Below, piece by piece: positions 1-64,000 of a stretch of DNA of 64,000 bases. Every line of letters begins with the position of its first letter. Positions within the stretch are counted from its first letter, which is position 1. Under the pieces are notes generated by a model. The model was not told where the DNA came from and did no database searches. It was given only the letters and a program-made list of their open reading frames with translations. The translations under genes and the position numbers were made by a program. The stretch is from Methanoplanus endosymbiosus (lineage in GTDB: Archaea; Halobacteriota; Methanomicrobia; Methanomicrobiales; Methanomicrobiaceae): contig NZ_CP096115.1 in assembly GCF_024662215.1 (NCBI RefSeq), positions 620,001-684,000 of the forward strand, read 5' to 3'.

Positions 1-1
1 T

Positions 2-1570
2 GAAACCTCCGGCACTGGTTTAGAGGGTGTATCCGGCAGTACTTCGGGCAGTAATAACAATATGCCCGGAAATGTGCTTCAAAGTGGAAATACCGGTATG
101 CAGGAGCCTCAGATACTCCCGGCATCTTACGACTTACGTGATGTAAACGGAAAATGCTATATAACTCCGGTTAAAACACAGACAGGCACACTCCCTGACG
201 GACAGCCGGACACCAGCAAAGCGGTCGGCACATGCTGGGCCTTTTCTGCCTGTGCGGCACTTGAGAGTAGTCTTCTTAAACAGGGAATTGTCTCTGGTCC
301 CGACTCGCCCGCTGCAAATCTCTCAGTATGGCACATGGGGAACTGGAACGGATACAACCATCCGGTATATATCTATAACAATGCCTATATGCCAAACAGC
401 ACACTCTCAATTGGCTATACGGAAACAGAACCTGTGATAAGGGGCTGGGGCGGAGATCACAGGTACGCAACCGATTATCTCATCAGCGGCAAAGGTCCGG
501 TGCTCAACCACTACGCACCGTTCCCGCTCGATGACATGCAGGAGAAAAAGGAACTCACTAAACCCCCTGAGAAACTTCCTGTCTCTTACATGCTCCGCGA
601 AACCGTTGACCTGTCCCGCCCGGAGTATGCCACTGACGGGGATTTCCGGAAGGCAGTCAAAGAAGCGGTGATAAAATACGGTGCCCTTGTCTCTTTCATG
701 TACACCCACCCTTCTATATATCCGGGGTTTGAAGAGACTCCTATCTTCAACCGCACTTCAGGAGACTATTACTTCAACGGGACAGGAGACGGGATCTTAC
801 CTGCAAGCTTAAACCATGCCGTCACGATTACAGGATGGGATGATAACAGAGTTATTCCGGGAGCATCCGAACCGGGGGCCTGGCTCATTAAAAACAGTGC
901 CGGAACAAATTTTGGTAATGACGGGTATATCTGGATATCCTATGCTGATGAAATGTTTTTGAAAGGCTATTGCATGGCTGTTGCATTCATCGCCGACAGT
1001 GGTGAAGGTTATGACACCACCCATCACTATGAAACACACGCCGGAGCACTCTCCGATACTGCCACAGAACCCTATGAGATCTCATGGGATTATCTGTCAG
1101 ATGGTTTTGCCGCCGAAAATAAGGACTCGTGGGCATGTGCCCGTTTCACCGCTGAGGAAGATGCAGACCTTGGAGCGGTTGGGTTTATGACCCTCAATAA
1201 AAATGAGACAGTCATGATAGATGTCTATGGCGGGTGGGATGAATCAGATAATCAGCCGGATACTGACAGGCTCCTTCTCTCAGACAATACTGAAATACCT
1301 GAGAAGGGTTATCATCTCATCGATCTGAGCCGGCAGGTCTCGTTAAAGAAGGGCGAAGAGTTCATTATAGCACTCGGATTTAAGGCAAAGGGAGATACAG
1401 CAGAAATAACCGAGCCGCTTGTTTATGTCACTGATGATGCACCACAAACAGGAAAAACATTCAGGCTGACACCTGGAATAGTGAACGAAAAGGACAGATG
1501 GGAAGATTACGCAGGCTTACACAACGGAAGTATCTTTTATGTGCAGGGGTTTATGGCTTCTCCGGATTAA
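2..1570 (+). CDS. Secreted papain-like (C1 family) cysteine peptidase, 5' end outside window
   Basis: The reading frame is open from base 2 and continues upstream of the window, so the protein is N-terminally incomplete; the first internal ATG is at 62. Counting from that Met, the papain-fold catalytic set is visible: Gln40 (PVKTQ), Cys58 (GTCWAF), His252 (LNHAV) and Asn278 (LIKNSAG). The segment after about residue 330 (SWACARFTAEED, VMIDVYGGWD) resembles the lectin-like beta domain that follows C1 domains in many archaeal surface proteases. The Gly/Ser/Asn-rich stretch before residue 1 suggests a linker from another extracellular module. It is probably an exported protease that cleaves surface or environmental protein; the substrate is unknown. 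It converges on the FKBP gene that follows. Confidence 0.85.
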   Translation, partial: ETSGTGLEGVSGSTSGSNNNMPGNVLQSGNTGMQEPQILPASYDLRDVNGKCYITPVKTQTGTLPDGQPDTSKAVGTCWAFSACAALESSLLKQGIVSGPDSPAANLSVWHMGNWNGYNHPVYIYNNAYMPNSTLSIGYTETEPVIRGWGGDHRYATDYLISGKGPVLNHYAPFPLDDMQEKKELTKPPEKLPVSYMLRETVDLSRPEYATDGDFRKAVKEAVIKYGALVSFMYTHPSIYPGFEETPIFNRTSGDYYFNGTGDGILPASLNHAVTITGWDDNRVIPGASEPGAWLIKNSAGTNFGNDGYIWISYADEMFLKGYCMAVAFIADSGEGYDTTHHYETHAGALSDTATEPYEISWDYLSDGFAAENKDSWACARFTAEEDADLGAVGFMTLNKNETVMIDVYGGWDESDNQPDTDRLLLSDNTEIPEKGYHLIDLSRQVSLKKGEEFIIALGFKAKGDTAEITEPLVYVTDDAPQTGKTFRLTPGIVNEKDRWEDYAGLHNGSIFYVQGFMASPD

Positions 1571-1632
1571 CCGGCATCCCATTTTCCTTTTATCTGCCTC
1601 TACGTAACCTCCCAAAAAATATAATTGCCTTT

Positions 1633-2163
1633 TCAGGCCCCTGCAATAACAGAGTCAAGGGTTATTGTGAACTGAAGGTCCTTTCCCACAAGTGGTTTGT
1701 TTGTATCAATAGTTACTGAATCTTCAGTGATATTTGTAAAGAGATAACTATAATATTTCCCTCCCGGAGGAAGATATTCTATCATAGGGCAGGGATAACC
1801 CGGAATGAGTGATACTGTCACATTTGCCTTGTCCATGCTGCTTACTAAATCCATACCCTCACTTAACGGAACTGTCCTGACAAGACTTTCGTTTTTTTCT
1901 CCGTATGCCTCGTCCGGAATTAAAACGACAGTCTTTGTCTGACCCGGAGACATACCTCTGATTGCCCTGTCAAATCCGGGGATCACAGCCCTGGTTCCAA
2001 GTGTAAAATTAAGGGGCGAACCGTTCATATTCGACTCAAATACGGCACCACCCGGAAAAGAGAGAGAATAGTATACACTGACCTCATCACCTGCTTTTGC
2101 AGGGGCATTGTTATCCGTTGCATAACTCCCCCGCAAGCGATAGCCCTGCAATGAACACTCCAA
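1633..2163 (-). CDS. FKBP-type peptidyl-prolyl isomerase, N-terminus apparently damaged
   Basis: The protein would accelerate cis-trans isomerisation of Xaa-Pro bonds. The FKBP core is clear: AGDEVSVYYSLSF, then GTRAVIPGFDRAIRGM and DEAYGE, followed by an insert-in-flap segment typical of archaeal SlyD-like FKBPs and a C-terminal strand (DLQFTITLDSVI). The only possible start of the open frame is a TTG at 2163 without a Shine-Dalgarno site. Just upstream in another frame, an ATG at 2200 is followed by a TAA at codon 3 and then a perfect signal-peptide-like stretch (RTVIIALILVGVFIAG). That stretch would join this frame if the C5 run at 2128-2132 had one base fewer. The gene was therefore probably an exported FKBP that has acquired a stop and a frameshift; a sequencing error is the alternative. 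Confidence 0.6.
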   Translation of the reverse strand: MECSLQGYRLRGSYATDNNAPAKAGDEVSVYYSLSFPGGAVFESNMNGSPLNFTLGTRAVIPGFDRAIRGMSPGQTKTVVLIPDEAYGEKNESLVRTVPLSEGMDLVSSMDKANVTVSLIPGYPCPMIEYLPPGGKYYSYLFTNITEDSVTIDTNKPLVGKDLQFTITLDSVIAGA

Positions 2164-2484
2164 CCAGAATAAGAGCTATGATTACTGTTCTTTAGCTCAT
2201 TCTAAATCATAAATCACAGATTGAGACTAATATCCTAAAATTACCCGTACTTTATTCCAAAAAGACCATATCATTTCCAATTTGAGTGACAGAACAGGAA
2301 TATTCCTTACTTCATCATAGATAATTGACTTGACCATAATACACCATATATCCCCCCAATTACAAAAATAGCACCAATTATAATAATATCTGATCCAATT
2401 TGATCATTTGCCTTTTGAAATGAGCGGAAGTGGAGTTGTAAAATCATTAGAATCAAAAAAGGGATTGCGTAATTAGATTAATCA
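2164..2484. other. AT-rich intergenic stretch between FKBP and tRNA-Arg
   Basis: Apart from the damaged FKBP leader (2133-2200) and the small hydrophobic frame at 2307-2447, I see no gene here. Composition is clearly more AT-rich than the flanking genes. Confidence 0.5.
2307..2447 (-). CDS. Possible small membrane protein or 3' remnant of one
   Basis: A 46-codon frame runs from ATG 2447 to TAA 2307. It encodes one strong hydrophobic helix (IIIIGAIFVIGGIYGVLW) and a hydrophobic N-terminus. The frame stays open upstream of the ATG for about ten more codons that are also hydrophobic (YAIPFLILM), so this may be the tail of a larger two-helix protein truncated near the tRNA gene. No family is recognised and no clear ribosome binding site is seen. 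It lies just downstream of the tRNA-Arg 3' end, a common integration position. Confidence 0.3.
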   Translation of the reverse strand: MILQLHFRSFQKANDQIGSDIIIIGAIFVIGGIYGVLWSSQLSMMK

Positions 2485-2556
2485 CGCCCCGACCGGGATT
2501 CGAACCCAGGTCGAAAGCTCCGGAAGCTTCCAGGATATCCACTACCCTATCGGGGC
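2485..2556 (-). tRNA. tRNA-Arg (anticodon CCG)
   Basis: The minus strand folds into a complete cloverleaf of 72 nt. The acceptor arm is GCCCCGA paired with TCGGGGC, with discriminator G. The D arm is GGGT/ATCC, the anticodon stem is GAAGC/GCTTT with loop TTCCGGA (anticodon CCG), and the T arm contains GGTTCGAAT. The CCA end is not encoded and no intron is seen. It is closely related to the tRNA-Arg at 14056. Confidence 0.95.
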
Positions 2557-2722
2557 ATAACACTGGTTAAAATGTCTAACAACTATTGGTTCTGAACACA
2601 GATAAAAATATCAGATATGATCCGGAAAATTCCGGCCATACATATCACTGTAATCTATAATATCCCAGCAGGAATAACCCTGTTCCCGTCCGAAAAACCC
2701 AGTTTCTGCCTGAGTAACTCTG

Positions 2723-3748
2723 TTATCTCTTCTGATTATACAATGCCCAGATTTTACATGCACCTTCATGGCTGACCATACACGGGCCGACAGGATTTTG
2801 CGGTGTGCAGGCTTTGCCAAAGAGTTTGCAGTCGGTTGGATCGGCAACTCCCCTTAACACCTTATCACAGATACAGGCTGAATGCTTCTCAACATGCTTT
2901 ATTTCTACATCAAACTTCTTTAATGCGTCATATTTCTCAAATTCAGGCTTTAGTTTAAGGCCGGAATCCGGAATGACAGGAAAGCCCCTCCAGTCCACAT
3001 CGTGTGATTCAAATACCCGGTATATCATATCCATGGCCTTCTTATTACCTTCTCTTGATACAGCACGCGGATAGGCGTTTTCAACCTCGCCTCTTCCTTC
3101 CTTCACCTGCTTTACAAGCATATACAGGCCGAGTAAAATGTCATCCGCTTCAAAGCCTGCAACAACCTGAGGCACTTTAAACTCTTCATACTCTTCATAT
3201 CCGGCCACGACACAGACATGTCCGGGGAGCATGAATCCGTCAATCTGTGCCTCACCCTGCTCAAGAAGGTATTTCATTGCCGGAGGAACAAACCTGTGGC
3301 AGCATACAATACTGAAATTGTCCGGCGGGTCTGTCAGCAGCGTGGCAGCAACTGTCGGTGCGGTTGTCTCAAATCCTACGGAGATGAAGACTACTTCTTT
3401 GTCTGTCTTCTCCGCAATTTCAACCGCCTTATGAACGCCCTGCACAACGCGGACATCGCCGTCTATATTATCAAGTGAACCCTTAGTGCCGGGCACTCTC
3501 ATCAGATCGCCGTAGGTTGCTATGATGCAGCCCTTTTCAGCCATCTCTATTGCAGCATCGATCTCACCCTGCGGTGTAATACAGACCGGGCAACCCGGCC
3601 CCATTACAATCTTTAAATCTTCCGGAAGAATACTTCTCAGGCCGGATTTTGCTATTGCAGCCTCATGTGTGCCGCAGATATGCATGAATGTATATTTCCG
3701 GTCAACAATATCATCAAGTGCTTTTTTAATATCCTTTCCATCAGCCAT
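2723..3748 (-). CDS. hypD: Hydrogenase maturation protein HypD
   Basis: HypD is the iron-sulfur scaffold on which, with HypC, the Fe(CN)2CO group of [NiFe]-hydrogenases is assembled in the cytoplasm. The 341-residue length and all hallmark motifs fit: HICGTHE near residue 24, GPGCPVC near 51, VGFETTAPT near 125, HVCVVAGYEE near 177, and the C-terminal Cys cluster that holds the 4Fe-4S centre (CICDKVLRG, DCKLFGKAC, GPCMVSHEGACK). No other hyp genes are adjacent, so hypD stands alone here. Upstream on the minus strand a TTTAAATG-like box lies about 20 nt before the ATG, which would give a very short leader. Confidence 0.97.
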   Translation of the reverse strand: MADGKDIKKALDDIVDRKYTFMHICGTHEAAIAKSGLRSILPEDLKIVMGPGCPVCITPQGEIDAAIEMAEKGCIIATYGDLMRVPGTKGSLDNIDGDVRVVQGVHKAVEIAEKTDKEVVFISVGFETTAPTVAATLLTDPPDNFSIVCCHRFVPPAMKYLLEQGEAQIDGFMLPGHVCVVAGYEEYEEFKVPQVVAGFEADDILLGLYMLVKQVKEGRGEVENAYPRAVSREGNKKAMDMIYRVFESHDVDWRGFPVIPDSGLKLKPEFEKYDALKKFDVEIKHVEKHSACICDKVLRGVADPTDCKLFGKACTPQNPVGPCMVSHEGACKIWALYNQKR

Positions 3749-3999
3749 AGTTAAAAAGCATTTAAATTTAATATGATATATTCATATTCAAAAAGTTTCA
3801 GATTTGTTCTGTTATGAAATATCTGCCGGCATTTACAGGTCAGGAATCTCTTCAGATGTCAGTCCGTGTTTTTGTGAGATATATCCGGGAGTTTTACGCC
3901 CTTATATTCAGAAGGCAGATGCAGTGATGACAGAGATTATTTTGGCCGGATTTTGCCATTATTTAAGGTTTATAACAGATTTGGCAGGTCATAATAATT

Positions 4000-4563
4000 T
4001 TAACCGGAAAAAAACTCATTTATCTCTTCTTTATCCTCAATTACAGCGTCAACAAAGGTTCTCAGCTGCATGAGAAGTGCCGGATTGATCCCTCCTCCGG
4101 TGGCCATAAAAATTCCCTTTGAATTTTTAAGCCTTATTTTATTAACTATAAAATGCAGAAACCGGGTGATCTTATCTGAGGATGTATATATCAGCATTGA
4201 AGTGACAGAATCAAACAGAAAAACGATTCTGTCATTTTCGATATTGCCCAGTATTTTGGTGATTGCAATGCCGATCTCAGTGAGGTTTTCAGGGGTGCTG
4301 ATGTACTGAACTGAATCTGAATTTCCGGGGTTTGATCCAAGGGCGTATCTGGTTATCAGATCTATAAAATATACATTTTTCATCTCAACGCCTTTTAATT
4401 CATACTCTTTAGTTAATATGGAAGCAGGCAGGTTGGATGTAATTATTACGACATTATAATTATTTTTGGCCAGAACTGAAGTTAATGCTATATTCTCCTC
4501 TTTTAAGTCCATGGCATCGGATAATATCAGAACAAGGCTATTATCACTAAAACTCCTGCTCAT
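4000..4563 (-). CDS. KaiC/RecA-fold protein without a P-loop (DUF7504-like)
   Basis: The 187-residue protein has the alternating strand/helix pattern of the RecA/KaiC fold. It begins with a strand (LVLILSDA), has a Walker-B-like strand (RIVFLFDSVTSMLIY) and a late strand (GIFMATGGGI). No GxxxxGK[ST] Walker A is present, so ATP hydrolysis is unlikely. Methanogens and haloarchaea carry many such degenerate KaiC-like proteins next to sensory genes, where they are presumed to be signalling partners. The start lies 8 nt after the stop of the upstream PAS gene, so the two are almost certainly cotranscribed and may act as a sensor-effector pair. The function is inferred from fold and context only. 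Confidence 0.6.
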   Translation of the reverse strand: MSRSFSDNSLVLILSDAMDLKEENIALTSVLAKNNYNVVIITSNLPASILTKEYELKGVEMKNVYFIDLITRYALGSNPGNSDSVQYISTPENLTEIGIAITKILGNIENDRIVFLFDSVTSMLIYTSSDKITRFLHFIVNKIRLKNSKGIFMATGGGINPALLMQLRTFVDAVIEDKEEINEFFSG

Positions 4564-4571
4564 ATTTGAGA

Positions 4572-5600
4572 CTAATTATCAAAATATTCTTTGTATTCTG
4601 CCGGAATTTCATCATAACTGCCGATTATAGTCTGTGTCAGTTCCCTGAGATTGTGGGTAATCTGTTCTGTATTTTTGATCTGAACCTGAAGGTGTATCAG
4701 AAGATCTTCTTTGCTGAGGTTGTCTTTTTTGAGCAGTTCTACAAGGTTTATCAGGTTTATTCTCACAAGTTCCGAGGGGTTTCTCAGGCGCATAACTGCT
4801 TCTGAGATGTATTTGATCATTGTGTCAAACATCCTCTTTTCCAGGGTTATGTCGGTTGCAATTACGGATGCCCCTTTGATATTGCCGTATTCATCATATA
4901 TTGGGTAATTGCTTATGAGTACATTGAGTTTCTGACCGGATTTTGTAACCCTGACAACCTCAATAATATCCATCGTTTCTCCTGAGAATACTTTGTTCAG
5001 TTCTTTTTCAAAAAATTTCATTCTGTCAGGAGGCACTATTACTGATACATTTTTTCCGGTCATTTCGTCTTCTTTAAAACCGTACATCCTTTCAGCACCT
5101 TTATTCCAGGATATGACAGAATAGTCCTGTGAAATCACTATAATTGCATCGTTGGAGTGATTAATAATCTGTGACAGGTACTCATGTTCGGCTTTGTACT
5201 TCTTTCTATCAGTAAAATCCTTTACAGCAAAAATAATCCGGGTTTCACCACCAATCCGGATGCAGGACGCGTTAATATTTAAAAATAATTGTTTATTTTC
5301 TTTATTTGTGCCTTTTAATTTAATATTTGTGATTTTTCCGGGATTTTCAGTAATATCTCTGATAAATTCAGATTCTCCGGATTGTTCGCTCCTGGATCCG
5401 TCATTTATCAGATTTACTGCATTTAACTCTGAAAATTCTTCAGAATTATAACCAAATATTTTTTCTGCATTTTCATTATGATAAATGATTCTGCCGGATG
5501 TACTGATTATTATCAGTCCGTCCGGAAAAACTGAGATTATCTCTTTTAGTGTCTCAGAATTAAATCCGGCCAATCCGTTTGATTTTTCATTATCAGACAT
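4572..5600 (-). CDS. Double PAS-domain sensor protein without a kinase domain
   Basis: Two PAS domains can be read. The first is near residues 15-130 (DGLIIISTSGRIIYHNENAE; IRIGGETRIIFAVKDFTDRK). The second is near 135-255 (AIIVISQDYSVISWNKGAERMYGF; GASVIATDITLEKR). The last 85 residues form a helical region resembling a histidine-kinase dimerisation domain, but there is no phospho-acceptor His motif and no HATPase domain. The protein is therefore a cytosolic sensory module that must signal through a partner. The KaiC-like protein encoded 8 nt downstream is the obvious candidate. No membrane segment is seen. Confidence 0.8.
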   Translation of the reverse strand: MSDNEKSNGLAGFNSETLKEIISVFPDGLIIISTSGRIIYHNENAEKIFGYNSEEFSELNAVNLINDGSRSEQSGESEFIRDITENPGKITNIKLKGTNKENKQLFLNINASCIRIGGETRIIFAVKDFTDRKKYKAEHEYLSQIINHSNDAIIVISQDYSVISWNKGAERMYGFKEDEMTGKNVSVIVPPDRMKFFEKELNKVFSGETMDIIEVVRVTKSGQKLNVLISNYPIYDEYGNIKGASVIATDITLEKRMFDTMIKYISEAVMRLRNPSELVRINLINLVELLKKDNLSKEDLLIHLQVQIKNTEQITHNLRELTQTIIGSYDEIPAEYKEYFDN

Positions 5601-5764
5601 ATTTTCACACCATTAACAATTTTCCCAGATAAAGCAACTGACATTTTAGATAAAATATCACATTCATTTATTTTGATTTTAAATGATTAAATAATATTTC
5701 TGTTTAATCCCACAGGGGAACAGTTATTGTATATCAGTTAAATATTAATCATTATTGGATTTTC

Positions 5765-5980
5765 ATGGTAATAAAAGAGGTAACCACAGAGAAACACGCA
5801 TTTATAGATGTAAATAAATGTGTATTGTGTGGTTCATGTCAGGAAAAATGTCCGGAGTCTGCAATTGTGTATGATTCTGAAAATGACTGCTTTGTTGTGT
5901 TAAAGGGAAGATGTATTGGTTGTGGAATCTGCATAAAATGCTGCCCTTACGGCATTCCTGAACTGAGAGATATAATATAA
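5765..5980 (+). CDS. 2[4Fe-4S] ferredoxin
   Basis: This 71-residue electron carrier has two canonical cluster motifs: C19xxC22xxC25xxxCP and C50xxC53xxC56xxxC60P. A short insert between them is typical of methanogen polyferredoxin-like small ferredoxins. It would pass low-potential electrons between cytoplasmic oxidoreductases; the partner cannot be told from context. The next gene begins only a few bases after the stop, so the two may share a transcript. A T/A-rich promoter region shared with the divergent PAS gene lies upstream. Confidence 0.9.
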   Translation: MVIKEVTTEKHAFIDVNKCVLCGSCQEKCPESAIVYDSENDCFVVLKGRCIGCGICIKCCPYGIPELRDII

Positions 5981-5995
5981 TTATTTGTGATTAAT

Positions 5996-6721
5996 ATGAT
6001 GCTTGGAATATCAACCCACTGCCTGATGGAAATGCCGCTGGAAAATGCCCTTTCAGCACTGGATAAAGTCTGTGACGTTGTTGAAATTATGAATGATGGT
6101 ATGCATCATATTGAAAATCCTGACATTCCTCTGCTTTTTGATTATAAATATTTTATGCACGCGCCTTCCAGGAGTGTGAATATCGCATCTCATCTCGAAC
6201 CGATAAGAAAGGGCAGTGTAAAGGTCATATCTGATACTATTGAAATTGCGGCACACATCAATGCCCACGGTGTTGTTTTTCATCCGGGATATTTTGCCTG
6301 GGAGAGAGATCGCGATGTTGCAGCATTTCAGCTTCAGAAATCACTTCTTGAATTAAAGGCGTTGTCTGACGAATATTCAGTTCCTGTGTTTGCCGAAAAT
6401 ATGACCAACTGGCCGTATTTTTTTCTCAGAACTCCCGGTGATCTTCCCCTGATAACGGATTTTGGATTTGTTCTTGATGTAGGGCATGCAAATCTGAATT
6501 CCTGTCTGGATAAATTTTTGCAGGCAAAGATTTCACACTTTCATCTTCATGATAATTACGGTGCTGATGACGATCATTTTGCGATTGGAAGAGGAAATAT
6601 TGATTTTGAGCCGGTTTATGATGCCATCCGGAAGAATGACTGCTCGGCAATAATTGAGGTTGGATCGTTTGAGGGGGCAAATAGAAGTTATAGTCTTGTT
6701 AAGGAAAAACTTGGGATTTGA
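5996..6721 (+). CDS. Sugar phosphate isomerase/epimerase-like TIM-barrel protein
   Basis: The protein of about 241 residues belongs to the xylose isomerase-like TIM-barrel superfamily (AP endonuclease 2 family). Visible signatures are GISTHC at the N-terminus, VVFHPGYF, VFAENMTNW, FVLDVGHAN, ISHFHLHDN and AIIEVGSF; the His, Glu and Asp of these strands form the metal site. Similar methanogen proteins have no proven substrate, so a sugar-phosphate isomerase or hydroxypyruvate-isomerase-like role is only a class assignment. A GTG at 5987 is in frame, but ATG 5996 or 5999 is the more likely start. It follows the ferredoxin gene closely. Confidence 0.75.
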   Translation: MMLGISTHCLMEMPLENALSALDKVCDVVEIMNDGMHHIENPDIPLLFDYKYFMHAPSRSVNIASHLEPIRKGSVKVISDTIEIAAHINAHGVVFHPGYFAWERDRDVAAFQLQKSLLELKALSDEYSVPVFAENMTNWPYFFLRTPGDLPLITDFGFVLDVGHANLNSCLDKFLQAKISHFHLHDNYGADDDHFAIGRGNIDFEPVYDAIRKNDCSAIIEVGSFEGANRSYSLVKEKLGI

Positions 6722-6849
6722 GGCCAGGTCTGTACTCCGGAGGAATGATGGCCTGTATTCTTCTCTTTTGGCTTTATGCGGGATGAAGCACTATTGAGTC
6801 ATTTCACTCATAATTTTCGTTTATCTGAAGTATTTCCCGGAAGAAATAT

Positions 6850-7326
6850 ATGCCGCCGGGATCAACGCCTTTCTCTATGACAGAAGAATCTGCCTATGCA
6901 AAAAAGGGTGACACCGTAAGAATTCATTACACCGGAAAACTTGAAGACGGCACTGTATTTGATTCATCAAAAGGAAAAGAGCCTATTGAGTTTGTTATCG
7001 GTGGCGGGATGGTAATTTCCGGCTTTGAAAACGGAGTGTTAGGCATGAAACCCGGAGAAGAGAAGACCAATGAGATTCCGGTTGAGGAAGGATATGGGGA
7101 GAGGAATGAGCAGCTGGTCCTGGAGATTGCAAGGAGTTCACTTCCGGAAGAGTGTGTGCCGGAACTGGGCATGCAGCTGCATATTCAGCAGTCGGAAGGA
7201 GCTGTTCTTCCGGTTGTGATCACAGATATTACTGAAGAAAATGTTACTATTGATGCAAATCATCCTCTTGCAGGGCTTCCTCTTACATTTGATATAGAGC
7301 TTGTTGAGATTGTATCTGAAGAATAA
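6850..7326 (+). CDS. Cytoplasmic FKBP-type peptidyl-prolyl isomerase (SlyD-like)
   Basis: The 158-residue protein has the short archaeal FKBP layout. The FKBP core strands are KKGDTVRIHYTGKLEDGTVF, the active-site segment is GGGMVISGFENGVLGM, then VEEGYGERNE, an insert-in-flap chaperone domain (ELGMQLHIQQ...VVITDITEENVTID) and the return strand (PLTFDIELVEI). There is no signal peptide, unlike the ancestral form of the damaged FKBP at 1633. It would assist folding of cytoplasmic proteins. Met10 is an alternative start. A run of T bases follows the stop and probably acts as the terminator. Confidence 0.92.
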   Translation: MPPGSTPFSMTEESAYAKKGDTVRIHYTGKLEDGTVFDSSKGKEPIEFVIGGGMVISGFENGVLGMKPGEEKTNEIPVEEGYGERNEQLVLEIARSSLPEECVPELGMQLHIQQSEGAVLPVVITDITEENVTIDANHPLAGLPLTFDIELVEIVSEE

Positions 7327-7673
7327 TCTTTCAACCTGAAATTTTTTTTAAACAGTTTTATGGAATATTTATCTGTTTCATTCATCATCTGAGAATGGGA
7401 AGAGAGCCTGTTCATTGGATGCACGATTATGTTATTTTGCTGCGTGTCTGCTCTCTGCACCGGATAAATCCGGTGATTGGCGCCCAAATGTTGTCATCTT
7501 ATTTAAATAATTCCGGTTTTGGACGGCGGGATATCGACAGGATTTTATAGCCTGTACGACGACATTATGATGCAGTTTTGATTGCCTCAGTGGTTCGGCC
7601 GGCATAGCATGTCTTTCGTTAAGTATTACTTCAGTCTGACCGTGTCCACAGTGTTTAATTGCAATATAAAAGC
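7327..7673. other. Intergenic region before tRNA-Thr
   Basis: A T8 tract at 7344-7351 fits a terminator for the FKBP gene. A 50-codon plus-strand frame from ATG 7395 to a stop near 7547 is open, but it has no recognisable family or ribosome binding site. I do not call it a gene. Nothing else is seen. Confidence 0.4.
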
Positions 7674-7745
7674 GCCTTTGTGGCATAGAGGCATTGCGCG
7701 TCCTTGGTAAGGACGAGGTCGCGGGTTCAAATCCCGCCAAAGGCT
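7674..7745 (+). tRNA. tRNA-Thr (anticodon GGT)
   Basis: A complete 72-nt cloverleaf is present. The acceptor arm GCCTTTG pairs with CAAAGGC, with discriminator T. The anticodon stem is CGTCC/GGACG with loop TTGGTAA (anticodon GGT), and the T arm is GCGGGTTCAAATCCCGC. An A/T-rich TATAAA-like box directly precedes it and T-runs follow. A spurious antisense frame over this gene gives the familiar MAGFEPATSS-type artefact. Confidence 0.95.
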
Positions 7746-8045
7746 TGTTTTTCGTTTTATATCATTTTAACAAATTCTGGATACGCAGATTTATATCTTT
7801 AGCTTATTTTAGGTTATGACCCGTTATATCAGATTTATCCCGGTTAATATCCGGAATCTGTGAGCCGGCGTATCCCCAAATAAAATATTATTTCTGTGCA
7901 TCAAACGGTTGCCGTATAGTTATTCTGCATTGTGCTGCCTGTGCCATTAATATAATTGTTAATCTCTGGCAAATATGATGTCTGGCTGTGAATATGTGGG
8001 ACTCTGGTAAAATAGCATTAAATATTGAAATTATGGTCTTGTGAT
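7746..8045. other. Intergenic region upstream of RNase HIII
   Basis: T-rich sequence after the tRNA probably ends its transcript. A TTAAATAT box at about 8010-8017 lies 28-35 nt before the ATG at 8046, which fits a TATA element giving a short-leader or leaderless rnhC-like mRNA. I see no coding sequence. Confidence 0.4.
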
Positions 8046-9110
8046 ATGGCTGCAAAAGATGATCTCGCGGTATTATTCGATGAAATATGCCGGAATATGA
8101 AGAAAAACAGTATTGCTGTGGATAGCTTAAAGAGGATCAGCTATGGCATACAGTTTAAAATGAATATAAACGGTAGTCCGGAGAATATGAGAATTTATCA
8201 GAATGGCAAAGGAATTATAAAATACGATTATTCTCAGATCAAAAGAAAGGAATACCTGCCAATGGTAAGAGAAATTATCGAGGAGAGCAATGAACCCGGC
8301 TCTTTTACAGGGAAGATGAGGGGGAATATCCAGTCAAATTTTGATAAGTTCGCAGATGCCGGTAACAATTCTGCACATATTAATTCATCAGGAGAACTCC
8401 GTATTGCAGGATCTGGTTTGAATCAACGTGAGCGTAACAGTGGCAGAGGTGAATACGACCTTGGTTATCCGGTTATAGGTACAGATGAATCCGGAAAAGG
8501 AGATTACTTTGGTCCTCTTGTCACTGCCGGAGTTCTTGTGGATGAAATTTCTGCACTTCAGCTGAAATTTCTTGGTGTTAAAGACAGCAAGGAGATGAAT
8601 GATTCCGACATTAAATTAATCTCCGGAAAGATACGTGAAGTCTGTAAGGGCAGATATGCTGTTACTGAAGTTATGCCGGAGAAGTATAATGAATTGTATT
8701 CTCGGTTCAGAGCAAAGAATGAAAACTTAAATGATCTGCTTGCATGTTGTCATGCCGAGGTTATCGAGGATATCTTATCCGGAAATATATGCAGAAAGGC
8801 CCTCGTTGATAAATTTGCGGATGACAGGGTTATTCTGGATAAACTACGCGGTAAGGGAAAGGAGATTGAGATCGTTCAGCTGAACAGGGCTGAGCAGAAC
8901 ATTGCAGTTGCAGCAGCATCCATTCTTGCAAGATCGGTATTTGTTGAAGGCATGGAGAGACTCTCTGAGGAGTACAGTATCATGCTGCCAAAGGGTGCAT
9001 CGCCGGCTGTAATTGCTGCCGGAAAAAAATTTGTTTTCAGATATGGAAAATCAGATCTGAAAAAAGTAGCCAAAGTTCATTTTAAGACTACAGGACAGAT
9101 TGTCTCATAG
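8046..9110 (+). CDS. rnhC: Ribonuclease HIII
   Basis: The enzyme cleaves the RNA strand of RNA-DNA hybrids. The RNase HII/HIII catalytic block is present: GTDESGKGDYFGPL (Asp147 and Glu148 from the chosen start), then GVKDSKEM (Asp180), with the last acidic residue near VDKFAD. A long N-terminal extension (MAAKDDLAVLFDE, IKYDYSQIK) corresponds to the TBP-like substrate-binding domain that marks type HIII and separates it from HII. ATG 8046 is preferred over the GTG/ATG seven codons upstream because of TATA-box spacing. RNase HIII is mainly bacterial but occurs in some methanogens. Confidence 0.9.
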   Translation: MAAKDDLAVLFDEICRNMKKNSIAVDSLKRISYGIQFKMNINGSPENMRIYQNGKGIIKYDYSQIKRKEYLPMVREIIEESNEPGSFTGKMRGNIQSNFDKFADAGNNSAHINSSGELRIAGSGLNQRERNSGRGEYDLGYPVIGTDESGKGDYFGPLVTAGVLVDEISALQLKFLGVKDSKEMNDSDIKLISGKIREVCKGRYAVTEVMPEKYNELYSRFRAKNENLNDLLACCHAEVIEDILSGNICRKALVDKFADDRVILDKLRGKGKEIEIVQLNRAEQNIAVAAASILARSVFVEGMERLSEEYSIMLPKGASPAVIAAGKKFVFRYGKSDLKKVAKVHFKTTGQIVS

Positions 9111-9124
9111 GTAGTATTATCCGG

Positions 9125-9283
9125 CTATTTACTCATCATTGTCGTTCCGCATTCCGGGCACTTAGTCTCCCTGCATGGAACTCCCCTTATTTTGTCTGTT
9201 TCATAACCACAGTCCGGACAGATACATTTTGTCGGTGCATCTCCCCTTCTCTGCCTTCCATACTGCTGATTTTTATCGACCAT
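9125..9283 (-). CDS. Small double-CxxC zinc-ribbon protein, 52 aa
   Basis: A 52-codon frame on the minus strand begins at ATG 9283, with a good AGAGGT ribosome binding site about 8 nt upstream, and ends at TAG 9125. The protein has an N-terminal basic patch (YGRQRRGDAP) followed by CICPDCGYE, a GVPC loop and KCPECGTTM. These Cys pairs form one or two rubredoxin-knuckle-like metal sites. Tiny proteins of this pattern are common in methanogens with no assigned function. It is convergent with RNase HIII, with 14 nt between stops. Confidence 0.8.
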   Translation of the reverse strand: MVDKNQQYGRQRRGDAPTKCICPDCGYETDKIRGVPCRETKCPECGTTMMSK

Positions 9284-9526
9284 TTAAGTTACCTCTCTTC
9301 TGGATTGATTTTTGATAGGATATATTTTTTGGTGATTAAATGCAGTAACTCATGATATTTTCAGGCCAGGACCACTATAACTCTGAATTTTATTATAATC
9401 CTCAGAAATTATCGGATAATGTCAAACTGATTCCGGCACTGGCATATAATAAATAAGTCAGTGAGCTGCTGAAAATTGTAAATGTAAATAGTAAATATTT
9501 ACTGCTTCAAGTTTAAAATCACAGCT
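9284..9526. promoter_or_regulatory. Promoter region of the CMD-family gene with a palindrome
   Basis: No gene is present. A perfect 14-bp palindrome, AGTAAATATTTACT, lies at 9490-9503, 23 nt before the ATG at 9527, and overlaps a run of GTAAAT half-sites (9479-9500). Its position near the expected TATA or start-site area suggests an operator for a repressor. Confidence 0.4.
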
Positions 9527-9937
9527 ATGAATGATAAATCAAAGAAAGCCATAGAGGAATTTCTAAGCAGCAGAGATGATATAAGTGCTGAAATACTTGA
9601 AGAGTCAAAGGAGTTCTTTGGCAGAGTTCCCTTTATCCTTGATATACTTAAGGAAAGACCTAAATCTTTTGTTTTCAACACGCTTGGTGATTTTGAGACC
9701 TTAAGACCAAAGAGCCTTGATGATGCCACAGCAGAACTTATTTGTGTTGCATCCGCAACCGCACTCGGTGCAACCGCCTGCCTTAAAGTCCATATCGGTG
9801 CTGCACTGAAAGCCGGTGCAACAATGGATCAGGTGCTTGATGCAATTATGATTCCGGCTGCACTTGGAAGAACATCAATTCTTGCACCATCCTTAAGAGT
9901 TTTTAAAGAGTGCAGGGATAACGAAATGTATGAATAA
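9527..9937 (+). CDS. Carboxymuconolactone decarboxylase (AhpD-like) family protein
   Basis: The 136-residue all-helical protein carries the CMD family core (AELICVASATALGATACLKVHIGAALKAG split across residues 65-95, then a GATMDQVLDAI helix). AhpD-type members use CxxCxxxH for peroxide-linked thiol chemistry. Here the first Cys position is Ala (ATACLKVH), so only the second Cys and the His remain and disulfide cycling as in AhpD is not expected. The gene has its own promoter with a palindromic operator candidate at 9490-9503. The role is unassigned. Confidence 0.8.
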   Translation: MNDKSKKAIEEFLSSRDDISAEILEESKEFFGRVPFILDILKERPKSFVFNTLGDFETLRPKSLDDATAELICVASATALGATACLKVHIGAALKAGATMDQVLDAIMIPAALGRTSILAPSLRVFKECRDNEMYE

Positions 9938-9947
9938 TTGTCGGTGA

Positions 9948-10151
9948 AGTTTTCCGGAAAGGAAATGGCATCCGGGACTGTTAAGGGATGAATTCCGGGA
10001 TGGGAGGAGATATTTTGAATACAGTTATAAAGCCGGAAAGTCTGCCGGATCAAATTATCCTGTATGTGGCATATGTATTGCTGCATGCCCGTGGACACAG
10101 AAATATATCAGAAAATCCATGAATAACTGTGATAGTTGCTTAAGGGGATGA
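9948..10151 (+). pseudogene. Remnant of the C-terminus of a 4Fe-4S protein
   Basis: A frame without a usable start runs from 9948 to TGA 10149-10151. It encodes EFRDGRRYFEYS, then VCGICIAACPWTQKYI and NCDSCLRG. The CxxCxxxCPW pattern with a downstream CxxC matches the C-terminal dicluster region of 4Fe-4S proteins related to QueG or reductive dehalogenases. No upstream body of such a gene exists between here and the CMD gene, which ends at 9937. This looks like the tail of a deleted gene. Confidence 0.55.
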
Positions 10152-10186
10152 AGCAGGAAGCATATGATCTTTAGCTCATATGTAGT

Positions 10187-11953
10187 TCACTTTGCTTCTC
10201 TCCAGTTTCTCTGAGGCACGGTTATCTCAAAACGGACACCATTTCCTACAGTTCCATTTTCAGTTATGGTGATTTCAGTGATATCAAAGATTTCCCTGGA
10301 AAGGAAGAGGCCAAGGCCGGTATTTTCACCAAATCCCTGGTTAAATATCTCATCTTTGATGTCTTCAGGAATTCCTCTGCCATCGTCTTCAACAATTATT
10401 TTACCTTTTCCTGAATTATCTGTGAAACATGAGACCTGTATTTCAGTAATTTCTCCGCCATGCCTGAATGAATTTTCAAAGAGGTTATAAAATATCTTTT
10501 CAAGCATGATGTCTGCCAGAACTTCAAAATTATCTCTGCATGACGTGAATGTAATGCCCTCATAATCAAGAAGGCTGAATGATTTGCAGGAGACTTCCCT
10601 GACATTCTGCCATACAGGTTCTTTAAGGCCCAGACTCTGGTAATCTTTGGCAAACTCAATCTGGGCCTGAATTTTTTCTACTGCTGAGAATATTATATCC
10701 AGATTTTCGGATGCTGTACTGTGTTCTTTACATTCATCCCTTAACAGTTCAAGGAAAAGGGTTACTCCGGTAATCTGGTTTAATATATCATGCCTTGTTA
10801 TTCCGGACAGGAGGTTTAACTTTTTGTTTGCGGTCTTCAGTGCTTCCTGGTAACTTTTTCTCTCCGTAATGTCCATTATTATGCCGATAATTCTTAATGG
10901 TCTGCCATTCTCCCATTTAACGATCTTACCTATCGCATGCACCCAGATGAGATGCCTGTCCTTTGTAAGGTTGCGGAATTCGGCCTCGTAATAGTCACTC
11001 TTTTTATTGAGGTGCTTCTTAAATGATCTATTGAGTATTTCCATATCTTCCGGAAAGATATTCCTTCTCATCAGTTCAGGATCGCTTTTTATCTCTTCGG
11101 CTGTATATCCGTATATTTTTGAATACTGGTCATTAATCTCTATATTTCCGGTTGAATAATTCCAGTCCCAGACTCCAAGCTTTGTGCTTTTAAGAGCAAT
11201 ATCAAACCTTTCTTCTGATTCGGCAAGTTTTATCTCAGCATTTTTGAGATTAGTGACATCATTGAAGGTTATTACAATCTCATTGGATGACAGTTTATAG
11301 ATGTAATGATCCCTCCAGCCCGGAATGTTGGTGCTGCTGTAGTATCTTGCAGGTATTCTCAGTGGTTTTTCTGATTGAAATACCATATTTATCTCCGGGA
11401 TTAGGTGCATAAATGAATATTCTTTCTTTAAATCTGTTATCAGTTTTCCTTTAATTTCTTCCGGAATAAAACCCTCAATCTCTCCTGCTGAGAAATTTGT
11501 CTGATCTATTATATACTCTGATTTTTTTTCTTCCGGTTTTAATATACAGACTCCGCTGCTCATATTGTTTAGCAGTTCACGAAATCTGGAGTCACTTTTT
11601 GATACTGTGGTCAATAATTCAGCTTCTTTTCCGGCAAGGATCGCCACAACAAGAGATATTCCTATGAATACACAGAATCTGATCAGTGCATGTATAAACA
11701 GTTCATTGCTGTATGTTGTGTAACTGAGTACAAAGAGGAGGTAAATGAAGCTTAGAAATAATGAATAGACTAAACCTTTTCTTAAATACCAGTATGATGA
11801 GAGTATTATTGGTATGTAATAGAGGTGCGGAAATACTGCAAAGAGATTTTCATTTAAGGATATGAAACTAACTAAAATACAAAGAGCGGATGAAATTATT
11901 ATTGTTGTTATTTTAAGTATTTCAATCAGATTTTTCATATATCTGCCCGCCAT
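10187..11953 (-). CDS. Membrane-bound PAS sensor histidine kinase
   Basis: The 588-residue kinase starts with four or five membrane segments within the first 105 residues (ITTIIISSALCILVSFI, HLYYIPIILSSYWYL, ALIRFCVFIGISLVVAILAG). Two PAS domains follow at about 120-235 and 245-365, the second ending IIGIIMDITERKS. The phospho-acceptor helix is GITRHDILNQITG near residue 390. The ATP-binding domain has the N box (NLFENSFRHGG), G1 (VEDDGRGIP) and G2 (GENTGLGLFL). It would autophosphorylate and pass phosphate to a receiver; the stand-alone receiver at 12703 is the nearest candidate. Met6 (11938) is an alternative start. Confidence 0.9.
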   Translation of the reverse strand: MAGRYMKNLIEILKITTIIISSALCILVSFISLNENLFAVFPHLYYIPIILSSYWYLRKGLVYSLFLSFIYLLFVLSYTTYSNELFIHALIRFCVFIGISLVVAILAGKEAELLTTVSKSDSRFRELLNNMSSGVCILKPEEKKSEYIIDQTNFSAGEIEGFIPEEIKGKLITDLKKEYSFMHLIPEINMVFQSEKPLRIPARYYSSTNIPGWRDHYIYKLSSNEIVITFNDVTNLKNAEIKLAESEERFDIALKSTKLGVWDWNYSTGNIEINDQYSKIYGYTAEEIKSDPELMRRNIFPEDMEILNRSFKKHLNKKSDYYEAEFRNLTKDRHLIWVHAIGKIVKWENGRPLRIIGIIMDITERKSYQEALKTANKKLNLLSGITRHDILNQITGVTLFLELLRDECKEHSTASENLDIIFSAVEKIQAQIEFAKDYQSLGLKEPVWQNVREVSCKSFSLLDYEGITFTSCRDNFEVLADIMLEKIFYNLFENSFRHGGEITEIQVSCFTDNSGKGKIIVEDDGRGIPEDIKDEIFNQGFGENTGLGLFLSREIFDITEITITENGTVGNGVRFEITVPQRNWREAK

Positions 11954-11982
11954 TTATAGTTAGTATTTACACTGGATTACTG

Positions 11983-12480
11983 TTATTTTATTGATTTATC
12001 TGCGTGGGTTATTATGTGGGATGCTTCTTTTAAAATTATTTTTTCCATTGCAAGTTTTACTGCGGCATTTGATCCCGGTATGCAGAATACTGCTTTTTTA
12101 TCAATAATTCCTGCGGTTGCCCTTGAGAGTATGGCTCTTGTACCTACATCGTCAAAACTTTTAAGCCGGAAATATTCTCCGAATCCGTCCAGTTTTTTCT
12201 GAAAGTGTGGTTCTATAGCTTCTATTGTGCAGTCATCCGGAGTTATACCTGTTCCTCCGTTAAATACAATGAAATTAGAGGATTCAAGTGCTTTTTTGAG
12301 TGATTTTATGATCTCTTCTTCAATGTCCGGGACTATATCATAGTAGTTCACGTCTATACTATGAAGTTTAAAGAGTTCACAGATTATTTTTCCACTTGTG
12401 TCAGTATCTTTGTTTCTGGTTGTTGAAACAGTGATCACACCTGCATTTATTGCAACATTGGAAATATGTGATGAGTCCAT
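11983..12480 (-). CDS. moaB: MoaB/MogA-family molybdopterin adenylyltransferase
   Basis: The protein adenylylates molybdopterin before metal insertion, for the tungsten or molybdenum cofactor of formylmethanofuran and formate dehydrogenases. At 165 residues it has the family motifs VITVSTTRN near the N-terminus, FNGGTGITPDD in the middle, GTRAILSRATAG, and FCIPGSNAAVKLAMEKII at the C-terminus. It lies directly upstream of the histidine kinase with about 30 nt between them, which may be incidental. Together with the WtpA-like protein at 59419 it indicates use of Mo/W enzymes. Confidence 0.92.
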   Translation of the reverse strand: MDSSHISNVAINAGVITVSTTRNKDTDTSGKIICELFKLHSIDVNYYDIVPDIEEEIIKSLKKALESSNFIVFNGGTGITPDDCTIEAIEPHFQKKLDGFGEYFRLKSFDDVGTRAILSRATAGIIDKKAVFCIPGSNAAVKLAMEKIILKEASHIITHADKSIK

Positions 12481-12702
12481 GGTACAGATATTGGTTTTTA
12501 GTTATAATTACTTTTTTAGTTGATGGCAGGACATTATGAATATCATTTATGAGAATCATTTAATTTGTATTTTTTATCATTGTAGGGATTTAGTGCCTTA
12601 TTTGTTTTTATTTGCAAATTATTCCGGACATTCATTTTTTTAAAATATGAATAATTTTAAGTATTATGTTGTGTATATGTGGGATGTAAACGGATTGTTA
12701 AT

Positions 12703-13095
12703 ATGATTAGTTCTGAAATGCCACTGAATAAAAAGATACTTATTGCGGAAGATGAGGCAATTGTTGCTATGGGGATACAGGATACCCTGAAATCTTTTGG
12801 TTATGGCATTTCCGGGATTGTACAGAGTGGTGAAGAAGTTTTCAGACATCTTGCTGAAGAAAAACCTGATCTTTTAATTATGGACATTAATCTTAAGGGC
12901 AATCTTAATGGCATTGAAACGGCTGAAAAGATCAAATCTGATTTTGACATCCCGGTTATTTTTCTGACAGCCTATTCAAAAGATGAAATTTTAAGGAAAT
13001 TTTCCAAGCATGAACCCTTCAGACATCTCAATAAGCCATGCAGGCCATCTGATCTATTTGATGAGGTTGAATCTGCTATAGCAGATTCCGGCTGA
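12703..13095 (+). CDS. Stand-alone response regulator receiver domain
   Basis: A single CheY-like domain without an output domain. Acidic pocket ED(E) follows KILIAEDEA, the phospho-acceptor Asp is in LLIMDINLKG, the switch Thr is in VIFLTAYS and the Lys is in HLNKPC. The frame can also start at GTG 12679, but ATG 12703 or 12718 is more plausible. It diverges from moaB and the histidine kinase at 10187-11953, its likely partner. The Asn-rich MDINLKGNLNGIETA segment is typical of methanogen receivers linked to PAS kinases. Confidence 0.88.
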   Translation: MISSEMPLNKKILIAEDEAIVAMGIQDTLKSFGYGISGIVQSGEEVFRHLAEEKPDLLIMDINLKGNLNGIETAEKIKSDFDIPVIFLTAYSKDEILRKFSKHEPFRHLNKPCRPSDLFDEVESAIADSG

Positions 13096-13105
13096 ATGAC
13101 ATACC

Positions 13106-13125
13106 CTCATGACTGAAGTCGTGGG
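13106..13125. repeat. IS200/IS605-type terminal hairpin, orphan
   Basis: The sequence CTCATGACTGAAGTCGTGGG folds into a 9-bp stem, with two G.T pairs and a GA loop. It is flanked by ACC on the left and CTTCCTGC on the right. This closely resembles the subterminal hairpins of IS200/IS605/IS1341-type elements in methanogens. No tnpA or tnpB reading frame lies next to it, so it would be an orphan end or a non-autonomous remnant. Confidence 0.4.
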
Positions 13126-13237
13126 CTTCCTGCCTGCTGTCTCTGTAGTTTTCCTATGGATTATTTCCGGAAGTCCGTTTTTTTCTGACTCTTAATGTAT
13201 AATCTTTTTATATCTGGGTGACATAAAAAAAGATAAC

Positions 13238-13900
13238 ATGGATGGTCGGGGTTTTTACTTAGTTATTATTTTAACGATATTTTCAGTTATGATTACATGC
13301 GGCTGTACCGAACTTCCGGAAGAGATTGAGGAGACTTTTCTGGCCCCTCCTCCAACAGGCACAATTACTCCGCCTCCGACTCCCGCAGAATATATTCCTG
13401 TGTATGTGAATTACTCAACGCCAGTTCCAACTCCCATTCCTGAGGCCAGGCCGACTTACACCAATCCTCCGGAAGATATGGGAGTTAAGATAAATTATTC
13501 TCTGATCTATGATTCTACCCATCATTTCAAAGGGGACGTTATATCTTTTGACTATGATCTCATTTATCCGCCCATGATAATTGAATATGATGCAACAACA
13601 GTAGGAATCTCTGATACAAAGAGTGGCAAAAGTCAGTTTGGAGATAAGGACAGTTATTCCGTGACTACAACAAATCCAAATCCGGCTGCATTTTATTATA
13701 TACGTGTATATGATGACTGCTCCGGCGAGCTGATTAAAGAAACCGGAATTGATCAGTTTGCAAAGCTTAGCCAGAGAGGGGAAATGAAAATATTCGCACC
13801 CGGAAAGATGCATATTGAATTATATGGCAATATTGCAGATGTCAAAACTAAGATCCATGTCGCGCCCGATAACATAAATGCAACATCTGCACCCTGCTGA
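13238..13900 (+). CDS. Secreted lipoprotein with Pro/Thr-rich linker, unknown function
   Basis: The 220-residue protein has a hydrophobic signal (FYLVIILTIFSVMI) ending in a lipobox-like TCGC, so it is probably lipid-anchored at Cys23 or nearby. Residues 35-75 are a Pro/Thr-rich spacer (APPPTGTITPPPTP, STPVPTPIPEARPTY) typical of archaeal surface lipoproteins. The rest is a beta-rich domain (VKINYSLIYDS, KMHIELYGNIADVKTKIHVAP). I do not recognise its family. It has its own promoter area (TTTTTATATC at about 13203-13212). Confidence 0.75.
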   Translation: MDGRGFYLVIILTIFSVMITCGCTELPEEIEETFLAPPPTGTITPPPTPAEYIPVYVNYSTPVPTPIPEARPTYTNPPEDMGVKINYSLIYDSTHHFKGDVISFDYDLIYPPMIIEYDATTVGISDTKSGKSQFGDKDSYSVTTTNPNPAAFYYIRVYDDCSGELIKETGIDQFAKLSQRGEMKIFAPGKMHIELYGNIADVKTKIHVAPDNINATSAPC

Positions 13901-14055
13901 AAATCCAGAATTTTATTTTTTTCAGGCACACATATCGCCGATTGACTGCTTAATTTTGAAACAGACCACACATTGGCATTTTACAATGACCAATTTAATT
14001 TCGGCAGACATATATGTGAGATGATCCAATGTATGTAGGCAACTCTAATGTGAGT

Positions 14056-14127
14056 GTCCCGATAGGGTAGTGGATATCCTAGAAGCTTGCGGAGCTTTTG
14101 ACCCGGGTTCGAGTCCCGGTCGGGGCG
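14056..14127 (+). tRNA. tRNA-Arg (anticodon GCG)
   Basis: The 72-nt cloverleaf has acceptor GTCCCGA paired with TCGGGGC (one G.T pair) and discriminator G. The anticodon stem is GAAGC/GCTTT with loop TTGCGGA (anticodon GCG), and the T arm is CCGGGTTCGAGTCCCGG. It is nearly identical in the D and anticodon arms to tRNA-Arg(CCG) at 2485 on the other strand, so the two arose by duplication. Confidence 0.95.
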
Positions 14128-14338
14128 TATCTAAAAACGTTCAACCCTCTTTTTTACAGATTCACTTATCTGAGATCAGTTCTGTATTTTTAGTTTATTC
14201 CTCAAAATTTGGATATGATACAATTGTCCGGAGATGGATAGTGAATATTCATCAGTATTTTTGGGTTAATCCGGAGATAGGAGTGTGTACAATACATTAT
14301 GCTTATTGCATTTTGCCAATATACTAACAGTAGTTAAT

Positions 14339-15511
14339 ATGAAAATTCGGGATTTTACCAGGAGAGGCGGCAGACAGAAAAATATTCCAAATTGTGTACC
14401 GAATGTTACAGAAAGCCCTGTTTTAAGGAATATAATTGTATTTTGTCTTCTGATTGCAGCACTTTCTTTTGCCGGGTGTATATCAGCAGACTTAGCTGAT
14501 GACAGTCAGAAATATCCGGGAATATCATATGAAGGCAGTCCGGAATATGAAGAATCACTTTATGATTTTAAATTCCGGGACAATATAGCCTCATTAAATA
14601 TTCCGGTTGACAGCAATCTCTACAATACTGCAAAAAATACAGATAAAAGCGCTTATCTTACTGACGAAGAGAGCAGCACAAATGAGTGGTCAAAGGAATA
14701 TTATAAATCTTTCATAAATGACCCTGATCTTGAAGAGACATATGGATCTGTAATATCCGGACTTCAGGGCATCAAAACAGGAATGAATCTTGATGATGAC
14801 GGTTATGCAGAATTAATTACAGCTTTTGTCCAGTCCATACCCTATAAAACTGATAATGAAAACCCGGACCCAAAATTTCCGGTTGAGACAGTATATGAAA
14901 AGAGCGGGGACTGTGACGACAAGAGCATTCTTCTGGCAGGGCTTTTACAGAAGGAAGGTTATGACGTTGTTCTCTTTGAATTCATTGATGAAGAGCATAT
15001 GGGTGTCGGAATTCTCTCGCCAGGATGCGGATATGCAGGAACTGATTATGCCTACATCGAAGCAACAGATATAAATCTCATCGGGTGGCCTGATATTACT
15101 CTTGACGGTGACATAAAAATTACCGAAAAACCGTTTGTAATTCCGGTTGCGGGCGGAGATAAAGGATATGGCAAATGCAAAGAAGTAATGGCAATATATG
15201 AGAAATATCAGAATTCCGGGAATAAAATTGATGAACTCGAACCTGAGATTAGCAGACTGAAAAGAGAGACTGAGTCGCTCCATGCCGAAATTCTGACAAT
15301 GGATTCTGAGATGGAAGGGCTTGAGACTTCAGGGAAGGTTAAACGTTATAATGACCTTGTTCCGGAATACAACTCACTTGTTAAAGATTACCAGGCACTG
15401 AACTCAGAATATAAAGATATTCTGAATGAATATAATGGATATGTAGAGATTCACAATATGATCATTGATAATCAGCACGATCGTCAGGGACTTTATGAAT
15501 ATTTATTCTGA
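14339..15511 (+). CDS. Transglutaminase-like lipoprotein with C-terminal coiled coil
   Basis: From ATG 14339 (MKIRDFTRRGG) the protein has a late signal segment (NIIVFCLLIAALSFAGC) with a lipobox Cys. A transglutaminase-like cysteine-protease fold follows: KSGDCDDKSILLAGLL with the nucleophile Cys, and EEHMGVGIL with the His. The third residue is likely the Asp of AYIEATDINLIGWPD. After about residue 290 a long heptad region (ELEPEISRLKRETESLHAEI, LVPEYNSLVKDYQALNSEY) forms a coiled coil. It is probably a membrane-anchored extracytoplasmic enzyme or adaptor, and the C-terminal coil suggests oligomerisation. An upstream in-frame ATG (14285) is less likely. Confidence 0.8.
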   Translation: MKIRDFTRRGGRQKNIPNCVPNVTESPVLRNIIVFCLLIAALSFAGCISADLADDSQKYPGISYEGSPEYEESLYDFKFRDNIASLNIPVDSNLYNTAKNTDKSAYLTDEESSTNEWSKEYYKSFINDPDLEETYGSVISGLQGIKTGMNLDDDGYAELITAFVQSIPYKTDNENPDPKFPVETVYEKSGDCDDKSILLAGLLQKEGYDVVLFEFIDEEHMGVGILSPGCGYAGTDYAYIEATDINLIGWPDITLDGDIKITEKPFVIPVAGGDKGYGKCKEVMAIYEKYQNSGNKIDELEPEISRLKRETESLHAEILTMDSEMEGLETSGKVKRYNDLVPEYNSLVKDYQALNSEYKDILNEYNGYVEIHNMIIDNQHDRQGLYEYLF

Positions 15512-15679
15512 AAATACTGCCCCTGACAAATCTCTGAAAATTTTTAGCGGAAAATAATGAAGAATGGCCAAAATGCCGGAATTATTTTTATGGTGGATTT
15601 ATAATGGGATGTAATGTAACTTCTGTTTTTGGCCATTCGGACGTATCATCATTATTTTAACATTTAAAATGGGTAAATA
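15512..15679. terminator. Convergent intergenic region with a 12-bp inverted repeat
   Basis: A perfect inverted repeat, GAATGGCCAAAA (15562-15573) and TTTTGGCCATTC (15627-15638), frames a 53-nt AT-rich loop between two convergent genes. It may act as a bidirectional terminator or be the trace of an inserted element. No coding sequence is seen. Confidence 0.4.
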
Positions 15680-16084
15680 TTATTCTGCCGCTATCAGCTG
15701 ACAGACATCTATATTTAGATCATTGTGGATCTCTTTCAGGATTTCAACTGCAGTGTCGTAGTCACCTTCTGATATTAAAAGTCTGATCTCTGTAATATCA
15801 TATCCGTCTTTTTCAAGTTCTTCAAGGCACTCAAGAGGAGTTAGGGGGACTGTCGGATCACGTGGTCTTGGGGGGAGTTCTTTGTCAGTATATTCTTCTA
15901 CTAATTCTATTTCCTGAACAGAATCGGTGGTTTTTCCGGATATTTTCTTTAAAATACTGGTATTGGATGAAGCAGAGGCTTCCGAGTATTCAATTGCTGA
16001 TACTGTGGGAACTGCAAGGATCATTGCAAGCATCAGAAGTGATATACACCGGATAATCGTGCTTTTATTCTCTTTTCGTATCAT
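15680..16084 (-). CDS. Small exported protein, unknown function
   Basis: Starting from Met at 16084 (MIRKENKSTIIRC), the 134-residue protein has a classic signal peptide (ISLLMLAMILAVPTVSA). After it come a Ser-rich spacer, a Pro-rich spot (LPPRPRDPTVPLTP) and a C-terminal helical segment (EECLEELEKDG-like, EGDYDTAVEILKEIHND). The helix pair GYDITEIRLLISEGDYDTA resembles a tetratricopeptide-type half repeat. No family is recognised. The frame extends 21 codons further upstream, but that part reads poorly as protein. Confidence 0.65.
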   Translation of the reverse strand: MIRKENKSTIIRCISLLMLAMILAVPTVSAIEYSEASASSNTSILKKISGKTTDSVQEIELVEEYTDKELPPRPRDPTVPLTPLECLEELEKDGYDITEIRLLISEGDYDTAVEILKEIHNDLNIDVCQLIAAE

Positions 16085-16255
16085 ATTTTTATTTCCATAT
16101 ATTGTATTCTGACGAATCCACTCAGGGACTCTATTAAAAAAAGGCATTATAAGGATATAAATGCATAAAACACTGATGTTTATATGAGTTAACCGGAATG
16201 TTATATGCCGGGATTAAAATGGTTGCAGTTTTTTTATTCCTTCAGCCATAATTTC

Positions 16256-17494
16256 TTACCGGACTTTCTTTTTTATTTTCAGAACTTCGGATATTTTACC
16301 CCTTAAAGTGAGATAAAAACCTGCAATGCCGGAGAATGCTTTGGTTACAGGGGTGTCAAAGTCCTTTGCAACTTCCTTTAAACGAAGGGGAATGTCTATA
16401 TGCTGAGGGCAGGCTTTTTTACATCTCCCACAGCCTGTGCAGAGTGAAGCATGGGATTTTTTTCCGTCCATGATACCGTGGCTTCTGAATACATACTGCC
16501 ATTTTGCCCAGTTTCCGTTCTTGAACATATGATAACTGTTGTAATATTCAAAGCAGGACGGGATATCAACACCGGCAGGACAGGGCATGCAGTACCTGCA
16601 TCCCGTGCAGCCGACTTTCATAGTCTCTTTGTATTTATCCCTGACTTTGCCGATAACTATTAGCTCATCTTCAGATAATGAGGCAGGAAAGGCATCCTCT
16701 GCAACTCTGATATTCTCCTTCACCTGATCTATAGATGACATTCCGGAGAGTACTGTTGTAACTTCCGGATGATTCCATACCCACCTCAAAGCCCATTCAG
16801 CAGGAGTTCTATGGACTTTTGCACTCTTCCAGATGTCCATAATGTTCTCCGGAATATTGCCTGCAAGATTACCACCTCTCAGAGGTTCCATCACCATTAC
16901 TGCAAGTCCGGATTTTGCAGCGTACTTAAGACCTTCTGTTCCTGCCTGATTTTTCTCATCAAGAAAGTTGTACTGAATCTGGCAGAATTCCCAGGGATAG
17001 GCATTAACAACATCTTTGAATGACTCAATATCACCATGAAATGAAAAACCTGCATTCCTGATTCTTCCGGAGGCTTTTTCCAGGTCCAGAAATTTCTTTA
17101 TTCCAAGGTCGTCCAGATTATGCCAGCTCTCACCGGACAGACTGTGAAGCAGGTAATAATCTATATATCCGGTCTTCAAATCTTTCAGCTGTTTTTCAAA
17201 TATACGACTTATATCATCCGGATTTCTGACTGACCAGTGGGGCAGTTTTGTTGCGATGAAAACTTTATCCCTTAAACCTTCCTTTTCAAGGAAATCTCCG
17301 ATAAAAGATTCGCTCTGTCCTTTGTGGTATGGAACAGCAGTATCAATATAATTAACACCGTTTTCTATTGCATATGCAAGCATCTCAGATGCCTTTGCCC
17401 TGTCTATTCTTCCGGCAGTTTCCGGAAATCTCATTGCACCAAAGCCAAGTACAGGAAGTTTATCACCGGTTTTGGGTATTATTCTGTGCTGCAT
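16256..17494 (-). CDS. Aldo/keto reductase with C-terminal 4Fe-4S domain
   Basis: The 412-residue protein joins an aldo/keto reductase barrel to a ferredoxin-like tail. The catalytic tetrad is readable: Asp and Tyr in YIDTAVPYHKG, Lys in VFIATKLPH and His in DYYLLHSLSG. Near residue 290 a CTGCRYCMPCP motif, and near 355 CTGCGRCKKACPQ, would bind iron-sulfur clusters. This architecture is common in methanogens and anaerobes; the physiological substrate is unknown, but electrons could come from ferredoxin rather than NADPH. Length and motifs are complete. Confidence 0.93.
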   Translation of the reverse strand: MQHRIIPKTGDKLPVLGFGAMRFPETAGRIDRAKASEMLAYAIENGVNYIDTAVPYHKGQSESFIGDFLEKEGLRDKVFIATKLPHWSVRNPDDISRIFEKQLKDLKTGYIDYYLLHSLSGESWHNLDDLGIKKFLDLEKASGRIRNAGFSFHGDIESFKDVVNAYPWEFCQIQYNFLDEKNQAGTEGLKYAAKSGLAVMVMEPLRGGNLAGNIPENIMDIWKSAKVHRTPAEWALRWVWNHPEVTTVLSGMSSIDQVKENIRVAEDAFPASLSEDELIVIGKVRDKYKETMKVGCTGCRYCMPCPAGVDIPSCFEYYNSYHMFKNGNWAKWQYVFRSHGIMDGKKSHASLCTGCGRCKKACPQHIDIPLRLKEVAKDFDTPVTKAFSGIAGFYLTLRGKISEVLKIKKKVR

Positions 17495-17594
17495 CCTTTT
17501 CCCTCAGTGAATAACCTTATAGTCTGCTTATGGGTTATATTTCTTATGAATTACAGACTTTAAACATGATAAACAAAGATTCCGGAGTGAACTA

Positions 17595-17617
17595 CCTCTG
17601 GGCTAAAGACCAAGGGG
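17595..17617. repeat. IS200/IS605-type hairpin, orphan
   Basis: CCTCTGG, loop GCTAAAGA, CCAAGGGG forms an imperfect stem with one bulge. It follows GAACTA and precedes ATTTACGC, the layout seen at ends of IS605/IS1341 elements in archaea. It sits between the 5S rRNA and the aldo/keto reductase gene, and no transposase frame is present. Confidence 0.35.
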
Positions 17618-17761
17618 ATTTACGCTAAATTTTTAAAAGTGCATAACAGCCGGTTATACAAAATAGATTAGAAACAATCTAAACACAGGATTTCAGGAAT
17701 AGCTTAACAGCTGACACTGGCATAATAACTTTTCAGAAGAGACAATCACTCACATAAGCAA

Positions 17762-17878
17762 TTGCAGCGTTAGGTGGTTCCCAAGAACTCTCGTATCTTA
17801 GTACAGCACCCAACGTGGGCGGGCTTAACTGCCGGGTTCGAGATGAGTCCGGGTGTTTCCCCGCCGCTATGGCCGCAA
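17762..17878 (-). rRNA. rrf: 5S ribosomal RNA
   Basis: On the minus strand the terminal helix TTGCGGC (5') pairs with GCTGCAA (3'), bounding a 117-nt RNA. Conserved blocks such as GGGGAAACACCCGG, CATCTCGAACCCGG and GGGTGCTGTACTAAG are present in the usual order. It is the last gene of the rRNA operon, about 100 nt after the 23S rRNA. Confidence 0.92.
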
Positions 17879-17940
17879 TCACAGACCGGACATCAGGTCA
17901 TGAACCTGAATTATTGTCTGCAATTATCCGGCATATTGGC

Positions 17941-17977
17941 ATTCACACAACGATTTCGTCTGGATTTTAACGGTTAA
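17941..17977 (-). other. 3' half of the 23S rRNA processing stem
   Basis: TGGATTTTAACGGTTAA (17961-17977) is the exact complement of 20924-20940. The outer block ATTCACACAACGA (17941-17953) is complementary to 20948-20960. Two unpaired bulges of 7 nt separate the blocks, which fits the bulge-helix-bulge cleaved by the archaeal splicing endonuclease. Confidence 0.85.
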
Positions 17978-20923
<2,946 letters not shown>

Positions 20924-20960
20924 TTAACCGTTAAAATCCATTTAACGTCGTTGTGTGAAT
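20924..20960 (-). other. 5' half of the 23S rRNA processing stem
   Basis: TTAACCGTTAAAATCCA (20924-20940) and TCGTTGTGTGAAT (20948-20960) pair with the downstream blocks at 17961-17977 and 17941-17953. This encloses the 23S rRNA for excision. Confidence 0.85.
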
Positions 20961-21063
20961 ACCTATACACGGCCTCAAAGAGTCCTTACTGACTCTCAGC
21001 CCTTCCCCGTCGATTCACATCAACGGGTGCATTGAAAAGCCGTAAAGTTAGACTTTACGGCTA

Positions 21064-21136
21064 TGGACCCAGGGGGATTTGAACCCCCGGCCTCGGCGTT
21101 GCAAACGCCGCGCTCTTCCAGCTGAGCTATGAGCCC
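21064..21136 (-). tRNA. tRNA-Ala (anticodon TGC) in the rRNA spacer
   Basis: The 73-nt cloverleaf has acceptor GGGCTCA/TGGGTCC with discriminator A, the anticodon loop TTTGCAA (anticodon TGC) and a GGGGGTTCAAATCCCCC T arm. Its location between 16S and 23S is the standard archaeal arrangement, so it is cotranscribed with the rRNAs. Confidence 0.96.
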
Positions 21137-21157
21137 TCTGCTTTTTATTTATGTTAA

Positions 21158-21195
21158 CACTGACAATTTTACAGTTTGTTTAATAACCGCTAATT
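21158..21195 (-). other. 3' half of the 16S rRNA processing stem
   Basis: GTTTAATAACCGCTAATT (21178-21195) is perfectly complementary to 22747-22764. CACTGACAAT (21158-21167) is complementary to 22775-22784. The unpaired stretches between the blocks form the bulges expected of a bulge-helix-bulge. Confidence 0.85.
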
Positions 21196-21214
21196 ACCCC
21201 TCACGATATTTCGT

Positions 21215-22684
<1,470 letters not shown>

Positions 22685-22746
22685 TAATTGTTTGAAGTAC
22701 TTACACTTCGGCACACTATCGATTTTTCACTAGTTTATCTAAAAGG

Positions 22747-22784
22747 AATTAGCGGTTATTAAACAAATTTCCGCATTGTCAGTG
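22747..22784 (-). other. 5' half of the 16S rRNA processing stem
   Basis: AATTAGCGGTTATTAAAC and ATTGTCAGTG pair with the downstream blocks at 21178-21195 and 21158-21167, enclosing the 16S rRNA. Confidence 0.85.
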
Positions 22785-22863
22785 CCAACGTCAGAACCGA
22801 CACCCCCATCCGGGTGCTTTCGGTTCTCCATCTAAGAATCGAGGTAACAATGTTAGGTTTATT

Positions 22864-22875
22864 GTTATATAAACA
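22864..22875 (-). promoter_or_regulatory. TATA box of the rRNA operon promoter
   Basis: The minus strand reads TGTTTATATAAC, a strong archaeal TATA element. It would place the transcription start near 22838, upstream of a leader hairpin (AGAACCGA...TCGGTTCT, about 22793-22828) and the 16S processing stem. A second TATA candidate, GGGTTTATATGTGG, lies at about 23045-23058. Confidence 0.6.
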
Positions 22876-23236
22876 CATTGTTTTACGATTTACAAAAAGC
22901 AGAGGAAAGCATATCTCAGCGAATCCATCTTAGCTTTACTTCCACCCTGTGAAAAAACTCACAGGACTTTCCCGAATTAAACATCACAGCCACCCTGAGG
23001 CGTCTGTTCCCGTAATACTTCGGCCTTACAATGTTGTATGCCGCCACATATAAACCCTTGCAGGAAATGATAGAATTTTCAGGAAAAACCCAATCATCCG
23101 TAACAAAAAAACGGCAGAACGGCGTTTTTCCATGACATTTTGATCACTCGCGCAAATTGCACCCATGAAGACTGGATGGCCATCAGAAAAAATTCACAAT
23201 AAAAACGAAGAAAAAATGCTTTGAAAAAAAAATGTC

Positions 23237-23704
23237 TTATCTTTCAGTTAAAGCATCATGTTTTGTCATAGAATCCGGATTTTTGTAATCCGGCTCTTCC
23301 CTTACAGGAGTATCTTCCTCAAGTACTGAATTACAGGCAACACCATCAGAATCCTTATCAATACCATGAACATCACCCTTCCCAATGCTCATACAGTAGT
23401 CATAACATCTCTGCGCATCAGACTTTGAATCAAAATCCTGACAGTCATAACAGTTTCCCGCACAGCTGCATACGCCGGAAAAATCACTACAGGCATCAGA
23501 ACCCTTCACCACATCCGGTTCATTATCAGTGCACCCACAGGAAATCACAGATAATATCAAAATTATCATCAAAATTCCGGCAAAAATATATCTGTTAAAT
23601 CTTCGCAATTCAGAATTCCCACCGGATAAATTGACACCAGCGCATAAATTACAGTTATCAGAGAGAAGAACAACCCTATAGCATTTCTTAACTTTATTTT
23701 TCAT
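23237..23704 (-). CDS. Lipoprotein with excalibur-type calcium-binding motif
   Basis: Starting at ATG 23704 (MKNKVKK), the protein has a central membrane/signal segment (IFAGILMIILILSVISCGC) with a lipobox-like Cys. A Cys-rich domain follows (SGVCSCAGNCYDC, QRCYDYC) and then a calcium-loop motif DKDSDGVACNS, the excalibur (extracellular calcium-binding) signature DxDxDGxxC. It is probably tethered outside the membrane. A TATA-like TTTATAAT lies about 20 nt upstream. The frame extends to 23758 inside the preceding gene, but that start is unlikely. The long N-terminus before the hydrophobic segment is odd for a lipoprotein. Confidence 0.65.
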   Translation of the reverse strand: MKNKVKKCYRVVLLSDNCNLCAGVNLSGGNSELRRFNRYIFAGILMIILILSVISCGCTDNEPDVVKGSDACSDFSGVCSCAGNCYDCQDFDSKSDAQRCYDYCMSIGKGDVHGIDKDSDGVACNSVLEEDTPVREEPDYKNPDSMTKHDALTER

Positions 23705-23733
23705 ATTAAAACCCCCCAAATTATAAAAGGCAG

Positions 23734-25212
23734 TTATCTCCTGCCCTTCCGGAGACATTCAAAGTCGATATAACCACGATAGGCATCAGTCATTAAAAGG
23801 GAGACTTTTACCTTCCGGCCGACATAAAGCCCCTCATACCCCTCCATAACCCTTCCTTCAACAGGCGGGTCATAAATTCTGACATAAGTTCCTCTCCCGG
23901 AAGCACCCGTAACAATAGCATCAAAGACCTTGCCTATACTTTTGGAGAGAAGAACAGCAGCAGCAGACTTTAGCATAAAACGCTCAACCTTCTGTGATGC
24001 CTTGTCCCTGTCCGTCATACGGACAGAAAGCCTCTCAAGTTCACCCGGTGTATAAGGAACCTTCTTTCCGTCAAGAACCGACTTTACAATTCTCTGAATA
24101 ATCAGGTCGTTATACCTCCGGTTAGGAGCTGTACTGTGGGTGTAATCCGGAACTGCAAGTGCAAAATGTCCGACAGGAGCATCTCCCGGATTGTATGGTA
24201 CATATTCACCATGCCCAAGAAGTTTAACAATAGTCAGTGAGAGATCAGGGAAGGTTTTGGGATCTGAAACTCTTTGTCCGGCTAAGAACTCAGTCAGAGC
24301 CTTTGAATCCGGACTGTCAGGCAGGGTTACGCCATATCCGGCAACAACCTCACAGATAAGGTCCCACTTCTCCGGAATCTTAACAACCCTGTGCGTCATA
24401 GGCACACCGGCATCCATCAGAAATCCGGCAAATGTCCGGTTGGCAGCAACCATAAACTCCTCAATGATTCTGTGTGCTTCATTCTGCTTCATTGATATTA
24501 TATCAGACACATCATTACCCCGCATAACCGGACGTGCCTCGGCTGTTTCAAGATCAAGAGCGCCGTTTTGCATCCGGAATTTTCTGAGGCGAAGGGATGC
24601 CTTATGCTGAAGCAGGATCTGATCTTTTAAACCCGGAATACTGCCAACGTCATCAGGAATACTGCCCTTCTTCTCAATCCAGTTACCAACCTCCTCATAG
24701 ATGAGTTTTGCCTTATTGGATACAACAGCCCTGTACACACCCACATGCTCAATATCACCGTCCGGTAAAATATCATATTCAGCGACCACAGCCTGACAGT
24801 CTTTACCCGGAAGAAGGGACGATATATTGCCGCAAAGCTTAAACGGGATCATAAAAAAGGTCTCAACTCCGGTATAGACAGCCGTAGTATTGTATGCAGC
24901 ATAGCGATCTGTTGCTGAATCTTTAGGAACGTAACAGTCAACATCGGCAATGGCCACCTTCACATTGATAATGCCGCCATCCTTCTCCTCACAGAATTCG
25001 ATCTGATCCAGATCCTTAGAATCGAAATTATCAATTGATGACCAGAGAAGATGCCTTAAATCTGCTGCCTCTGTTACATTATCAGGAAATATTCTCCCGG
25101 AGATGTTCTCACTCTCGCGGATGACCTGATCAGGAAAACGCGGTGCAAAACCATATGATTTCATAGCATCACGGGCAATTGCCTTTAAATCCGGACGATG
25201 TCTCTGTTTCAT
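23734..25212 (-). CDS. RNB-domain ribonuclease (RNase II/R family)
   Basis: The protein of about 492 residues contains the RNB exonuclease catalytic domain: the IDNFDSKDLDQIEF block with the metal-binding Asp residues, VKVAIADVDCYVPKDS, RVVKIPEKW and TAPNRRYNDLIIQR. The C-terminal part (FDAIVTGASGRGTYVRI) fits an S1-like RNA-binding fold. It would degrade RNA 3' to 5'. Archaeal members of this family are shorter than bacterial RNase R and lack the N-terminal cold-shock domains, as here. Met at 25212 (MKQRHRPDLK) is chosen; the 35 residues upstream to 25317 look non-conserved. Confidence 0.88.
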   Translation of the reverse strand: MKQRHRPDLKAIARDAMKSYGFAPRFPDQVIRESENISGRIFPDNVTEAADLRHLLWSSIDNFDSKDLDQIEFCEEKDGGIINVKVAIADVDCYVPKDSATDRYAAYNTTAVYTGVETFFMIPFKLCGNISSLLPGKDCQAVVAEYDILPDGDIEHVGVYRAVVSNKAKLIYEEVGNWIEKKGSIPDDVGSIPGLKDQILLQHKASLRLRKFRMQNGALDLETAEARPVMRGNDVSDIISMKQNEAHRIIEEFMVAANRTFAGFLMDAGVPMTHRVVKIPEKWDLICEVVAGYGVTLPDSPDSKALTEFLAGQRVSDPKTFPDLSLTIVKLLGHGEYVPYNPGDAPVGHFALAVPDYTHSTAPNRRYNDLIIQRIVKSVLDGKKVPYTPGELERLSVRMTDRDKASQKVERFMLKSAAAVLLSKSIGKVFDAIVTGASGRGTYVRIYDPPVEGRVMEGYEGLYVGRKVKVSLLMTDAYRGYIDFECLRKGRR

Positions 25213-25416
25213 ATTTCTAAATCTGCTCCCAAGTATAAATAATGAAGTGTCAGAGAGGATTATATCCAGAATTGAGGCTGATTTTACGATTGGATTTGAA
25301 TGAATGATTATAATCAATCCCCGTAAAGCATTCCGGAATAAATCACCGGCAAAGAATATCTATTTATAATTCCCCATCCGATAACCATACATCACAGAAT
25401 ATTTTCCGGGGATAAC

Positions 25417-26070
25417 ATGGGGAAAAAATTACTGATTATTCCGATAATTCATAGTGAAGAAGAACTTGGCAGCCTTAAAGATCGGATTTCCGGGATTAAA
25501 GAAGAAAAACTCGGCTCAGAAGTGCATAAAAAACAGATAGAAGAAGTTCATAAATTATGGAGAGATATTGCCGGGACGATTTCTGAAATAATGCAGATTA
25601 TCAAACCTGAAAAGATTCAGATTTTTCAGGACGGTATGCCGGCCGGTGGAGAAACCGGGGAAAAAATAGTCAGGGAATGTGCGGCAAACAGAAGCATAAA
25701 TTATGTAATACTTGCTGAGATGATAAATTCCGGAGCGGAAATTGAGCAGACTGAATCCCCTCAATATCTTAAGGAAGAGTACGATATCATCAGAGAAATT
25801 TTCTCAGCCAAATCTCCTGAAGAACAGAATAAATTGTCACTCAAATACAGAGAAAAACTGCACGGACTTGGTATTAACAGAGACAGATTTATCGCTGAAA
25901 GAATAAATTCTTCATTAAAGGAAGGATATACAGGGATTCTGTTTATAGGTGCAACTCACAATATTACTCCCGGACTCTCAGATGAGATCAATTATTATAT
26001 CTACAACTATGACAGAAGAGCAGCAATACACTGGATAAATGACGGAGTGGACAATCAGAATAATCTGTAA
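25417..26070 (+). CDS. Hypothetical cytoplasmic protein, unknown function
   Basis: I do not recognise the family. The 217-residue protein has an N-terminal strand (KKLLIIPIIHSEEELGSL), a helix-rich middle with many Glu and Lys, and a strong strand-turn near the C-terminus (GYTGILFIGATHNI). The ILFIGATHNI and LIIPIIHSEEE strands are reminiscent of the conserved His-containing strands of TraB/erythromycin-esterase-like folds, but this is weak. No signal or membrane segment is seen. It precedes the gas vesicle cluster on the same strand, separated by a palindromic terminator candidate at 26075-26091. Confidence 0.65.
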   Translation: MGKKLLIIPIIHSEEELGSLKDRISGIKEEKLGSEVHKKQIEEVHKLWRDIAGTISEIMQIIKPEKIQIFQDGMPAGGETGEKIVRECAANRSINYVILAEMINSGAEIEQTESPQYLKEEYDIIREIFSAKSPEEQNKLSLKYREKLHGLGINRDRFIAERINSSLKEGYTGILFIGATHNITPGLSDEINYYIYNYDRRAAIHWINDGVDNQNNL

Positions 26071-26074
26071 TAAC

Positions 26075-26091
26075 TGAGCATCAGATGCTCA
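26075..26091. terminator. Palindrome, probable terminator
   Basis: TGAGCATCAGATGCTCA is a perfect 8-bp-arm palindrome five bases after the stop of the preceding gene. It probably ends that transcript. Confidence 0.4.
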
Positions 26092-26109
26092 AATAAAGAT
26101 AGCTGAAGA

Positions 26110-26188
26110 CTGTAAGATAGATATAAATATTGACTGCACCAGTATGTAAAATACTACATAATATCATAATTCCGGGGGTCATGGGGAT
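26110..26188 (+). promoter_or_regulatory. Promoter region of the gas vesicle regulator gene
   Basis: GATATAAATATTG (about 26119-26131) is a good archaeal TATA box. The short inverted repeat AGTAT-GTAAA-ATACT lies at about 26141-26155, near the expected start site, and could be an operator, possibly for autoregulation by the PadR-like product. GGGGGTCATGGGGAT precedes the ATG. Confidence 0.4.
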
Positions 26189-27067
26189 ATGAGAGAGAAT
26201 GTAAATCAGAAATTAAACAAAAAAATTATACTACTGAATGATTTTTTCAGTGAAGACATCCTTTATTTTTATGGCGACAGTGCTGACAAATACTCGATTT
26301 TTACAAGCGGACTTGAGCACGGACTTACAAATTCAGAACTCTGCCTGTACGGATTTTACCATACACAGATATTAACGAGATTTAACGAAGACATTCAGCA
26401 GAGAAGGATGGAAATTTTTGAGTTACGAAACGGTATAGACAATCTCATAGAATCGATTGAAAAATGCTGTGACAGAATATATAAATCAAACTCACTGATG
26501 GCATTCAGATTCCTCTTTGACTTCTCCAAAGTAAAAGAGATTGAAAATATAATCCTGCTCAAAAATATAATCCATGAGAAAAAAGAGCAGTCATTCCCGA
26601 TTTCAGGAATATATGCATTTAATATTAAAAGTCTGAAAGCCAGCGAGATCAGCAGGATTTCAAAAGAGATTCCAAGAGTGATAATGGAGACAAATGACGA
26701 ACATCTCATCTCATTTCCTATCGGCAGAAACAATCCGGGCGATTCTGAGAATCTGATGAATATGGTTGATCAGAATATTGTGGAAGATGTAATCAGAAAA
26801 TCACTTGACACAGTAATAATATCCCTTCTAAACCGCCCAATGTCGGGACTGGATATCATCAGAGAGATACAGACCCGTTTTGGAGTCATAATTCCTATGA
26901 CAAGAGTTTATTCTTATCTCCTGGAACTGGAGTATGAAGATGTTCTGAGCACCCATAAGAGCGGGAATAAAAAGATCTACACCCCAACAAAAACCGGAAA
27001 AATAACTCTTGATAAGAGAAGAGAGGACACTGCAAAGGTATATGCACATATTCTGAACGGAGGATAA
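26189..27067 (+). CDS. MEDS-like sensory domain fused to a PadR-type winged helix; probable gas vesicle regulator
   Basis: The 292-residue protein has two parts. Residues 10-180 (ILLNDFFSEDILYFYGDS, SGLEHGLTNSELCLYGFY) resemble the DcmR-type MEDS fold related to KaiC, with no P-loop. Residues 210-290 form a PadR-like winged helix (DTVIISLLNRPMSGLDIIRE, TRVYSYLLELE, KIYTPTKTGK). It is therefore probably a ligand-responsive DNA-binding regulator. The stop is followed immediately by the CDC48 start with a GGAGGA ribosome binding site, so they are translationally coupled at the head of the gas vesicle cluster. Haloarchaeal clusters use GvpD and GvpE here instead; neither is present, so this protein is the best candidate regulator. 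Confidence 0.7.
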   Translation: MRENVNQKLNKKIILLNDFFSEDILYFYGDSADKYSIFTSGLEHGLTNSELCLYGFYHTQILTRFNEDIQQRRMEIFELRNGIDNLIESIEKCCDRIYKSNSLMAFRFLFDFSKVKEIENIILLKNIIHEKKEQSFPISGIYAFNIKSLKASEISRISKEIPRVIMETNDEHLISFPIGRNNPGDSENLMNMVDQNIVEDVIRKSLDTVIISLLNRPMSGLDIIREIQTRFGVIIPMTRVYSYLLELEYEDVLSTHKSGNKKIYTPTKTGKITLDKRREDTAKVYAHILNGG

Positions 27068-29152
27068 ATGAAAGTTACTATTAAAGAGGCACGTCCGCGT
27101 GACGTTGGAAGAGCCATAGCCCGTATAAATCAGGAAATAATGGCAGAACTGGGTCTGAACACGGGGGACATCGTTAATATTAAAGGAGGACGCTCTGCCT
27201 ATGCCAGGACACTTCCTGCATATCCGGAAGACGGGATGGACGGCAGCATTCAGATAGACGGCATAATCAGGACCAACATAAAATCAGGAATCAATGAGAC
27301 CGTCACTCTTGAAAGAACAGAAATACCGCCTCTTGACATGGCAGTACTAAAACCACTTGAATCAACATCCGGAAAAGACATTGACTGTAGCCTTCTTTCA
27401 GGATACCCGCTTCAGAAGGATGACATGGTAAGACTTGCTGTTTTTGGAAGGCAGATCACATTTCATATTGAGGATGCCCATCCGGACGCAGGAGTGGTTA
27501 ATGAAAATACCATAATCAGAATCAGAGGGCAGACATCTAAAGAACCGGAAAAAAAACGCGGTTTCACATCATATGAAGATATAGGCGGTTTAAGGCCGCA
27601 GCTGCAAAAGATCAGGGAGATGGCAGAACTCCCACTCAGATATCCGGAACTCTTTGAAAAGGTGGGCATAGATCCGCCAAAAGGTGTTCTTCTCTACGGC
27701 CCTCCGGGAACAGGCAAAACCCTGATTGCAAAAGCGGTTGCAAACGAAGTCAATGCCCATTTCATCTATATATCCGGCCCTGAAATCATGGGTAAATATT
27801 ACGGTGAATCCGAAGGTAAACTCAGGGAGATCTTTTCAGAAGCAAAGAAAAATGCTCCGGCTGTAATTTTTATTGACGAAATTGACAGTATAGCGCCTAA
27901 AAGAGAGGAACTTGGCGGGGAAAAACAGGTAGAGAAGAGAGTTGTGGCTCAGCTTCTCGCATTGATGGACGGAGCACAGAAGAGAGGGCAGGTTATGGTA
28001 ATAGCCGCAACAAACATGCCAAACCTTCTCGACCCGGCCCTCAGAAGACCCGGAAGATTTGACCGTGAGATTGAGATAGCAATACCTGACAGAGACGGGC
28101 GACAGGAAATATTTGAAATACATATGAGAGGCATGCCAATAGAGGACGATGTCGCAATAGAAGAGATCGCCTCAGCCACACACGGATATGTCGGTGCAGA
28201 TATAGCAGCACTGTGCCGTGAGGCTGCAATGTGTGCACTCAGAAAAATTCTGCCTGAGATTGACTTTTCACAGGATTATATTCCATACAGTATTCTCTCC
28301 GGACTTGTAATCACAAATGATGACATAAATTCAGCAATGCTTGAAGTCAGGCCTTCTGCCCTTCGCGAGGTATTTATTGAGAGGCCTGATGTAAAATGGA
28401 GCGATGTAGGCGGGCTTTCGGAGATAAAGGAGAAAATAAAAAACCTGGTTGAACTTCCGGTTAAGAGGCCCGGATTATACCGTTATGCAGGAGTTAATCC
28501 TCCGAAAGGCATAATGATGCACGGCCCTCCCGGTACAGGAAAGACCCTTATTGCCAGAGCAGTTGCAGGAAAAACAGGGTCAAATTTCATATCTGTAAAA
28601 GGGCCGGAGATATTCTCAAAATATCTCGGCGAATCTGAAAAAACAATCAGGGAAATATTCAGAAAGGCCAGAATGGCTGCGCCGTGCATAATTTTCTTCG
28701 ATGAAATTGATGCCATTGCACCGGCAAGAAGTGCAGGTGAGGCCAATGGGAATGCAGACCGGGTTATTTCTCAGCTCCTCATAGAGATGGACGGCATTGA
28801 AGAGTTAAAAGGAGTAATTGTTCTTGCAGCCACAAACCGGCCCGATATTATAGACTCTGCTCTCATGCGTCCGGGAAGATTTGACTTTGTACTGGAACTG
28901 CCTCTGCCGGACGAAGATGCAAGAACTGAAATTCTAACAATACACCTTAAGAATAAGCCTTTAGCCGGCAATATATCTATTAATTCTCTGGCCGGCCGGA
29001 CAGAAGGATTTTCAGGTGCAGAACTGGAGTTCATATGCAAAAATGCTGCTCACCTTGCAATTAAAGAATTTGCAGGCGGTGATGATGAATTGGACAATCT
29101 AATAATCCGGGAATCTCATTTAGACTCTGCATTAAGCGAGATAAGAAAATAA
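27068..29152 (+). CDS. CDC48/VCP-type AAA ATPase of the gas vesicle cluster
   Basis: The 694-residue hexameric unfoldase-type ATPase has an N-domain (residues 1-155, VTIKEARPRDVGRAIARI, double-psi barrel), then two AAA modules. D1 has Walker A GPPGTGKT at 211-218 and Walker B VIFIDEIDSIAP. D2 has GPPGTGKT near 485 and Walker B IIFFDEIDAIAP, with Arg fingers in RRPGRFD and MRPGRFD. It is somewhat shorter than canonical archaeal CDC48. It starts directly after the regulator stop and precedes gvpA. Being in the gas vesicle operon, it is inferred to disassemble or quality-control Gvp aggregates; a second housekeeping CDC48 probably exists elsewhere in the genome. Confidence 0.93.
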   Translation: MKVTIKEARPRDVGRAIARINQEIMAELGLNTGDIVNIKGGRSAYARTLPAYPEDGMDGSIQIDGIIRTNIKSGINETVTLERTEIPPLDMAVLKPLESTSGKDIDCSLLSGYPLQKDDMVRLAVFGRQITFHIEDAHPDAGVVNENTIIRIRGQTSKEPEKKRGFTSYEDIGGLRPQLQKIREMAELPLRYPELFEKVGIDPPKGVLLYGPPGTGKTLIAKAVANEVNAHFIYISGPEIMGKYYGESEGKLREIFSEAKKNAPAVIFIDEIDSIAPKREELGGEKQVEKRVVAQLLALMDGAQKRGQVMVIAATNMPNLLDPALRRPGRFDREIEIAIPDRDGRQEIFEIHMRGMPIEDDVAIEEIASATHGYVGADIAALCREAAMCALRKILPEIDFSQDYIPYSILSGLVITNDDINSAMLEVRPSALREVFIERPDVKWSDVGGLSEIKEKIKNLVELPVKRPGLYRYAGVNPPKGIMMHGPPGTGKTLIARAVAGKTGSNFISVKGPEIFSKYLGESEKTIREIFRKARMAAPCIIFFDEIDAIAPARSAGEANGNADRVISQLLIEMDGIEELKGVIVLAATNRPDIIDSALMRPGRFDFVLELPLPDEDARTEILTIHLKNKPLAGNISINSLAGRTEGFSGAELEFICKNAAHLAIKEFAGGDDELDNLIIRESHLDSALSEIRK

Positions 29153-29308
29153 TTCATTCCTTTTTTTAAAACAGATTCTGAAATACCAATTAAGATATAT
29201 CTCCTCGAAGAGCATTTCATTCTATGGGGCCGTCATTTAGGAGAAAAATCAGCTAATGAATGTTTGACAACGTTCAGATGGTCTCTGTAAATAAGGAGTG
29301 AATAAATA
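29153..29308 (+). promoter_or_regulatory. gvpA promoter and leader
   Basis: A T7 tract at 29161-29167 probably ends the CDC48 transcript. A TATA-like TAAGATATAT lies at 29191-29200. In the presumed leader, the inverted repeat TGAATGTT-TGAC-AACGTTCA (29257-29276) folds into an 8-bp hairpin. It is followed by a strong ribosome binding site AAGGAGTGA (29294-29302). An own promoter for gvpA is expected because the shell protein must be made in large excess. Confidence 0.5.
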
Positions 29309-29518
29309 ATGGTAGAAAAAATGAATTCATCCTCAAGCCTTGTGGATGTTGTGGACAGAATCCTTGACAAGGGAGTTGTAGTTGATGCATGGGTTCGCGT
29401 ATCCCTTGTAGGAATTGAACTGATAGCTGTTGAAGCCCGTGTGGTAATATCATCAGTTGAAACATGGATTAAATATGGAGAGGCAGTAGGGCTTCTTGCC
29501 GAGGAAGTTGCGGCATAG
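29309..29518 (+). CDS. gvpA: Gas vesicle shell protein GvpA
   Basis: The 69-residue protein has the complete GvpA sequence pattern: [20 protein letters not shown], then [19 protein letters not shown] and [13 protein letters not shown]. GvpA polymerises as the rib-forming wall of the gas-filled vesicle. The size matches the family norm (about 70-76 residues), with the short C-terminal tail AEEVAA. A hairpin and a strong ribosome binding site lie upstream. It is the first structural gene of the cluster, followed 32 nt later by the GvpC-like gene. Confidence 0.98.
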
Positions 29519-29550
29519 GCCCAACTTCCCATATTTATGAGAGATTACTA

Positions 29551-30759
29551 ATGACTATTTTTGAGGATATGGCTCTTTTGCGTGGGGAAATTAATCTTGA
29601 ATCAGAATACAGACGTGAACTGGCCATCAACAGAAAAGAAGAAGCAGAGATCAGAAAAGAAGAAGCAGAGAACAGAAGGAAAGAGACTAAACTAATGATC
29701 TCCGGAATTTCGGCTGAAAGGAAGGAGAAAGGAGAGGCACTAAAAGAAGAGATGGTTCAGGTAAAAAAACGGTTAAAGAGTGATGTAAAAGAGTCCAGGG
29801 ACAGAACGGAAAATCTTATTGAATGTTTTAACTCTGAAAGGAAGGAGAAAGGAGAAGCACTAAAAGAAGAGATGACTCAGGTAAAAAAACGTTTAAAGGG
29901 TGATGTAAAAGAGTCCAGGGACAGAACGGAAAATCTCATTGAATGTTTCACCTCTGAAAGAAAGGAAAACAGAAAAATTATGATGAAAACTCTAAAAGAG
30001 GACTTGTCTGACTTAAGGAATAACATCAGAAATTTTGAAAAAGAGACAAGAGAGATGATAAAAGGGGTTTCGGATAACAGGAAGGATGAAACCGAAATAT
30101 TAAGAACAAATCTTAAAAACGAGAAAATTCAGCTCAAAAAAGAGGCTGCAGAAGAGAGAAAATCAATCCGGGAAAATCGCATCAGCATTTCAAAAGCATT
30201 GATGGAAGACATCTCAGAGAGATTAAAAGATATATCGGTATCAAACTCAGAGCTAAAAGATTACACTCATAAACTGTTAAATGACGCTAAAACTGAACTG
30301 GATGGTTATAATAACGAAAGAAGCCGGATGCATAATGCCTGGATAAAAAATACAGCATATGACATTTCAGAAGATTCAACAGACATTCAGTACAGCCACG
30401 GTGGAGAGACCGGCCCTCCGGAAGTAAAAATTCAGGCAGAAATCGCCGTACAGGAGATTAACATTCCTGAGCCAAAAACAGCTTCAGATACTAAAGATCC
30501 AAAGAATGTGACAGTTGATGAAGCCGAACTATCAGATGATGAGATGAGCAGTTTAGACTCCGAAGAAATTCATGAAAGCGAATTTGAGAATTTAACCGGA
30601 AAAATATACGATGCAATTCAGAATTCAGGCAACGGAGTTTCTCTGAGAGATATTGGAGATAAACTCGATATTGAATGGAGGAAACTGATCCGCCCTGCAA
30701 AGAAACTGCTTGACGAAGAGTCGATTAAAAAAATAGATGTCAATTACTTTCCTGCCTGA
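29551..30759 (+). CDS. Coiled-coil repeat protein, GvpC candidate, with C-terminal winged helix
   Basis: The 402-residue protein lies exactly where gvpC does in haloarchaea. It is highly charged and helical, with 40-residue periodicity: MISGIS at 49, LIECFN at 89, LIECFT at 129 and MIKGVS at 169. Two consecutive 40-residue units (55-94 and 95-134) are almost identical at DNA level. GvpC strengthens the vesicle by lying across GvpA ribs, and such repeats suit that. No sequence match to known GvpC can be claimed. The last 60 residues (LTGKIYDAIQNSGNGVSLRD, KLDIEWRKLIRPAKKLLDE) form a winged-helix-like domain not known in GvpC. An acidic linker separates the two parts. Confidence 0.7.
   Translation: MTIFEDMALLRGEINLESEYRRELAINRKEEAEIRKEEAENRRKETKLMISGISAERKEKGEALKEEMVQVKKRLKSDVKESRDRTENLIECFNSERKEKGEALKEEMTQVKKRLKGDVKESRDRTENLIECFTSERKENRKIMMKTLKEDLSDLRNNIRNFEKETREMIKGVSDNRKDETEILRTNLKNEKIQLKKEAAEERKSIRENRISISKALMEDISERLKDISVSNSELKDYTHKLLNDAKTELDGYNNERSRMHNAWIKNTAYDISEDSTDIQYSHGGETGPPEVKIQAEIAVQEINIPEPKTASDTKDPKNVTVDEAELSDDEMSSLDSEEIHESEFENLTGKIYDAIQNSGNGVSLRDIGDKLDIEWRKLIRPAKKLLDEESIKKIDVNYFPA
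29713..29952 (+). repeat. Two 120-bp tandem repeats inside the GvpC candidate
   Basis: Bases 29713-29832 and 29833-29952 are near-identical (GAAAGGAAGGAGAAAGGAG at each start). They encode 40 residues each, show only a few substitutions and keep frame. The next unit is diverged. This points to recent duplication. Confidence 0.9.
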
Positions 30760-30841
30760 GCAGGAGATTAATTTTAAGCCAAAACGGACAGGATGATAAT
30801 ATCCTGCCCAATTTCTGATTTTGAGGGGAAAGCTGATTATA

Positions 30842-31786
30842 ATGGTTTCAAAAACAACAACAGGAAAAGAGAAAGTCACAGTCATCAATCCCAGGCAGAC
30901 AAAAGGTTTTGTTCATACAGAAGCTATAAATTTACTGGCAAAAAGGGGACTGAGATATCTTAATGCAGGCTACCCAATACATTATTCCGGGCCGACAGGG
31001 TGCGGAAAAACAACCCTTGCCATGCATGTCGCATCCCTGCTCAATCGTCCGGTCATTCTTATAAATGGTGATGACGAATACAGCACATCGTCATTTATAG
31101 GAGGGGAGCAGGGTTATCGTAAGCATATGGTTGTGGATAAGTTTGTATCAAGAGTTACAAAAGTTGACGAATCATACAAAAAACAATGGGTCGATGAAAG
31201 ACTTACAGCAGCATGCAGGTATGGATTCACACTGATCTACAACGAATTTACACGATCAAGGCCGGAGGCAAATAATATACTTCTCTCGGTTCTTGAAGAG
31301 AGAGTACTTCCAATACCGGGGATGGCAAGCCGTACAAACAGCAGCAGTTTTTTAAAAGTTCATCCTGACTTTTCAGCCATTTTTACGAGCAATCCTGAAG
31401 AATACGCCGGAGTTTACCGCTCACAGGATGCCCTCATTGACAGAATGATAACTCTGGATATGGATTATTACGACAAAGAGACAGAAATTGCGATAGTAAT
31501 GGCAAAATCCGGCCAGTCATATCATGATGCAGACATAATTGTAAAAATTATAAGAAAACTCAGGGATTCTGATTTATGTGAATTTCCGCCAACATTGCGG
31601 TCATCAATAGTTATAGCAAAGACAACCTCAGGCGTTAACGATGAATCATTCAGAGAAGTATGCCTTGATGTTCTTTCACGAAAAATCGGTCTTGATAATG
31701 AAAACGGACTGAAACCTGAAATTGTCATTGATGACATTTTTAATGACATATTTAAGGAAGAAAAAACTGTGCCGGATTTAAGGTGA
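30842..31786 (+). CDS. gvpN: Gas vesicle AAA ATPase GvpN
   Basis: GvpN is a MoxR-type AAA ATPase needed for normal vesicle growth. The 314-residue protein shows Walker A GPTGCGKT (residues 50-57), the family segment GDDEYSTSSFIGG, and EFTRSRPEANNILLSVLEE. The Walker B strand reads LIYNEF, with Asn134 where most members have Asp, while the catalytic Glu135 is kept. ATG 30842 is chosen because GAGGGGA precedes it at 30821-30827; the upstream TTG is the first codon of the open frame. It follows the GvpC candidate as in haloarchaeal gvpACN. Confidence 0.95.
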   Translation: MVSKTTTGKEKVTVINPRQTKGFVHTEAINLLAKRGLRYLNAGYPIHYSGPTGCGKTTLAMHVASLLNRPVILINGDDEYSTSSFIGGEQGYRKHMVVDKFVSRVTKVDESYKKQWVDERLTAACRYGFTLIYNEFTRSRPEANNILLSVLEERVLPIPGMASRTNSSSFLKVHPDFSAIFTSNPEEYAGVYRSQDALIDRMITLDMDYYDKETEIAIVMAKSGQSYHDADIIVKIIRKLRDSDLCEFPPTLRSSIVIAKTTSGVNDESFREVCLDVLSRKIGLDNENGLKPEIVIDDIFNDIFKEEKTVPDLR

Positions 31787-31792
31787 ACAGGT

Positions 31793-32167
31793 ATGTGCAC
31801 AAGAGTAAAATCAAGCCTTGATATTATCAGGAAAAATGGAGTGAACTGCAGGACGAAATACAGAGAAAAACGGGTAAAGGATGAAATTGTAGAGAAATTC
31901 GGGGAAATTACAATTCCTGAGAAACAATACAGAAAAATAATGAGACAGGATGCAAACCACAAAAAAAAGATGGAAAAGATGCAGAAATCCCTTATGAAGG
32001 CATTTCAGCAGAAGGAAAAGGCACGCCTGATTCAGAAATTAAGGAATGAAAAAATCCCAAAAACAGAATCTTCAGCAGATAAATTAAAATCTGAGAAAAA
32101 AGGAACGAATTCTCTAAAAGAATCAGATGAAACAGGTGTTTTTGATGAGATCGAGATTGGATACTGA
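31793..32167 (+). CDS. Small basic coiled-coil protein of the gas vesicle cluster, unknown
   Basis: The 124-residue protein is strongly basic and helical: IRKNGVNCRTKYREKRVKDE, then KKKMEKMQKSLMKAFQQKEK and an acidic end (DETGVFDEIEIGY). It starts seven bases after gvpN, with AGGT before the ATG, and ends in or near the start of gvpF. No family is recognised. It occupies the gvpO position of haloarchaea but lacks GvpO features, and the true gvpO is at 33278. A GvpI-like role (small, basic) is a guess. Confidence 0.65.
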   Translation: MCTRVKSSLDIIRKNGVNCRTKYREKRVKDEIVEKFGEITIPEKQYRKIMRQDANHKKKMEKMQKSLMKAFQQKEKARLIQKLRNEKIPKTESSADKLKSEKKGTNSLKESDETGVFDEIEIGY

Positions 32168-32186
32168 AGAGAAGAATGACAGTGGC

Positions 32187-33014
32187 ATGTCATCTGAGAG
32201 AAGGTCAGATAAGAGATCAGGCCGGAAAAAAACAGCCGGAACTTTTGGAAACTCTATGAGGCATTCATCCAAAAAATCACCAAAAAGTGCCTCATACAGA
32301 TATGTTTACTGTATAATACCCTCAGAATCTGCCGGAAATCTGCCGGAGATAACCGGCATTGACGATACTGAAATCAAAGCACTGTCACGCAAAAAAGTCT
32401 GTGCTGTAGTTTCTGAAACAAAAGATAAGAAACATGAGATTCTTGACAACGGAGTGATGCACCAGTCAGTGGTTGAGGAAGTTTTGAAATATTCACCCCT
32501 GATCCCTATGGGATTTGGACAGATCTCATCAGAAGTGTCCATATTATCATTTCTGGAGAAGAACAGCTACCGCCTCGGTCTTCTGATGCAGCAGTACTCC
32601 GGAAAGAGAGAACTTGTCTTAAAGGCATCATGGAAGATGGATCAGGTTTTAAAGGACCTGTGTGATTCTGATGACCAGATAAGAATAATGCATAACCATC
32701 TGAACCGGAAGGATGACCTTAAAAATCACAGGATGAAGATTAAAATAGGACAGAAGGTATCAGATTCCATAGATAGAAGAAGTGACAGTACAGGAAACGA
32801 ATTTCTGAAAAAATTAAAACCCTTCTCTGACAGAGTAAAAATTAATAAAAACCTCAACAATGATATGTTTTTAAATGCAGCATTTCTTGTGGACAAAGTT
32901 TATGAAGAAAATTTTGATCTGGCAGTCAATGATCTTGAAGATAAATACTCAGAAACCGTCAGTTTAAACTATACTGTGTCAGCACCATATGATTTTATAA
33001 ACCTAAGACTATGA
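32187..33014 (+). CDS. gvpF: Gas vesicle protein GvpF/GvpL family (first copy)
   Basis: GvpF/L proteins are minor assembly factors that bind GvpA. The family core is present: YRYVYCIIP, then a second half with SPLIPMGFGQ, KRELVLKASWKM, NAAFLVDKVYEENF and the C-terminal VSAPYDFINLRL. Start choice is uncertain. ATG 32187 avoids overlap with the preceding gene and ATG 32127 overlaps it by 41 nt. ATG 32256 (MRHSSKKSPK) best matches the N-terminus of the second copy at 36249 (MRTTAKKRIN). The extra N-terminal stretch is Ser/Arg/Lys-rich. It is followed by gvpG, as in Halobacterium. Confidence 0.93.
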   Translation: MSSERRSDKRSGRKKTAGTFGNSMRHSSKKSPKSASYRYVYCIIPSESAGNLPEITGIDDTEIKALSRKKVCAVVSETKDKKHEILDNGVMHQSVVEEVLKYSPLIPMGFGQISSEVSILSFLEKNSYRLGLLMQQYSGKRELVLKASWKMDQVLKDLCDSDDQIRIMHNHLNRKDDLKNHRMKIKIGQKVSDSIDRRSDSTGNEFLKKLKPFSDRVKINKNLNNDMFLNAAFLVDKVYEENFDLAVNDLEDKYSETVSLNYTVSAPYDFINLRL

Positions 33015-33030
33015 ATATCTTACAGATTAT

Positions 33031-33036
33031 GGAGGT
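33031..33036 (+). promoter_or_regulatory. Shine-Dalgarno site of gvpG
   Basis: GGAGGT is a full match to the anti-Shine-Dalgarno of the 16S rRNA seen here. It is six bases before the ATT at 33043 and 54 bases before the first in-frame ATG, so it decides the start. Confidence 0.75.
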
Positions 33037-33042
33037 ATTATT

Positions 33043-33273
33043 ATTGTATTAATTGTTGATGACATCCTTAAAATTCCGTTTACAATTGGCATGAAAGTCT
33101 TAGAAGAGATATCAGCACAGGTGGATGATGAGCTGCTCTTATCTGAAGAGTCCATCAGAAAGAAGATAATTGAAATACGCCTTGAGTATGAGAACGGAAA
33201 TATTAATCAGGAAGATTACAGTCAGATAAACAGAGACCTAAGAGAACGCCTTGCAGCTGCAATGCAGGACTGA
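33043..33273 (+). CDS. gvpG: Gas vesicle protein GvpG, probable ATT (AUU) start
   Basis: GvpG is a small helical assembly factor. The conserved GvpG beginning (VDDILKIPFTIG) lies upstream of the first ATG (33091), so a start there would delete it. The frame contains no ATG, GTG or TTG in this stretch. A perfect GGAGGT (33031-33036) sits six bases before ATT 33043, giving (M)VLIVDDILKIPF and a 76-residue protein of family length. The remainder (GMKVLEEISAQ, SIRKKIIEIRLEYENG, QEDYSQINRDLRERL) fits GvpG. It lies between gvpF and gvpO, and the ATT start is inferred. Confidence 0.8.
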   Translation: MVLIVDDILKIPFTIGMKVLEEISAQVDDELLLSEESIRKKIIEIRLEYENGNINQEDYSQINRDLRERLAAAMQD

Positions 33274-33277
33274 GAAT

Positions 33278-33553
33278 ATGAAACTAAACCAGATTATTGA
33301 GAATGCCAAAATAAACACCTCAGAATTTACGGGCATGCCCATAAACTCACTTACAGGTATGACCAGAGATCCGGAGACGAAAAATCTCAGACTTGAGATC
33401 GAACTTCTTGAGAAGAGAGGCATACCCGACTCAATGGATCTTTTAGGCATTTACGAAGTTCTTGTAGATGAAGAAGGGGACATATGTGAACTGTCAAGAA
33501 CAGGAATGAGAAAGAGAGGGGATACGTCAATAGAACAGATTGAGGAATATTAA
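33278..33553 (+). CDS. gvpO: Gas vesicle protein GvpO
   Basis: The 91-residue protein carries the GvpO signature in its second half: LRLEIELLEKRGIPDSMDLL, then GIYEVLVDEEGDICELSRTG and a final KRG. GvpO is required for vesicle formation in haloarchaea, perhaps as a regulator of gvpA expression or as an assembly factor. ATG 33278 starts five bases after the gvpG stop. In Halobacterium gvpO lies with gvpACN; here it is embedded between gvpG and gvpJ. Confidence 0.88.
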   Translation: MKLNQIIENAKINTSEFTGMPINSLTGMTRDPETKNLRLEIELLEKRGIPDSMDLLGIYEVLVDEEGDICELSRTGMRKRGDTSIEQIEEY

Positions 33554-33581
33554 GTGAGCAAATCTGTGGAAGTGAAAACAA

Positions 33582-33950
33582 ATGCTTGAAGCACAAAGGA
33601 GCAATTCTCCGGCATCACTTGTTGATGTAATTGACCGGATTCTTGACAAAGGTCTGATCATTAATGCTGACATCACTGTATCCATTGCCGGAATAGAACT
33701 GCTTGGAATTAGTCTCAGGGCATCGGTTGCATCATTTGAAACGGCAGCAAAGTACGGCCTCAGCTTTCCGGCCGGGACAGATTTTAATAAACCTGCATGG
33801 GATAATGCAATCGTTGAAAAAGAGACATGCCCACAATGCGGTAAAACTGTTCCTGTCGAGGAGTTACTAAATGAGAGCTGTCCCTGGTGCGGCTGGGTAA
33901 GTGCGAAGGCAAACGGCAGGAATATGCTTGATGATGGAAGCAGAGCGTGA
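33582..33950 (+). CDS. gvpJ: Gas vesicle protein GvpJ with C-terminal zinc ribbon
   Basis: Residues 8-70 match GvpJ, a GvpA paralogue involved in nucleation: SLVDVIDRILDKGLIINADI, VSIAGIELLGISLRASV and SFETAAKYGLSFPAGTD. That last block is diagnostic for J rather than A or M. Residues 80-106 then form a zinc ribbon, with C83xxC86 and C100xxC103 (KETCPQCGKTVP, NESCPWCGW). I do not know such a domain from characterised GvpJ, which ends in an acidic tail. The gvpM gene overlaps its 3' end by 17 nt in another frame, so the two are translationally coupled. Confidence 0.93.
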   Translation: MLEAQRSNSPASLVDVIDRILDKGLIINADITVSIAGIELLGISLRASVASFETAAKYGLSFPAGTDFNKPAWDNAIVEKETCPQCGKTVPVEELLNESCPWCGWVSAKANGRNMLDDGSRA

Positions 33951-34506
33951 AAGCAAAGCAACTCTTGTAGATCTGCTTGACCGGATTCTTGATAAGGGTG
34001 TGATAGTAAATGCCGATGCAATAGTTTCACTGGCCGGCATTCCACTGATTGCAATTCAGTTAAATGCACTTGTGGCAAGTGTTGAGACAATGCTTTCATA
34101 CGGCATGTGGCATGACTGGGACTCGGCCATCCGTGCCTCAGCAAGAGAAAATCACAGACAGAACGCCGGATTACTACCTTTTTCACAGAATGATGATGAG
34201 ATATTAATCTCAGAATTTCCCGGTTCATACTGGTATAGTAACGGAATCTCAGGTACATGGAAGAGCGGAAAAATCCGCCTGACTGATAAGAGAATACTTC
34301 ACTACAGGGCCAGACCTCCGGAAATGTTTATGGACATAAAACATGAGGACATCATATCAGTCAGAATTAATGAGGAAGCTGACAGAGGCAATATAAATGC
34401 ACGGCATATTGATATCAGGCTTAAAAACGGGAGAACTGTGAATATTATCGCATCCGAAATAATGCTTAAAAAAGGCTTTTCAGATCTGACAACTACCCCG
34501 GACTGA
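33934..34506 (+). CDS. gvpM: Gas vesicle protein GvpM fused to a GRAM/PH-like domain
   Basis: Residues 8-70 match Gvp[33 protein letters not shown], and SVETMLSYGMWHDWDSAI, the last like the TMTEYG...EWD ending of haloarchaeal GvpM. Residues 87-180 are a beta-rich domain of GRAM/PH type (EILISEFPGSYWYSNG, GKIRLTDKRILHY, IKHEDIISVRINE, HIDIRLKNGRTVNII). Known GvpM is only about 84 residues. The fusion suggests that the nucleation protein carries a lipid- or protein-binding module. The start at 33934 (or 33931) follows AGGA and overlaps gvpJ. Confidence 0.88.
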   Translation: MEAERESKATLVDLLDRILDKGVIVNADAIVSLAGIPLIAIQLNALVASVETMLSYGMWHDWDSAIRASARENHRQNAGLLPFSQNDDEILISEFPGSYWYSNGISGTWKSGKIRLTDKRILHYRARPPEMFMDIKHEDIISVRINEEADRGNINARHIDIRLKNGRTVNIIASEIMLKKGFSDLTTTPD

Positions 34507-34794
34507 GTCACGGATATATGAACAACCATCGCACTGCTGCTTCAGTGCGTGCATTTGGTATAAAACATCATTGTGGCCTTTCTCCGGTTGTGCAGTCCGG
34601 CCGATAATACGCTATCATTCACAATAAATACGCTTTCGCAGGAGATGACCTCTCCCACTATAAAATAACGGGGATTTGAAAGCTCCCGGTCCTGAAATGC
34701 CGGCACAGAAAGATGTTGCCGCCAAAGATATGAAAGGCAGTGGTTATTATCCGGAAGATCTCCATGACCGGAAAAACAGAAAAGAGAAGAAGAT
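34507..34794 (+). other. Gap in the gas vesicle cluster with a short hairpin and a remnant-like frame
   Basis: GCACTG-CTGCTT-CAGTGC (34531-34548) is a small perfect hairpin, possibly a processing site or weak terminator between gvpM and the Get3-like gene. A plus-strand frame of 39 codons from an ATG at about 34697 (MPAQKDVAAKDMKGSGYYPE) overlaps the next start and ends just after it. It has no recognised family, so I do not call it a gene. Confidence 0.4.
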
Positions 34795-35796
34795 ATGGCA
34801 GGCAATGGACTTCTAAAACAGGATTTTGAGAGAATAATTCAGGATTCACAGACTAAACTGATTATTTTTGGCGGAAAAGGAGGGGTTGGAAAGACAACCT
34901 GTGCCTCCGCAGCATCAGTTAATCTGGCAGAGAAGAAAAAGAAAGTTCTGCTGATATCTTCTGATCCTGCTTCGTCAGTATCTGATATATTTCAAAGAGA
35001 GATCGGCGGTGAAATTACAGAGATCAATGAATATTTAAGTGCTGTTGAGATTAAACCGGAACAGTTTTCAGAAGAGTTCCAGAGCACCTATGGTGATCTC
35101 TTCTATAAAATAATATCATCCATAATTCCGGTGAAAAAAAGTGATACAGAGATAATTCCGGACGAGATAGCACCCGGAGTTGAAGAGCTGTTTCTTCTGG
35201 CATATATCATGAATATGCTTTCTGAGGATTATGATGCAATAGTCCTTGATACCGCACCAACCGGTCATACCATGCGTCTTCTTCATCTTCCTGATCAGAT
35301 TGGAAAGTACGCAAAGGCCGGAATTACCCTTAATTCTAAAATATCGGGTAAAATTGACACCATAAAAGTCTGGTTTGACATGGATACATCTGAGGATATT
35401 CTCAAAAATACTTTGAATGAACTTCTGTCATCAGTTGAGTCTATAAAGAATGTGCTTATAAATCCGGACATTACAGAATTTATTCCTGTTATGATCCCCG
35501 AATTTCTCTCAGTCTCTGAAACAGTGAGACTTATTAATGAACTGGATCTGAATAAAATACAGGTTAAAAGGCTGATCATTAATGGCATCACTCCTCAAAA
35601 CAACTGCATCTTCTGCGGTAAAAGAAGAAAAATGCAGAAGAAGTACATTGATGAGACAATAGATAAATGCGGGTCAAAAATGCAGATAATAACCGCACCA
35701 TTATTTCCGGAAGAGATTGCAGGTATAAATTCAGTGGCAAAGTTTGCATCCGAAATTTTTCCGGGAGATGAATCTGCCATTGATCTGCTGCAGTGA
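34795..35796 (+). CDS. Get3/ArsA-family ATPase in the gas vesicle cluster
   Basis: The 333-residue protein is a deviant-Walker-A P-loop ATPase: GGKGGVGKTT at 26-35, switch I SSDPASSVSDIF at about 55-66, switch II LDTAPTGHTMRLLHLP at 151-166, and the dimer-bridging C271xxC274 pair of Get3 (CIFCGKRRK). It lacks the duplicated half of bacterial ArsA, so it is Get3-like. Get3 shields hydrophobic tail-anchored proteins. In this operon the inferred client would be aggregation-prone GvpA/J/M or another Gvp. No arsenite-resistance genes are nearby, which argues against an arsenic role. Confidence 0.93.
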   Translation: MAGNGLLKQDFERIIQDSQTKLIIFGGKGGVGKTTCASAASVNLAEKKKKVLLISSDPASSVSDIFQREIGGEITEINEYLSAVEIKPEQFSEEFQSTYGDLFYKIISSIIPVKKSDTEIIPDEIAPGVEELFLLAYIMNMLSEDYDAIVLDTAPTGHTMRLLHLPDQIGKYAKAGITLNSKISGKIDTIKVWFDMDTSEDILKNTLNELLSSVESIKNVLINPDITEFIPVMIPEFLSVSETVRLINELDLNKIQVKRLIINGITPQNNCIFCGKRRKMQKKYIDETIDKCGSKMQIITAPLFPEEIAGINSVAKFASEIFPGDESAIDLLQ

Positions 35797-35883
35797 CAGA
35801 ATTAAATGAATATTGTACAGGTTAATTTCCGGATTATAAACCGGTCACAGAGATTATCAGATGATGACCGGAGATGATGGAAA

Positions 35884-36114
35884 ATGAGTATTATGAACAG
35901 ATGGAGATTCAGAAAAAAAGCTTTCAGAAAGAGGAGTTACCCGGATAATATCATGAAGATATCTCCGGATGTGAAGACACACAGTAAAACTGAGGAGATT
36001 TCCCCGGTTAATATAATACCGGGGCTTGAATGTGAGGGTACAGAGATCGGAATCGCTGAAGTTGAAAAGAAGAAGACAGTATATATCAGGTTGTGGCTTA
36101 AGAAAGAATTCTAA
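35884..36114 (+). CDS. Small basic protein of the gas vesicle cluster, unknown
   Basis: The 76-residue protein starts MSIMNRWRFRKKAFRKRSYP, highly basic, and ends with an amphipathic strand (VEKKKTVYIRLWLKKEF). A GGAGATGATGG ribosome binding site precedes it. It lies between the Get3-like gene and the second gvpF/L. No family is recognised. The end resembles the last strands of an Hsp20-like fold, but it is too short to judge. Confidence 0.6.
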   Translation: MSIMNRWRFRKKAFRKRSYPDNIMKISPDVKTHSKTEEISPVNIIPGLECEGTEIGIAEVEKKKTVYIRLWLKKEF

Positions 36115-36248
36115 GCAGTAAACATAATATAACTGATTTGATGTCAGTCATCAGCACGGATTATTATGCGATGTATCAATAATTAATAAAAGTAACATCT
36201 GACCGATTATCATCCGAAATTTACCAGTAAAAGTTTAGAGGGTTAAAA

Positions 36249-37007
36249 ATGAGAACTACTGCAAAAAAAAGGATAAATACAGCACGTTACAAGTATGTAT
36301 TCTGTATTATTGCGAACCGGAAAAATTATTCTTTTGTGATGAATGACAGGGAGAAAAAAGAGATCTACTCCATTCATTATAAGGATATATCTGCCGTTGT
36401 TGCTGATGCCTGGTCTGAAAAGTACGAAATACTTGATGACGGAATGGTACATGAAAAAGTTGTGGAGACTGCCTCTAAGCATTTCCCGGTAATTCCTATG
36501 GGTTTTGGACAGGCATCAACTGAGGAGGACATAAAAGCATTTTTAATGAAAAATTACGCGGCCATTAAAAAATTATTCAGAAACCTTAAGGGTAAGACTG
36601 AACTTGGGGTCAATGTCTCACTGAATGAAAAAAAACTTATTGAGGATATATACAATGAAAATGAAAAAATACGTATTTTCTCAGCCGGAATTAAGGATCA
36701 AAACGATAAATTAAACCATAACATAAAGATTAAAATCGGCAGAATTGTTTCAGAAGAGTTTGATAAGAAAGGAAATAAGATTGCAGAGGATTTTTACAGG
36801 AGTCTTAAGAATATTGCTGATTCAGATATAAAATGCCGGAGCATAAACAAACTGATGGTATTAAACAGTGCATTTCTGGTTGAGAATGATAAAATACCGG
36901 AGTTTGACAGAGTACTGAGCGATATGGAGAATAAATACGGAGATGCGGTAAATATCAGGTATATTATTTCTCCGCCATACAATTTCAGTAATCTCAGAGT
37001 AAGTTAA
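36249..37007 (+). CDS. Gas vesicle protein GvpF/GvpL family (second copy)
   Basis: The 252-residue protein is a close paralogue of the copy at 32187, with the same landmarks in the same order: RYKYVFCIIA, HFPVIPMGFGQAS, GKTELGVNVSLNEK, NSAFLVENDKIPEFD and ISPPYNFSNLRV. It has a GGGTT ribosome binding site before ATG 36249. Having two such proteins plus the divergent one at 38006 suggests separate F and L functions. Which copy corresponds to GvpL cannot be settled by eye. Confidence 0.92.
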   Translation: MRTTAKKRINTARYKYVFCIIANRKNYSFVMNDREKKEIYSIHYKDISAVVADAWSEKYEILDDGMVHEKVVETASKHFPVIPMGFGQASTEEDIKAFLMKNYAAIKKLFRNLKGKTELGVNVSLNEKKLIEDIYNENEKIRIFSAGIKDQNDKLNHNIKIKIGRIVSEEFDKKGNKIAEDFYRSLKNIADSDIKCRSINKLMVLNSAFLVENDKIPEFDRVLSDMENKYGDAVNIRYIISPPYNFSNLRVS

Positions 37008-37158
37008 CTAAAACTGCCCGTAATATCGACACAATTCCGGATATCAATATCATATGACAATCCGGAAAAACCATTATGGGACGTAAAAACCTACAGTTGG
37101 TAAAGGTACAGGAAAATTAAGCAGAGAACCAAATAATTGCAGCCCGGAGGGGGAAGTT

Positions 37159-37689
37159 ATGGAAGATAAAGAGAAAAAAGAGAGTGAAAATTCAGAAGAA
37201 AGTACGGATAAAAACATTGTTGAAGAGACGATTGACCAGATAATGCCCGGACTTGGAAAGCTTGTAAACAGGCTGAAACTGACTGCACCGGAACTTGAAA
37301 GCAGACTTAATGAAGCAGATATTGAAATTAAAAAAAGAATTCAGGATGGTTATTCAGGAAAGCCAAAGGTATCCTACAGCTATAATATAAGAACTCTGTC
37401 GCAGGAGAGCAGAGTTAAATCACCGGAGAGGAAAAAAGAACCCGGTTTTACTGAACCGGTTGTCGATGTCATAAAATATGACAATTCTGTCAGGGTTATA
37501 GCTGAGCTTCCCGGAGTTACAGAGGATGAGATTAAACTGGAGATCAAGGAAAAATCCATAAATCTTGAGGCAAAAAGCAGTTCAAGAAGATACCGTAAGA
37601 TAATTCCTCTCCCCGGCAGAGTTGCACTTATTGAACAGAGATTCATTAACGGAATTTTTGAAGCAAATTTTGAGATGACAGATGACTGA
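37159..37689 (+). CDS. gvpH: Gas vesicle protein GvpH, Hsp20-like
   Basis: The 176-residue protein has an acidic, charged N-terminus, a helical stretch (VEETIDQIMPGLGKLVNRL) and a C-terminal alpha-crystallin-type domain (PVVDVIKYDNSVRVIAELPG, EDEIKLEIKEKSINLEA, INGIFEANFEM). This is the layout of haloarchaeal GvpH, which acts as a chaperone for vesicle proteins. A strong GGAGGGGG ribosome binding site precedes ATG 37159. The N-terminal extension is longer than in a plain Hsp20. gvpK follows 11 nt after the stop. Confidence 0.9.
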   Translation: MEDKEKKESENSEESTDKNIVEETIDQIMPGLGKLVNRLKLTAPELESRLNEADIEIKKRIQDGYSGKPKVSYSYNIRTLSQESRVKSPERKKEPGFTEPVVDVIKYDNSVRVIAELPGVTEDEIKLEIKEKSINLEAKSSSRRYRKIIPLPGRVALIEQRFINGIFEANFEMTDD

Positions 37690-37700
37690 GATTATTCAAA

Positions 37701-38009
37701 ATGGCCCTTGATATAGACGAAGATAATCTTAAATCAGGCATTCTGGGAATAGTTATAGCTGTAATTGAGATTGTACGTGACGCAATAAGGATTCAGGCTA
37801 TCAGACGGATGGACTCAGGCAGACTGACTGACGATGAGATAGAACGTCTTGGACAGGCACTTATGGAACTTGATATTGCAATTGAAGAGATAAAAGTGGA
37901 GCATGATCTTACTGACACGGTTTCGGAGATTCGTAATGGTCTTGATGATCTTGTCGATGATCTGCTCAATCAGATATTAAATCCGGAAATTCCTGAGGAG
38001 ATTAGATGA
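37701..38009 (+). CDS. gvpK: Gas vesicle protein GvpK
   Basis: The 102-residue protein has the GvpK pattern: LKSGILGIVIAVIEIVRDAI, IQAIRRMDSGRLTDDEIERL, GQALMELDIAIEEIK and the end VSEIRNGLDDLVDDLLNQIL. It is an essential or growth-affecting minor assembly factor. Its stop overlaps the next start in an ATGA arrangement (38006-38009), so GvpK and the following GvpF/L are coupled. Confidence 0.95.
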   Translation: MALDIDEDNLKSGILGIVIAVIEIVRDAIRIQAIRRMDSGRLTDDEIERLGQALMELDIAIEEIKVEHDLTDTVSEIRNGLDDLVDDLLNQILNPEIPEEIR

Positions 38010-39676
38010 GAAATAATAATTCGGATGGCCGGCCAGGCGGCGATAATTGTCCTGATAATGAGACGCATAATAACAGCAGTAATTGTCCTGAAGATTATTC
38101 TGATAATTATGATTATTCAGCAGAAGGGAGAATGTTAAAAGAAATTATCTCCCGGACTGTCAGAGAAGAGATGCAGAAATCCTTTGATGAGATAAAAACT
38201 GAAATCATTGAGATCGTCCGGAAAGAATCAGCTGCTCAGCTCCGGGCATTAATACAGAAAACCTATTCATCAGCCGTAAATGAAGGTGAGAGGTCAAATC
38301 CGGAAAAGACTGAAAAATCTGAAGAAATAATAAAATCTGAAAAAATAAAAAAATCTGAAGAAATAGAAAAAATTGAAAAAAATAAGATAAAAGAGATCAA
38401 TGAGAAATTTAATCGGGTACTGAATGCAGTGCATGAGACTGATGCACTGAAAGATATGAATTTTATCTCCAGAAGCGAGGATATCCCAGAAGATAATCCG
38501 GTCATCTTTTCGGGTATAAATTCAGTAAATAAATCAGACAATAAGGGCACTGACGGCAATATCAGCAGAAAAAATGAATATGTCTCAACAAATGATGATT
38601 TTAATAATAACATATATCTCACTGACAGCCGTGTAAACAGCAGTAAAGACGGGAATAAGGGTTTAAATCCGGAAATCGTATCAGATGATGAGAATATAAA
38701 TGCTGATGATCATATAAAAACTGATGACGATATTACCGGACCTTATGACAAGAATATAAATGCCGAGAATATTACCAAATCTGATTCTGAAAATATAAAT
38801 ATTAATGACAGTACAGCCATCGACAATAACAACAACAATAACAACAACAATAACAACAACAATAACAACAATAATAATTATAATAGCAATAATAATGGAA
38901 ATAATAATAAAGAAGCTCTGTACCTGTATGCAATAACCAACCGGCAGGATAATTTTAATCCTGGAAATATTGGCATTGAAGAAAGTTCAGTGTACACCAT
39001 ACCACTTGACAATCTCCCGCTTACAGCAATTGTGCATAAATGCAGTGAGGAACCTTACCAGAGTGACAATCAGGAAACTGTAACAAACTGGGTAAATACC
39101 CACCAGAATGTTATTGATAAGGCCATTGAGAGATATGAGACAGTACTGCCATTTGGATTTGACACAATTATATGTGGCACAGATCTTCAGTATTCTGAAG
39201 AAGTTCTGAAAGACTGGCTTGCAGATGAATATCATTCACTGAAGAAGAAACTGGATTTTTTAAGTGGAAAAAAAGAGTATGGAATCCAGATCTTCTGTAC
39301 GCCTTCAGCCCTCACCGGCAACCCTGAAGATAATGAAGAGATTATGAAAATCAGAGAAGAGATTAAGAATAAAGGTGCCGGCGCTGAGTATATGTACAAT
39401 AAAAAAATAGAGCAGATCAACGAGAAGATCCGGGGTGAAAAACTTGTTTCGCTCTCAGATGAATATACAGATAAAATAGAGAGTATCTCATCCGCAGTAA
39501 AGGTGGATAAATGCAGAAAATCAAACGATTCTGAAAAAATAATGCTGCTTAATCTCTCATGCCTGGCGGATGATAATGATTACAAAAAAATTGGGGACTT
39601 TTTAGAAGAGATCTCAAATAAAGATGGATACTTTGTCCGTTTCACAGGGCCGTGGCCCGCATATTCATTTGTCTGA
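38006..39676 (+). CDS. gvpL: Gas vesicle protein GvpF/GvpL family (third copy) with long Asn-rich linker
   Basis: The 556-residue protein is about twice the usual GvpL length. Residues 1-30 are Asn-rich. Residues 35-130 form a charged coiled coil with KSEE/KSEK repeats, and residues 130-300 are a low-complexity Asn/Asp linker including about 18 consecutive Asn. Only the C-terminal 255 residues are the GvpF/L domain (EALYLYAITNRQ, ETVLPFGFDTIICG, KKEYGIQIFC, LLNLSCLADDNDYKK, FTGPWPAYSFV). The last motif, GPWPxYSF, is the classic GvpL ending and is not shared by the other two copies. The linker may tether the assembly factor flexibly. It ends the cluster. Confidence 0.92.
   Translation: MRNNNSDGRPGGDNCPDNETHNNSSNCPEDYSDNYDYSAEGRMLKEIISRTVREEMQKSFDEIKTEIIEIVRKESAAQLRALIQKTYSSAVNEGERSNPEKTEKSEEIIKSEKIKKSEEIEKIEKNKIKEINEKFNRVLNAVHETDALKDMNFISRSEDIPEDNPVIFSGINSVNKSDNKGTDGNISRKNEYVSTNDDFNNNIYLTDSRVNSSKDGNKGLNPEIVSDDENINADDHIKTDDDITGPYDKNINAENITKSDSENININDSTAIDNNNNNNNNNNNNNNNNNNYNSNNNGNNNKEALYLYAITNRQDNFNPGNIGIEESSVYTIPLDNLPLTAIVHKCSEEPYQSDNQETVTNWVNTHQNVIDKAIERYETVLPFGFDTIICGTDLQYSEEVLKDWLADEYHSLKKKLDFLSGKKEYGIQIFCTPSALTGNPEDNEEIMKIREEIKNKGAGAEYMYNKKIEQINEKIRGEKLVSLSDEYTDKIESISSAVKVDKCRKSNDSEKIMLLNLSCLADDNDYKKIGDFLEEISNKDGYFVRFTGPWPAYSFV
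38825..38878 (+). repeat. AAT/AAC microsatellite coding for poly-Asn
   Basis: Three perfect 12-bp units AATAACAACAAC are followed by degenerate AAT/AAC codons, all in frame. The repeat could change length by slippage in multiples of one codon, altering only the linker of the GvpL protein. Confidence 0.9.
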
Positions 39677-39695
39677 AAATTTCCGGCAGACAAAA

Positions 39696-40898
39696 TTATC
39701 TCTCATAACCTTTTTCTGCACTATAGACTTTCCTGTAGTTGACAACCGAAATTACATATCTAAACCCACAGTTTGTGTAAATACGGGCATGGACATCACA
39801 CAGCAGTTTCTTTTTATCCTTTGAGACATGTATCATCTCAAAATCAGCCTCTCCATACTTCTCAATATTTTCACAAATCTCCGGCAGATCATAACGGCAG
39901 CATTCCTCATCAAGTCCACCAACAACCATTGAGAGAAGTTCTTCCCGTGAATATCCAAGAGCAGAGACTGCAACGTCATTGACTTCAATGATATCTGAAG
40001 GGCGGCTGTCATCACCCCACCTGTGAATAAAAATCGCTGAATTTACATTATTAAAGATAAACTGATATTTTTCCGTTAACAGAGCAAGATCATTAATCGT
40101 CTCCTTCATTTCAGTTACATCAGTAACTGTAATGACAGAACCTGCATAATACGGACATTTTTCTCCAAGTGGTGCAATTCTGACAATTACTTCTGCTCCC
40201 TTACCACCATAAGCAAAATTAAGTCGCTTATGTTCGCAGATAACATCCGATAACCCGGCAGGATTGTTTATAATACATTCTGTATCTGTTATGTGACCGG
40301 GAATAAGAGATAAAATCTCATTTAGAACTGAATTTTCAGAAGCCAGCAGTTCATATAATGATCTCCCCAGAACAATCGGTTTACTTATCCCGGATAACAA
40401 TTCAATGTTTTTATTCCATGCACTGATACATTTATTTTCATCAATTACAAAGGAGGCTTCCGGAAGGCATTCAATTATCTCTCCAAACCTTCTGTTACTG
40501 TATTTTAATTCATTGACCGCTTTATTCTTAGAAACGCCTGTCAGAATAATATTTTTAAAAGCCTTTAATGTGGGAGAGGTCATACAACCCTTCTCAAGAT
40601 AATAATCAGCACCGTTTTCAAGTGCCTCAAGCGCAATATCATCTCTTCCATGGCCTGTAAAGATATAGAATAACATATCCGGGTACTGAGATTTAACTTC
40701 CTTTAAAAATTCAATCCCATTCATTCCGGGCATAACATAATCTGAAATTATTGCATCGTAATTACCCGTATTTAATTTTTCAAGCCCTTCTTTTACTGAA
40801 TAAGCGCTGTCAACAGAGAACCTTTCATCTCTTTCAAAATACTTCCTTAAGCTGAGTATTATATATTTTTGGTCATCAACCAGAAGAATACGTATCAT
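39696..40898 (-). CDS. Response regulator with REC and two PAS domains
   Basis: The 400-residue protein begins with a receiver domain (RILLVDDQKYI; phospho-acceptor Asp in AIISDYVMPGMNG; Thr in YIFTGHGRDD; Lys in YYLEKG). Two PAS domains follow at about 140-265 (ASFVIDENKCISAWNKNIEL) and 275-395 (SAIFIHRWGDD, VNDVAVSALGYSREEL). No kinase, HTH or enzymatic output is seen, so it relays signal by protein contact. It converges with gvpL with 19 nt between stops and could read a signal relevant to buoyancy, but this is only a contextual inference. Confidence 0.88.
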   Translation of the reverse strand: MIRILLVDDQKYIILSLRKYFERDERFSVDSAYSVKEGLEKLNTGNYDAIISDYVMPGMNGIEFLKEVKSQYPDMLFYIFTGHGRDDIALEALENGADYYLEKGCMTSPTLKAFKNIILTGVSKNKAVNELKYSNRRFGEIIECLPEASFVIDENKCISAWNKNIELLSGISKPIVLGRSLYELLASENSVLNEILSLIPGHITDTECIINNPAGLSDVICEHKRLNFAYGGKGAEVIVRIAPLGEKCPYYAGSVITVTDVTEMKETINDLALLTEKYQFIFNNVNSAIFIHRWGDDSRPSDIIEVNDVAVSALGYSREELLSMVVGGLDEECCRYDLPEICENIEKYGEADFEMIHVSKDKKKLLCDVHARIYTNCGFRYVISVVNYRKVYSAEKGYER

Positions 40899-41047
40899 TC
40901 AGATAAAACAATAATACAATATTATAATTTAAAAAAGTATCTATAATTCCGGAAATCAAAATTAAATTATGTCAAAAATGCAGGAGATAATGCTGCTGTC
41001 AGTCTCACAAAAATCATACAGACCACTCCATTTATATCACTGCCCAA

Positions 41048-41398
41048 TTATCTCCCGGACTCTTCAATTCTGAATTCACGGGCCTCTTTTTCAAGGAAAT
41101 ATCCAAGAACAGTCCTGATTATAACAACTGCTGCAAGCATAATCAGTTCCTCCTGTGAAGGTGAGACTATCGTTGCAAGAATATCTGCCGCGATCAGAAA
41201 TTCAAGCCCGAATACAATTTTTCCTGTCAGTTCCAGCCTAATCTGATTGTACAAATAGCTTTTTTTACCAAACTCATGCAGCAGAACCTTTCCGGTTGCA
41301 AGAATACCCCCGTATATTATCAGAAGTCCGCCCACAAACTCAAAGAAGTAAACCACAAGTAAAATCAGATCATAAAAGGGGCTAATATCCATAATCAT
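41048..41398 (-). CDS. DUF1622 family membrane protein
   Basis: Starting from Met at 41398 (MIMDISPFYD), the protein of about 116 residues has three membrane helices (LILLVVYFFEFVGGLLIIYG, FGLEFLIAADILATIV, LIMLAAVVIIRTVLGYFLE). The conserved DUF1622 features are the RLELTGKIVFGLEF stretch and IRTVLGYFLEKE. The family is widespread in archaea and bacteria without known function. An upstream in-frame Met at 41461 gives a poorer N-terminus. Confidence 0.85.
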   Translation of the reverse strand: MIMDISPFYDLILLVVYFFEFVGGLLIIYGGILATGKVLLHEFGKKSYLYNQIRLELTGKIVFGLEFLIAADILATIVSPSQEELIMLAAVVIIRTVLGYFLEKEAREFRIEESGR

Positions 41399-41620
41399 TC
41401 TATTACCCGGAAGGGATATTATCTTTATTCCCTGAAAATGCTCCGGTTGTGAATCCGGCAAATCAGTCAGGGGCGATCTAAACCGGAAAAATCATGAAAA
41501 AAAGTAAAGATCCGGAAGAGCAGGAAAATTAAAAAAGATAACTGAATTATTCTCCGGAATCAGGATATTAAGCCGGAATTCCGGAGAAAAAAATAACTGT
41601 CACCGCTATCAATTTTCCCT

Positions 41621-42988
41621 TCAGACAGAAAATCCTGCCGACAGATAGCCTGTAAATCCACCCGCAGCATTATAAACCTCTGTAAAACCCCTCTGCTTCA
41701 GAAGACTGCATGCAAGGCTTGAGCGATGCCCCGTTCTGCACATGCAGATGACAGGTATCTCCGGATCAAATTCAGTAAATCTCTCCCTTACATCCATAGC
41801 CGGAACGTTTACAGCACCTAAGATATGCCCCTCAGAAAACTCTTCAGGTGACCTGACATCCATAAGAAGAAACCCATCTGAATTTATCTTCTCATCAACC
41901 TCATGTGCCGACAGCTGCGGGATATGTGCAGTATCAAATCCTGACATAGCCCAGGCATGAGTCCCGCCTTTAAGGTACCCAACAAGACCGTCAATACCAA
42001 CCCGCCTGAGCATTACCACAGCTTCTTCTGCCTGCTTCTGATCATCACCAACAAGCAGAATATCCTTATCCGGCGGAATCACCCATCCGGCAAAGGTTGA
42101 GAAATTGCTGTCGATGTCAATATGATAACTGCCCGGAATATGCTGTCCGCCAAAACCGGCATAATCTCTGATGTCCAGAACAATGATATCGTCATCATCC
42201 ATCAGTTCCTTAAAATCTTCGGGTACAAGAGAAGCAAGTTTTGGAAGCGAACTCAGAAGAGCCGGCCCTCTCCTGTTAATATCACTGCACCTGCTGAAAT
42301 GATCAGGAGCAGGAGGCATATCCTCAGTCAGTGATCTGATAAATTTCTCCTTATCATCTATCCGGAGGGCCGGGTTGAACTTCTTCTCATAGCCAATTGT
42401 TGAAAGCCTCATCGCACCCATCGCCTTACCACAGAGTGATCCTGCACCGTGGGCAGGATATACTATACAGTGATCAGGTATTTTTTCAACGATATTGTGA
42501 AGATTGTCATAAAGCTGGCCTGCAAGCTCATCAGCCATTCCGGGAAATAGATCAGGCCTTCCGACATCCCCCACAAAGAGCGTATCTCCGGTGAATGCAA
42601 CCACAGGTTCATCACTCCTGGACCTGTCAGAGACAAGATACAAAAGGCAGTCCGGGGTGTGCCCCGGAGTATCATGGACATAAAAATCCATATCCTCAAT
42701 AGAAAAAGATGAACCCTCACCAACCGGAATATGCTCAAATTGACATTTACCGTTACCCGGAGCATAAATATCAGCGCCGGTGATGTCTGCAAGATCCATA
42801 TGACCGGATACAAAGTCAGCATGGAGATGAGTTTCAAGAATATGGGTTATCTTAAGGCCCTCTTCCTCTGCCGCAGCAATATACCGGTCAACATCACGGC
42901 AGGGGTCTACTATTGCACATGCCCTTTTACCACCAATAAGATAGGAACTGTGGGCAATTTTTTCAATGAAAAACTGTTTTATGATCAT
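41621..42988 (-). CDS. Metallo-beta-lactamase/double-rhodanese protein (persulfide dioxygenase-like)
   Basis: The 455-residue protein has an N-terminal MBL domain with metal motifs THLHADFVSGH, DTPGHTPD, FTGDTLFVGDVGRPDL and VYPAHGAG. Two rhodanese domains follow. The first (IIVLDIRDYAGFGGQHIPGS, ILLVGDD) lacks a catalytic Cys. The second (FLLMDVRSPEEFSEGHI, VICMCRTGHRSS) has Cys in the active-site loop. Relatives oxidise glutathione persulfide; in a methanogen without glutathione the thiol would differ. It is probably a sulfur-handling or detoxification enzyme. It is cotranscribable with the permease upstream (about 30 nt). Confidence 0.9.
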   Translation of the reverse strand: MIIKQFFIEKIAHSSYLIGGKRACAIVDPCRDVDRYIAAAEEEGLKITHILETHLHADFVSGHMDLADITGADIYAPGNGKCQFEHIPVGEGSSFSIEDMDFYVHDTPGHTPDCLLYLVSDRSRSDEPVVAFTGDTLFVGDVGRPDLFPGMADELAGQLYDNLHNIVEKIPDHCIVYPAHGAGSLCGKAMGAMRLSTIGYEKKFNPALRIDDKEKFIRSLTEDMPPAPDHFSRCSDINRRGPALLSSLPKLASLVPEDFKELMDDDDIIVLDIRDYAGFGGQHIPGSYHIDIDSNFSTFAGWVIPPDKDILLVGDDQKQAEEAVVMLRRVGIDGLVGYLKGGTHAWAMSGFDTAHIPQLSAHEVDEKINSDGFLLMDVRSPEEFSEGHILGAVNVPAMDVRERFTEFDPEIPVICMCRTGHRSSLACSLLKQRGFTEVYNAAGGFTGYLSAGFSV

Positions 42989-43018
42989 AATTATCCCCTA
43001 AACTTATGAATGAGAATG

Positions 43019-44821
43019 TCACACGAATAATATATAAACCATACTGACAGCAACTGCCAGAAACAGTACAGTCATAATTCCACCAGCCCTGAGATAGTCG
43101 GAATTGTGATAGCCACCCGGATTCATCAGAAAAGCATTAACCTGATGTGTGGGGAGAATAAAGGAATTGGAAACACAGACTGCAACAAGCAGAGCAAGCC
43201 CCCTTGGATCAACTCCTGTCGAATTGCCGATAATAATTACCAGCGGAACAAGGAGAACGGTTGCAGCAACATTAGTCATAAACAGACTGAAAAAAGTGGC
43301 CAGAATTCCAATTGCGAAGAGCAGAACAATCACCGGACTGTCTCCAATAAGAACCATAAGATTTTCTGCAATATACGCAGCTGTACCCGTCTTATCCATT
43401 GCAATCCCAAGCGGAATCATGCCTGCAAGAAGAAAAACGATCTTCCAGTCCACTGCCCGGTATGCCTCATCGGGCGTAACAACTCCGGCCAGAAGCATTG
43501 CAACTGCCCCGGTAAAAAGAGACAGAGACAGAGACAATCCAGTAAATGAGAGCATAAGAGCGCCTAAAAAACATGACACTGCAATAAGGCCCTTATCCTT
43601 CCTGACAGACTTATTCTCAGGCTGCACAGAAGAGACAAAATCATGATCATGCCCTATGGCCTCAATTTTATCCCATGGCCCGTAAACAACAATAGTATCT
43701 CCGGTTTTCAGATATGTATTTGAAAATTTCTTTCTCCTCTCCTCGGTCTGAGAGAGTATAACAATAATTTCAAGCCCGTAAGTTTTCCGGAAGGCAATTT
43801 CCCTGATAGTCTTTCCGGCAACTGACGACCTCGGACGGATCATAATCTCTGCAAATCCGGCATTTATGTCCCCAATCTTCTCAGTCAGTCCTTTCTGATC
43901 TTCCGCCTTAAAAAGACCGTAATCAGAGGCAAACCGGTCTGATTCCTCCTCAAAACCAAGAAATGTGAGAATATCTCCGCCTGAAAAAACAGTATAACGC
44001 CAGGGTGCATACAATATATCCCTCCCGGTACTGACTGCAAGAAGATTGAGGGAATATTTACTCAGCAGATGAAGGTCCTCCCTTTTAAGTCCGATTATCC
44101 GGGAATTATCAGGAACAAAATAATGGTGCATACTACCCGGAAGATCCCAGGTCTCAATCAGTTCATTCTGGCCGCCATAAGTACTTTTACCGGCCTGAAC
44201 TTCGGGAAGCACAAAATGACCGAGAATCAGAAAGTACAGTATTCCGGTCAGGAGAAGTGCCAGACCTACAGGAGTTACATCAAAAATACCAAAAGGCTCA
44301 AGATCGCCCTGAATAAGAAAATCATTGAGCAGTATCAGGGGAGATGACCCAACCATGGTAAGAGTGCCCCCAAGGATAGCCGCAAATCCCATAGGCATAA
44401 TCAGGCGTGAAACTGAAATACGGGTCTTTGATGAAATTCTGAGAACTGCCGGAAGGAAGAGGGCAACAGAGCCGATATTCTGCATAAAGGCTGAGAGAAA
44501 TCCTACTACAGAAGATATAATAGCAATTATTTTTTTCTCACCGACACCACCGGTTTCCACAATTTTATGAGCAAGAGCGAACATAATTCCGGTGCGTTCA
44601 ATACCATGGCCAAGGATCATAATTGCAATAATTGTCAGCACTGCATTGCTGGCAAAACCTGAAAATGTGTCTGCCGGAGTTACAATCCCTAAAAGGCCAA
44701 GGGACAGCATGATTATCATTGCAGTTACATCAATTCTGAAGGCCTCGGTTACAAAAAGAATCACTGTAACTGCAAGTACTGCAAGGACTATCACAATTTC
44801 CGGAGTCAGAATTTCGGTCAT
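43019..44821 (-). CDS. SLC13-type permease with two TrkA-C domains
   Basis: The 600-residue protein has two sets of membrane helices (MTEILTPEIVIVLAVLAVTV; VVGFLSAFMQNIGSVALFLP) flanking a soluble part of about 200 residues with two RCK-C/TrkA-C folds (DNSRIIGLKREDLHLLSKY; VAGKTIREIAFRKTYGLEII). The signature NIGSVALFLPAV and the repeat TNVAATVLLVPLVI fit the DASS/SLC13 ion transporter family, whose members carry sulfate, dicarboxylates or other anions with Na+. It lies next to an MBL/rhodanese protein, so a sulfur anion is conceivable but unproved. Confidence 0.88.
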   Translation of the reverse strand: MTEILTPEIVIVLAVLAVTVILFVTEAFRIDVTAMIIMLSLGLLGIVTPADTFSGFASNAVLTIIAIMILGHGIERTGIMFALAHKIVETGGVGEKKIIAIISSVVGFLSAFMQNIGSVALFLPAVLRISSKTRISVSRLIMPMGFAAILGGTLTMVGSSPLILLNDFLIQGDLEPFGIFDVTPVGLALLLTGILYFLILGHFVLPEVQAGKSTYGGQNELIETWDLPGSMHHYFVPDNSRIIGLKREDLHLLSKYSLNLLAVSTGRDILYAPWRYTVFSGGDILTFLGFEEESDRFASDYGLFKAEDQKGLTEKIGDINAGFAEIMIRPRSSVAGKTIREIAFRKTYGLEIIVILSQTEERRKKFSNTYLKTGDTIVVYGPWDKIEAIGHDHDFVSSVQPENKSVRKDKGLIAVSCFLGALMLSFTGLSLSLSLFTGAVAMLLAGVVTPDEAYRAVDWKIVFLLAGMIPLGIAMDKTGTAAYIAENLMVLIGDSPVIVLLFAIGILATFFSLFMTNVAATVLLVPLVIIIGNSTGVDPRGLALLVAVCVSNSFILPTHQVNAFLMNPGGYHNSDYLRAGGIMTVLFLAVAVSMVYILFV

Positions 44822-45062
44822 GATAATTTAACTGCCTGAGTTAGAGGATAGATGTGAACAGAGATATAATTTATTGTATTTCTGAACCGGAAAATCCGGT
44901 GAAATAATGAATAACTTTCAGACAGACTGACAGGGAAATGAATATTCAGCCATCTGAAAATATGCAATATGGCAGATCATTATAATCCGCCACATCATTA
45001 TAACCGACCATATTTCCGGCAGAGAAACTTCCGGAATTTAATTCGGACCAGCAGATCCATAA

Positions 45063-46808
45063 TCATATGCTTTCAGTATAGGTCCCTGATCCGACAAACC
45101 AGTTCTCATCCACCGGAAGAACATAGCAGAGCTTAAATCTGCTCTCATTGTAATCAGGGTCCGGATACTGCACATAGACAAACCCGCCGCCGTTCTCTGC
45201 TTCAGTAATCTCAAGTTTCAGGACAGGCACACCATAGATATCAGTGAAATTGAGGCGGTTTGTCCCGATTAATTCCGGCTGATAAGGCAGTGCAAGCGTT
45301 GTGCCGTCTGTTTCATATGCAAATATATATGAGCCGCCTTCTGCGAATTTTCCGGAGATATTATTATATTCAGATATTACGGTCTCTTTATCATTATCCT
45401 GTGCATACTGCCTTGCAGACTTTACTCTCAGAACAAGTTTCTCAATATCATCTGCACTGAAATTCACAGGTATGTCCGGGACGTAAATTCCCGATCCGAC
45501 AAACCAGTTCTCATCCACAGGTTCAGCATATGAGAGTTTCAGTTCCTTCCTGTAGTCATGTGACGGGTTTGTATAGACATAATATATATATCCCCCGCCG
45601 TCTTCCGCAAGATCAATCATACCATTGATGAAATCAGCACCGTTTGGATCAACAGATTCAGATCTGTCACTGCCTAAAAGGGCCTTCTGGAAAGGCAGTG
45701 CAATAACAGTCCCGTCCATCTCATAGGCAAAGATATACTTATCACCGTCTGTGAAAGAGCCGTTAATATCGTTGAATTCCGCAAGTGCCTCAACTTTTCC
45801 GGAATTACGGGCAAATTCAGCAGCACTGTGAACATATTCCCTGAGCACTTCATATTCTGCTGAAACACCGGCAGGCAGTGAGGTTACATCATCTGAAATA
45901 ACAGATTTGCCACCATCTTTACTCCACGTTATAACAATTCTCCACTCAGTGCCGTCAATGCCTGCTGTATCCCACAGAGCATATTTCTCAACAGGATTTG
46001 CCCATTCCTTATCCCAGAACGAATATTTTCCTGTGCCATTCCGGTTATCAATAACCCCTCTGACAAACGCCTGAATATCATCACTCTGATATGATTCATC
46101 AGTTAAGAGATTCCGTCCGACCTCTTCAGGAGTAGTGTCATAAATCTCTGTCCCGTCAGTCTGCACAACCCATACATCAAAATCAGTGCTGTCAGTTACA
46201 GGTTTAATATATCTGCCGAGGAAATCCTGTGATTTATAGGTCATATCAACAGAACCGGGATATGATCCGTCTTTATCATAAACCGGATAACCCTGGGATA
46301 ATGCATTAAAGCCCTCTTCCATCCGGAAAAAACTGCTCAGGTACGGTTTTCTGTCGTCCGGTGCCTGAGCCACAATCCCTTTTCTGCCGAGATCCATACC
46401 AACAAGATTTCTGTAATTGTCCGGATATGCGTTCACAACAATCCCATTTTCATCAAATACAAGTGAAGAGATCGAATACGGGTGTTTAACGAGATAATCT
46501 GAGATAACCTTCCCGGTTTCGGGTGAGGACGGCCCAAATGCAGCAACAGCATCTGCACCGGATTTCAGATCGCTTTTTACAGCTTCAAGCCCGGAATTTA
46601 CACCGGATATTATCTCACTGAAGTTCTCCTTCATCGGCCCGTATTGATCCGGCATTTCATCTGGTATTGGTATTTCAGCCGGAATTTCTGTCTGCGGGTC
46701 CGCACCTGTGCTTTCATCTCCGCTGCCAGTGCCGGTGCATCCGGCAGACAACAGTAAAATAAGAAATATTCCGGAGATAAATAACCCCAAAACTTTATTC
46801 ATATCCAA
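45063..46808 (-). CDS. Lipoprotein with three cache-type sensor domains
   Basis: The 581-residue protein has a signal with lipobox (ISGIFLILLLSAGC). A double-cache region follows at about 60-300 (ISSLVFDENGIVVNAYPDNY, FDVWVVQTDGTEIYDT). Two tandem single-cache domains come next, at about 310-455 and 455-581, each with FAYE-DGT-ALP and ending in PVDENWFVGSG. The repetition shows an internal duplication. Cache domains bind small extracellular ligands. Without a kinase or chemoreceptor part, it is a membrane-anchored binding protein, perhaps feeding a separate transducer or transporter. Confidence 0.85.
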   Translation of the reverse strand: MDMNKVLGLFISGIFLILLLSAGCTGTGSGDESTGADPQTEIPAEIPIPDEMPDQYGPMKENFSEIISGVNSGLEAVKSDLKSGADAVAAFGPSSPETGKVISDYLVKHPYSISSLVFDENGIVVNAYPDNYRNLVGMDLGRKGIVAQAPDDRKPYLSSFFRMEEGFNALSQGYPVYDKDGSYPGSVDMTYKSQDFLGRYIKPVTDSTDFDVWVVQTDGTEIYDTTPEEVGRNLLTDESYQSDDIQAFVRGVIDNRNGTGKYSFWDKEWANPVEKYALWDTAGIDGTEWRIVITWSKDGGKSVISDDVTSLPAGVSAEYEVLREYVHSAAEFARNSGKVEALAEFNDINGSFTDGDKYIFAYEMDGTVIALPFQKALLGSDRSESVDPNGADFINGMIDLAEDGGGYIYYVYTNPSHDYRKELKLSYAEPVDENWFVGSGIYVPDIPVNFSADDIEKLVLRVKSARQYAQDNDKETVISEYNNISGKFAEGGSYIFAYETDGTTLALPYQPELIGTNRLNFTDIYGVPVLKLEITEAENGGGFVYVQYPDPDYNESRFKLCYVLPVDENWFVGSGTYTESI

Positions 46809-46939
46809 ATATCATTCCGGCAGGCAAAATAATTATCTTACTGCGTCTGTTAAGACCATGACATAGGCCAATTGAGCAGTACAGAGATCATCAGCTATCC
46901 GGCAGATAAAGAAATAAATTACGCTTAAAAAATGAAAAA

Positions 46940-49900
46940 TTAGAGGTATTCCAGTTTGCCTATGTAATACCAGGCAATCTTGGCTGCATCTCCGGTATCG
47001 ACCTCTCCATTATCGTTGAAGTCCGCTTCCGGATATATTACAGTTGCTTTGCCTGCTATCATATATGCAACGTTGGAAACGTCACCAATATCCACATAAC
47101 CATTTCTGTTAAAGTCGCCTCTCTGCCTTATTTTAAACGTACCGTCCATTCCATACATTTTATTATTCAGGAAGGACTGGTCGCTCCATTCAGCACTTAC
47201 GACTTCAAAGAGACAGCTATATCCGGCTTTGAACAGTGAAGCTCTCACATTCAGATCAAAGATTGGTGATTCATCTTCAGAAGTCATGCCATCTTCATTG
47301 GTAACTGAAACAAAAACAATGCCATCAGTGAGATTTGCATAAAAGGATGAACCTGAGAAGACTGTACTGTTAAAGGTTACAGATTCAACGTCTGCAATTT
47401 CCGGATTCCACTTAATTCTGACACCAACTCCTGAAGCATTCACTAAATCCCTGACTGACACAGGAATTGTAACAGTGCCATTATTGTAGATGCAGGCATC
47501 CGGAATTATGATCTCCGGCATATCCTCAAATACTAGCTCAATTTCTGTAATATTGCCGATTGAATCTGTTTCGGTAATATTTTCTCCGGTGAGCTTTAAT
47601 GGCCAGTTCCCGTCTGCCGGATCAATGAGCTGGTTGTTCATCTCATTTGCAATGATATAATTACTGCTTTTGATGGTGAGCCTGCTGTCAATTGTAACAG
47701 AATTTCCATCACTATCGGTAATTACAATATTATACCCTTCTGCTGCAAGCGTTTCGTTGTATGATTTGCCGGTGTGTGGATTGTCGTCATCAACAAATCC
47801 GCATAAAAGCCAGAGCGGCATTCCTGACCACTCATCTCCGCTGTTGTCAGTGAACTCTACCTTGTGTGATTCCTCACCCTGTGCCATTGTACAGCCGAGT
47901 GCTGCCTCAAAGTAACCCTTTGAGATTGTTGCATTAATTGCGCCATCAAGTTCAAGGTTCCATGTGGGGTCCGGCACAGTCTGAATTTCAATTCTGTTCA
48001 GATATTTGGCTGAAAGACCTGCACATGACGGCAGACCTGAGTTGTAATGCCAGTAATTTGCCGGGATTGTCTCAAACATATCATACTGTCCGAAGATGTG
48101 ATCCTCTGTATCAAAGAATACCCTGAATCCATCTTCGTAATAAGGCATTGCACCTTTTTCATTGCCGTCTCCGGTATATCCATACCATGCAAGAACGGGT
48201 GTTCCGAGTGCAGGGACCTCTGACGGATCGTTGTAGATCACATCGTATGACAGTTTGCTTGTCCAGCCGTCTTTTGCTATGAAAGTAATCTCTGTGCCTT
48301 CGTTCATGCCTCCTGCAAGGCTGCATATATCCTTTATTGAAGTTCCCTTCATAGGTTCGGTGATCTTAAATCCTCCGGGATATGTCTCATTCTGATCCCA
48401 GGGGTCTGCCGGAGGGAAACACAGTCCTTCAAATTTGTATAATGTCTCCCCATCACCATGTACGGCAAACTGTTCAATAAGATCTGTGTAGTCAACGGAT
48501 ACATTTGCAACTTCAGTTACGTGATCTGCACCATACTTGACAATTGTTAGTTTTGGAATATCTGTTGGTTCTTCAAAGTCAGTCAGTTTGATCTTTGCAA
48601 GCTGACCTATACTGTAACTTGCTGAAGGAAGACCAGGGCCGACAACCCTTAACGGCCATGAACCATCCGGCGGAAGTTCAAGCGCCTGACCATTGCATTT
48701 GTTTGCAACGATTATTTTAACTGAATAATTATCCTTGCTTTCAAGAATAAGGCTGCTGTCAAGTTCTTTGGAATAGCCGTCAGATGCTGTGATTATAACC
48801 GTATAACCAGCTTCTGCAAGTCCACGGTTAAATCCGGAAGAACCGTGCGGTACCCTGTCATCAACCCATCCGCAGAAGTCATACAGCGGGACACCGCTCC
48901 AGACATTTTCATCAGCGTCTGTCCAGGTGGACTCATGGTGGCATGCAAGGCCCTGTTCAAAATATGTCTGTGTAATAACTGCACCAATCTTTCCTTCACA
49001 GGTAAGATTCCACGATCCGGCAACAGGTGGCTGAGGAATTAGCCCTACAAGATCAATGGTTGCAACCTGTCCGATTGCAGAACCTGAAAATCCGCCCTTC
49101 TCCTCACTCCAGAGTGGTGATCCAACAAGTCTTACAGGATATGCTGAATCATCTCCGGTATCAGGCAGTGGCTCTCCGTTGCATTCATCTGCAAGAATGT
49201 AGCTGTCATTTCTCGCAATGTCCGCACTTGCAAATTCTCTTGAGAAGCCATCTGATGCAATAATTTTAACAGTGTAGCCTTCTGCCGCCGCAGCATCACT
49301 GAATGTCCAGTGGTTTGTGCTTTCAATATTGTCAGATACTGCAACAATTACCCAGAGCGGAACACCAGACCATTCATTTCCGTCAGGATCTGTGTAAGTC
49401 TCTCTGTGGCAGCTGCCCTCTTCAAATTCCGCCTGTGAAATCTTATCGCTGATAACCCCATTTACTGAGATTGACCAGCCTTCAACAGGCTCAGGAAGTC
49501 CGATAAGTTCAACGGACACAATAGCTCCGATTAACTGGCCGGCACCAACGTCATCTCCAACCATCCTTAGAGGATAGCATGGCTTTTCTTTTTCTCCGAT
49601 AGTCTGCGGCAGATCTGTTGAATTCAGAGAGTTTGCCATGATATAACCATCACATTCAGAGATGTCAGCGCTCTCAAAGTTGATTGAATATCCGTCTTCG
49701 GATGTTACTTTTATTGAATATCCCTCTGCTGCAAGTGCTGTATTGAATGTCTCAGGATCATTGTCATCAACAATTCCTACGATCTTATACAGCGGAAGTC
49801 CGCCCCAGAGGCCGTTGTCATCCGTAAATTCAGCTTCGCCATGAGATACAACTTTTGCTTCAAACTGACTTTTTGTAAGAGTAACATTACTCTTTCCGGC

Positions 49901-51877
49901 GAGGCTGAGGTCCCATACAGAAGGTTCTCCGGATGACACTTCAATTGCAACCTTTGCAACTGCTGTCTCTTCTGTTACATCATCTCCACCGTAGAGGAAG
50001 AGGACTTTGTCACCGTCTGAAAGTGGATAGATATTGAATCCTTCTGTTGCATAATTACCCCAGTCATCAAGCACTTTTCCGTTTACAGAGCAGATCCATG
50101 AACTTTCATGTTTGACAAAGAAGTACTCATTGATATCATTGAGAAGAAGAATACCTTTATCATCATAAGACTTGTCTGTGACATTGACTGCCAGACTTTC
50201 TTCACTGGCAACTGTCTGAAGTGCACCAAGAGGCGTTAATTCATTGACATCATAGCTGGTGCCCTCAATGGATTCAACCGAAACTGTGCCTTCACCAAGT
50301 GTGACAGTCCCGTCAAAGAGTGTATCACAACTGCTGCCGGAAGTAACCGTTATTGCAACCTTTGCAACTGCTGTCTCTTCTGTAACATCATCTCCGCCAT
50401 AGAGGAAGAGGAGTTCATCGCCTACAGAGAGCGGACAGGTATTAAGACCTTCAGTTGCAGGATTGCTGTAGTCATCAAGGAGATTGCCATTCAGGTAGCA
50501 GACCCAGGAATCTCCGCCCTTGACATAGAGGTATTCATTAATATCGTTGAGAAGAAGAATGCCCATAGTTTCAAACTTCTTATCAGTGACATTTACTGAG
50601 ATGCTTTCTTCAGATGCAACGGTAAAGAGTGCACCAAGTGGTGTTAATTCATTGACATCATAACTGTTGCCTTCAACGGATTCAATTGCAACCGTGCCTT
50701 CGCCAAGTGCGACACTGCCGTCAAAGATGGTATCGCAGCTGCTGCCGGAAGTAACCGTTATTGCAACCTTTGCAGTTGCTGTTGCCTCTGTAACACCATC
50801 CCCGCCGTAGAGGAAGAGGAGTTCATCGCCTACAGAGAGCGGACAGGTATTAAGACCTTCAGTTGCAGGATTGCTGTAGTCATCAAGGAGATTGCCATTC
50901 AGGTAGCAGACCCAGGAATCTCCGCCCTTGACATAGAGGTATTCATTAATATCGTTGAGAAGAAGAATGCCCATAGTTTCAAACTTCTTATCAGTGACAT
51001 TTACTGAGATGCTTTCTTCAGATGCAACGGTAAAGAGTGCACCAAGTGGTGTTAATTCATTGACATCATAACTGTTGCCTTCAACGGATTCAATTGCAAC
51101 CGTGCCTTCGCCAAGTGCGACACTGCCGTCAAAGATAACATCTGTAGTGGGTGCCGGTTCGTCTGTCAGAATTTTAATTGTGTTGATATTTTTAACACCA
51201 AGTCCTGTTGTTGCAGGTTTGCCGTCAAAATAGTGCCAGTACTTCTCATCAAGTGTGGCATTCATATCCTGATTGCCGAATATGTGTTCGCCCCACTCAT
51301 TGACAGATGTATCAGCAAAGAATATATTTTTCATACCATCAGTGTAACCATCACCAGAGTAGCTTCCGTTCTTCCACCAGGCAAGAACTATCTTTCCCTG
51401 CCGGCTTTCCGGACTGTAAACATTATCATACCCTACCTTCTTGGAATAACCGTCAGATGCAACAAATACTATCTCATCTCCTTCGGATGCACCGCCTACA
51501 AGATCACAGAGGTCCTTTGTGTCGGTCCCTTTTACGTTTCCCATATCCTTTATCGGATAAGAGTTTACATCCTCACGGGGATTCCACATATTATATGGTT
51601 CACCGGGATGGACACCAGTCCATCCGTCTTCACCGTCTTCAAAGACAGGCCCCTGCATATAATAATGTGTTGTTCCGTCTCCCTGAACGTCGAGGTTATT
51701 CTCCATATAATCCACATCAACAGTCATCTCTTTGATAACTGATGTTCCGTCTGCGGCAATTTTTTTCACTGTCACCTGATCAGTGCCAGCCGCAGATGCC
51801 GGATTTACTGAAAAGATAAATAAAAGCAGAAGAACTGCAAATATCACACTTTTCCATTCTGGTCTCAAATTAGTCAT
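46940..51877 (-). CDS. Giant secreted modular protein: SUOX-like, DUF4430-like, cohesin and dockerin domains
   Basis: The 1645-residue exported protein begins with a signal peptide (VIFAVLLLLFIFSVNPASAA). Modules in order are as follows. About 32-245 is a SUOX-like (molybdopterin-oxidoreductase-fold) domain with KDLCDLVGG. About 246-650 holds three DUF4430-like repeats (YDVNELTPLGAL). About 655-1165 holds three shorter SUOX-like repeats. About 1170-1345 is a second large SUOX-like domain (IKDICSLAGG), and about 1350-1490 another short one. About 1495-1590 is a cohesin-like domain (GVGVRIKWNPEIADVESVTF). About 1592-1645 is a dockerin (DFNRNGYVDIGDVSNVAYMI and DFNDNGEVDTGDAAKIAWYY). It is probably part of a cell-surface complex. 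Confidence 0.85.
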   Translation of the reverse strand: MTNLRPEWKSVIFAVLLLLFIFSVNPASAAGTDQVTVKKIAADGTSVIKEMTVDVDYMENNLDVQGDGTTHYYMQGPVFEDGEDGWTGVHPGEPYNMWNPREDVNSYPIKDMGNVKGTDTKDLCDLVGGASEGDEIVFVASDGYSKKVGYDNVYSPESRQGKIVLAWWKNGSYSGDGYTDGMKNIFFADTSVNEWGEHIFGNQDMNATLDEKYWHYFDGKPATTGLGVKNINTIKILTDEPAPTTDVIFDGSVALGEGTVAIESVEGNSYDVNELTPLGALFTVASEESISVNVTDKKFETMGILLLNDINEYLYVKGGDSWVCYLNGNLLDDYSNPATEGLNTCPLSVGDELLFLYGGDGVTEATATAKVAITVTSGSSCDTIFDGSVALGEGTVAIESVEGNSYDVNELTPLGALFTVASEESISVNVTDKKFETMGILLLNDINEYLYVKGGDSWVCYLNGNLLDDYSNPATEGLNTCPLSVGDELLFLYGGDDVTEETAVAKVAITVTSGSSCDTLFDGTVTLGEGTVSVESIEGTSYDVNELTPLGALQTVASEESLAVNVTDKSYDDKGILLLNDINEYFFVKHESSWICSVNGKVLDDWGNYATEGFNIYPLSDGDKVLFLYGGDDVTEETAVAKVAIEVSSGEPSVWDLSLAGKSNVTLTKSQFEAKVVSHGEAEFTDDNGLWGGLPLYKIVGIVDDNDPETFNTALAAEGYSIKVTSEDGYSINFESADISECDGYIMANSLNSTDLPQTIGEKEKPCYPLRMVGDDVGAGQLIGAIVSVELIGLPEPVEGWSISVNGVISDKISQAEFEEGSCHRETYTDPDGNEWSGVPLWVIVAVSDNIESTNHWTFSDAAAAEGYTVKIIASDGFSREFASADIARNDSYILADECNGEPLPDTGDDSAYPVRLVGSPLWSEEKGGFSGSAIGQVATIDLVGLIPQPPVAGSWNLTCEGKIGAVITQTYFEQGLACHHESTWTDADENVWSGVPLYDFCGWVDDRVPHGSSGFNRGLAEAGYTVIITASDGYSKELDSSLILESKDNYSVKIIVANKCNGQALELPPDGSWPLRVVGPGLPSASYSIGQLAKIKLTDFEEPTDIPKLTIVKYGADHVTEVANVSVDYTDLIEQFAVHGDGETLYKFEGLCFPPADPWDQNETYPGGFKITEPMKGTSIKDICSLAGGMNEGTEITFIAKDGWTSKLSYDVIYNDPSEVPALGTPVLAWYGYTGDGNEKGAMPYYEDGFRVFFDTEDHIFGQYDMFETIPANYWHYNSGLPSCAGLSAKYLNRIEIQTVPDPTWNLELDGAINATISKGYFEAALGCTMAQGEESHKVEFTDNSGDEWSGMPLWLLCGFVDDDNPHTGKSYNETLAAEGYNIVITDSDGNSVTIDSRLTIKSSNYIIANEMNNQLIDPADGNWPLKLTGENITETDSIGNITEIELVFEDMPEIIIPDACIYNNGTVTIPVSVRDLVNASGVGVRIKWNPEIADVESVTFNSTVFSGSSFYANLTDGIVFVSVTNEDGMTSEDESPIFDLNVRASLFKAGYSCLFEVVSAEWSDQSFLNNKMYGMDGTFKIRQRGDFNRNGYVDIGDVSNVAYMIAGKATVIYPEADFNDNGEVDTGDAAKIAWYYIGKLEYL
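50402..51148 (-). repeat. Two near-identical 408-bp internal repeats in the giant surface protein gene
   Basis: Sequence from 50402 recurs at 50810 (offset 408 bp, 136 codons) and is nearly identical for about 340 bp. The two copies encode the first two DUF4430-like modules; the third copy (about 49920-50330) is diverged. This indicates recent tandem duplication or gene conversion. Confidence 0.9.
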
Positions 51878-52383
51878 AAATACTCCAGATTAACGAAATC
51901 AAATTAACTCAACATACCAATTCATTTCAATTAGATAACAGTGGTAATTTTAAAAATATTCTATAAAGAGTATTTGGAATAAAAAACAGAAAAAATATGA
52001 CATAAATAAGAATTTAAAGCAACATATGTCATTTATTTCAGAAAAAACATGCAAAAATACGCCAATCAATACAGTAAAATTAATTAAATTAACCCGATTA
52101 AAATCAAAAACATAGCCAAAATAAATGAATAAATTATCAAATACACCGCAGGAATAGTTAAAAAACAAAATAACCACAATTAATCAATTAAATTAAAGTA
52201 CAGTAAATTCCGGAGCGCATACTTATGCAAGAACATTTAACCATCAAGTAAAAGATGCCGCAGAGACAAGTAAACCGAGTTTAATTGATTAAATTGATTT
52301 TATTTACAAAATATATAACAGCACATTTATTAATTTTAAATCCAAAATTATTCAAATCCGAAAACCTCCGGAGAGTCTGAAAT
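51878..52383. promoter_or_regulatory. AT-rich divergent control region of two surface-protein genes
   Basis: This 506-bp stretch holds no gene. It contains repeated TTAATTnATTAA-like words: TAATTAAATTAA at 52081-52092, TTAATCAATTAAATTAAAG from 52180, and TTTAATTGATTAAATTGATT at 52280-52299. The second and third are in inverted orientation to each other. A TATA candidate AAATATATAA lies at about 52308-52317 for the rightward gene. The words look like operator sites for a shared regulator. Confidence 0.45.
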
Positions 52384-55300
52384 TTGAGTTATAAATCATT
52401 CACCCTGATCACAATAATATCATTAATTGTAATAAGTTCAGCCTCAGCAACAACAAATCTTGAGATAATAAAATACGCTGAAGACGGCAGCACAGTACTG
52501 GGCAAAGATTCGGCAGACTACAGTTGGATGGAGCAGAACCTTCCGGTAAAAGGTGACGGCAGAACACACTATTACCTCCAGGGACCTGTATTTGAGGCAA
52601 AATGGAGCGAAGTTCATCCCGATCTCCCATACGATATGTGGAATCCGCAGGAGGACATCAACTATGAAGGAAAAGATCTCGGTGCAGTAAAAGGGACATC
52701 ACTGCGTGACATCTGCAACCTTGCCGGAGGAATGAACGAAGGAGACATTGTCAGAGTGCAGGCACAGGATGGATTTTATAAGAATTTTCCCTATGAAAAT
52801 GTCTATTCACCAACGTCAGCACAGGGCGAGATAATAGTTGCATGGTACTCAGTCTTTGATGACGGACGCGGGGGTTATGTTCCGGCAGATTACAGCAGTG
52901 GCATGCGACTTGCATTTCTTGCCGATACATCAGTAAACCCGACAGGTGATCACGTATTCGGAGTAACGGATATGAAGGATTCCCTGCCGGACGAATACTG
53001 TCACTATTTCAACGGCCAGTATCCGGCAACCACCGGACTTTCAGTACAGGGAATATCTAAAATAATCATCTACAGTGATGATGAAGCACCGCCCGGAAAG
53101 ATAACAGTCACAAGTGAACCAAAAGGGGCAGAGGTTTATCTCAATGATGAATATATGGGAAAAACGGACATTACCATAGAAGACCTTGATGACGGTGATT
53201 ATGAAGTAACTGTAAAACTTGACGGGTATAAGACACCGGATCCAAAGAGTGCATCCGTTACACTGGCATCCGAAACAGTTCTTGAATTTGTACTGGAAGA
53301 GAACTTCTCCGGATACAGTGGGGACGAACTTAAGAGATTTAAAAAATCGGAAGTAAAAGGAAATCTTAACATCTGTTATTCTGAGAACCAGCCATATATT
53401 CTCAGTCAGGGAAAGACAAAAGAGATAACGCTCAATACCGGAATTTCAGACTACGAAAATGTCACATATTCAAGGCTGTGGGTCTATGCCGGAGATTCAC
53501 ATAACAGAAATGACAATTCCGGAGCAAAACCTGAAATCTCACTGACTGCCGGTGGCAAAAAGCTGATGGCAGAGGCAGAATATTATGACCGGAAGGATGA
53601 CGGTGACCGGGAATATTCTGCAACTTTTGCATATACTCCTGATTTAAGCGGGATTAAAAATCCGGAGATAAAAATTGAGATCTCCAATGCAGGCACAGCG
53701 AATGAAGAGTTTACATTATACGGCATTGCACTATTAACTGAAGATAAATCAGGGAATGATACGACATTCTGGGAGGGATATGAGGGATGTGACATCATCT
53801 GGCCCGGATATGAAACAGGCGATGGTTCATATTATTCATATGCAGACACAGACAGCCCGGACAGCCGGATTTCAGAGGCGAAAGCCACCTGCATTGCAAC
53901 CGGAATGAAAAACCCGTCCCCTGAAGATGTCTCGTTTGAATTTAACGGAGAAGAATGGTCTGAAATATTTACCGATGAGGACTACGGGCTTTTAAACCGG
54001 ACTTTTGATGTATTTCTCTTTCTTGACGGGAGATCGGCTACAACCGGAATAAAAAGCAGCACCTCCTCGTCTGAAAAAGGGTATATTGAAGCCAGAAATC
54101 TGATATTTTCCGGAATAATAAATGAAGATATTTCTTCAACTTCAGAGCCTGATACAAATCTGACCACGACAGATAAAACAGAGCCGGAAGATGACACAGA
54201 AATTTTCAGTAAAGCCAATAAATCCGCTGATTTAACAGGAGATAACTATTCAAAGACCAATTCATCACAGCCCATATATCCGGATTACTGTGACAGATGT
54301 ACCGGCTACAGAGAAGAGAAGAAAAGTCTTCTTGATGAAGTAATAGATCTCTTCTTCAGGTTATTTTCCGGAAGTGAACCTGACAATCCGGAATATGACT
54401 GTGATCTCTGCGTGGGTTTTAATGAAAGCCGGATCTATCAGGTAAATTCAACGCATATCCCGGAGAATGATACTGAAACTTATAATGAGAATATTTATGA
54501 AAATAAGATAATATCTGTTGAATCAGAGCCACAGGGCGCTCTCATTTACATTAATGGTACATATACCGGAAAAATAACGCCATACAGATATGAATCAGAT
54601 AACATCTACAGCAAAACCCTCACATTAGAAAAAGAAGGGTTCAGAGCATATAATCTCCTGGTAAGTAGAGAAGATGAAACCATCAGGCCAGTACTTACAC
54701 CTTCAGACAGTCACATATCTGAAAAATCACTGCATTCGGTGAAAAACGGAAACGAAACTGTTTCAGAGACCGGAAGTTTATATGTGAAAGGTTCTTCAGA
54801 AGACCTGATGGTATTCATAGACAACCGTAATACTTTCAAAAAAACCCCTGAAATAATCAGCGGGATAAAAACAGGAGTGCATACCATATACCTGAAATCA
54901 TACGATGATTTCAGCGGCAGTTCAGACAGTTACGGAAGCAGAAAAATATATGTCTATGAAAACTGTATAACGCCGGTATTTATTCCTGACAGTGAAAAAT
55001 ACTCAGGGAAAGTTTCTTTTGTATCAGATGATTACAATGGTAAACCTGCAAGCGTAAACGGAATTTATCAGAGATACAGCATACCTTTTACATCAGACGA
55101 GATCTATTACGACAGAACATATCTCTGCATAGATGATGAAAATAAATATATTTCGTACTACATTCCGGCAGATTCCTATGTAGAAGGAAAATTTGTGATA
55201 CCAGAATATGAAGGGAATTATTACAATGTTTTTTTTGACTCTGAACCACAGGGTGCAGACATATTTATAGACGGATTTGATACCGGATATCACACACCTT

Positions 55301-55656
55301 TTCAGATAGAGAATATCTCAGCCGGACATCATAAAGCTGTAATCTCAAAGCCGGGATATATTCCGGAAGAGAAGGAGTTTATGGTTCATGCCGGAGAAGA
55401 AGACCCATCTGCCGGAAGTTACCACTTCAGCATTGAGGAATATCCGTCAGGTTCAGTATTTGCAGACACTATCCCTTCCGGAGCAAAGGTTTACCTTAAT
55501 GATGTAAACACAGGTGCAGTAACACCAGTGACCATTCCATATCTGAATATAGGAACTTACAAAATAAGGTTTATAAATGGTTCAGTACGATCAGGGCTTC
55601 TGGATATTACTGTTCTTCCGTTTGAAAAGACAGAAATTATTGAGGATATGCAATGA
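52384..55656 (+). CDS. Secreted SUOX-like/DUF3344-like/PEGA protein
   Basis: TTG 52384 is the likely start (GGAGAG 8-13 nt upstream). The signal peptide is SFTLITIISLIVISSASA. Residues 25-235 form a large SUOX-like domain with LRDICNLAGG and YDMWNPQEDIN. Four PEGA-type domains are visible at about 238-310 (TVTSEPKGAEVYLNDEYMG), 710-770 (SVESEPQGALIYINGTYTG), 950-1000 (FFDSEPQGADIFIDGFDTG) and 1020-1090. Between them, residues 315-580 resemble the DUF3344 beta domain of methanogen surface proteins. Two CDRC/CDLC motifs (about 640 and 680) may bind metal. No anchor is visible. It overlaps the next gene by 4 nt. Confidence 0.82.
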   Translation: MSYKSFTLITIISLIVISSASATTNLEIIKYAEDGSTVLGKDSADYSWMEQNLPVKGDGRTHYYLQGPVFEAKWSEVHPDLPYDMWNPQEDINYEGKDLGAVKGTSLRDICNLAGGMNEGDIVRVQAQDGFYKNFPYENVYSPTSAQGEIIVAWYSVFDDGRGGYVPADYSSGMRLAFLADTSVNPTGDHVFGVTDMKDSLPDEYCHYFNGQYPATTGLSVQGISKIIIYSDDEAPPGKITVTSEPKGAEVYLNDEYMGKTDITIEDLDDGDYEVTVKLDGYKTPDPKSASVTLASETVLEFVLEENFSGYSGDELKRFKKSEVKGNLNICYSENQPYILSQGKTKEITLNTGISDYENVTYSRLWVYAGDSHNRNDNSGAKPEISLTAGGKKLMAEAEYYDRKDDGDREYSATFAYTPDLSGIKNPEIKIEISNAGTANEEFTLYGIALLTEDKSGNDTTFWEGYEGCDIIWPGYETGDGSYYSYADTDSPDSRISEAKATCIATGMKNPSPEDVSFEFNGEEWSEIFTDEDYGLLNRTFDVFLFLDGRSATTGIKSSTSSSEKGYIEARNLIFSGIINEDISSTSEPDTNLTTTDKTEPEDDTEIFSKANKSADLTGDNYSKTNSSQPIYPDYCDRCTGYREEKKSLLDEVIDLFFRLFSGSEPDNPEYDCDLCVGFNESRIYQVNSTHIPENDTETYNENIYENKIISVESEPQGALIYINGTYTGKITPYRYESDNIYSKTLTLEKEGFRAYNLLVSREDETIRPVLTPSDSHISEKSLHSVKNGNETVSETGSLYVKGSSEDLMVFIDNRNTFKKTPEIISGIKTGVHTIYLKSYDDFSGSSDSYGSRKIYVYENCITPVFIPDSEKYSGKVSFVSDDYNGKPASVNGIYQRYSIPFTSDEIYYDRTYLCIDDENKYISYYIPADSYVEGKFVIPEYEGNYYNVFFDSEPQGADIFIDGFDTGYHTPFQIENISAGHHKAVISKPGYIPEEKEFMVHAGEEDPSAGSYHFSIEEYPSGSVFADTIPSGAKVYLNDVNTGAVTPVTIPYLNIGTYKIRFINGSVRSGLLDITVLPFEKTEIIEDMQ

Positions 55657-57014
55657 TAAATCTCCGGTATTTCTGCATGAAAACAGCAGAAATTCTTATT
55701 CTGACATCTGCACTATTTCTTATAATATCGCCGTCCTGTGCACTGACAACCCACGAAGAGATACAGTGCGGAAACTATTTTTCAGGCGTTTTTATGACAG
55801 AAAAAGCAGAGGGAGTTATATCTGTCAGATGGGTCACTGAAGGTTATGATGATAATTTCAGTATAAGGTATCATTTCAGCAGAACAGAACCGGATGAAGA
55901 TCAGACCTGCGGGCAGACTGACGAACAGACAGAAGAGCAAACAGACGGATATATTTTAAACAGCAGTATTAACAGGCAGAATATTTCCGGTCTGATGCTT
56001 TATTCAGCCGGAATTTTAACATATCCCGGATGCCGGGTTTCCGGGAGACTGCTGAGAGGAGAAGATCAGATACAGCCGTTCTCATTTAAAATTCCGGACA
56101 AAAATTCCGGGTTTGAATTTATAGTGCTCTCTGATCTGCATTCATCTCCGGATGATAACGTAACCGCCGGAACAAAAGCTCCGGTAAACTCAGTTATTAA
56201 CTGTATCAGTTCATGTGAAGACCCTTCCTTTGCTGTAATATCCGGAGACCTCGTTGACGATGGATATATCCCGTTACAGTGGCAGGAATTTTTTATCCGG
56301 ACATCTGCCCTGCTCAATACAACTGTGCTTTATACAACTCCCGGAAACCATGAGAAGAACAGCACATATTATTACGATCTCTTCGGCTATCCACAGTTTT
56401 ATCAGGAAGAAATCGGAGGCAGCCGGTTTGTATTTCTTGACAGCAATGACAATGCAGCGGTACAGTTCCCGGCTCAGAAAGAACTTATAGATGATAATAC
56501 CCATAATTCCGGTTCAGATGAAAGTACAGGTCTGAATTTCATCTTCTTCCATCATCCGCCGTACAGCAGTGACGGGAGGCATCCCGGCGGGTGGACAAAT
56601 ATCCGCAAAGCCTGGGGCGATTCGTTTGAAAATACCCCGGACACTGTAGTATTTTCGGGCCATGTCCATGCCTATGAGAGGTTTGAAATCAAAAATGCGA
56701 CCTACATCACCTGCGGTACCGGAGGCGGGGAGCTGTATAATCTCGGCATATATCCGGATGATGAAGACAGTCCTGAAATGTCGGTTGAGAAGAGATATGG
56801 ATATATGAAGGTAAAAGTTCCTCCGGGTGGCAGTTCTGCTGATATATCCTTCATCTCACCTGTAATATCAGGCGACAGCTCAACTGCTACAGGAGATTTA
56901 AAATATTCACCAGAAATTATTGATTATTCTGTAGCAGGCAACCATTATCCCAACAGCCGGTTTATGGAGAACATTATGAAAATTTCAGAAAAACTCCCAT
57001 TTAAAGGGATTTAA
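55653..57014 (+). CDS. Exported calcineurin-like metallophosphoesterase
   Basis: The 453-residue protein has a signal peptide (ILILTSALFLIISPSCA) and an Ig-like N-terminal part resembling that of purple acid phosphatases. The metallophosphoesterase core follows: VLSDLHS, ISGDLVDDG, TPGNHEKN, FFHHPPYS and FSGHVHAYERFE. All metal ligands (Asp, His, Asn, two His) are present. It would hydrolyse phosphate esters outside the cell. The start overlaps the upstream stop (ATGATA... with GAGGATAT before it), showing tight coupling to the PEGA protein gene. Confidence 0.9.
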   Translation: MINLRYFCMKTAEILILTSALFLIISPSCALTTHEEIQCGNYFSGVFMTEKAEGVISVRWVTEGYDDNFSIRYHFSRTEPDEDQTCGQTDEQTEEQTDGYILNSSINRQNISGLMLYSAGILTYPGCRVSGRLLRGEDQIQPFSFKIPDKNSGFEFIVLSDLHSSPDDNVTAGTKAPVNSVINCISSCEDPSFAVISGDLVDDGYIPLQWQEFFIRTSALLNTTVLYTTPGNHEKNSTYYYDLFGYPQFYQEEIGGSRFVFLDSNDNAAVQFPAQKELIDDNTHNSGSDESTGLNFIFFHHPPYSSDGRHPGGWTNIRKAWGDSFENTPDTVVFSGHVHAYERFEIKNATYITCGTGGGELYNLGIYPDDEDSPEMSVEKRYGYMKVKVPPGGSSADISFISPVISGDSSTATGDLKYSPEIIDYSVAGNHYPNSRFMENIMKISEKLPFKGI

Positions 57015-57037
57015 TCCACAGTATGAGGTTTAAAGAT

Positions 57038-57904
57038 ATGAAAATTAAGATGATCAATTATGAGAAGTACCGTCAGAATTCCGGCAGGAAATTCAGCAGT
57101 TTTCACCCCGGAATAATAGCGGTACTCTTTCTGATGGCTGTATTTATTATCCAGCCGGGATTTTGTGCAACAGAAGAGCTTACAATCTCCAGATTTGGTG
57201 CAGATGGCAGTCTCATTGACGAGAAGACCTATACCTACCAGTGGCTTGAAGAGAATCTGCCGGTTTACGGGGACGGTGTTACTCACTATTACATGCAGGG
57301 GCCGACCTTTGATGAAGCTGACGAGTGGAATCCCGCAGAGGATGTAAATGTTCTCAGCCGCGATATGGGCGCTGTAAAAGGCACTGACATCAAAGACATC
57401 TGTGATACTGTCGGGGGTATGACTCCGGGCGGGACAATTAAGATTTTATCAGATGACGGTTTCTCAAAAAAGCTGGATTATGATAATATATACAATCCAA
57501 AACCACGTCAGGGGCCGGTATGTGTCTGCTGGTACAATGGTGAGGAGTCATCTCCGGAAGCAAAGGCACAGGGTTCAGGTTACCCGCCGGAATTCTACTC
57601 AGGCATGAGGATTGTATTCTTTGCAGATGATTCAGTAAATCCCTGGGGTTATCATGTCTTTGGCAATGAAGATATGAGAGAGACCGTCAGTGAGGAGAAT
57701 ATGCACTATTTCAATGGTGAATGGCCCTCTTCAGGTGGTCTTTCAGTAAAATACGTTGAAAAACTTGAGATGTACGAACCGGAAATTCCGGCAGGGGATG
57801 AGACAAAAGAAGGGAGCACAGCAGACGACAATACAAAAACTCCCCTCTCAGTATTCTGTATAATTGCAGCGGTCTTTGCATGCTTTGCAGTACGGAGGAT
57901 TTAA
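57038..57904 (+). CDS. Membrane-anchored SUOX-like protein A
   Basis: ATG 57038 is chosen because GAGGT precedes it exactly as GGAGG precedes the next gene, and the ATG at 57023 overlaps that site. The protein of about 288 residues has a signal/anchor (GIIAVLFLMAVFIIQPGFCA) and one large SUOX-like domain (KTYTYQWLEENLPVYGDGVT, IKDICDTVGGMTPGG, VNPWGYHVFGNEDM, GLSVKYVEKLEM). It ends in a C-terminal membrane helix (LSVFCIIAAVFACFAVRRI). The conserved Cys of KDIC is kept. No molybdenum-ligand Cys of sulfite oxidase can be assigned by eye. Confidence 0.8.
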   Translation: MKIKMINYEKYRQNSGRKFSSFHPGIIAVLFLMAVFIIQPGFCATEELTISRFGADGSLIDEKTYTYQWLEENLPVYGDGVTHYYMQGPTFDEADEWNPAEDVNVLSRDMGAVKGTDIKDICDTVGGMTPGGTIKILSDDGFSKKLDYDNIYNPKPRQGPVCVCWYNGEESSPEAKAQGSGYPPEFYSGMRIVFFADDSVNPWGYHVFGNEDMRETVSEENMHYFNGEWPSSGGLSVKYVEKLEMYEPEIPAGDETKEGSTADDNTKTPLSVFCIIAAVFACFAVRRI

Positions 57905-57908
57905 AGAT

Positions 57909-58796
57909 ATGAATGGGAAATTTGAGCAGAATAAATTATTAAGAATTATTGTTGGACTGTTAGCGGCAGGAATGCTTCTTTCCGGACTGGTAATGACGGC
58001 ATCAGCTGAACCAACTACTGAGGTTACAGTATATGTCATAGATGAAAACGGCAGTTCAGTCTCAGAAAAGACTGTTGATTATGAATGGATGGAGGAGAAC
58101 CTGCCGGTTTACGGGGACGGTGTGACGCATTACTTCCATCAGGGCCCTGTATTTTCGGATGACAGGGAGATACGCTGGGATTTAAACGAGACCGCCAATT
58201 TTAAGGATCGCGGTGCAGTCAGGGGAACAGCAGTACGGGATCTCTGCGACATGGCCGGAGGTATGCAGTCCGGAGATGATCTTATGATCAGTGCTTCAGA
58301 CGGATACAATGTTGTCTTTGATTATGAAAATGTTTATGAGGCAACTGAAAGACAGGGAGAGATCGTCCTCTGCTGGTATAATGGTGAAGAGGCTGCCAAA
58401 GGAGAGAGGCAGGGCACAGGATATCCTCCTGACTACTATAACGGCATGAGATTAATTTTCTTTGCTGACAATTCCACCAATGAAGAAGGGCTTCATGTAT
58501 TCGGAAATACCGACATGAGGGTTAGTTTTCCCGAAGAGAGGATACATCTCTTTGACAATCTGTACCCATCGACCGGCGGATACAATGTGAAATGGGTTGA
58601 CAGTATTACAGTATTTAAGGGCGGATATGAAGGCGGATACGAAGTGCCTTCAAAGTCTCTTGCAGCAGAAAAATCTATGAATACTTCAGCTGAAGTTCCG
58701 GCTGAAAAATCAGGGTCAGGATTTATTCTTCTCTCAGTTCTTATCTCACTTGGAGTTGCAGCATTTGCGGCTATGTCCGGTAAGGAGAGGAAGTGA
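57909..58796 (+). CDS. Membrane-anchored SUOX-like protein B
   Basis: This is a paralogue of the preceding protein: signal (LLRIIVGLLAAGMLLSGLVM), domain (VDYEWMEENLPVYGDGVTHY, VRDLCDMAGGMQSGD, FADNSTNEEGLHVFGNTDM, GGYNVKWVDSITVF), Ser/Glu-rich linker and C-terminal helix (FILLSVLISLGVAAFAAM) with a basic tail. ATG 57909 has GGAGG nine bases upstream. The stretch upstream to 57864 lies within the previous gene and is not needed. The two proteins are tandem duplicates. Confidence 0.82.
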   Translation: MNGKFEQNKLLRIIVGLLAAGMLLSGLVMTASAEPTTEVTVYVIDENGSSVSEKTVDYEWMEENLPVYGDGVTHYFHQGPVFSDDREIRWDLNETANFKDRGAVRGTAVRDLCDMAGGMQSGDDLMISASDGYNVVFDYENVYEATERQGEIVLCWYNGEEAAKGERQGTGYPPDYYNGMRLIFFADNSTNEEGLHVFGNTDMRVSFPEERIHLFDNLYPSTGGYNVKWVDSITVFKGGYEGGYEVPSKSLAAEKSMNTSAEVPAEKSGSGFILLSVLISLGVAAFAAMSGKERK

Positions 58797-59432
58797 TTGG
58801 CCAAAATGATTTATATCAGAAATATTCTGAGAGGATTTCTGCCCGTTTTTCTGGTTGTTCTTCTTCTGGCGTTTTCTGCCGGATGCACAGGCAGTGCTGA
58901 ATCAGCACCGGGCGATAATGGCAATCAGAAAGTGGCTGCTGAAGAACCTTCAGGCAATATAACGCTTGTATATAAAGACGGGACAGAAAAAATACTGAAT
59001 TATGATGACCTGAGCAGTCTGCCACAGCAGACAGGCTGGGGATATTCAGTATCAACAGTGGGGATAAAATACGGCCCTTACAGATGCACAGGCCCACTCC
59101 TGTCCGATATTGCCGGACTTTCAGGCGGAATGAAAGAGGATGATCTGATGTGGGTGTCAGCAGATGACGGATATATGTGGGTGTTTGATTATGAACAGGT
59201 GAACGGAGACGGGTATATCACACTGGATGAAAACCTCCGGGAGAGAGAATCACCTGAGCTTAAAGTGATACTTATGCACACAATTGACGGCCATCCGCTC
59301 GAATACAATGACGGTGCGCCATACAGGGTTGCGATAATATCTGACAGTGATGAGGTAATCACAGAAGGGAGCTGCTGGGTGAAGTGGGTCTCAGAGATCG
59401 AGATTAAGGGAGGTCCGGATGAAGAGAGCTGA
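58797..59432 (+). CDS. Short SUOX-like lipoprotein
   Basis: The 211-residue protein has a lipoprotein signal (FLPVFLVVLLLAFSAGC) and a compact molybdopterin-oxidoreductase-like domain (NYDDLSSLPQQTGWGY, GPYRCTGPLLSDIAGLSGGM, MWVSADDGYMWVFDYEQV, SCWVKWVSEIEI). It is the minimal version of the fold expanded in its upstream neighbours; the Cys of the DIC motif is Ala here (SDIAGL), but YRCTG gives another Cys. AGAGG lies six bases before TTG 58797; ATG 58806 is the alternative. It overlaps the next gene by 14 nt. Confidence 0.8.
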   Translation: MAKMIYIRNILRGFLPVFLVVLLLAFSAGCTGSAESAPGDNGNQKVAAEEPSGNITLVYKDGTEKILNYDDLSSLPQQTGWGYSVSTVGIKYGPYRCTGPLLSDIAGLSGGMKEDDLMWVSADDGYMWVFDYEQVNGDGYITLDENLRERESPELKVILMHTIDGHPLEYNDGAPYRVAIISDSDEVITEGSCWVKWVSEIEIKGGPDEES

Positions 59433-60435
59433 TAATTTACACATATTATTTTTTGCTCTTTTCTTCACCGGAATTCTGATCTTATCTTCCGGATGCACAT
59501 CTGATTCTGCCGGTTCTGAGGAGAAGACAGTTTTGAAAATTCTTCCTGCCGGAAGCCTGATGCTGCCTTTTGAATATCTGGAAGAGGACTATGAAGCAGA
59601 AAATCCCGGCATTGACGTTCAGTATGAGGGGCATGGCAGTATCCAGTGTATAAGACAGGTAACTGATCTGGGCCGGAATTTTGACCTTGTTGTTGTTGCC
59701 GACAGCAGTCTTATTCCTGATATGATGATGAGGGAAAACCCGGAGACGGGGAATAATTACTCAGATAGCTATACCGAATTTGCCACAAATGAGATTGTGA
59801 TCGCCTATACAGATGAGAGCCTTTATTCTGATGAGATAAATGCAGACAACTGGTATGAGATCTTACAGAGATCTGATGTTACTGTCGGCTTTTCAAATCC
59901 CATGCTTGATGCAGCAGGATACAGGGCATTCATGCTCTTTCAGCTTGCCGGGCAGTATTACGGCGATGAAAATCTAATGTCTGAGATTGCAGGCGATCAT
60001 ATGAAGGGGGGCATCACTGTTGAAAAATCCGGGGATGTGGAGAGGATAATGCTCCCGGAATTAGTGCAGCCCTCTGATGAAAAACTTAAGATCAGGGACG
60101 GCAGTATTTTTCTGTTATATCTGCTTGAAAGCGGTGGCGTTGATTATGCCATTGAGTACAGAAGTGTTGCAGAGGGACATAATCTGAATTATATCGGACT
60201 GCCCGAAGAGATTAATCTTGGTAATTCTTCAATGAACAGTGTCTATGATGATGTATCAGTAAATCTTGGCTTTGAGCGCTTCTCATCCATAGGAAGTGAG
60301 AGAACCGGAAGATCTACTGTTTACGCATGGACAATTCCGGATAATGCAGACAACCCGGATGAGGCAGTGAGATTTGCGGAATACATGGAGGATGAGTTCA
60401 GGAATAACAGATACGGATGGCCTCCGGCATTGTAA
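59419..60435 (+). CDS. WtpA-like tungstate/molybdate-binding lipoprotein
   Basis: The 338-residue ABC-transporter substrate-binding protein has a lipoprotein signal (LFFTGILILSSGC). The WtpA/ModA family core follows: LPAGSLMLPFEYLEEDYEAE, GHGSIQCIRQVTDLGR, LVVVADSSLIPDMM, VGFSNPMLDAAGYRAF and VDYAIEYRSVA. Such proteins bind tungstate or molybdate for MoaB-dependent cofactors. The expected permease and ATPase genes do not follow, so it is orphaned from its transporter here. It is translationally coupled to the SUOX-like lipoprotein, with GGGAGGT three bases before its start. Confidence 0.88.
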   Translation: MKRADNLHILFFALFFTGILILSSGCTSDSAGSEEKTVLKILPAGSLMLPFEYLEEDYEAENPGIDVQYEGHGSIQCIRQVTDLGRNFDLVVVADSSLIPDMMMRENPETGNNYSDSYTEFATNEIVIAYTDESLYSDEINADNWYEILQRSDVTVGFSNPMLDAAGYRAFMLFQLAGQYYGDENLMSEIAGDHMKGGITVEKSGDVERIMLPELVQPSDEKLKIRDGSIFLLYLLESGGVDYAIEYRSVAEGHNLNYIGLPEEINLGNSSMNSVYDDVSVNLGFERFSSIGSERTGRSTVYAWTIPDNADNPDEAVRFAEYMEDEFRNNRYGWPPAL

Positions 60436-60540
60436 TCTCTCTTTTATCCTCTTTTTTCCCCCTGATCTTTCCGGACATATTCTGTTCCGGGTTTAGCTGT
60501 AACATGGGAATTATTATATCATTTCACTGAAATTCTCATA

Positions 60541-61350
60541 ATGGACTTTATCCTCCCCCTCGCAGTGCTGGTTATTGCCGGACTTTTAGCAGGTCTTGCC
60601 GCCGGAATGCTTGGTGTGGGAGGTTCTTTTATCACAGTGCCGGCTCTGTACTGGGTTTTTGTAAATTTTTACGGGATTGATGAGACAATTGCCATCAGGG
60701 CGGCTTTTGCAACCGGACTTGCAGTGGTTGTTCCGACTGCACTCTCCGGGGTGTACGGGCATAATAAAAGCCACAATATCGAGTGGAAGTCTGCTGTTAC
60801 AGCCGGAATTACGGGATTTTTTGGCGGGCTTGCCGGAGCTTACGCAGCGACTGTGCTTGACGGCGAAATATTACGGTTTCTCTTTGCAGGGCTTTTGGCA
60901 GTTACTGCAATACGTCTCTTCCTGGACCAGAGAAAAAAAGAGGGCGGCATTCCGGTGTATGACCCGTTTGTTCTTCTTGCAGGTGGTTTCATCACCGGGA
61001 TTGCATCAGGAATGTTCGGGATTGGCGGAGGGGTCATTCTTGTCCCGTTCTTAATTGTAATAGTCGGATTTCCGACAAAGAAAGCAGTAGGCACATCATC
61101 GGCATATATCCTCTTCTCTGCAGCCGGCGGGATAATCATGTACCTCTTCAGGGGCATTGGAGCAGGTGTTTACCTGCCTTTTCCTTCAGCCGGATATATA
61201 TCCCTCCTTCACTTTGCAGTGCTTGCTATGGCAACAGTAACAATGGCAAATGCGGGAGTGTTCTTAAACAGGAAATTCAATGAAAAAGTTATCAGGGTGA
61301 TATTTATTATTCTGCTGATATTCTCAGCTCTGGAAATGATCAGGGCCTGA
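60541..61350 (+). CDS. TauE/SafE (TSUP) family membrane permease
   Basis: The 269-residue protein has eight or so membrane segments in two homologous halves, each with the family motif: GMLGVGGSFITVPAL near residue 25 and GMFGIGGGVILVPFL near 160. TSUP proteins export sulfite, sulfoacetate or related organic anions. The gene ends overlapping the end of the convergent acpS by 27 nt. Its substrate is unknown. Confidence 0.9.
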   Translation: MDFILPLAVLVIAGLLAGLAAGMLGVGGSFITVPALYWVFVNFYGIDETIAIRAAFATGLAVVVPTALSGVYGHNKSHNIEWKSAVTAGITGFFGGLAGAYAATVLDGEILRFLFAGLLAVTAIRLFLDQRKKEGGIPVYDPFVLLAGGFITGIASGMFGIGGGVILVPFLIVIVGFPTKKAVGTSSAYILFSAAGGIIMYLFRGIGAGVYLPFPSAGYISLLHFAVLAMATVTMANAGVFLNRKFNEKVIRVIFIILLIFSALEMIRA

Positions 61351-61734
61351 CTTTTTTACAGAATCAAGGAAGATCAGGTTTTTGGTTGAACGCTCAGCAA
61401 TGACAAAAGCAACCGCCTGAGACTGTGAATGTGACAGGCTTATCTTAAACTCAAACTTCTGCCCTTCCTTTGTTAGGATTCTCACATTGGGAATGCCGGA
61501 GTCCTCATTTGTAACTTCAATATCCCTCATATCAGGGACAAGTCCGGATGGTGCAACAGCCTTAATTACTGCCTCTTTGGCGGCAAACCGGACAGCAAGA
61601 TGCTGTGCAGGATGTCCGTGTGACATACAGTACCTGATCTCATTGTCTGTAAATACCTTCTCGATAAATGCCTTATTGTTGATTAAATCCTCATCAAACC
61701 TGTGAATGTCAATAATATCAACGCCAATCTCCAT
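61324..61734 (-). CDS. acpS: Holo-[acyl-carrier-protein] synthase (AcpS-type phosphopantetheinyl transferase)
   Basis: The enzyme transfers 4'-phosphopantetheine from CoA to a carrier protein. At 136 residues the AcpS motifs are present: GVDIIDIHRFD with the Mg-binding Asp, LAVRFAAKEAVIKA and ISLSHSQSQAVAFVI. The function in an archaeon without fatty acid synthase is unclear. Its 5' end overlaps the stop of the zinc-ribbon gene by one base (TAATG), so the two form an operon. The last 20 residues overlap the convergent TSUP gene. Confidence 0.9.
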   Translation of the reverse strand: MEIGVDIIDIHRFDEDLINNKAFIEKVFTDNEIRYCMSHGHPAQHLAVRFAAKEAVIKAVAPSGLVPDMRDIEVTNEDSGIPNVRILTKEGQKFEFKISLSHSQSQAVAFVIAERSTKNLIFLDSVKKSGPDHFQS

Positions 61735-62051
61735 TAAAACACCCCTGCAATGCCAAGTATAACTATCATAAGAAAAAGAGCCACAAGAATCAGAAGCACT
61801 ATAAATCCGGCAGTAAGCGATCTGCTGTCACCCGGAATTTTTTGCCTGTCGTTATCCGCAGGTTTTTCCCCGGCAAAATCCTCGTCATCGTACTCTATTA
61901 CCAGTGCACCCTCATAACCGCAGTCCTTGCAGTGATAATAATTGCCGGTATATCCGCCGGCAGGGATATATATATTCGTGGAATTACAGTCGGGGCAGTG
62001 TAATACCCTTGAATGTTTCTTCTCCACAGAATTGTTATCAGATCCTGACAT
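61734..62051 (-). CDS. Zinc-ribbon membrane protein
   Basis: The 105-residue protein has an N-terminal zinc ribbon (C19xxC22, C41xxC44; HCPDCNSTNIYIP, YYHCKDCGYEGALV), an acidic linker and a C-terminal membrane helix (LTAGFIVLLILVALFLMIVI). Proteins like this are common and uncharacterised in methanogens. It overlaps acpS by one base, which suggests coordinated expression. Confidence 0.82.
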   Translation of the reverse strand: MSGSDNNSVEKKHSRVLHCPDCNSTNIYIPAGGYTGNYYHCKDCGYEGALVIEYDDEDFAGEKPADNDRQKIPGDSRSLTAGFIVLLILVALFLMIVILGIAGVF

Positions 62052-62148
62052 TTTAATTTACCAGATTTTAATATTCAGTTTATTCTCTCTAAGTATTGAT
62101 ATTAGTTTCCCGGCATCACTCTCCTGAATTCCTGAATATTTTAATCTT

Positions 62149-62796
62149 TTAGCTCAGCACAAGCGATTTATATACGGCATCAACCGGATCTTCATAGAGT
62201 AGTCGTGCTTTGGTCTTTCTCACACGCATCAATGACCGGTAGTGCAACCATCCAAGTTGTGGATTAAAACCCACATTTGAAGTATTTTTTTCTGTTTTGT
62301 CCTTATTTAATGGACTATCTGAATTCGCTACCCGTCGGGTAGCAAATTCATATGATTTAAATTTGTCTGTCTCAGAATCTTCATCAGAATTATTAAGTGA
62401 GGTTGTGGCAGAACTTTTGGAAAAAGATGTCAGGTTATTTTCATAATCATCATATTCCGGGTTATCCGGCATACGATCAGGATATGTCATATAGAACTGC
62501 CTGAATAACCTGAGATTTGCTTTTGAAAATCCTTTTCCGTACTGTCTGTTCAGGTTGTCTGAAAGTTCTTCAGGTACCTGTCTGCCGTATTCGGCCCTCT
62601 CCTTTCCTTCCTGTAATTCTTCGACAATCTCCCTGCCGATAAACCAGTAACAAAGAACCATATTGGAATTGACGGCCCGGACTGTGTTTGTTCGTGCCTG
62701 CTCAATTATAGAGGCAACACGGAAAAATAAAGTATTAATGCTGTTATTGTTCTCTTCAGGAGAGTTATCCCTGTTATTTCCTTCATACAAAGTCAT
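62149..62796 (-). pseudogene. DUF1016 (YhcG-type) N-terminal fragment
   Basis: The 215-residue product matches only the N-terminal domain of DUF1016 proteins: ASIIEQARTNTVRAVNSNMV, CYWFIGREIVEELQEG, YGRQVPEELSDNL, ANLRLFRQFYMTYP and LGWLHYRSLMRV. The C-terminal PDDEXK nuclease domain is missing and no remnant of it is seen in 62052-62148. A low-complexity acidic/Ser insert lies in the middle (about residues 120-170). It is thus truncated or an isolated domain. It overlaps the upstream fragment by 14 nt and belongs to the decayed defence block. Confidence 0.7.
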
Positions 62797-63256
62797 TTGA
62801 TCTTATCCCCTGTTTCTTCAGGTAATCGTACATAAATGTAGGGCGGTGGTTCAGTCCAGGACCGCCCATTGTATCTTTAACGCTCGGTGATTTTTCCCTG
62901 AGGCAGATCATAAGCCTTCTTACTTGTTCGGTTACTTGTTCGGTTACTTGTTCGGTCACTTGTTCGGTCACTTGTTCTTGTGACTCTGGCCGTAACTCTG
63001 GCCGTAACTCTGGCTGTAACTCTGGCCGTAACTCTGGCTGTGTCATCTCAACAAAACCACCTTTTATTGCCGGTTTCAGATAATCGTACATAAATGTAGA
63101 GCGGTGGTTCAGTCCAGGACAGCCCATTGTATCTTTAACGCTCGGTGATTTTTCCCTGAGGCAGATCATAAGCCTTCTTACTTGTTCGGTAACCGGGTCG
63201 ATGACTGGGTCGGAATTAGTTTTGTATTGTCCAAATGTCTGGTTATAGGGTTTCAT
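62783..63256 (-). pseudogene. Duplicated C-terminal fragment of an AlbA/RecG-like (TEQV-repeat) protein
   Basis: The 157-residue frame is built from the C-terminus of ATP-binding AlbA-type/Fic-like proteins: TEQVTEQV repeats, RRLMICLREKSPSVKDTMG, LNHRPTFMYDYLKPAIKGGF and VEMTQPE. The whole block TEQV-RRLMIC...HRxTFMYDYLK occurs twice, with a run of PELR/PELQ units between. The catalytic N-terminal part is absent, so this is a decayed and internally duplicated tail. It starts overlapping the RhuM fragment. Confidence 0.7.
62823..63190 (-). repeat. 110-bp direct repeat with 12-bp microrepeats
   Basis: Blocks 62823-62932 and 63081-63190 are almost identical (offset 258 bp). Between them lie about five 12-bp units of GGTTACTTGTTC type (TEQV) at 62931-62985 and about five of GGCCGTAACTCT type (PELR/PELQ) at 62989-63044. 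All repeats are multiples of three, so the frame is kept. Confidence 0.9.
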
Positions 63257-63558
63257 TCTTCCGGCAGTTTTGTCTCTTTCAGCATCCGGTCAGAGTCACT
63301 CTCATACAGCCTGTCCTGAACTATTCGGAATTTCCTAATAGTTGCCTCATATTTCAGTTCCCCGCTCCCGTAGATATTTTTCAGGTGTTCATTTATTGTC
63401 GGAGTTGTCACATCAAAGAGTACAGCCATCATCTTCTGGCTGAGCCATATCGTTTCATCCTCATACCTGACCTCAATCGACTCTTCGCCACTCTCTGAAG
63501 TGAAAATCAGAAATTCGGCTGTGCTGTTTCTGATCAGTTTTCTGTCAGTATTGCTCAT
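63253..63558 (-). pseudogene. RhuM-family N-terminal fragment
   Basis: From Met 63558 (MSNTDRKLIRNSTAEF) the product of about 101 residues matches the RhuM N-terminus: EFLIFTSESGEESIEVRYED, IWLSQKMMAVLFDVTTPTI, NEHLKNIYGSGEL. RhuM proteins are normally about 330 residues, and this stops after LKETKLPEE. It is part of a truncated array linked to BREX or restriction-type loci. The start overlaps the end of the BrxB fragment by 14 nt. Confidence 0.75.
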
Positions 63559-63712
63559 ATTTCTGCTCCATTGAATGCCGGATAAGCAGTTCACTCTCAG
63601 GCGGGTAATCAAATATCCAGAAAGGAACTTCGTTGCCAAGTCCCCGCCCCTGTAGAAAATCATCTTTAATAATCTCTTTTTTCAGCAGTTCAATCCGGCT
63701 CTCAATATTCAT
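63545..63712 (-). pseudogene. BrxB (DUF1788) N-terminal fragment of a BREX locus
   Basis: From Met 63712 (MNIESRIELLKKEI) the 55-residue product matches the start of BrxB/DUF1788: DDFLQGRGLGNEVPFWIFDY and PPESELLIRHSM. Full BrxB is about 190-200 residues, so most is gone. It fused into a short stop after EQKYEQY. This is the first gene of the decayed block; its promoter area is AT-rich (ATATATAT at 63714-63721). Confidence 0.75.
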
Positions 63713-63805
63713 AATATATATATCCTGATAAATGTGATTATATAATATTTTATGGAACGATCTACATTTAAAAAGAATCGGTTTTGATCCGGAAATGTAG
63801 TACAA

Positions 63806-63983
63806 CTGATCTCTCCATCCACTGGCCGGAGTTTTATACTATCATGAAATTCCGGTAAAAATAATACCAGCAGTACAGGCCCTGAAATCTGAAAATTCAC
63901 AGAAGATCTGCTGTCGGACTTTTTTTCCTGCAAATCAGAACTGCAAAATAATTATATCAGTCCTCCCGGAAAAAAGAATACTC
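63806..63983. other. Intergenic region at the right edge
   Basis: No gene is seen. TAATTATATCA (about 63949-63959) is a TATA-like box, 24-34 nt upstream of the ATG at 63984, which would give a short leader. Confidence 0.35.
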
Positions 63984-64000
63984 ATGAAAGTACTTGGCAT
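63984..64000 (+). CDS. Start of a gene cut by the window edge
   Basis: The last 17 bases, ATGAAAGTACTTGGCAT, encode MKVLG(I), which follows a TATA-like box at 24-34 nt. MKVLGI is the usual beginning of NADPH-dependent FMN reductase or iron-sulfur flavoprotein genes, but five codons cannot prove it. Confidence 0.3.

Follow-up and report, generated by a model that had tools for sequence, protein, structure and literature searches.

A predicted PH/GRAM-type domain on the gas vesicle protein GvpM of Methanoplanus endosymbiosus and its occurrence in other methanogens and bacteria

The nucleation of gas vesicles is an open question (PMC10903477), and the closest described counterparts of the protein analyzed here are the early-acting minor proteins GvpM or GvpS and GvpJ (PMC9501494, PMC11445434, PMC10903477). 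GvpL is the main binding partner of haloarchaeal GvpM, which can do without its last 20-25 residues, and proteins of the A-J-M family aggregate when produced alone (PMC9501494). The interaction between GvpA2 and GvpL requires Bacillus GvpS together with GvpK and GvpJ; GvpS tolerates fusions in all configurations and remains, like GvpJ, in purified bicones (PMC11445434). In the methanogen Methanothrix thermoacetophila, Mthe_0071 is identified as gvpM, is transcribed and changes with the neighboring gvp genes (PMC10470525).

The gvpM gene and its cluster

The window, that is, the whole stretch of 64,000 nucleotides of the M. endosymbiosus genome that was analyzed, carries a complete-looking gvp cluster in the order gvpA, AAA ATPase, gvpF/L, gvpG, gvpO, gvpJ, gvpM, arsA-like, gvpF/L, hsp20-like, gvpK and gvpF/L (Table 1). 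The gene of interest is therefore found in the company of A, J, K, F/L, G, O and N, as expected of a gvpM. It is a single intact ORF without internal stop, running from an ATG at 33934 to a stop codon at 34504-34506, and its start overlaps the 3' end of the preceding gvpJ, whose product bears a zinc ribbon (CPQCGK..ELLNESCPWCGW). An alternative GTG at 33901 would give 201 residues, but the ATG is preferred because close relatives start (MEA/MEP...) at the equivalent position. Three further genes of this region are worth recording: a CDC48-like double AAA ATPase directly upstream of gvpA (27068-29152), a candidate GvpC of 402 residues with coiled-coil repeats that are nearly identical (ERKEKGEALKEEM), encoded between gvpA and the AAA ATPase gene (29551-30759), and a GvpF/L-like protein in which a long extension at the N-terminus includes a poly-asparagine run (38006-39676).

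Table 1. Features of the gvp cluster in the window and PH-bearing proteins of other gvp loci (positions in other loci carry the locus label)
Feature	Position	Strand	Evidence
gvpA, major shell protein	29309..29518	+	PF00741
AAA-type ATPase, gvpN candidate	30821..31786	+	as query, finds gvpN position in other clusters
gvpF/L	32127..33014	+	PF06386, E 2.6e-42
gvpG	33091..33273	+	PF05120, E 1.4e-6, just below cut-off
gvpO	33251..33553	+	PF05800, E 1.5e-13
gvpJ with C-terminal CPxC..CPWC zinc ribbon, adjoins gvpM upstream	33582..33950	+	NCBIfam GvpJ, E 2.4e-27
gvpM-PH gene, 190 aa (coordinates include stop codon)	33934..34506	+	ORF; start of relatives at the same ATG
GvpM (A-J-M family) domain, residues 1-67	33934..34134	+	NCBIfam NF046091, E 7.9e-22; Pfam Gas_vesicle (PF00741), E 6.4e-15
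Predicted helix 58-78, joining GvpM fold to C-terminal domain	34105..34167	+	AlphaFold2 model
Predicted PH/GRAM-fold domain, about residues 85-185	34186..34488	+	predicted structure and fold comparison; independent profile, 58.5 bits
ArsA/Get3-family ATPase gene, next downstream of gvpM	34795..35796	+	PF02374, E 9.1e-76
gvpF/L, second copy	36249..37007	+	PF06386, E 4e-41
Hsp20-like, gvpH candidate, without PH domain here	37159..37689	+	PF17886, E 0.003; phmmer matches hsp20 position elsewhere
gvpK	37701..38009	+	PF05121, E 2.7e-20
Bacterial GvpH-like proteins: PH domain(s), middle region, Hsp20-like domain	L072:6069-7082, L091:9311-10312, L057:4686-5960, L052:6523-7947		
Stand-alone PH-like proteins of bacterial gvp clusters, 140-160 aa	L091:62-535, L068:3969-4388, L086:6692-7129		

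The best NCBIfam model for the N-terminal part is that of GvpM, matched over positions 1-67 of 67 and ahead of those of GvpA (E 8.5e-15) and GvpJ (E 2.2e-12). The curated cut-off of this model (109 bits), which like the model itself is labeled haloarchaeal, was not reached by the window protein (76.8 bits), nor by the Methanothrix and bacterial forms tested. The AlphaFold2 model has an H-E-E-H (alpha-beta-beta-alpha) arrangement in this part, at low confidence there, and a tree of A-J-M domains places the protein within a GvpM clade of 103 rows. The identity given by the original prediction is upheld by the best model, the tree placement and the Methanosarcina-like clusters, in which a PH-bearing gvpM follows gvpL as in haloarchaea. 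Its statement that known GvpM proteins have about 84 residues holds for the haloarchaeal protein (PMC9501494) and fails for the family, since 57 of the 103 distinct GvpM rows, a set enriched for long forms by the long query, bear the PH domain.

Predicted fold and conservation of the C-terminal domain

The last 100 or so residues are beta-rich. Pfam and NCBIfam searches with this part alone gave no match above cut-off; the Pfam scan of the whole protein gave weak sub-cut-off matches for it, Vps36 GLUE among them, and listed no match to GRAM (PF02893, cut-off 23.6 bits). An earlier AlphaFold2 model from four sequences was weak overall (pLDDT 60), while the run with 58 homologues (alignment A2) predicted, for residues 90-182 and mostly at pLDDT 82-95, seven strands (90-101, 108-117, 120-125, 130-136, 140-147, 157-163 and 168-173) and a C-terminal helix (175-182). 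This prediction has the hallmark of the PH superfamily, a seven-stranded sheet pair capped by a C-terminal helix. Moreover, PH-superfamily structures dominate the top Foldseek lists, and VIA-align 2 ranks the myotubularin PH-GRAM domain first (Z 11.8, rmsd 2.7 A, 97 residues aligned), with BBS5, the Btk PH domain and Vps36 GLUE close behind.

Profile evidence from the homologues points the same way. Matches to the Pfam PH clan, mostly weak, occur throughout the 58 homologues (bPH_3 in 24, Vps36 in 16, GRAM in 15 and PH in 7), and one full-length homologue (L061) exceeds the Pfam cut-offs for both GRAM (25.3 vs 23.6 bits) and Vps36 (31.2 vs 24.1 bits). The only significant PDB match of a PH-only profile was BBS5 (E 7e-9), through both of its PH repeats, which are weak singly (i-E 0.006 and 0.06). 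In the genome of M. endosymbiosus itself, this gene was the sole significant match of the PH profile, and the GRAM model gave two sub-cut-off matches, both to other genes. The predicted structure and these comparisons support a second domain of PH/GRAM type at the level of fold, one that by cut-off falls outside Pfam GRAM; the original prediction of a beta-rich GRAM/PH-type domain, for which structure prediction and a fold search had been proposed as the check, is thus borne out.

The domain is also conserved across distant lineages. The profile built from bacterial loci only scored 58.5 bits on the extension, where the best of 200 shuffled sequences reached 5.0; a profile built without the window protein and its Methanomicrobiales relatives scored 63.7 bits, and over these tests the best shuffles reached 5.0 to 6.3 bits. 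Between related methanogens, compared in pairs that do not include the window species, dN/dS of the PH part ranged from 0.09 to 0.43 and that of the GvpM part from 0 to 0.24; the PH domain is therefore under purifying selection in these other methanogens and evolves faster than the GvpM part. Across the family, the loop between beta1 and beta2 is conserved and hydrophobic or aromatic (YSxGIYxAW) and W109 is conserved, while the window protein differs at two further conserved PH positions, Y106 and Y115 (with serine in place of Y106).

Distribution and evolutionary history

A GvpM-only profile (A3) found the gene in 53 of 393 Halobacteriota genomes. When families were assigned by us as haloarchaeal or other, as inferred from gene content, the PH domain was present in 18 of the 20 sampled non-haloarchaeal genomes having GvpM; two of these 18 hold a long and a short copy together, and the two genomes with short GvpM only both belong to the Methanophagales group. 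In the haloarchaeal families, the match of the A1 alignment ends where the GvpM part ends. The phylum of Desulfoluna has GvpM in 12 of 395 genomes, in six frames of 208-378 residues and six of 75-101, so that about half of the sampled Desulfobacterota with GvpM have the long form. GvpM followed by one PH domain is found in methanogens and some bacteria, the same with a zinc ribbon in Desulfobacteraceae, and GvpM with two PH domains, with or without the ribbon, in Methanophagales, Chloroflexota, Actinomycetota, Thermodesulfobacteriota and others. These taxon names are labels of metagenome bins, some of them doubtful, since a contig labeled Candidatus Nitrosotalea shares its gvpM-PH ORF with a genome of the window's own phylum, G359 (L049 and L020). 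The sole sampled genome of the same genus (G025) had no GvpM match, which indicates that the gvp cluster is patchy within the genus.

A scan of genomic contigs with the single sequence found no relatives and the alignment-based scan did find them; IMG/VR viral contigs gave none. The profile search suggested for other methanogens was thus widely successful, and the view of GvpM-PH as an unusual fusion did not hold. A search of the open literature gave no paper combining "gas vesicle" with "GRAM domain" and nothing relevant for the PH domain, subscription-only papers lying outside this search, and to our knowledge GvpM-PH is a widespread, apparently undescribed architecture of a known protein and not a one-off. 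A described gene appears to encode it: in one genome (G267, contig 1), hsp20, gvpF/L, gvpO, gvpN and four gvpA genes are followed by gvpG, gvpJ, gvpM-PH, gvpK and gvpF/L, and by this gene order its gvpM-PH matches Mthe_0071 (Table 2 of PMC10470525). Since that gene is transcribed, the PH form is not a silent gene.

The tree of 182 A-J-M domains (63 columns, midpoint-rooted, many forks weak) has all 57 PH-bearing rows inside the GvpM clade (support 100/100), and the domain is absent from the 68 GvpJ and 11 GvpA rows. The short haloarchaeal forms of GvpM nest with the PH-bearing ones of methanogens (97/87), and their genes occupy the same place after gvpL as the PH-bearing gvpM of Methanosarcina-like clusters. 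Additionally, a short GvpM of the Methanophagales group (L092:2913-3212) ends in VEGEEVVQKEKM, which corresponds to the first residues of the second PH domain in a relative (L019) and looks like a PH-domain remnant. Because of the nesting, the shared place and this remnant, loss of the domain is apparently the simpler reading for the haloarchaeal and L092 short forms, as far as a midpoint-rooted tree of 63 columns can tell. On this reading the short GvpM of haloarchaea, the form known from laboratory work, is probably a reduced one.

Possible roles and comparison with known systems

The original prediction proposed that the domain ties the nascent gas vesicle to membrane lipid or to a partner protein. 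We favor the partner, and consider it an even prospect that the two-domain GvpM is a minor shell or nucleation protein whose PH/GRAM domain docks the nascent vesicle to assembly partners. The GvpA-like part would enter the first turns or the conical tip of a new vesicle, and the PH/GRAM domain would face the cytoplasm; the early role of GvpM and GvpS, the tolerance of fusions and the presence of GvpS in bicones suggest that it should be displayed on the cytoplasmic face of the nucleus or tip. From there it may dock the nucleus onto the GvpL/F platform, the Hsp20-like GvpH, the ArsA/Get3-like ATPase or another zinc-ribbon or PH Gvp protein, and could in this way concentrate aggregation-prone A-J-M subunits at the growth site. 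Haloarchaeal and other short GvpM forms would have lost the module.

The modules themselves recur in one assembly pathway, which suggests protein docking. A zinc ribbon is present in 58 of 68 distinct GvpJ rows and in 27 PH-bearing GvpM rows (CPxC...CxxCGW, of GvpJ type, on the long bacterial forms) and in no PH-less GvpM. The PH module is found on Hsp20/GvpH-like and stand-alone proteins of bacterial gvp clusters as well (Table 1; the one stand-alone protein scanned has no NCBIfam name), which points to specific recognition. Counted among loci gathered with a PH-bearing query, and ignoring phylogeny and contig ends, a further PH protein accompanies 17 of 26 clusters with PH-GvpM vs 3 of 17 without, and ArsA 29 of 39 vs 7 of 34. 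The arsA gene adjoins gvpM in the window, in Methanoregula and in two Methanophagales-group loci (L028/L029). Get3 relatives are chaperones of hydrophobic segments and, by analogy, this ATPase may handle A-J-M proteins; that it is a required partner found no support as a rule, several PH-GvpM clusters being without ArsA in the stretch read (L140-L147). Against docking speak the haloarchaeal GvpM that works without a PH domain and can also spare its last 20-25 residues, the replacement of Y106 and Y115 in the window protein, the faster evolution of the PH part, and the methanogen clusters read, where no second PH protein lies beside GvpM.

A membrane tether is unlikely but the strongest alternative. 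The domain would then bring the forming nucleus to the cytoplasmic membrane, either by binding the head groups of lipids or by inserting its beta1-beta2 loop. This reading would fit the best structural matches, which are the PH-GRAM domains of lipid phosphatases with BBS5 and Vps36 GLUE close behind, the hydrophobic loop, which could serve docking or lipid binding, and the tandem PH domains of many bacteria, which would raise avidity. However, the family alignment lacks a conserved basic cluster in the beta1-beta2 region, the signature of phosphoinositide binding, and the mean net charge of the domain across the family is -1.4 +/- 3.2, near-neutral to acidic, on which grounds phosphoinositide binding was rejected and the lipid half of the proposed function loses ground; the missing signature weakens, rather than eliminates, lipid binding as such. 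Moreover, the loop aromatic is missing in the window protein, the same module occurs on a chaperone-like protein, and the ligands of eukaryotic PH domains are not known to include the lipids of archaea and bacteria.

Less probable again is a domain that has no specific partner and serves chiefly to hold the very hydrophobic GvpM part in solution before it is assembled. The aggregation of A-J-M proteins made alone (PMC9501494), the faster evolution of the PH part and its loss in some lineages agree with such a solubilizer, but dN/dS stays below 0.5 throughout, the loop and W109 are conserved, and the presence of the module on further Gvp proteins argues for specific recognition. It is a rather improbable extension of these ideas that nucleation was ancestrally tethered, PH/GRAM domains on GvpM, GvpH-like and stand-alone proteins forming a recruitment system dedicated to this task in prokaryotes, which positioned the nucleus at one fixed place in the cell, on the membrane or a scaffold, and was lost in the main laboratory models. 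A sequencing frameshift joining gvpM to an unrelated gene, the artifact against which the original prediction had cautioned, is practically negligible, as the same in-frame fusion occurs in dozens of independent genomes and the bacterial-only profile recognizes the extension.

Docking to assembly partners thus remains our preferred reading. No mechanism has been assigned to GvpM/GvpS and GvpJ, minor shell proteins that are essential, and the PH domain offers a new handle on vesicle initiation: a putative docking domain on the GvpM of most gas-vesicle-bearing methanogens and many bacteria can serve as bait for the missing partner, and gives those who engineer gas vesicles a natural site for C-terminal fusions.

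Among known structures, the myotubularin domain (MTMR2, PDB 5gnh/1lw3) shares the predicted fold, at about 15% identity and in the different context of a lipid phosphatase. BBS5 of the BBSome (PDB 6xtb) has tandem PH domains, as do the bacterial GvpM proteins with two, although it is a subunit of a eukaryotic ciliary coat, unlike GvpM. Vps36 GLUE and Pfam bPH_3 and GRAM recur below threshold in the homologues, and the window protein passes none of their cut-offs. Among gas vesicle proteins, Bacillus GvpS is likened to GvpM here by its literature description as an early assembly factor, not by sequence. Haloarchaeal GvpM (84 residues) is the closest counterpart by fold, best model and clade (100/100). 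In haloarchaea, however, gvpM follows gvpL, whereas in the window it follows gvpJ, and the haloarchaeal forms read are without the PH domain, whereas the window GvpM has 100 extra residues that are predicted to form a second folded domain.

What the first reader, a model, noticed from the sequence alone, without database searches (positions are those of the whole stretch)
46940..60435. Surface cluster of SUOX-like domain proteins with a tungstate/molybdate-binding protein
Five large copies of one domain (YDMWNP-type insert, then DLC or DIC plus GG, then HVFGN-DM and GLSVK) occur in four secreted or membrane-anchored proteins. A short version sits in a lipoprotein translationally coupled to a WtpA-like protein. 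Every large copy keeps the Cys in D-[LI]-C-x-x-x-G-G. The fold resembles the molybdopterin-oxidoreductase domain but with unknown cofactor. This could be an extracellular oxyanion- or cofactor-binding system unique to these methanogens.
Basis: partly seen in the sequence, partly recalled or inferred. Interest (0 to 1): 0.68.

Follow-up and report, generated by a model that had tools for sequence, protein, structure and literature searches.

The report
Sulfite-oxidase-like surface proteins with tungstate-binding protein
Many methane-cycling archaea carry a gene cluster that pairs cell-surface proteins, built like sulfite oxidase but without its conserved metal-holding cysteine, with their own tungstate-binding protein, which looks like an undescribed way of catching tungsten, or its pterin cofactor, outside the cell.

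Summary
Five large copies of one domain sit in four exported proteins, and a short version sits in a lipoprotein whose gene overlaps a WtpA gene. The models match the sulfite-oxidase (SUOX) fold, and the pterin-binding protein PruR is among the best hits for both forms. The short form keeps residues that appear to correspond to PruR's pterin-site residues. The molybdenum-ligating cysteine is not conserved; the D-[LI]-C cysteine is a different residue (80 of 87).

The wtpA linkage is real and tight. In 392 genomes of the phylum, 43 encode the lipoprotein, 42 this WtpA type and 41 both, adjacent in 41 of 41. All 43 also encode the large domain. The cluster's WtpA forms its own clade (84 of 84, support 0.999). 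WtpB/WtpC, TupA-like proteins, a molybdenum-storage-protein homologue or MobB lie near some clusters. ANME archaea and a Pelotomaculum also have large-domain clusters.

Best reading: a surface capture system for tungsten or molybdenum, in which Moco-less SUOX/PruR-like domains bind a pterin-type ligand or metal–pterin and serve a dedicated WtpA. The ligand is inferred; nothing shows cofactor binding. I found no printed account.

The parts
46940..51877 (-). 1645-aa exported multidomain protein: large SUOX-like domain, three DUF4430-like repeats, three small SUOX-like domains, second large domain, fourth small domain, C-terminal dockerin-like region
   Evidence: PF00174 E 4.6e-13 (49.5 bits, cut-off 24, two stretches); DUF4430 and Dockerin_1 below their cut-offs (19.2 and 18.1 bits)
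51155..51781 (-). large SUOX-like domain, copy 1
49493..49915 (-). small SUOX-like domain s1
49037..49480 (-). small SUOX-like domain s2
48572..49015 (-). small SUOX-like domain s3 (best PF00174 stretch of this protein)
47972..48556 (-). large SUOX-like domain, copy 2
47522..47965 (-). small SUOX-like domain s4
46976..47119 (-). dockerin-like C-terminus (aa 1587-1634)
   Evidence: 18.1 bits, below the cut-off of 22.9; DNA around it recurs in sister genome G217
52384..55656 (+). 1090-aa exported protein, large SUOX-like domain (52453-53079) followed by PEGA domains
   Evidence: (PEGA E 3e-44)
55653..57014 (+). exported calcineurin-like metallophosphoesterase
   Evidence: PF00149 E 9.2e-15; a similar gene in 73 of 109 loci
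57023..57904 (+). 293-aa protein, signal peptide, large SUOX-like domain (57173-57784), C-terminal membrane segment (signal and membrane segment by eye)
   Evidence: structure model of this domain, pLDDT 96.6
57864..58796 (+). 310-aa protein, large SUOX-like domain (58017-58625), C-terminal membrane segment (by eye)
58797..59432 (+). 211-aa lipoprotein with the short SUOX/PruR-like domain (58956-59414)
   Evidence: profile matches sulfite oxidase 1ogp E 1.9e-6; model pLDDT 92.5; PF00174 22.4 bits, just below the cut-off of 24
59419..60435 (+). dedicated WtpA-type tungstate/molybdate-binding lipoprotein, own clade

Best explanation
This is a conserved surface system for acquiring tungsten (or molybdenum). 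SHOWN by computation: exported proteins carry arrays of SUOX/PruR-fold domains without a conserved metal-ligating Cys. A short domain of this kind forms a lipoprotein that is almost always encoded next to a WtpA paralogue forming its own clade. Many clusters contain an exported phosphoesterase, and some have WtpB/WtpC, a TupA-like protein, a molybdenum-storage-protein homologue or MobB near by. INFERRED mechanism: the domains on the cell surface capture a pterin-type ligand, most likely W- or Mo-pterin or its breakdown product released by neighbouring cells. The phosphoesterase may trim the ligand. The short lipoprotein docks on its partner WtpA, which receives the metal (as oxyanion or still complexed) and feeds a Wtp permease. 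In this genome a second WtpA with permease and ATPase is encoded elsewhere.
For: Linkage: 41 of 42 genomes with this WtpA type also have the lipoprotein, 41 of 43 the other way, 41 of 41 adjacent, P 5e-52 by hypergeometric on 392 genomes, relatedness ignored. All 43 lipoprotein genomes have the large domain. Lipoprotein and WtpA ORFs overlap in 61 of 73 pairs, taking the first possible start of each ORF. WtpA clade of 84, support 0.999, no intruders. W/Mo neighbours: WtpB and WtpC downstream in 25 of 94; TupA-type protein in 12 of 109 loci (NF041772 hit for the two tested plus one fusion, 180 to 184 bits, below its cut-off of 400); MoSto-homologue family in 10 of 109 loci, 8 distinct contigs, 1.8 to 10 kb from the lipoprotein in the nine that have one (one member E 2.1e-58 to MoSto beta); MobB in two loci. 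Fold: PruR and SUOX on top for both domains. Short domain: Asp80, Gly81, Tyr82, Arg133, Trp150 and Trp153 in 40 of 40, against PruR Asn/Asp102, Tyr104 and Trp160 reported as pterin-site residues. Large domain: the best conserved charged residues are acidic (Asp39 86, Glu61 85, Asp80 83, Asp100 86, Asp172 86 of 87), with Tyr44, Trp57 and Trp125.
Against: No ligand is shown. PruR's pocket is reported as probably too small for Moco, so whole-cofactor capture may be wrong. The mapping to PruR residues rests on end-to-end ranges and motif order, not coordinates, and is off by about one residue at the Trp. In the large domain the PruR Trp position is Tyr 32, Trp 21 or another residue in the rest of 87. 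Basic residues are not absent from the large domain: Arg151 is Arg in 74 of 87 and Lys/Arg fills four further positions in 74 to 81 of 87, so the acidic/aromatic pattern argues only weakly against an oxyanion. WtpB/WtpC are not found after WtpA in 67 of 94 (some contigs end there), including this window. The large domain occurs without the lipoprotein in 5 of 48 genomes; five long loci (18 kb or more) show large domains but neither lipoprotein nor WtpA, and one (L062) has a lipoprotein without WtpA. A PocR/PAS/HisKA sensor protein lies beside WtpA in 6 of 109 loci, which fits signalling too. The phosphoesterase had no PDB sequence match. No Rfam riboswitch in the window.
Confidence: 0.4

Rival explanations
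1. Same acquisition system, but the SUOX-like domains bind the oxyanion itself (tungstate, molybdate or thiotungstate) and no pterin; they concentrate it at the surface for WtpA.
For: Partner is a WtpA keeping Ser46, Ser74, Asp164 and Arg169 shared with canonical WtpA; TupA-like and MoSto-homologue neighbours; short domain has Arg133 and Lys152 in 40 and 39 of 40; large domain Arg151 in 74 of 87, opposite Arg133 in the profile alignment.
Against: The strongest conserved charged positions of the large domain are acidic; the ligands reported for this fold that I saw are pterins.
Confidence: 0.23
2. PruR-like signalling: the lipoprotein is an extracellular pterin or redox sensor that switches the WtpA transporter, a regulator, or surface adhesion, rather than capturing a nutrient.
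For: PruR does this with DcpA, encoded in the adjacent gene, in Proteobacteria; one lipoprotein per genome in 41 of 43; a PocR/PAS/HisKA sensor-type protein (one of 7 ORFs tested) lies 1.1 to 1.9 kb from the lipoprotein, next to WtpA, in 6 of 109 loci.
Against: No such sensor in the window cluster or in most loci; many tandem surface copies do not look like a sensor.
Confidence: 0.15
3. The domains are mainly structural or adhesive modules of a surface matrix; the WtpA link reflects shared location or co-regulation only.
For: Repeated domains next to PEGA, DUF4430-like, dockerin-like and (in Pelotomaculum) SLH and PKD modules.
Against: A lipoprotein-WtpA pair, adjacent in 41 of 41 genomes, with a dedicated WtpA clade; conserved potential pocket residues.
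Confidence: 0.12
4. They are true Mo/W-pterin oxidoreductases of the SUOX family with another metal ligand.
For: SUOX fold; Pfam PF00174 in the multidomain proteins.
Against: No Cys in the ligand-bearing strand and turn in 32 of 40 short and 82 of 87 large domains; PruR, also without it, binds small pterins and probably not Moco; I recognised no redox partner among the neighbour families looked at, most of which were not annotated.
Confidence: 0.06

Closest known systems
PruR periplasmic pterin-binding protein (PDB 7kom, 7kp2, 7kos, 7rkb)
   Same: SUOX fold, exported, no conserved metal-ligating Cys, Asp-Gly-Tyr and C-terminal Trp at the approximate places of its pterin-site residues; encoded next to its partner gene
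   Different: Partner is a tungstate-type substrate-binding protein, not DcpA or DTB; many tandem and larger forms on the surface; sequence identity low (10 to 20%); pterin binding untested
Sulfite oxidase / PF00174 Oxidored_molyb
   Same: Fold; short-form profile matches 1ogp at E 1.9e-6; the multidomain protein hits PF00174
   Different: Molybdenum-ligating Cys not conserved; no evidence for Moco; tandem surface-protein architecture
WtpABC tungstate/molybdate transporter
   Same: WtpA is a full TIGR03730 match; WtpB and WtpC downstream in 25 of 94 clusters
   Different: Separate WtpA clade; Val93 in 84 of 84 where the 11 canonical rows have Ser or Thr, Gln76 in 84 of 84, Gly228 in 80 of 84 for Lys; paired with the SUOX-like lipoprotein in 41 of 42 genomes

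Membership tests
Sulfite oxidase family (Moco enzymes) | SUOX fold | tested here: met
   Models pLDDT 96.6 and 92.5; Z 12.1 (146 residues, 4.2 A) and 15.1 (137 residues, 2.7 A) to 3hbg
Sulfite oxidase family (Moco enzymes) | Conserved Cys that ligates Mo | tested here: not met
   No Cys in the relevant strand and turn in 32 of 40 short and 82 of 87 large domains; position placed by alignment to the own-genome PF00174 protein that has it, ambiguous by three residues
Sulfite oxidase family (Moco enzymes) | Bound Mo/W pterin cofactor and redox activity | not testable with these tools
   Needs protein
PruR pterin-binding proteins | SUOX fold without the Mo ligand, in an exported protein | tested here: met
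   signal sequence or lipobox seen by eye
PruR pterin-binding proteins | Asn/Asp102, Tyr104 and Trp160 of the pterin site | tested here: inconclusive
   Short form Asp80, Tyr82, Trp153 40 of 40; large form Asp100 86 of 87, aromatic at 102 in 71 of 87, Trp at 199 in 21 of 87; correspondence approximate
PruR pterin-binding proteins | Adjacent dcpA or DTB regulator | tested here: not met
   Downstream neighbour is wtpA in 41 of 41 genomes; a PocR/PAS/HisKA protein follows wtpA in 6 of 109 loci, not compared with DTB
PruR pterin-binding proteins | Measured pterin binding | not testable with these tools
   Needs protein
WtpA tungstate-binding proteins | TIGR03730 above cut-off | tested here: met
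   326.4 bits, cut-off 242.75; three more cluster members tested are also above it
WtpA tungstate-binding proteins | Metal-ligating Asp and Glu (AF_0094 D153 and E218, recalled) | tested here: inconclusive
   Asp kept in 83 of 83; the Glu position is Ser in 83 of 83, but also in the genome's own second WtpA

The most novel reading that the evidence does not exclude
A pterin-cofactor salvage system: extracellular SUOX/PruR-like domain arrays bind tungsto- or molybdopterin (or a fragment) shed by other cells, the exported phosphoesterase trims it, and the lipoprotein-WtpA pair imports the metal or the intact complex. To my knowledge this would be the first route for taking up W/Mo in cofactor form, spread over methanogens, ANME archaea and perhaps some bacteria.
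Probability: 0.25. Interest if true: 0.88.

Novelty: new variant of a known kind. Interest (0 to 1): 0.64.

Why it matters
Methanogens and ANME archaea depend on W/Mo-pterin enzymes for their first (or last) C1 step (established knowledge, not tested here), and W and Mo can be scarce in sulfidic water (recalled). A dedicated surface apparatus for these metals, or for pterin cofactors in the environment, would be new physiology. It would also extend the PruR idea (a SUOX fold without the Mo ligand as a pterin receptor) from bacterial signalling to archaeal nutrient capture. The lipoprotein-WtpA pair gives a small, expressible target for a direct test.

Tried and rejected
Conserved D-[LI]-C cysteine as the SUOX metal ligand: rejected, it is in the helix after the relevant strand pair. 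Loss of the WtpA Glu ligand as a cluster-specific change: rejected, the genome's second WtpA has Ser there too. 'No conserved basic residue in the large domain': I first thought so, but one search shows Arg151 in 74 of 87 and Lys/Arg at four more positions, so the argument for pterin over oxyanion was weakened and the best reading lowered from 0.42 to 0.40. 'No sensor among the neighbours': also not borne out, a PocR/PAS/HisKA protein occurs in 6 loci, so the signalling rival was raised from 0.13 to 0.15. Riboswitch in the window: none at Rfam gathering thresholds. Empty-site comparison with same-genus genome G217, which lacks the cluster: only scattered DNA matches, no clear site. Large-domain profile against PDB sequences: nothing credible (best E 0.97). 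Phosphoesterase against PDB sequences: no match. Pfam found nothing for neighbour families 6, 7 and 20 (one member each).

Literature: the searches listed no paper that by title or abstract start describes this cluster; two of them returned no paper. Beyond listings I saw passages and one section of PMC13259868 and passages of PMC5517513. The library is open-access only.

The first FastTree reading seemed to put non-cluster rows inside the clade because one cluster member with a variant motif was used as root; rerooted on TupA-type rows. The ORF picker chose antisense shadows in several loci, so linkage was recounted with tblastn and with whole-genome searches. The 109 loci are 69 from the search for related loci (best 80 of 180 matches kept) and 40 stretches from 38 genomes; they partly overlap, so locus counts are not independent, and genome counts on 392 genomes carry the main claim. 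The cut between this WtpA type and other WtpA was drawn by me at E 1.2e-82; the next hit (G302, 261 bits) was left out. WtpA rows of 250 aa or shorter were dropped from the alignment. For the structure alignments I gave 82 large domains kept from 187 candidates plus 5 window copies, and 39 of 48 lipoproteins plus the window's. In both VIA lists 9a64_A (YLAL-SDHA model) ranks between the SUOX/PruR rows and the rest (Z 8.1 and 9.0); I did not place it.
Full report
WHAT IS THERE. The interval holds six plus-strand genes and one long minus-strand gene: a 1645-aa exported protein (minus strand), a 1090-aa PEGA protein, an exported calcineurin-like phosphoesterase, two roughly 300-aa membrane-anchored proteins, a 211-aa lipoprotein and a WtpA. 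Five large domains lie in four of these proteins. E-values against one query run from 2.2e-69 to 6.9e-27, so this is true homology. The same genome has one more large copy, in a 571-aa small-large-small protein. It also has a second WtpA (41% identical) between an ABC ATPase and a permease, and one ordinary PF00174 protein (114.6 bits) that still has the cysteine.

FOLD. A profile of 40 lipoprotein domains matches sulfite oxidase 1ogp at E 1.9e-6 and the own-genome PF00174 protein at hhalign 96.1%. The large-domain profile (87 rows) matches the lipoprotein profile at 97.5%, E 5.9e-12 over 97 columns. A profile of 232 small domains from 75 ORFs matches the lipoprotein profile at 97.2%, E 2.9e-11. 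AlphaFold2 models are confident (pLDDT 96.6 and 92.5). By Foldseek the first three large-domain hits are PruR pterin-binding proteins (best E 2.6e-4; two hits at E 0.001 or better), followed by 1xdy, an oxidoreductase entry with a W-containing cofactor. The short domain hits PruR 7kom first (E 1.9e-6), then SUOX-family enzymes, 41 hits at E 0.001 or better. VIA-align gives Z 12.9 (7kom, 132 residues, 3.0 A) and 12.1 (3hbg, 146 residues, 4.2 A) for the large domain, and 15.1 (7kp2, 135 residues, 2.9 A) and 15.1 (3hbg, 137 residues, 2.7 A) for the short one. PruR and SUOX are therefore tied. Below the SUOX/PruR rows and one unplaced entry (9a64_A, Z 8.1 and 9.0), other rows start at Z 5.8 and 4.5.

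ACTIVE SITE. A 2026 review (PMC13259868; passages, one section) describes PruR as an exported SUOX-fold protein without the Mo-ligating Cys. It prefers tetrahydromonapterin in vitro, with Asn102 (Asp in some groups), Tyr104 and Trp160 noted at its site. Its pocket is reported as probably too small for Moco. In the short archaeal domain Asp80-Gly81-Tyr82, Arg133, Trp150 and Trp153 are present in 40 of 40 rows. The VIA ranges put Trp153 within about one residue of PruR Trp160; this is approximate, since no coordinates were available. The stretch that would carry the Mo ligand has Thr43 in 40 of 40, and 32 of 40 have no Cys there; in the large domain 82 of 87 have none. hhalign instead places the own-genome Cys opposite Ile46, so the exact column is uncertain by three residues. 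The Cys in D-[LI]-C (80 of 87) lies in the following helix; its role is unknown. In the small domains another Cys is conserved in 188 of 232, role also unknown. The best conserved charged residues of the large domain are acidic, with several aromatics, but Arg151 (74 of 87, opposite Arg133 of the short form) and Lys/Arg at four more positions (74 to 81 of 87) mean that an anion cannot be ruled out on this ground.

LINKAGE. In 392 genomes of the phylum, drawn evenly and of mixed completeness, the large domain is found in 48, the lipoprotein in 43, and a WtpA as close as the cluster type in 42 (cut drawn by me). All 43 lipoprotein genomes have the large domain. Lipoprotein and cluster WtpA share 41 genomes, and in 41 of 41 the WtpA lies directly downstream on the same strand. 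The exceptions can be read: G204's WtpA match starts at base 65 of a contig, G068's WtpA is split into two ORFs (L149), and G103's lipoprotein match is partial. Five genomes have the large domain only. In 109 partly redundant loci the lipoprotein is found in 94, with WtpA adjacent in 93 (exception L062). Counts for other genes anywhere in the locus are phosphoesterase 73, WtpC 47, WtpB 41 and TupA-type 12. Sixteen loci show no WtpA; nine of these are shorter than 12 kb, and five of 18 kb or more have neither lipoprotein nor WtpA (two of the five, L134 and L137, come from genomes whose pair lies elsewhere). Lipoprotein and WtpA ORFs overlap in 61 of 73 pairs, many by 4 bases, with the first possible start taken for each. 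Cluster WtpAs form one clade, 84 of 84, support 0.999, apart from 11 other WtpAs and 13 TupA-type rows; duplicates between the two locus sets are included. They keep Ser46, Ser74, Asp164 and Arg169 but have Val93 (84 of 84) where the other rows have Ser or Thr, Gln76 (84 of 84), and Gly228 (80 of 84) for Lys.

OTHER NEIGHBOURS. A family present in 10 of 109 loci (8 distinct contigs) is homologous to the molybdenum storage protein (one member tested, E 2.1e-58 against 1.2e-11 for uridylate kinase); where a lipoprotein is present it lies 1.8 to 10 kb away, so it is near rather than in the cluster. MobB lies beside the cluster in a Methanophagales contig (L130) and in the Pelotomaculum contig (L068). 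The latter also has ECF transporter genes and a member of the MoSto-type family, and its SUOX-like protein ends in SLH domains. TupA-type proteins hit NF041772 with 180 to 184 bits, below its cut-off of 400. One locus tested (L031) carries a 649-aa TupA-WtpA fusion upstream of the cluster; three more loci have an ORF of the same length and motifs. In 6 of 109 loci a protein next to WtpA resembles a sensor kinase; the one member tested has PocR, PAS and weak HisKA matches. Most neighbour families were not annotated.

INTERPRETATION. Shown: a conserved surface cluster of SUOX-fold domains without the Mo-ligating Cys, almost always encoded with a dedicated WtpA and in some genomes near W/Mo genes. 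Inferred, about two in three: it serves W/Mo acquisition. Inferred, about two in five: the SUOX-fold domains bind a pterin-type ligand, as PruR does. Against whole-cofactor capture stands the small PruR pocket. For a pterin over a bare oxyanion stand the ligands reported for this fold and, weakly, the acidic/aromatic conservation of the large domain. Oxyanion binding, signalling, scaffold and enzyme readings are given as rivals.

NOVELTY. The parts are known kinds (SUOX/PruR fold, WtpA, surface modules), but the lipoprotein-WtpA pair and the surface arrays tied to it were not found in print (searches; open-access library only). The PruR review mentions archaeal SUOX-like proteins in its similarity network but, in what I read, no link to tungstate transport.

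Noticed in passing
L007 4728-6443 (G000:C1:816727-818442): 571-aa small-large-small SUOX-like protein with a C-terminal membrane segment, about 136 kb from the cluster, with no wtpA beside it.
   Followed up: partly
window 46940-51877, aa 249, 385 and 521: Three DUF4430-like repeats, the first two nearly identical, probably a recent duplication; DUF4430 is below its cut-off here (19.2 bits) but just above it in relative L116 (24.2, cut-off 23.8).
   Followed up: partly
window about 46957-47231: DNA of the dockerin-like C-terminus matches nine places in the same-genus genome G217, which lacks the cluster, so it looks like a common surface-attachment module.
   Followed up: no
L031 6842-8791 (same length and motifs in L037, L120, L142): 649-aa fusion of a TupA-like and a WtpA-like protein (L031 tested), directly upstream of SUOX-like genes.
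   Followed up: partly
L128 1888-3072 and 17-1192 (also L014, L016, L121, L124, L151): PocR/PAS/HisKA sensor-type protein next to the cluster WtpA in six loci; its signal and link to the cluster are unknown.
   Followed up: partly
L068 3483-19879: Pelotomaculum cluster: phosphoesterase, SUOX-like protein with SLH domains, ECF transporter ATPases and T component without an obvious S component, MobB, MoSto-family AA_kinase, and a protein with BspA-type leucine-rich repeats.
   Followed up: partly
L069 521-18392: Dehalococcoidia MAG contig with several SUOX-like surface proteins and two phosphoesterase-like matches but no WtpA or lipoprotein.
   Followed up: no
window 36249-39676: ORFs that look like GvpF/L gas-vesicle proteins and an Hsp20-like protein (recalled resemblance, no search made).
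   Followed up: no
window 45063-46808: Cache-domain lipoprotein next to the 1645-aa gene; no relative at E 1e-5 in the 109 loci.
   Followed up: partly
window 62149-63663: Short ORFs resembling pieces of RhuM-like and DUF1016-like proteins with a TEQV repeat, possibly gene remnants (recalled resemblance).
   Followed up: no
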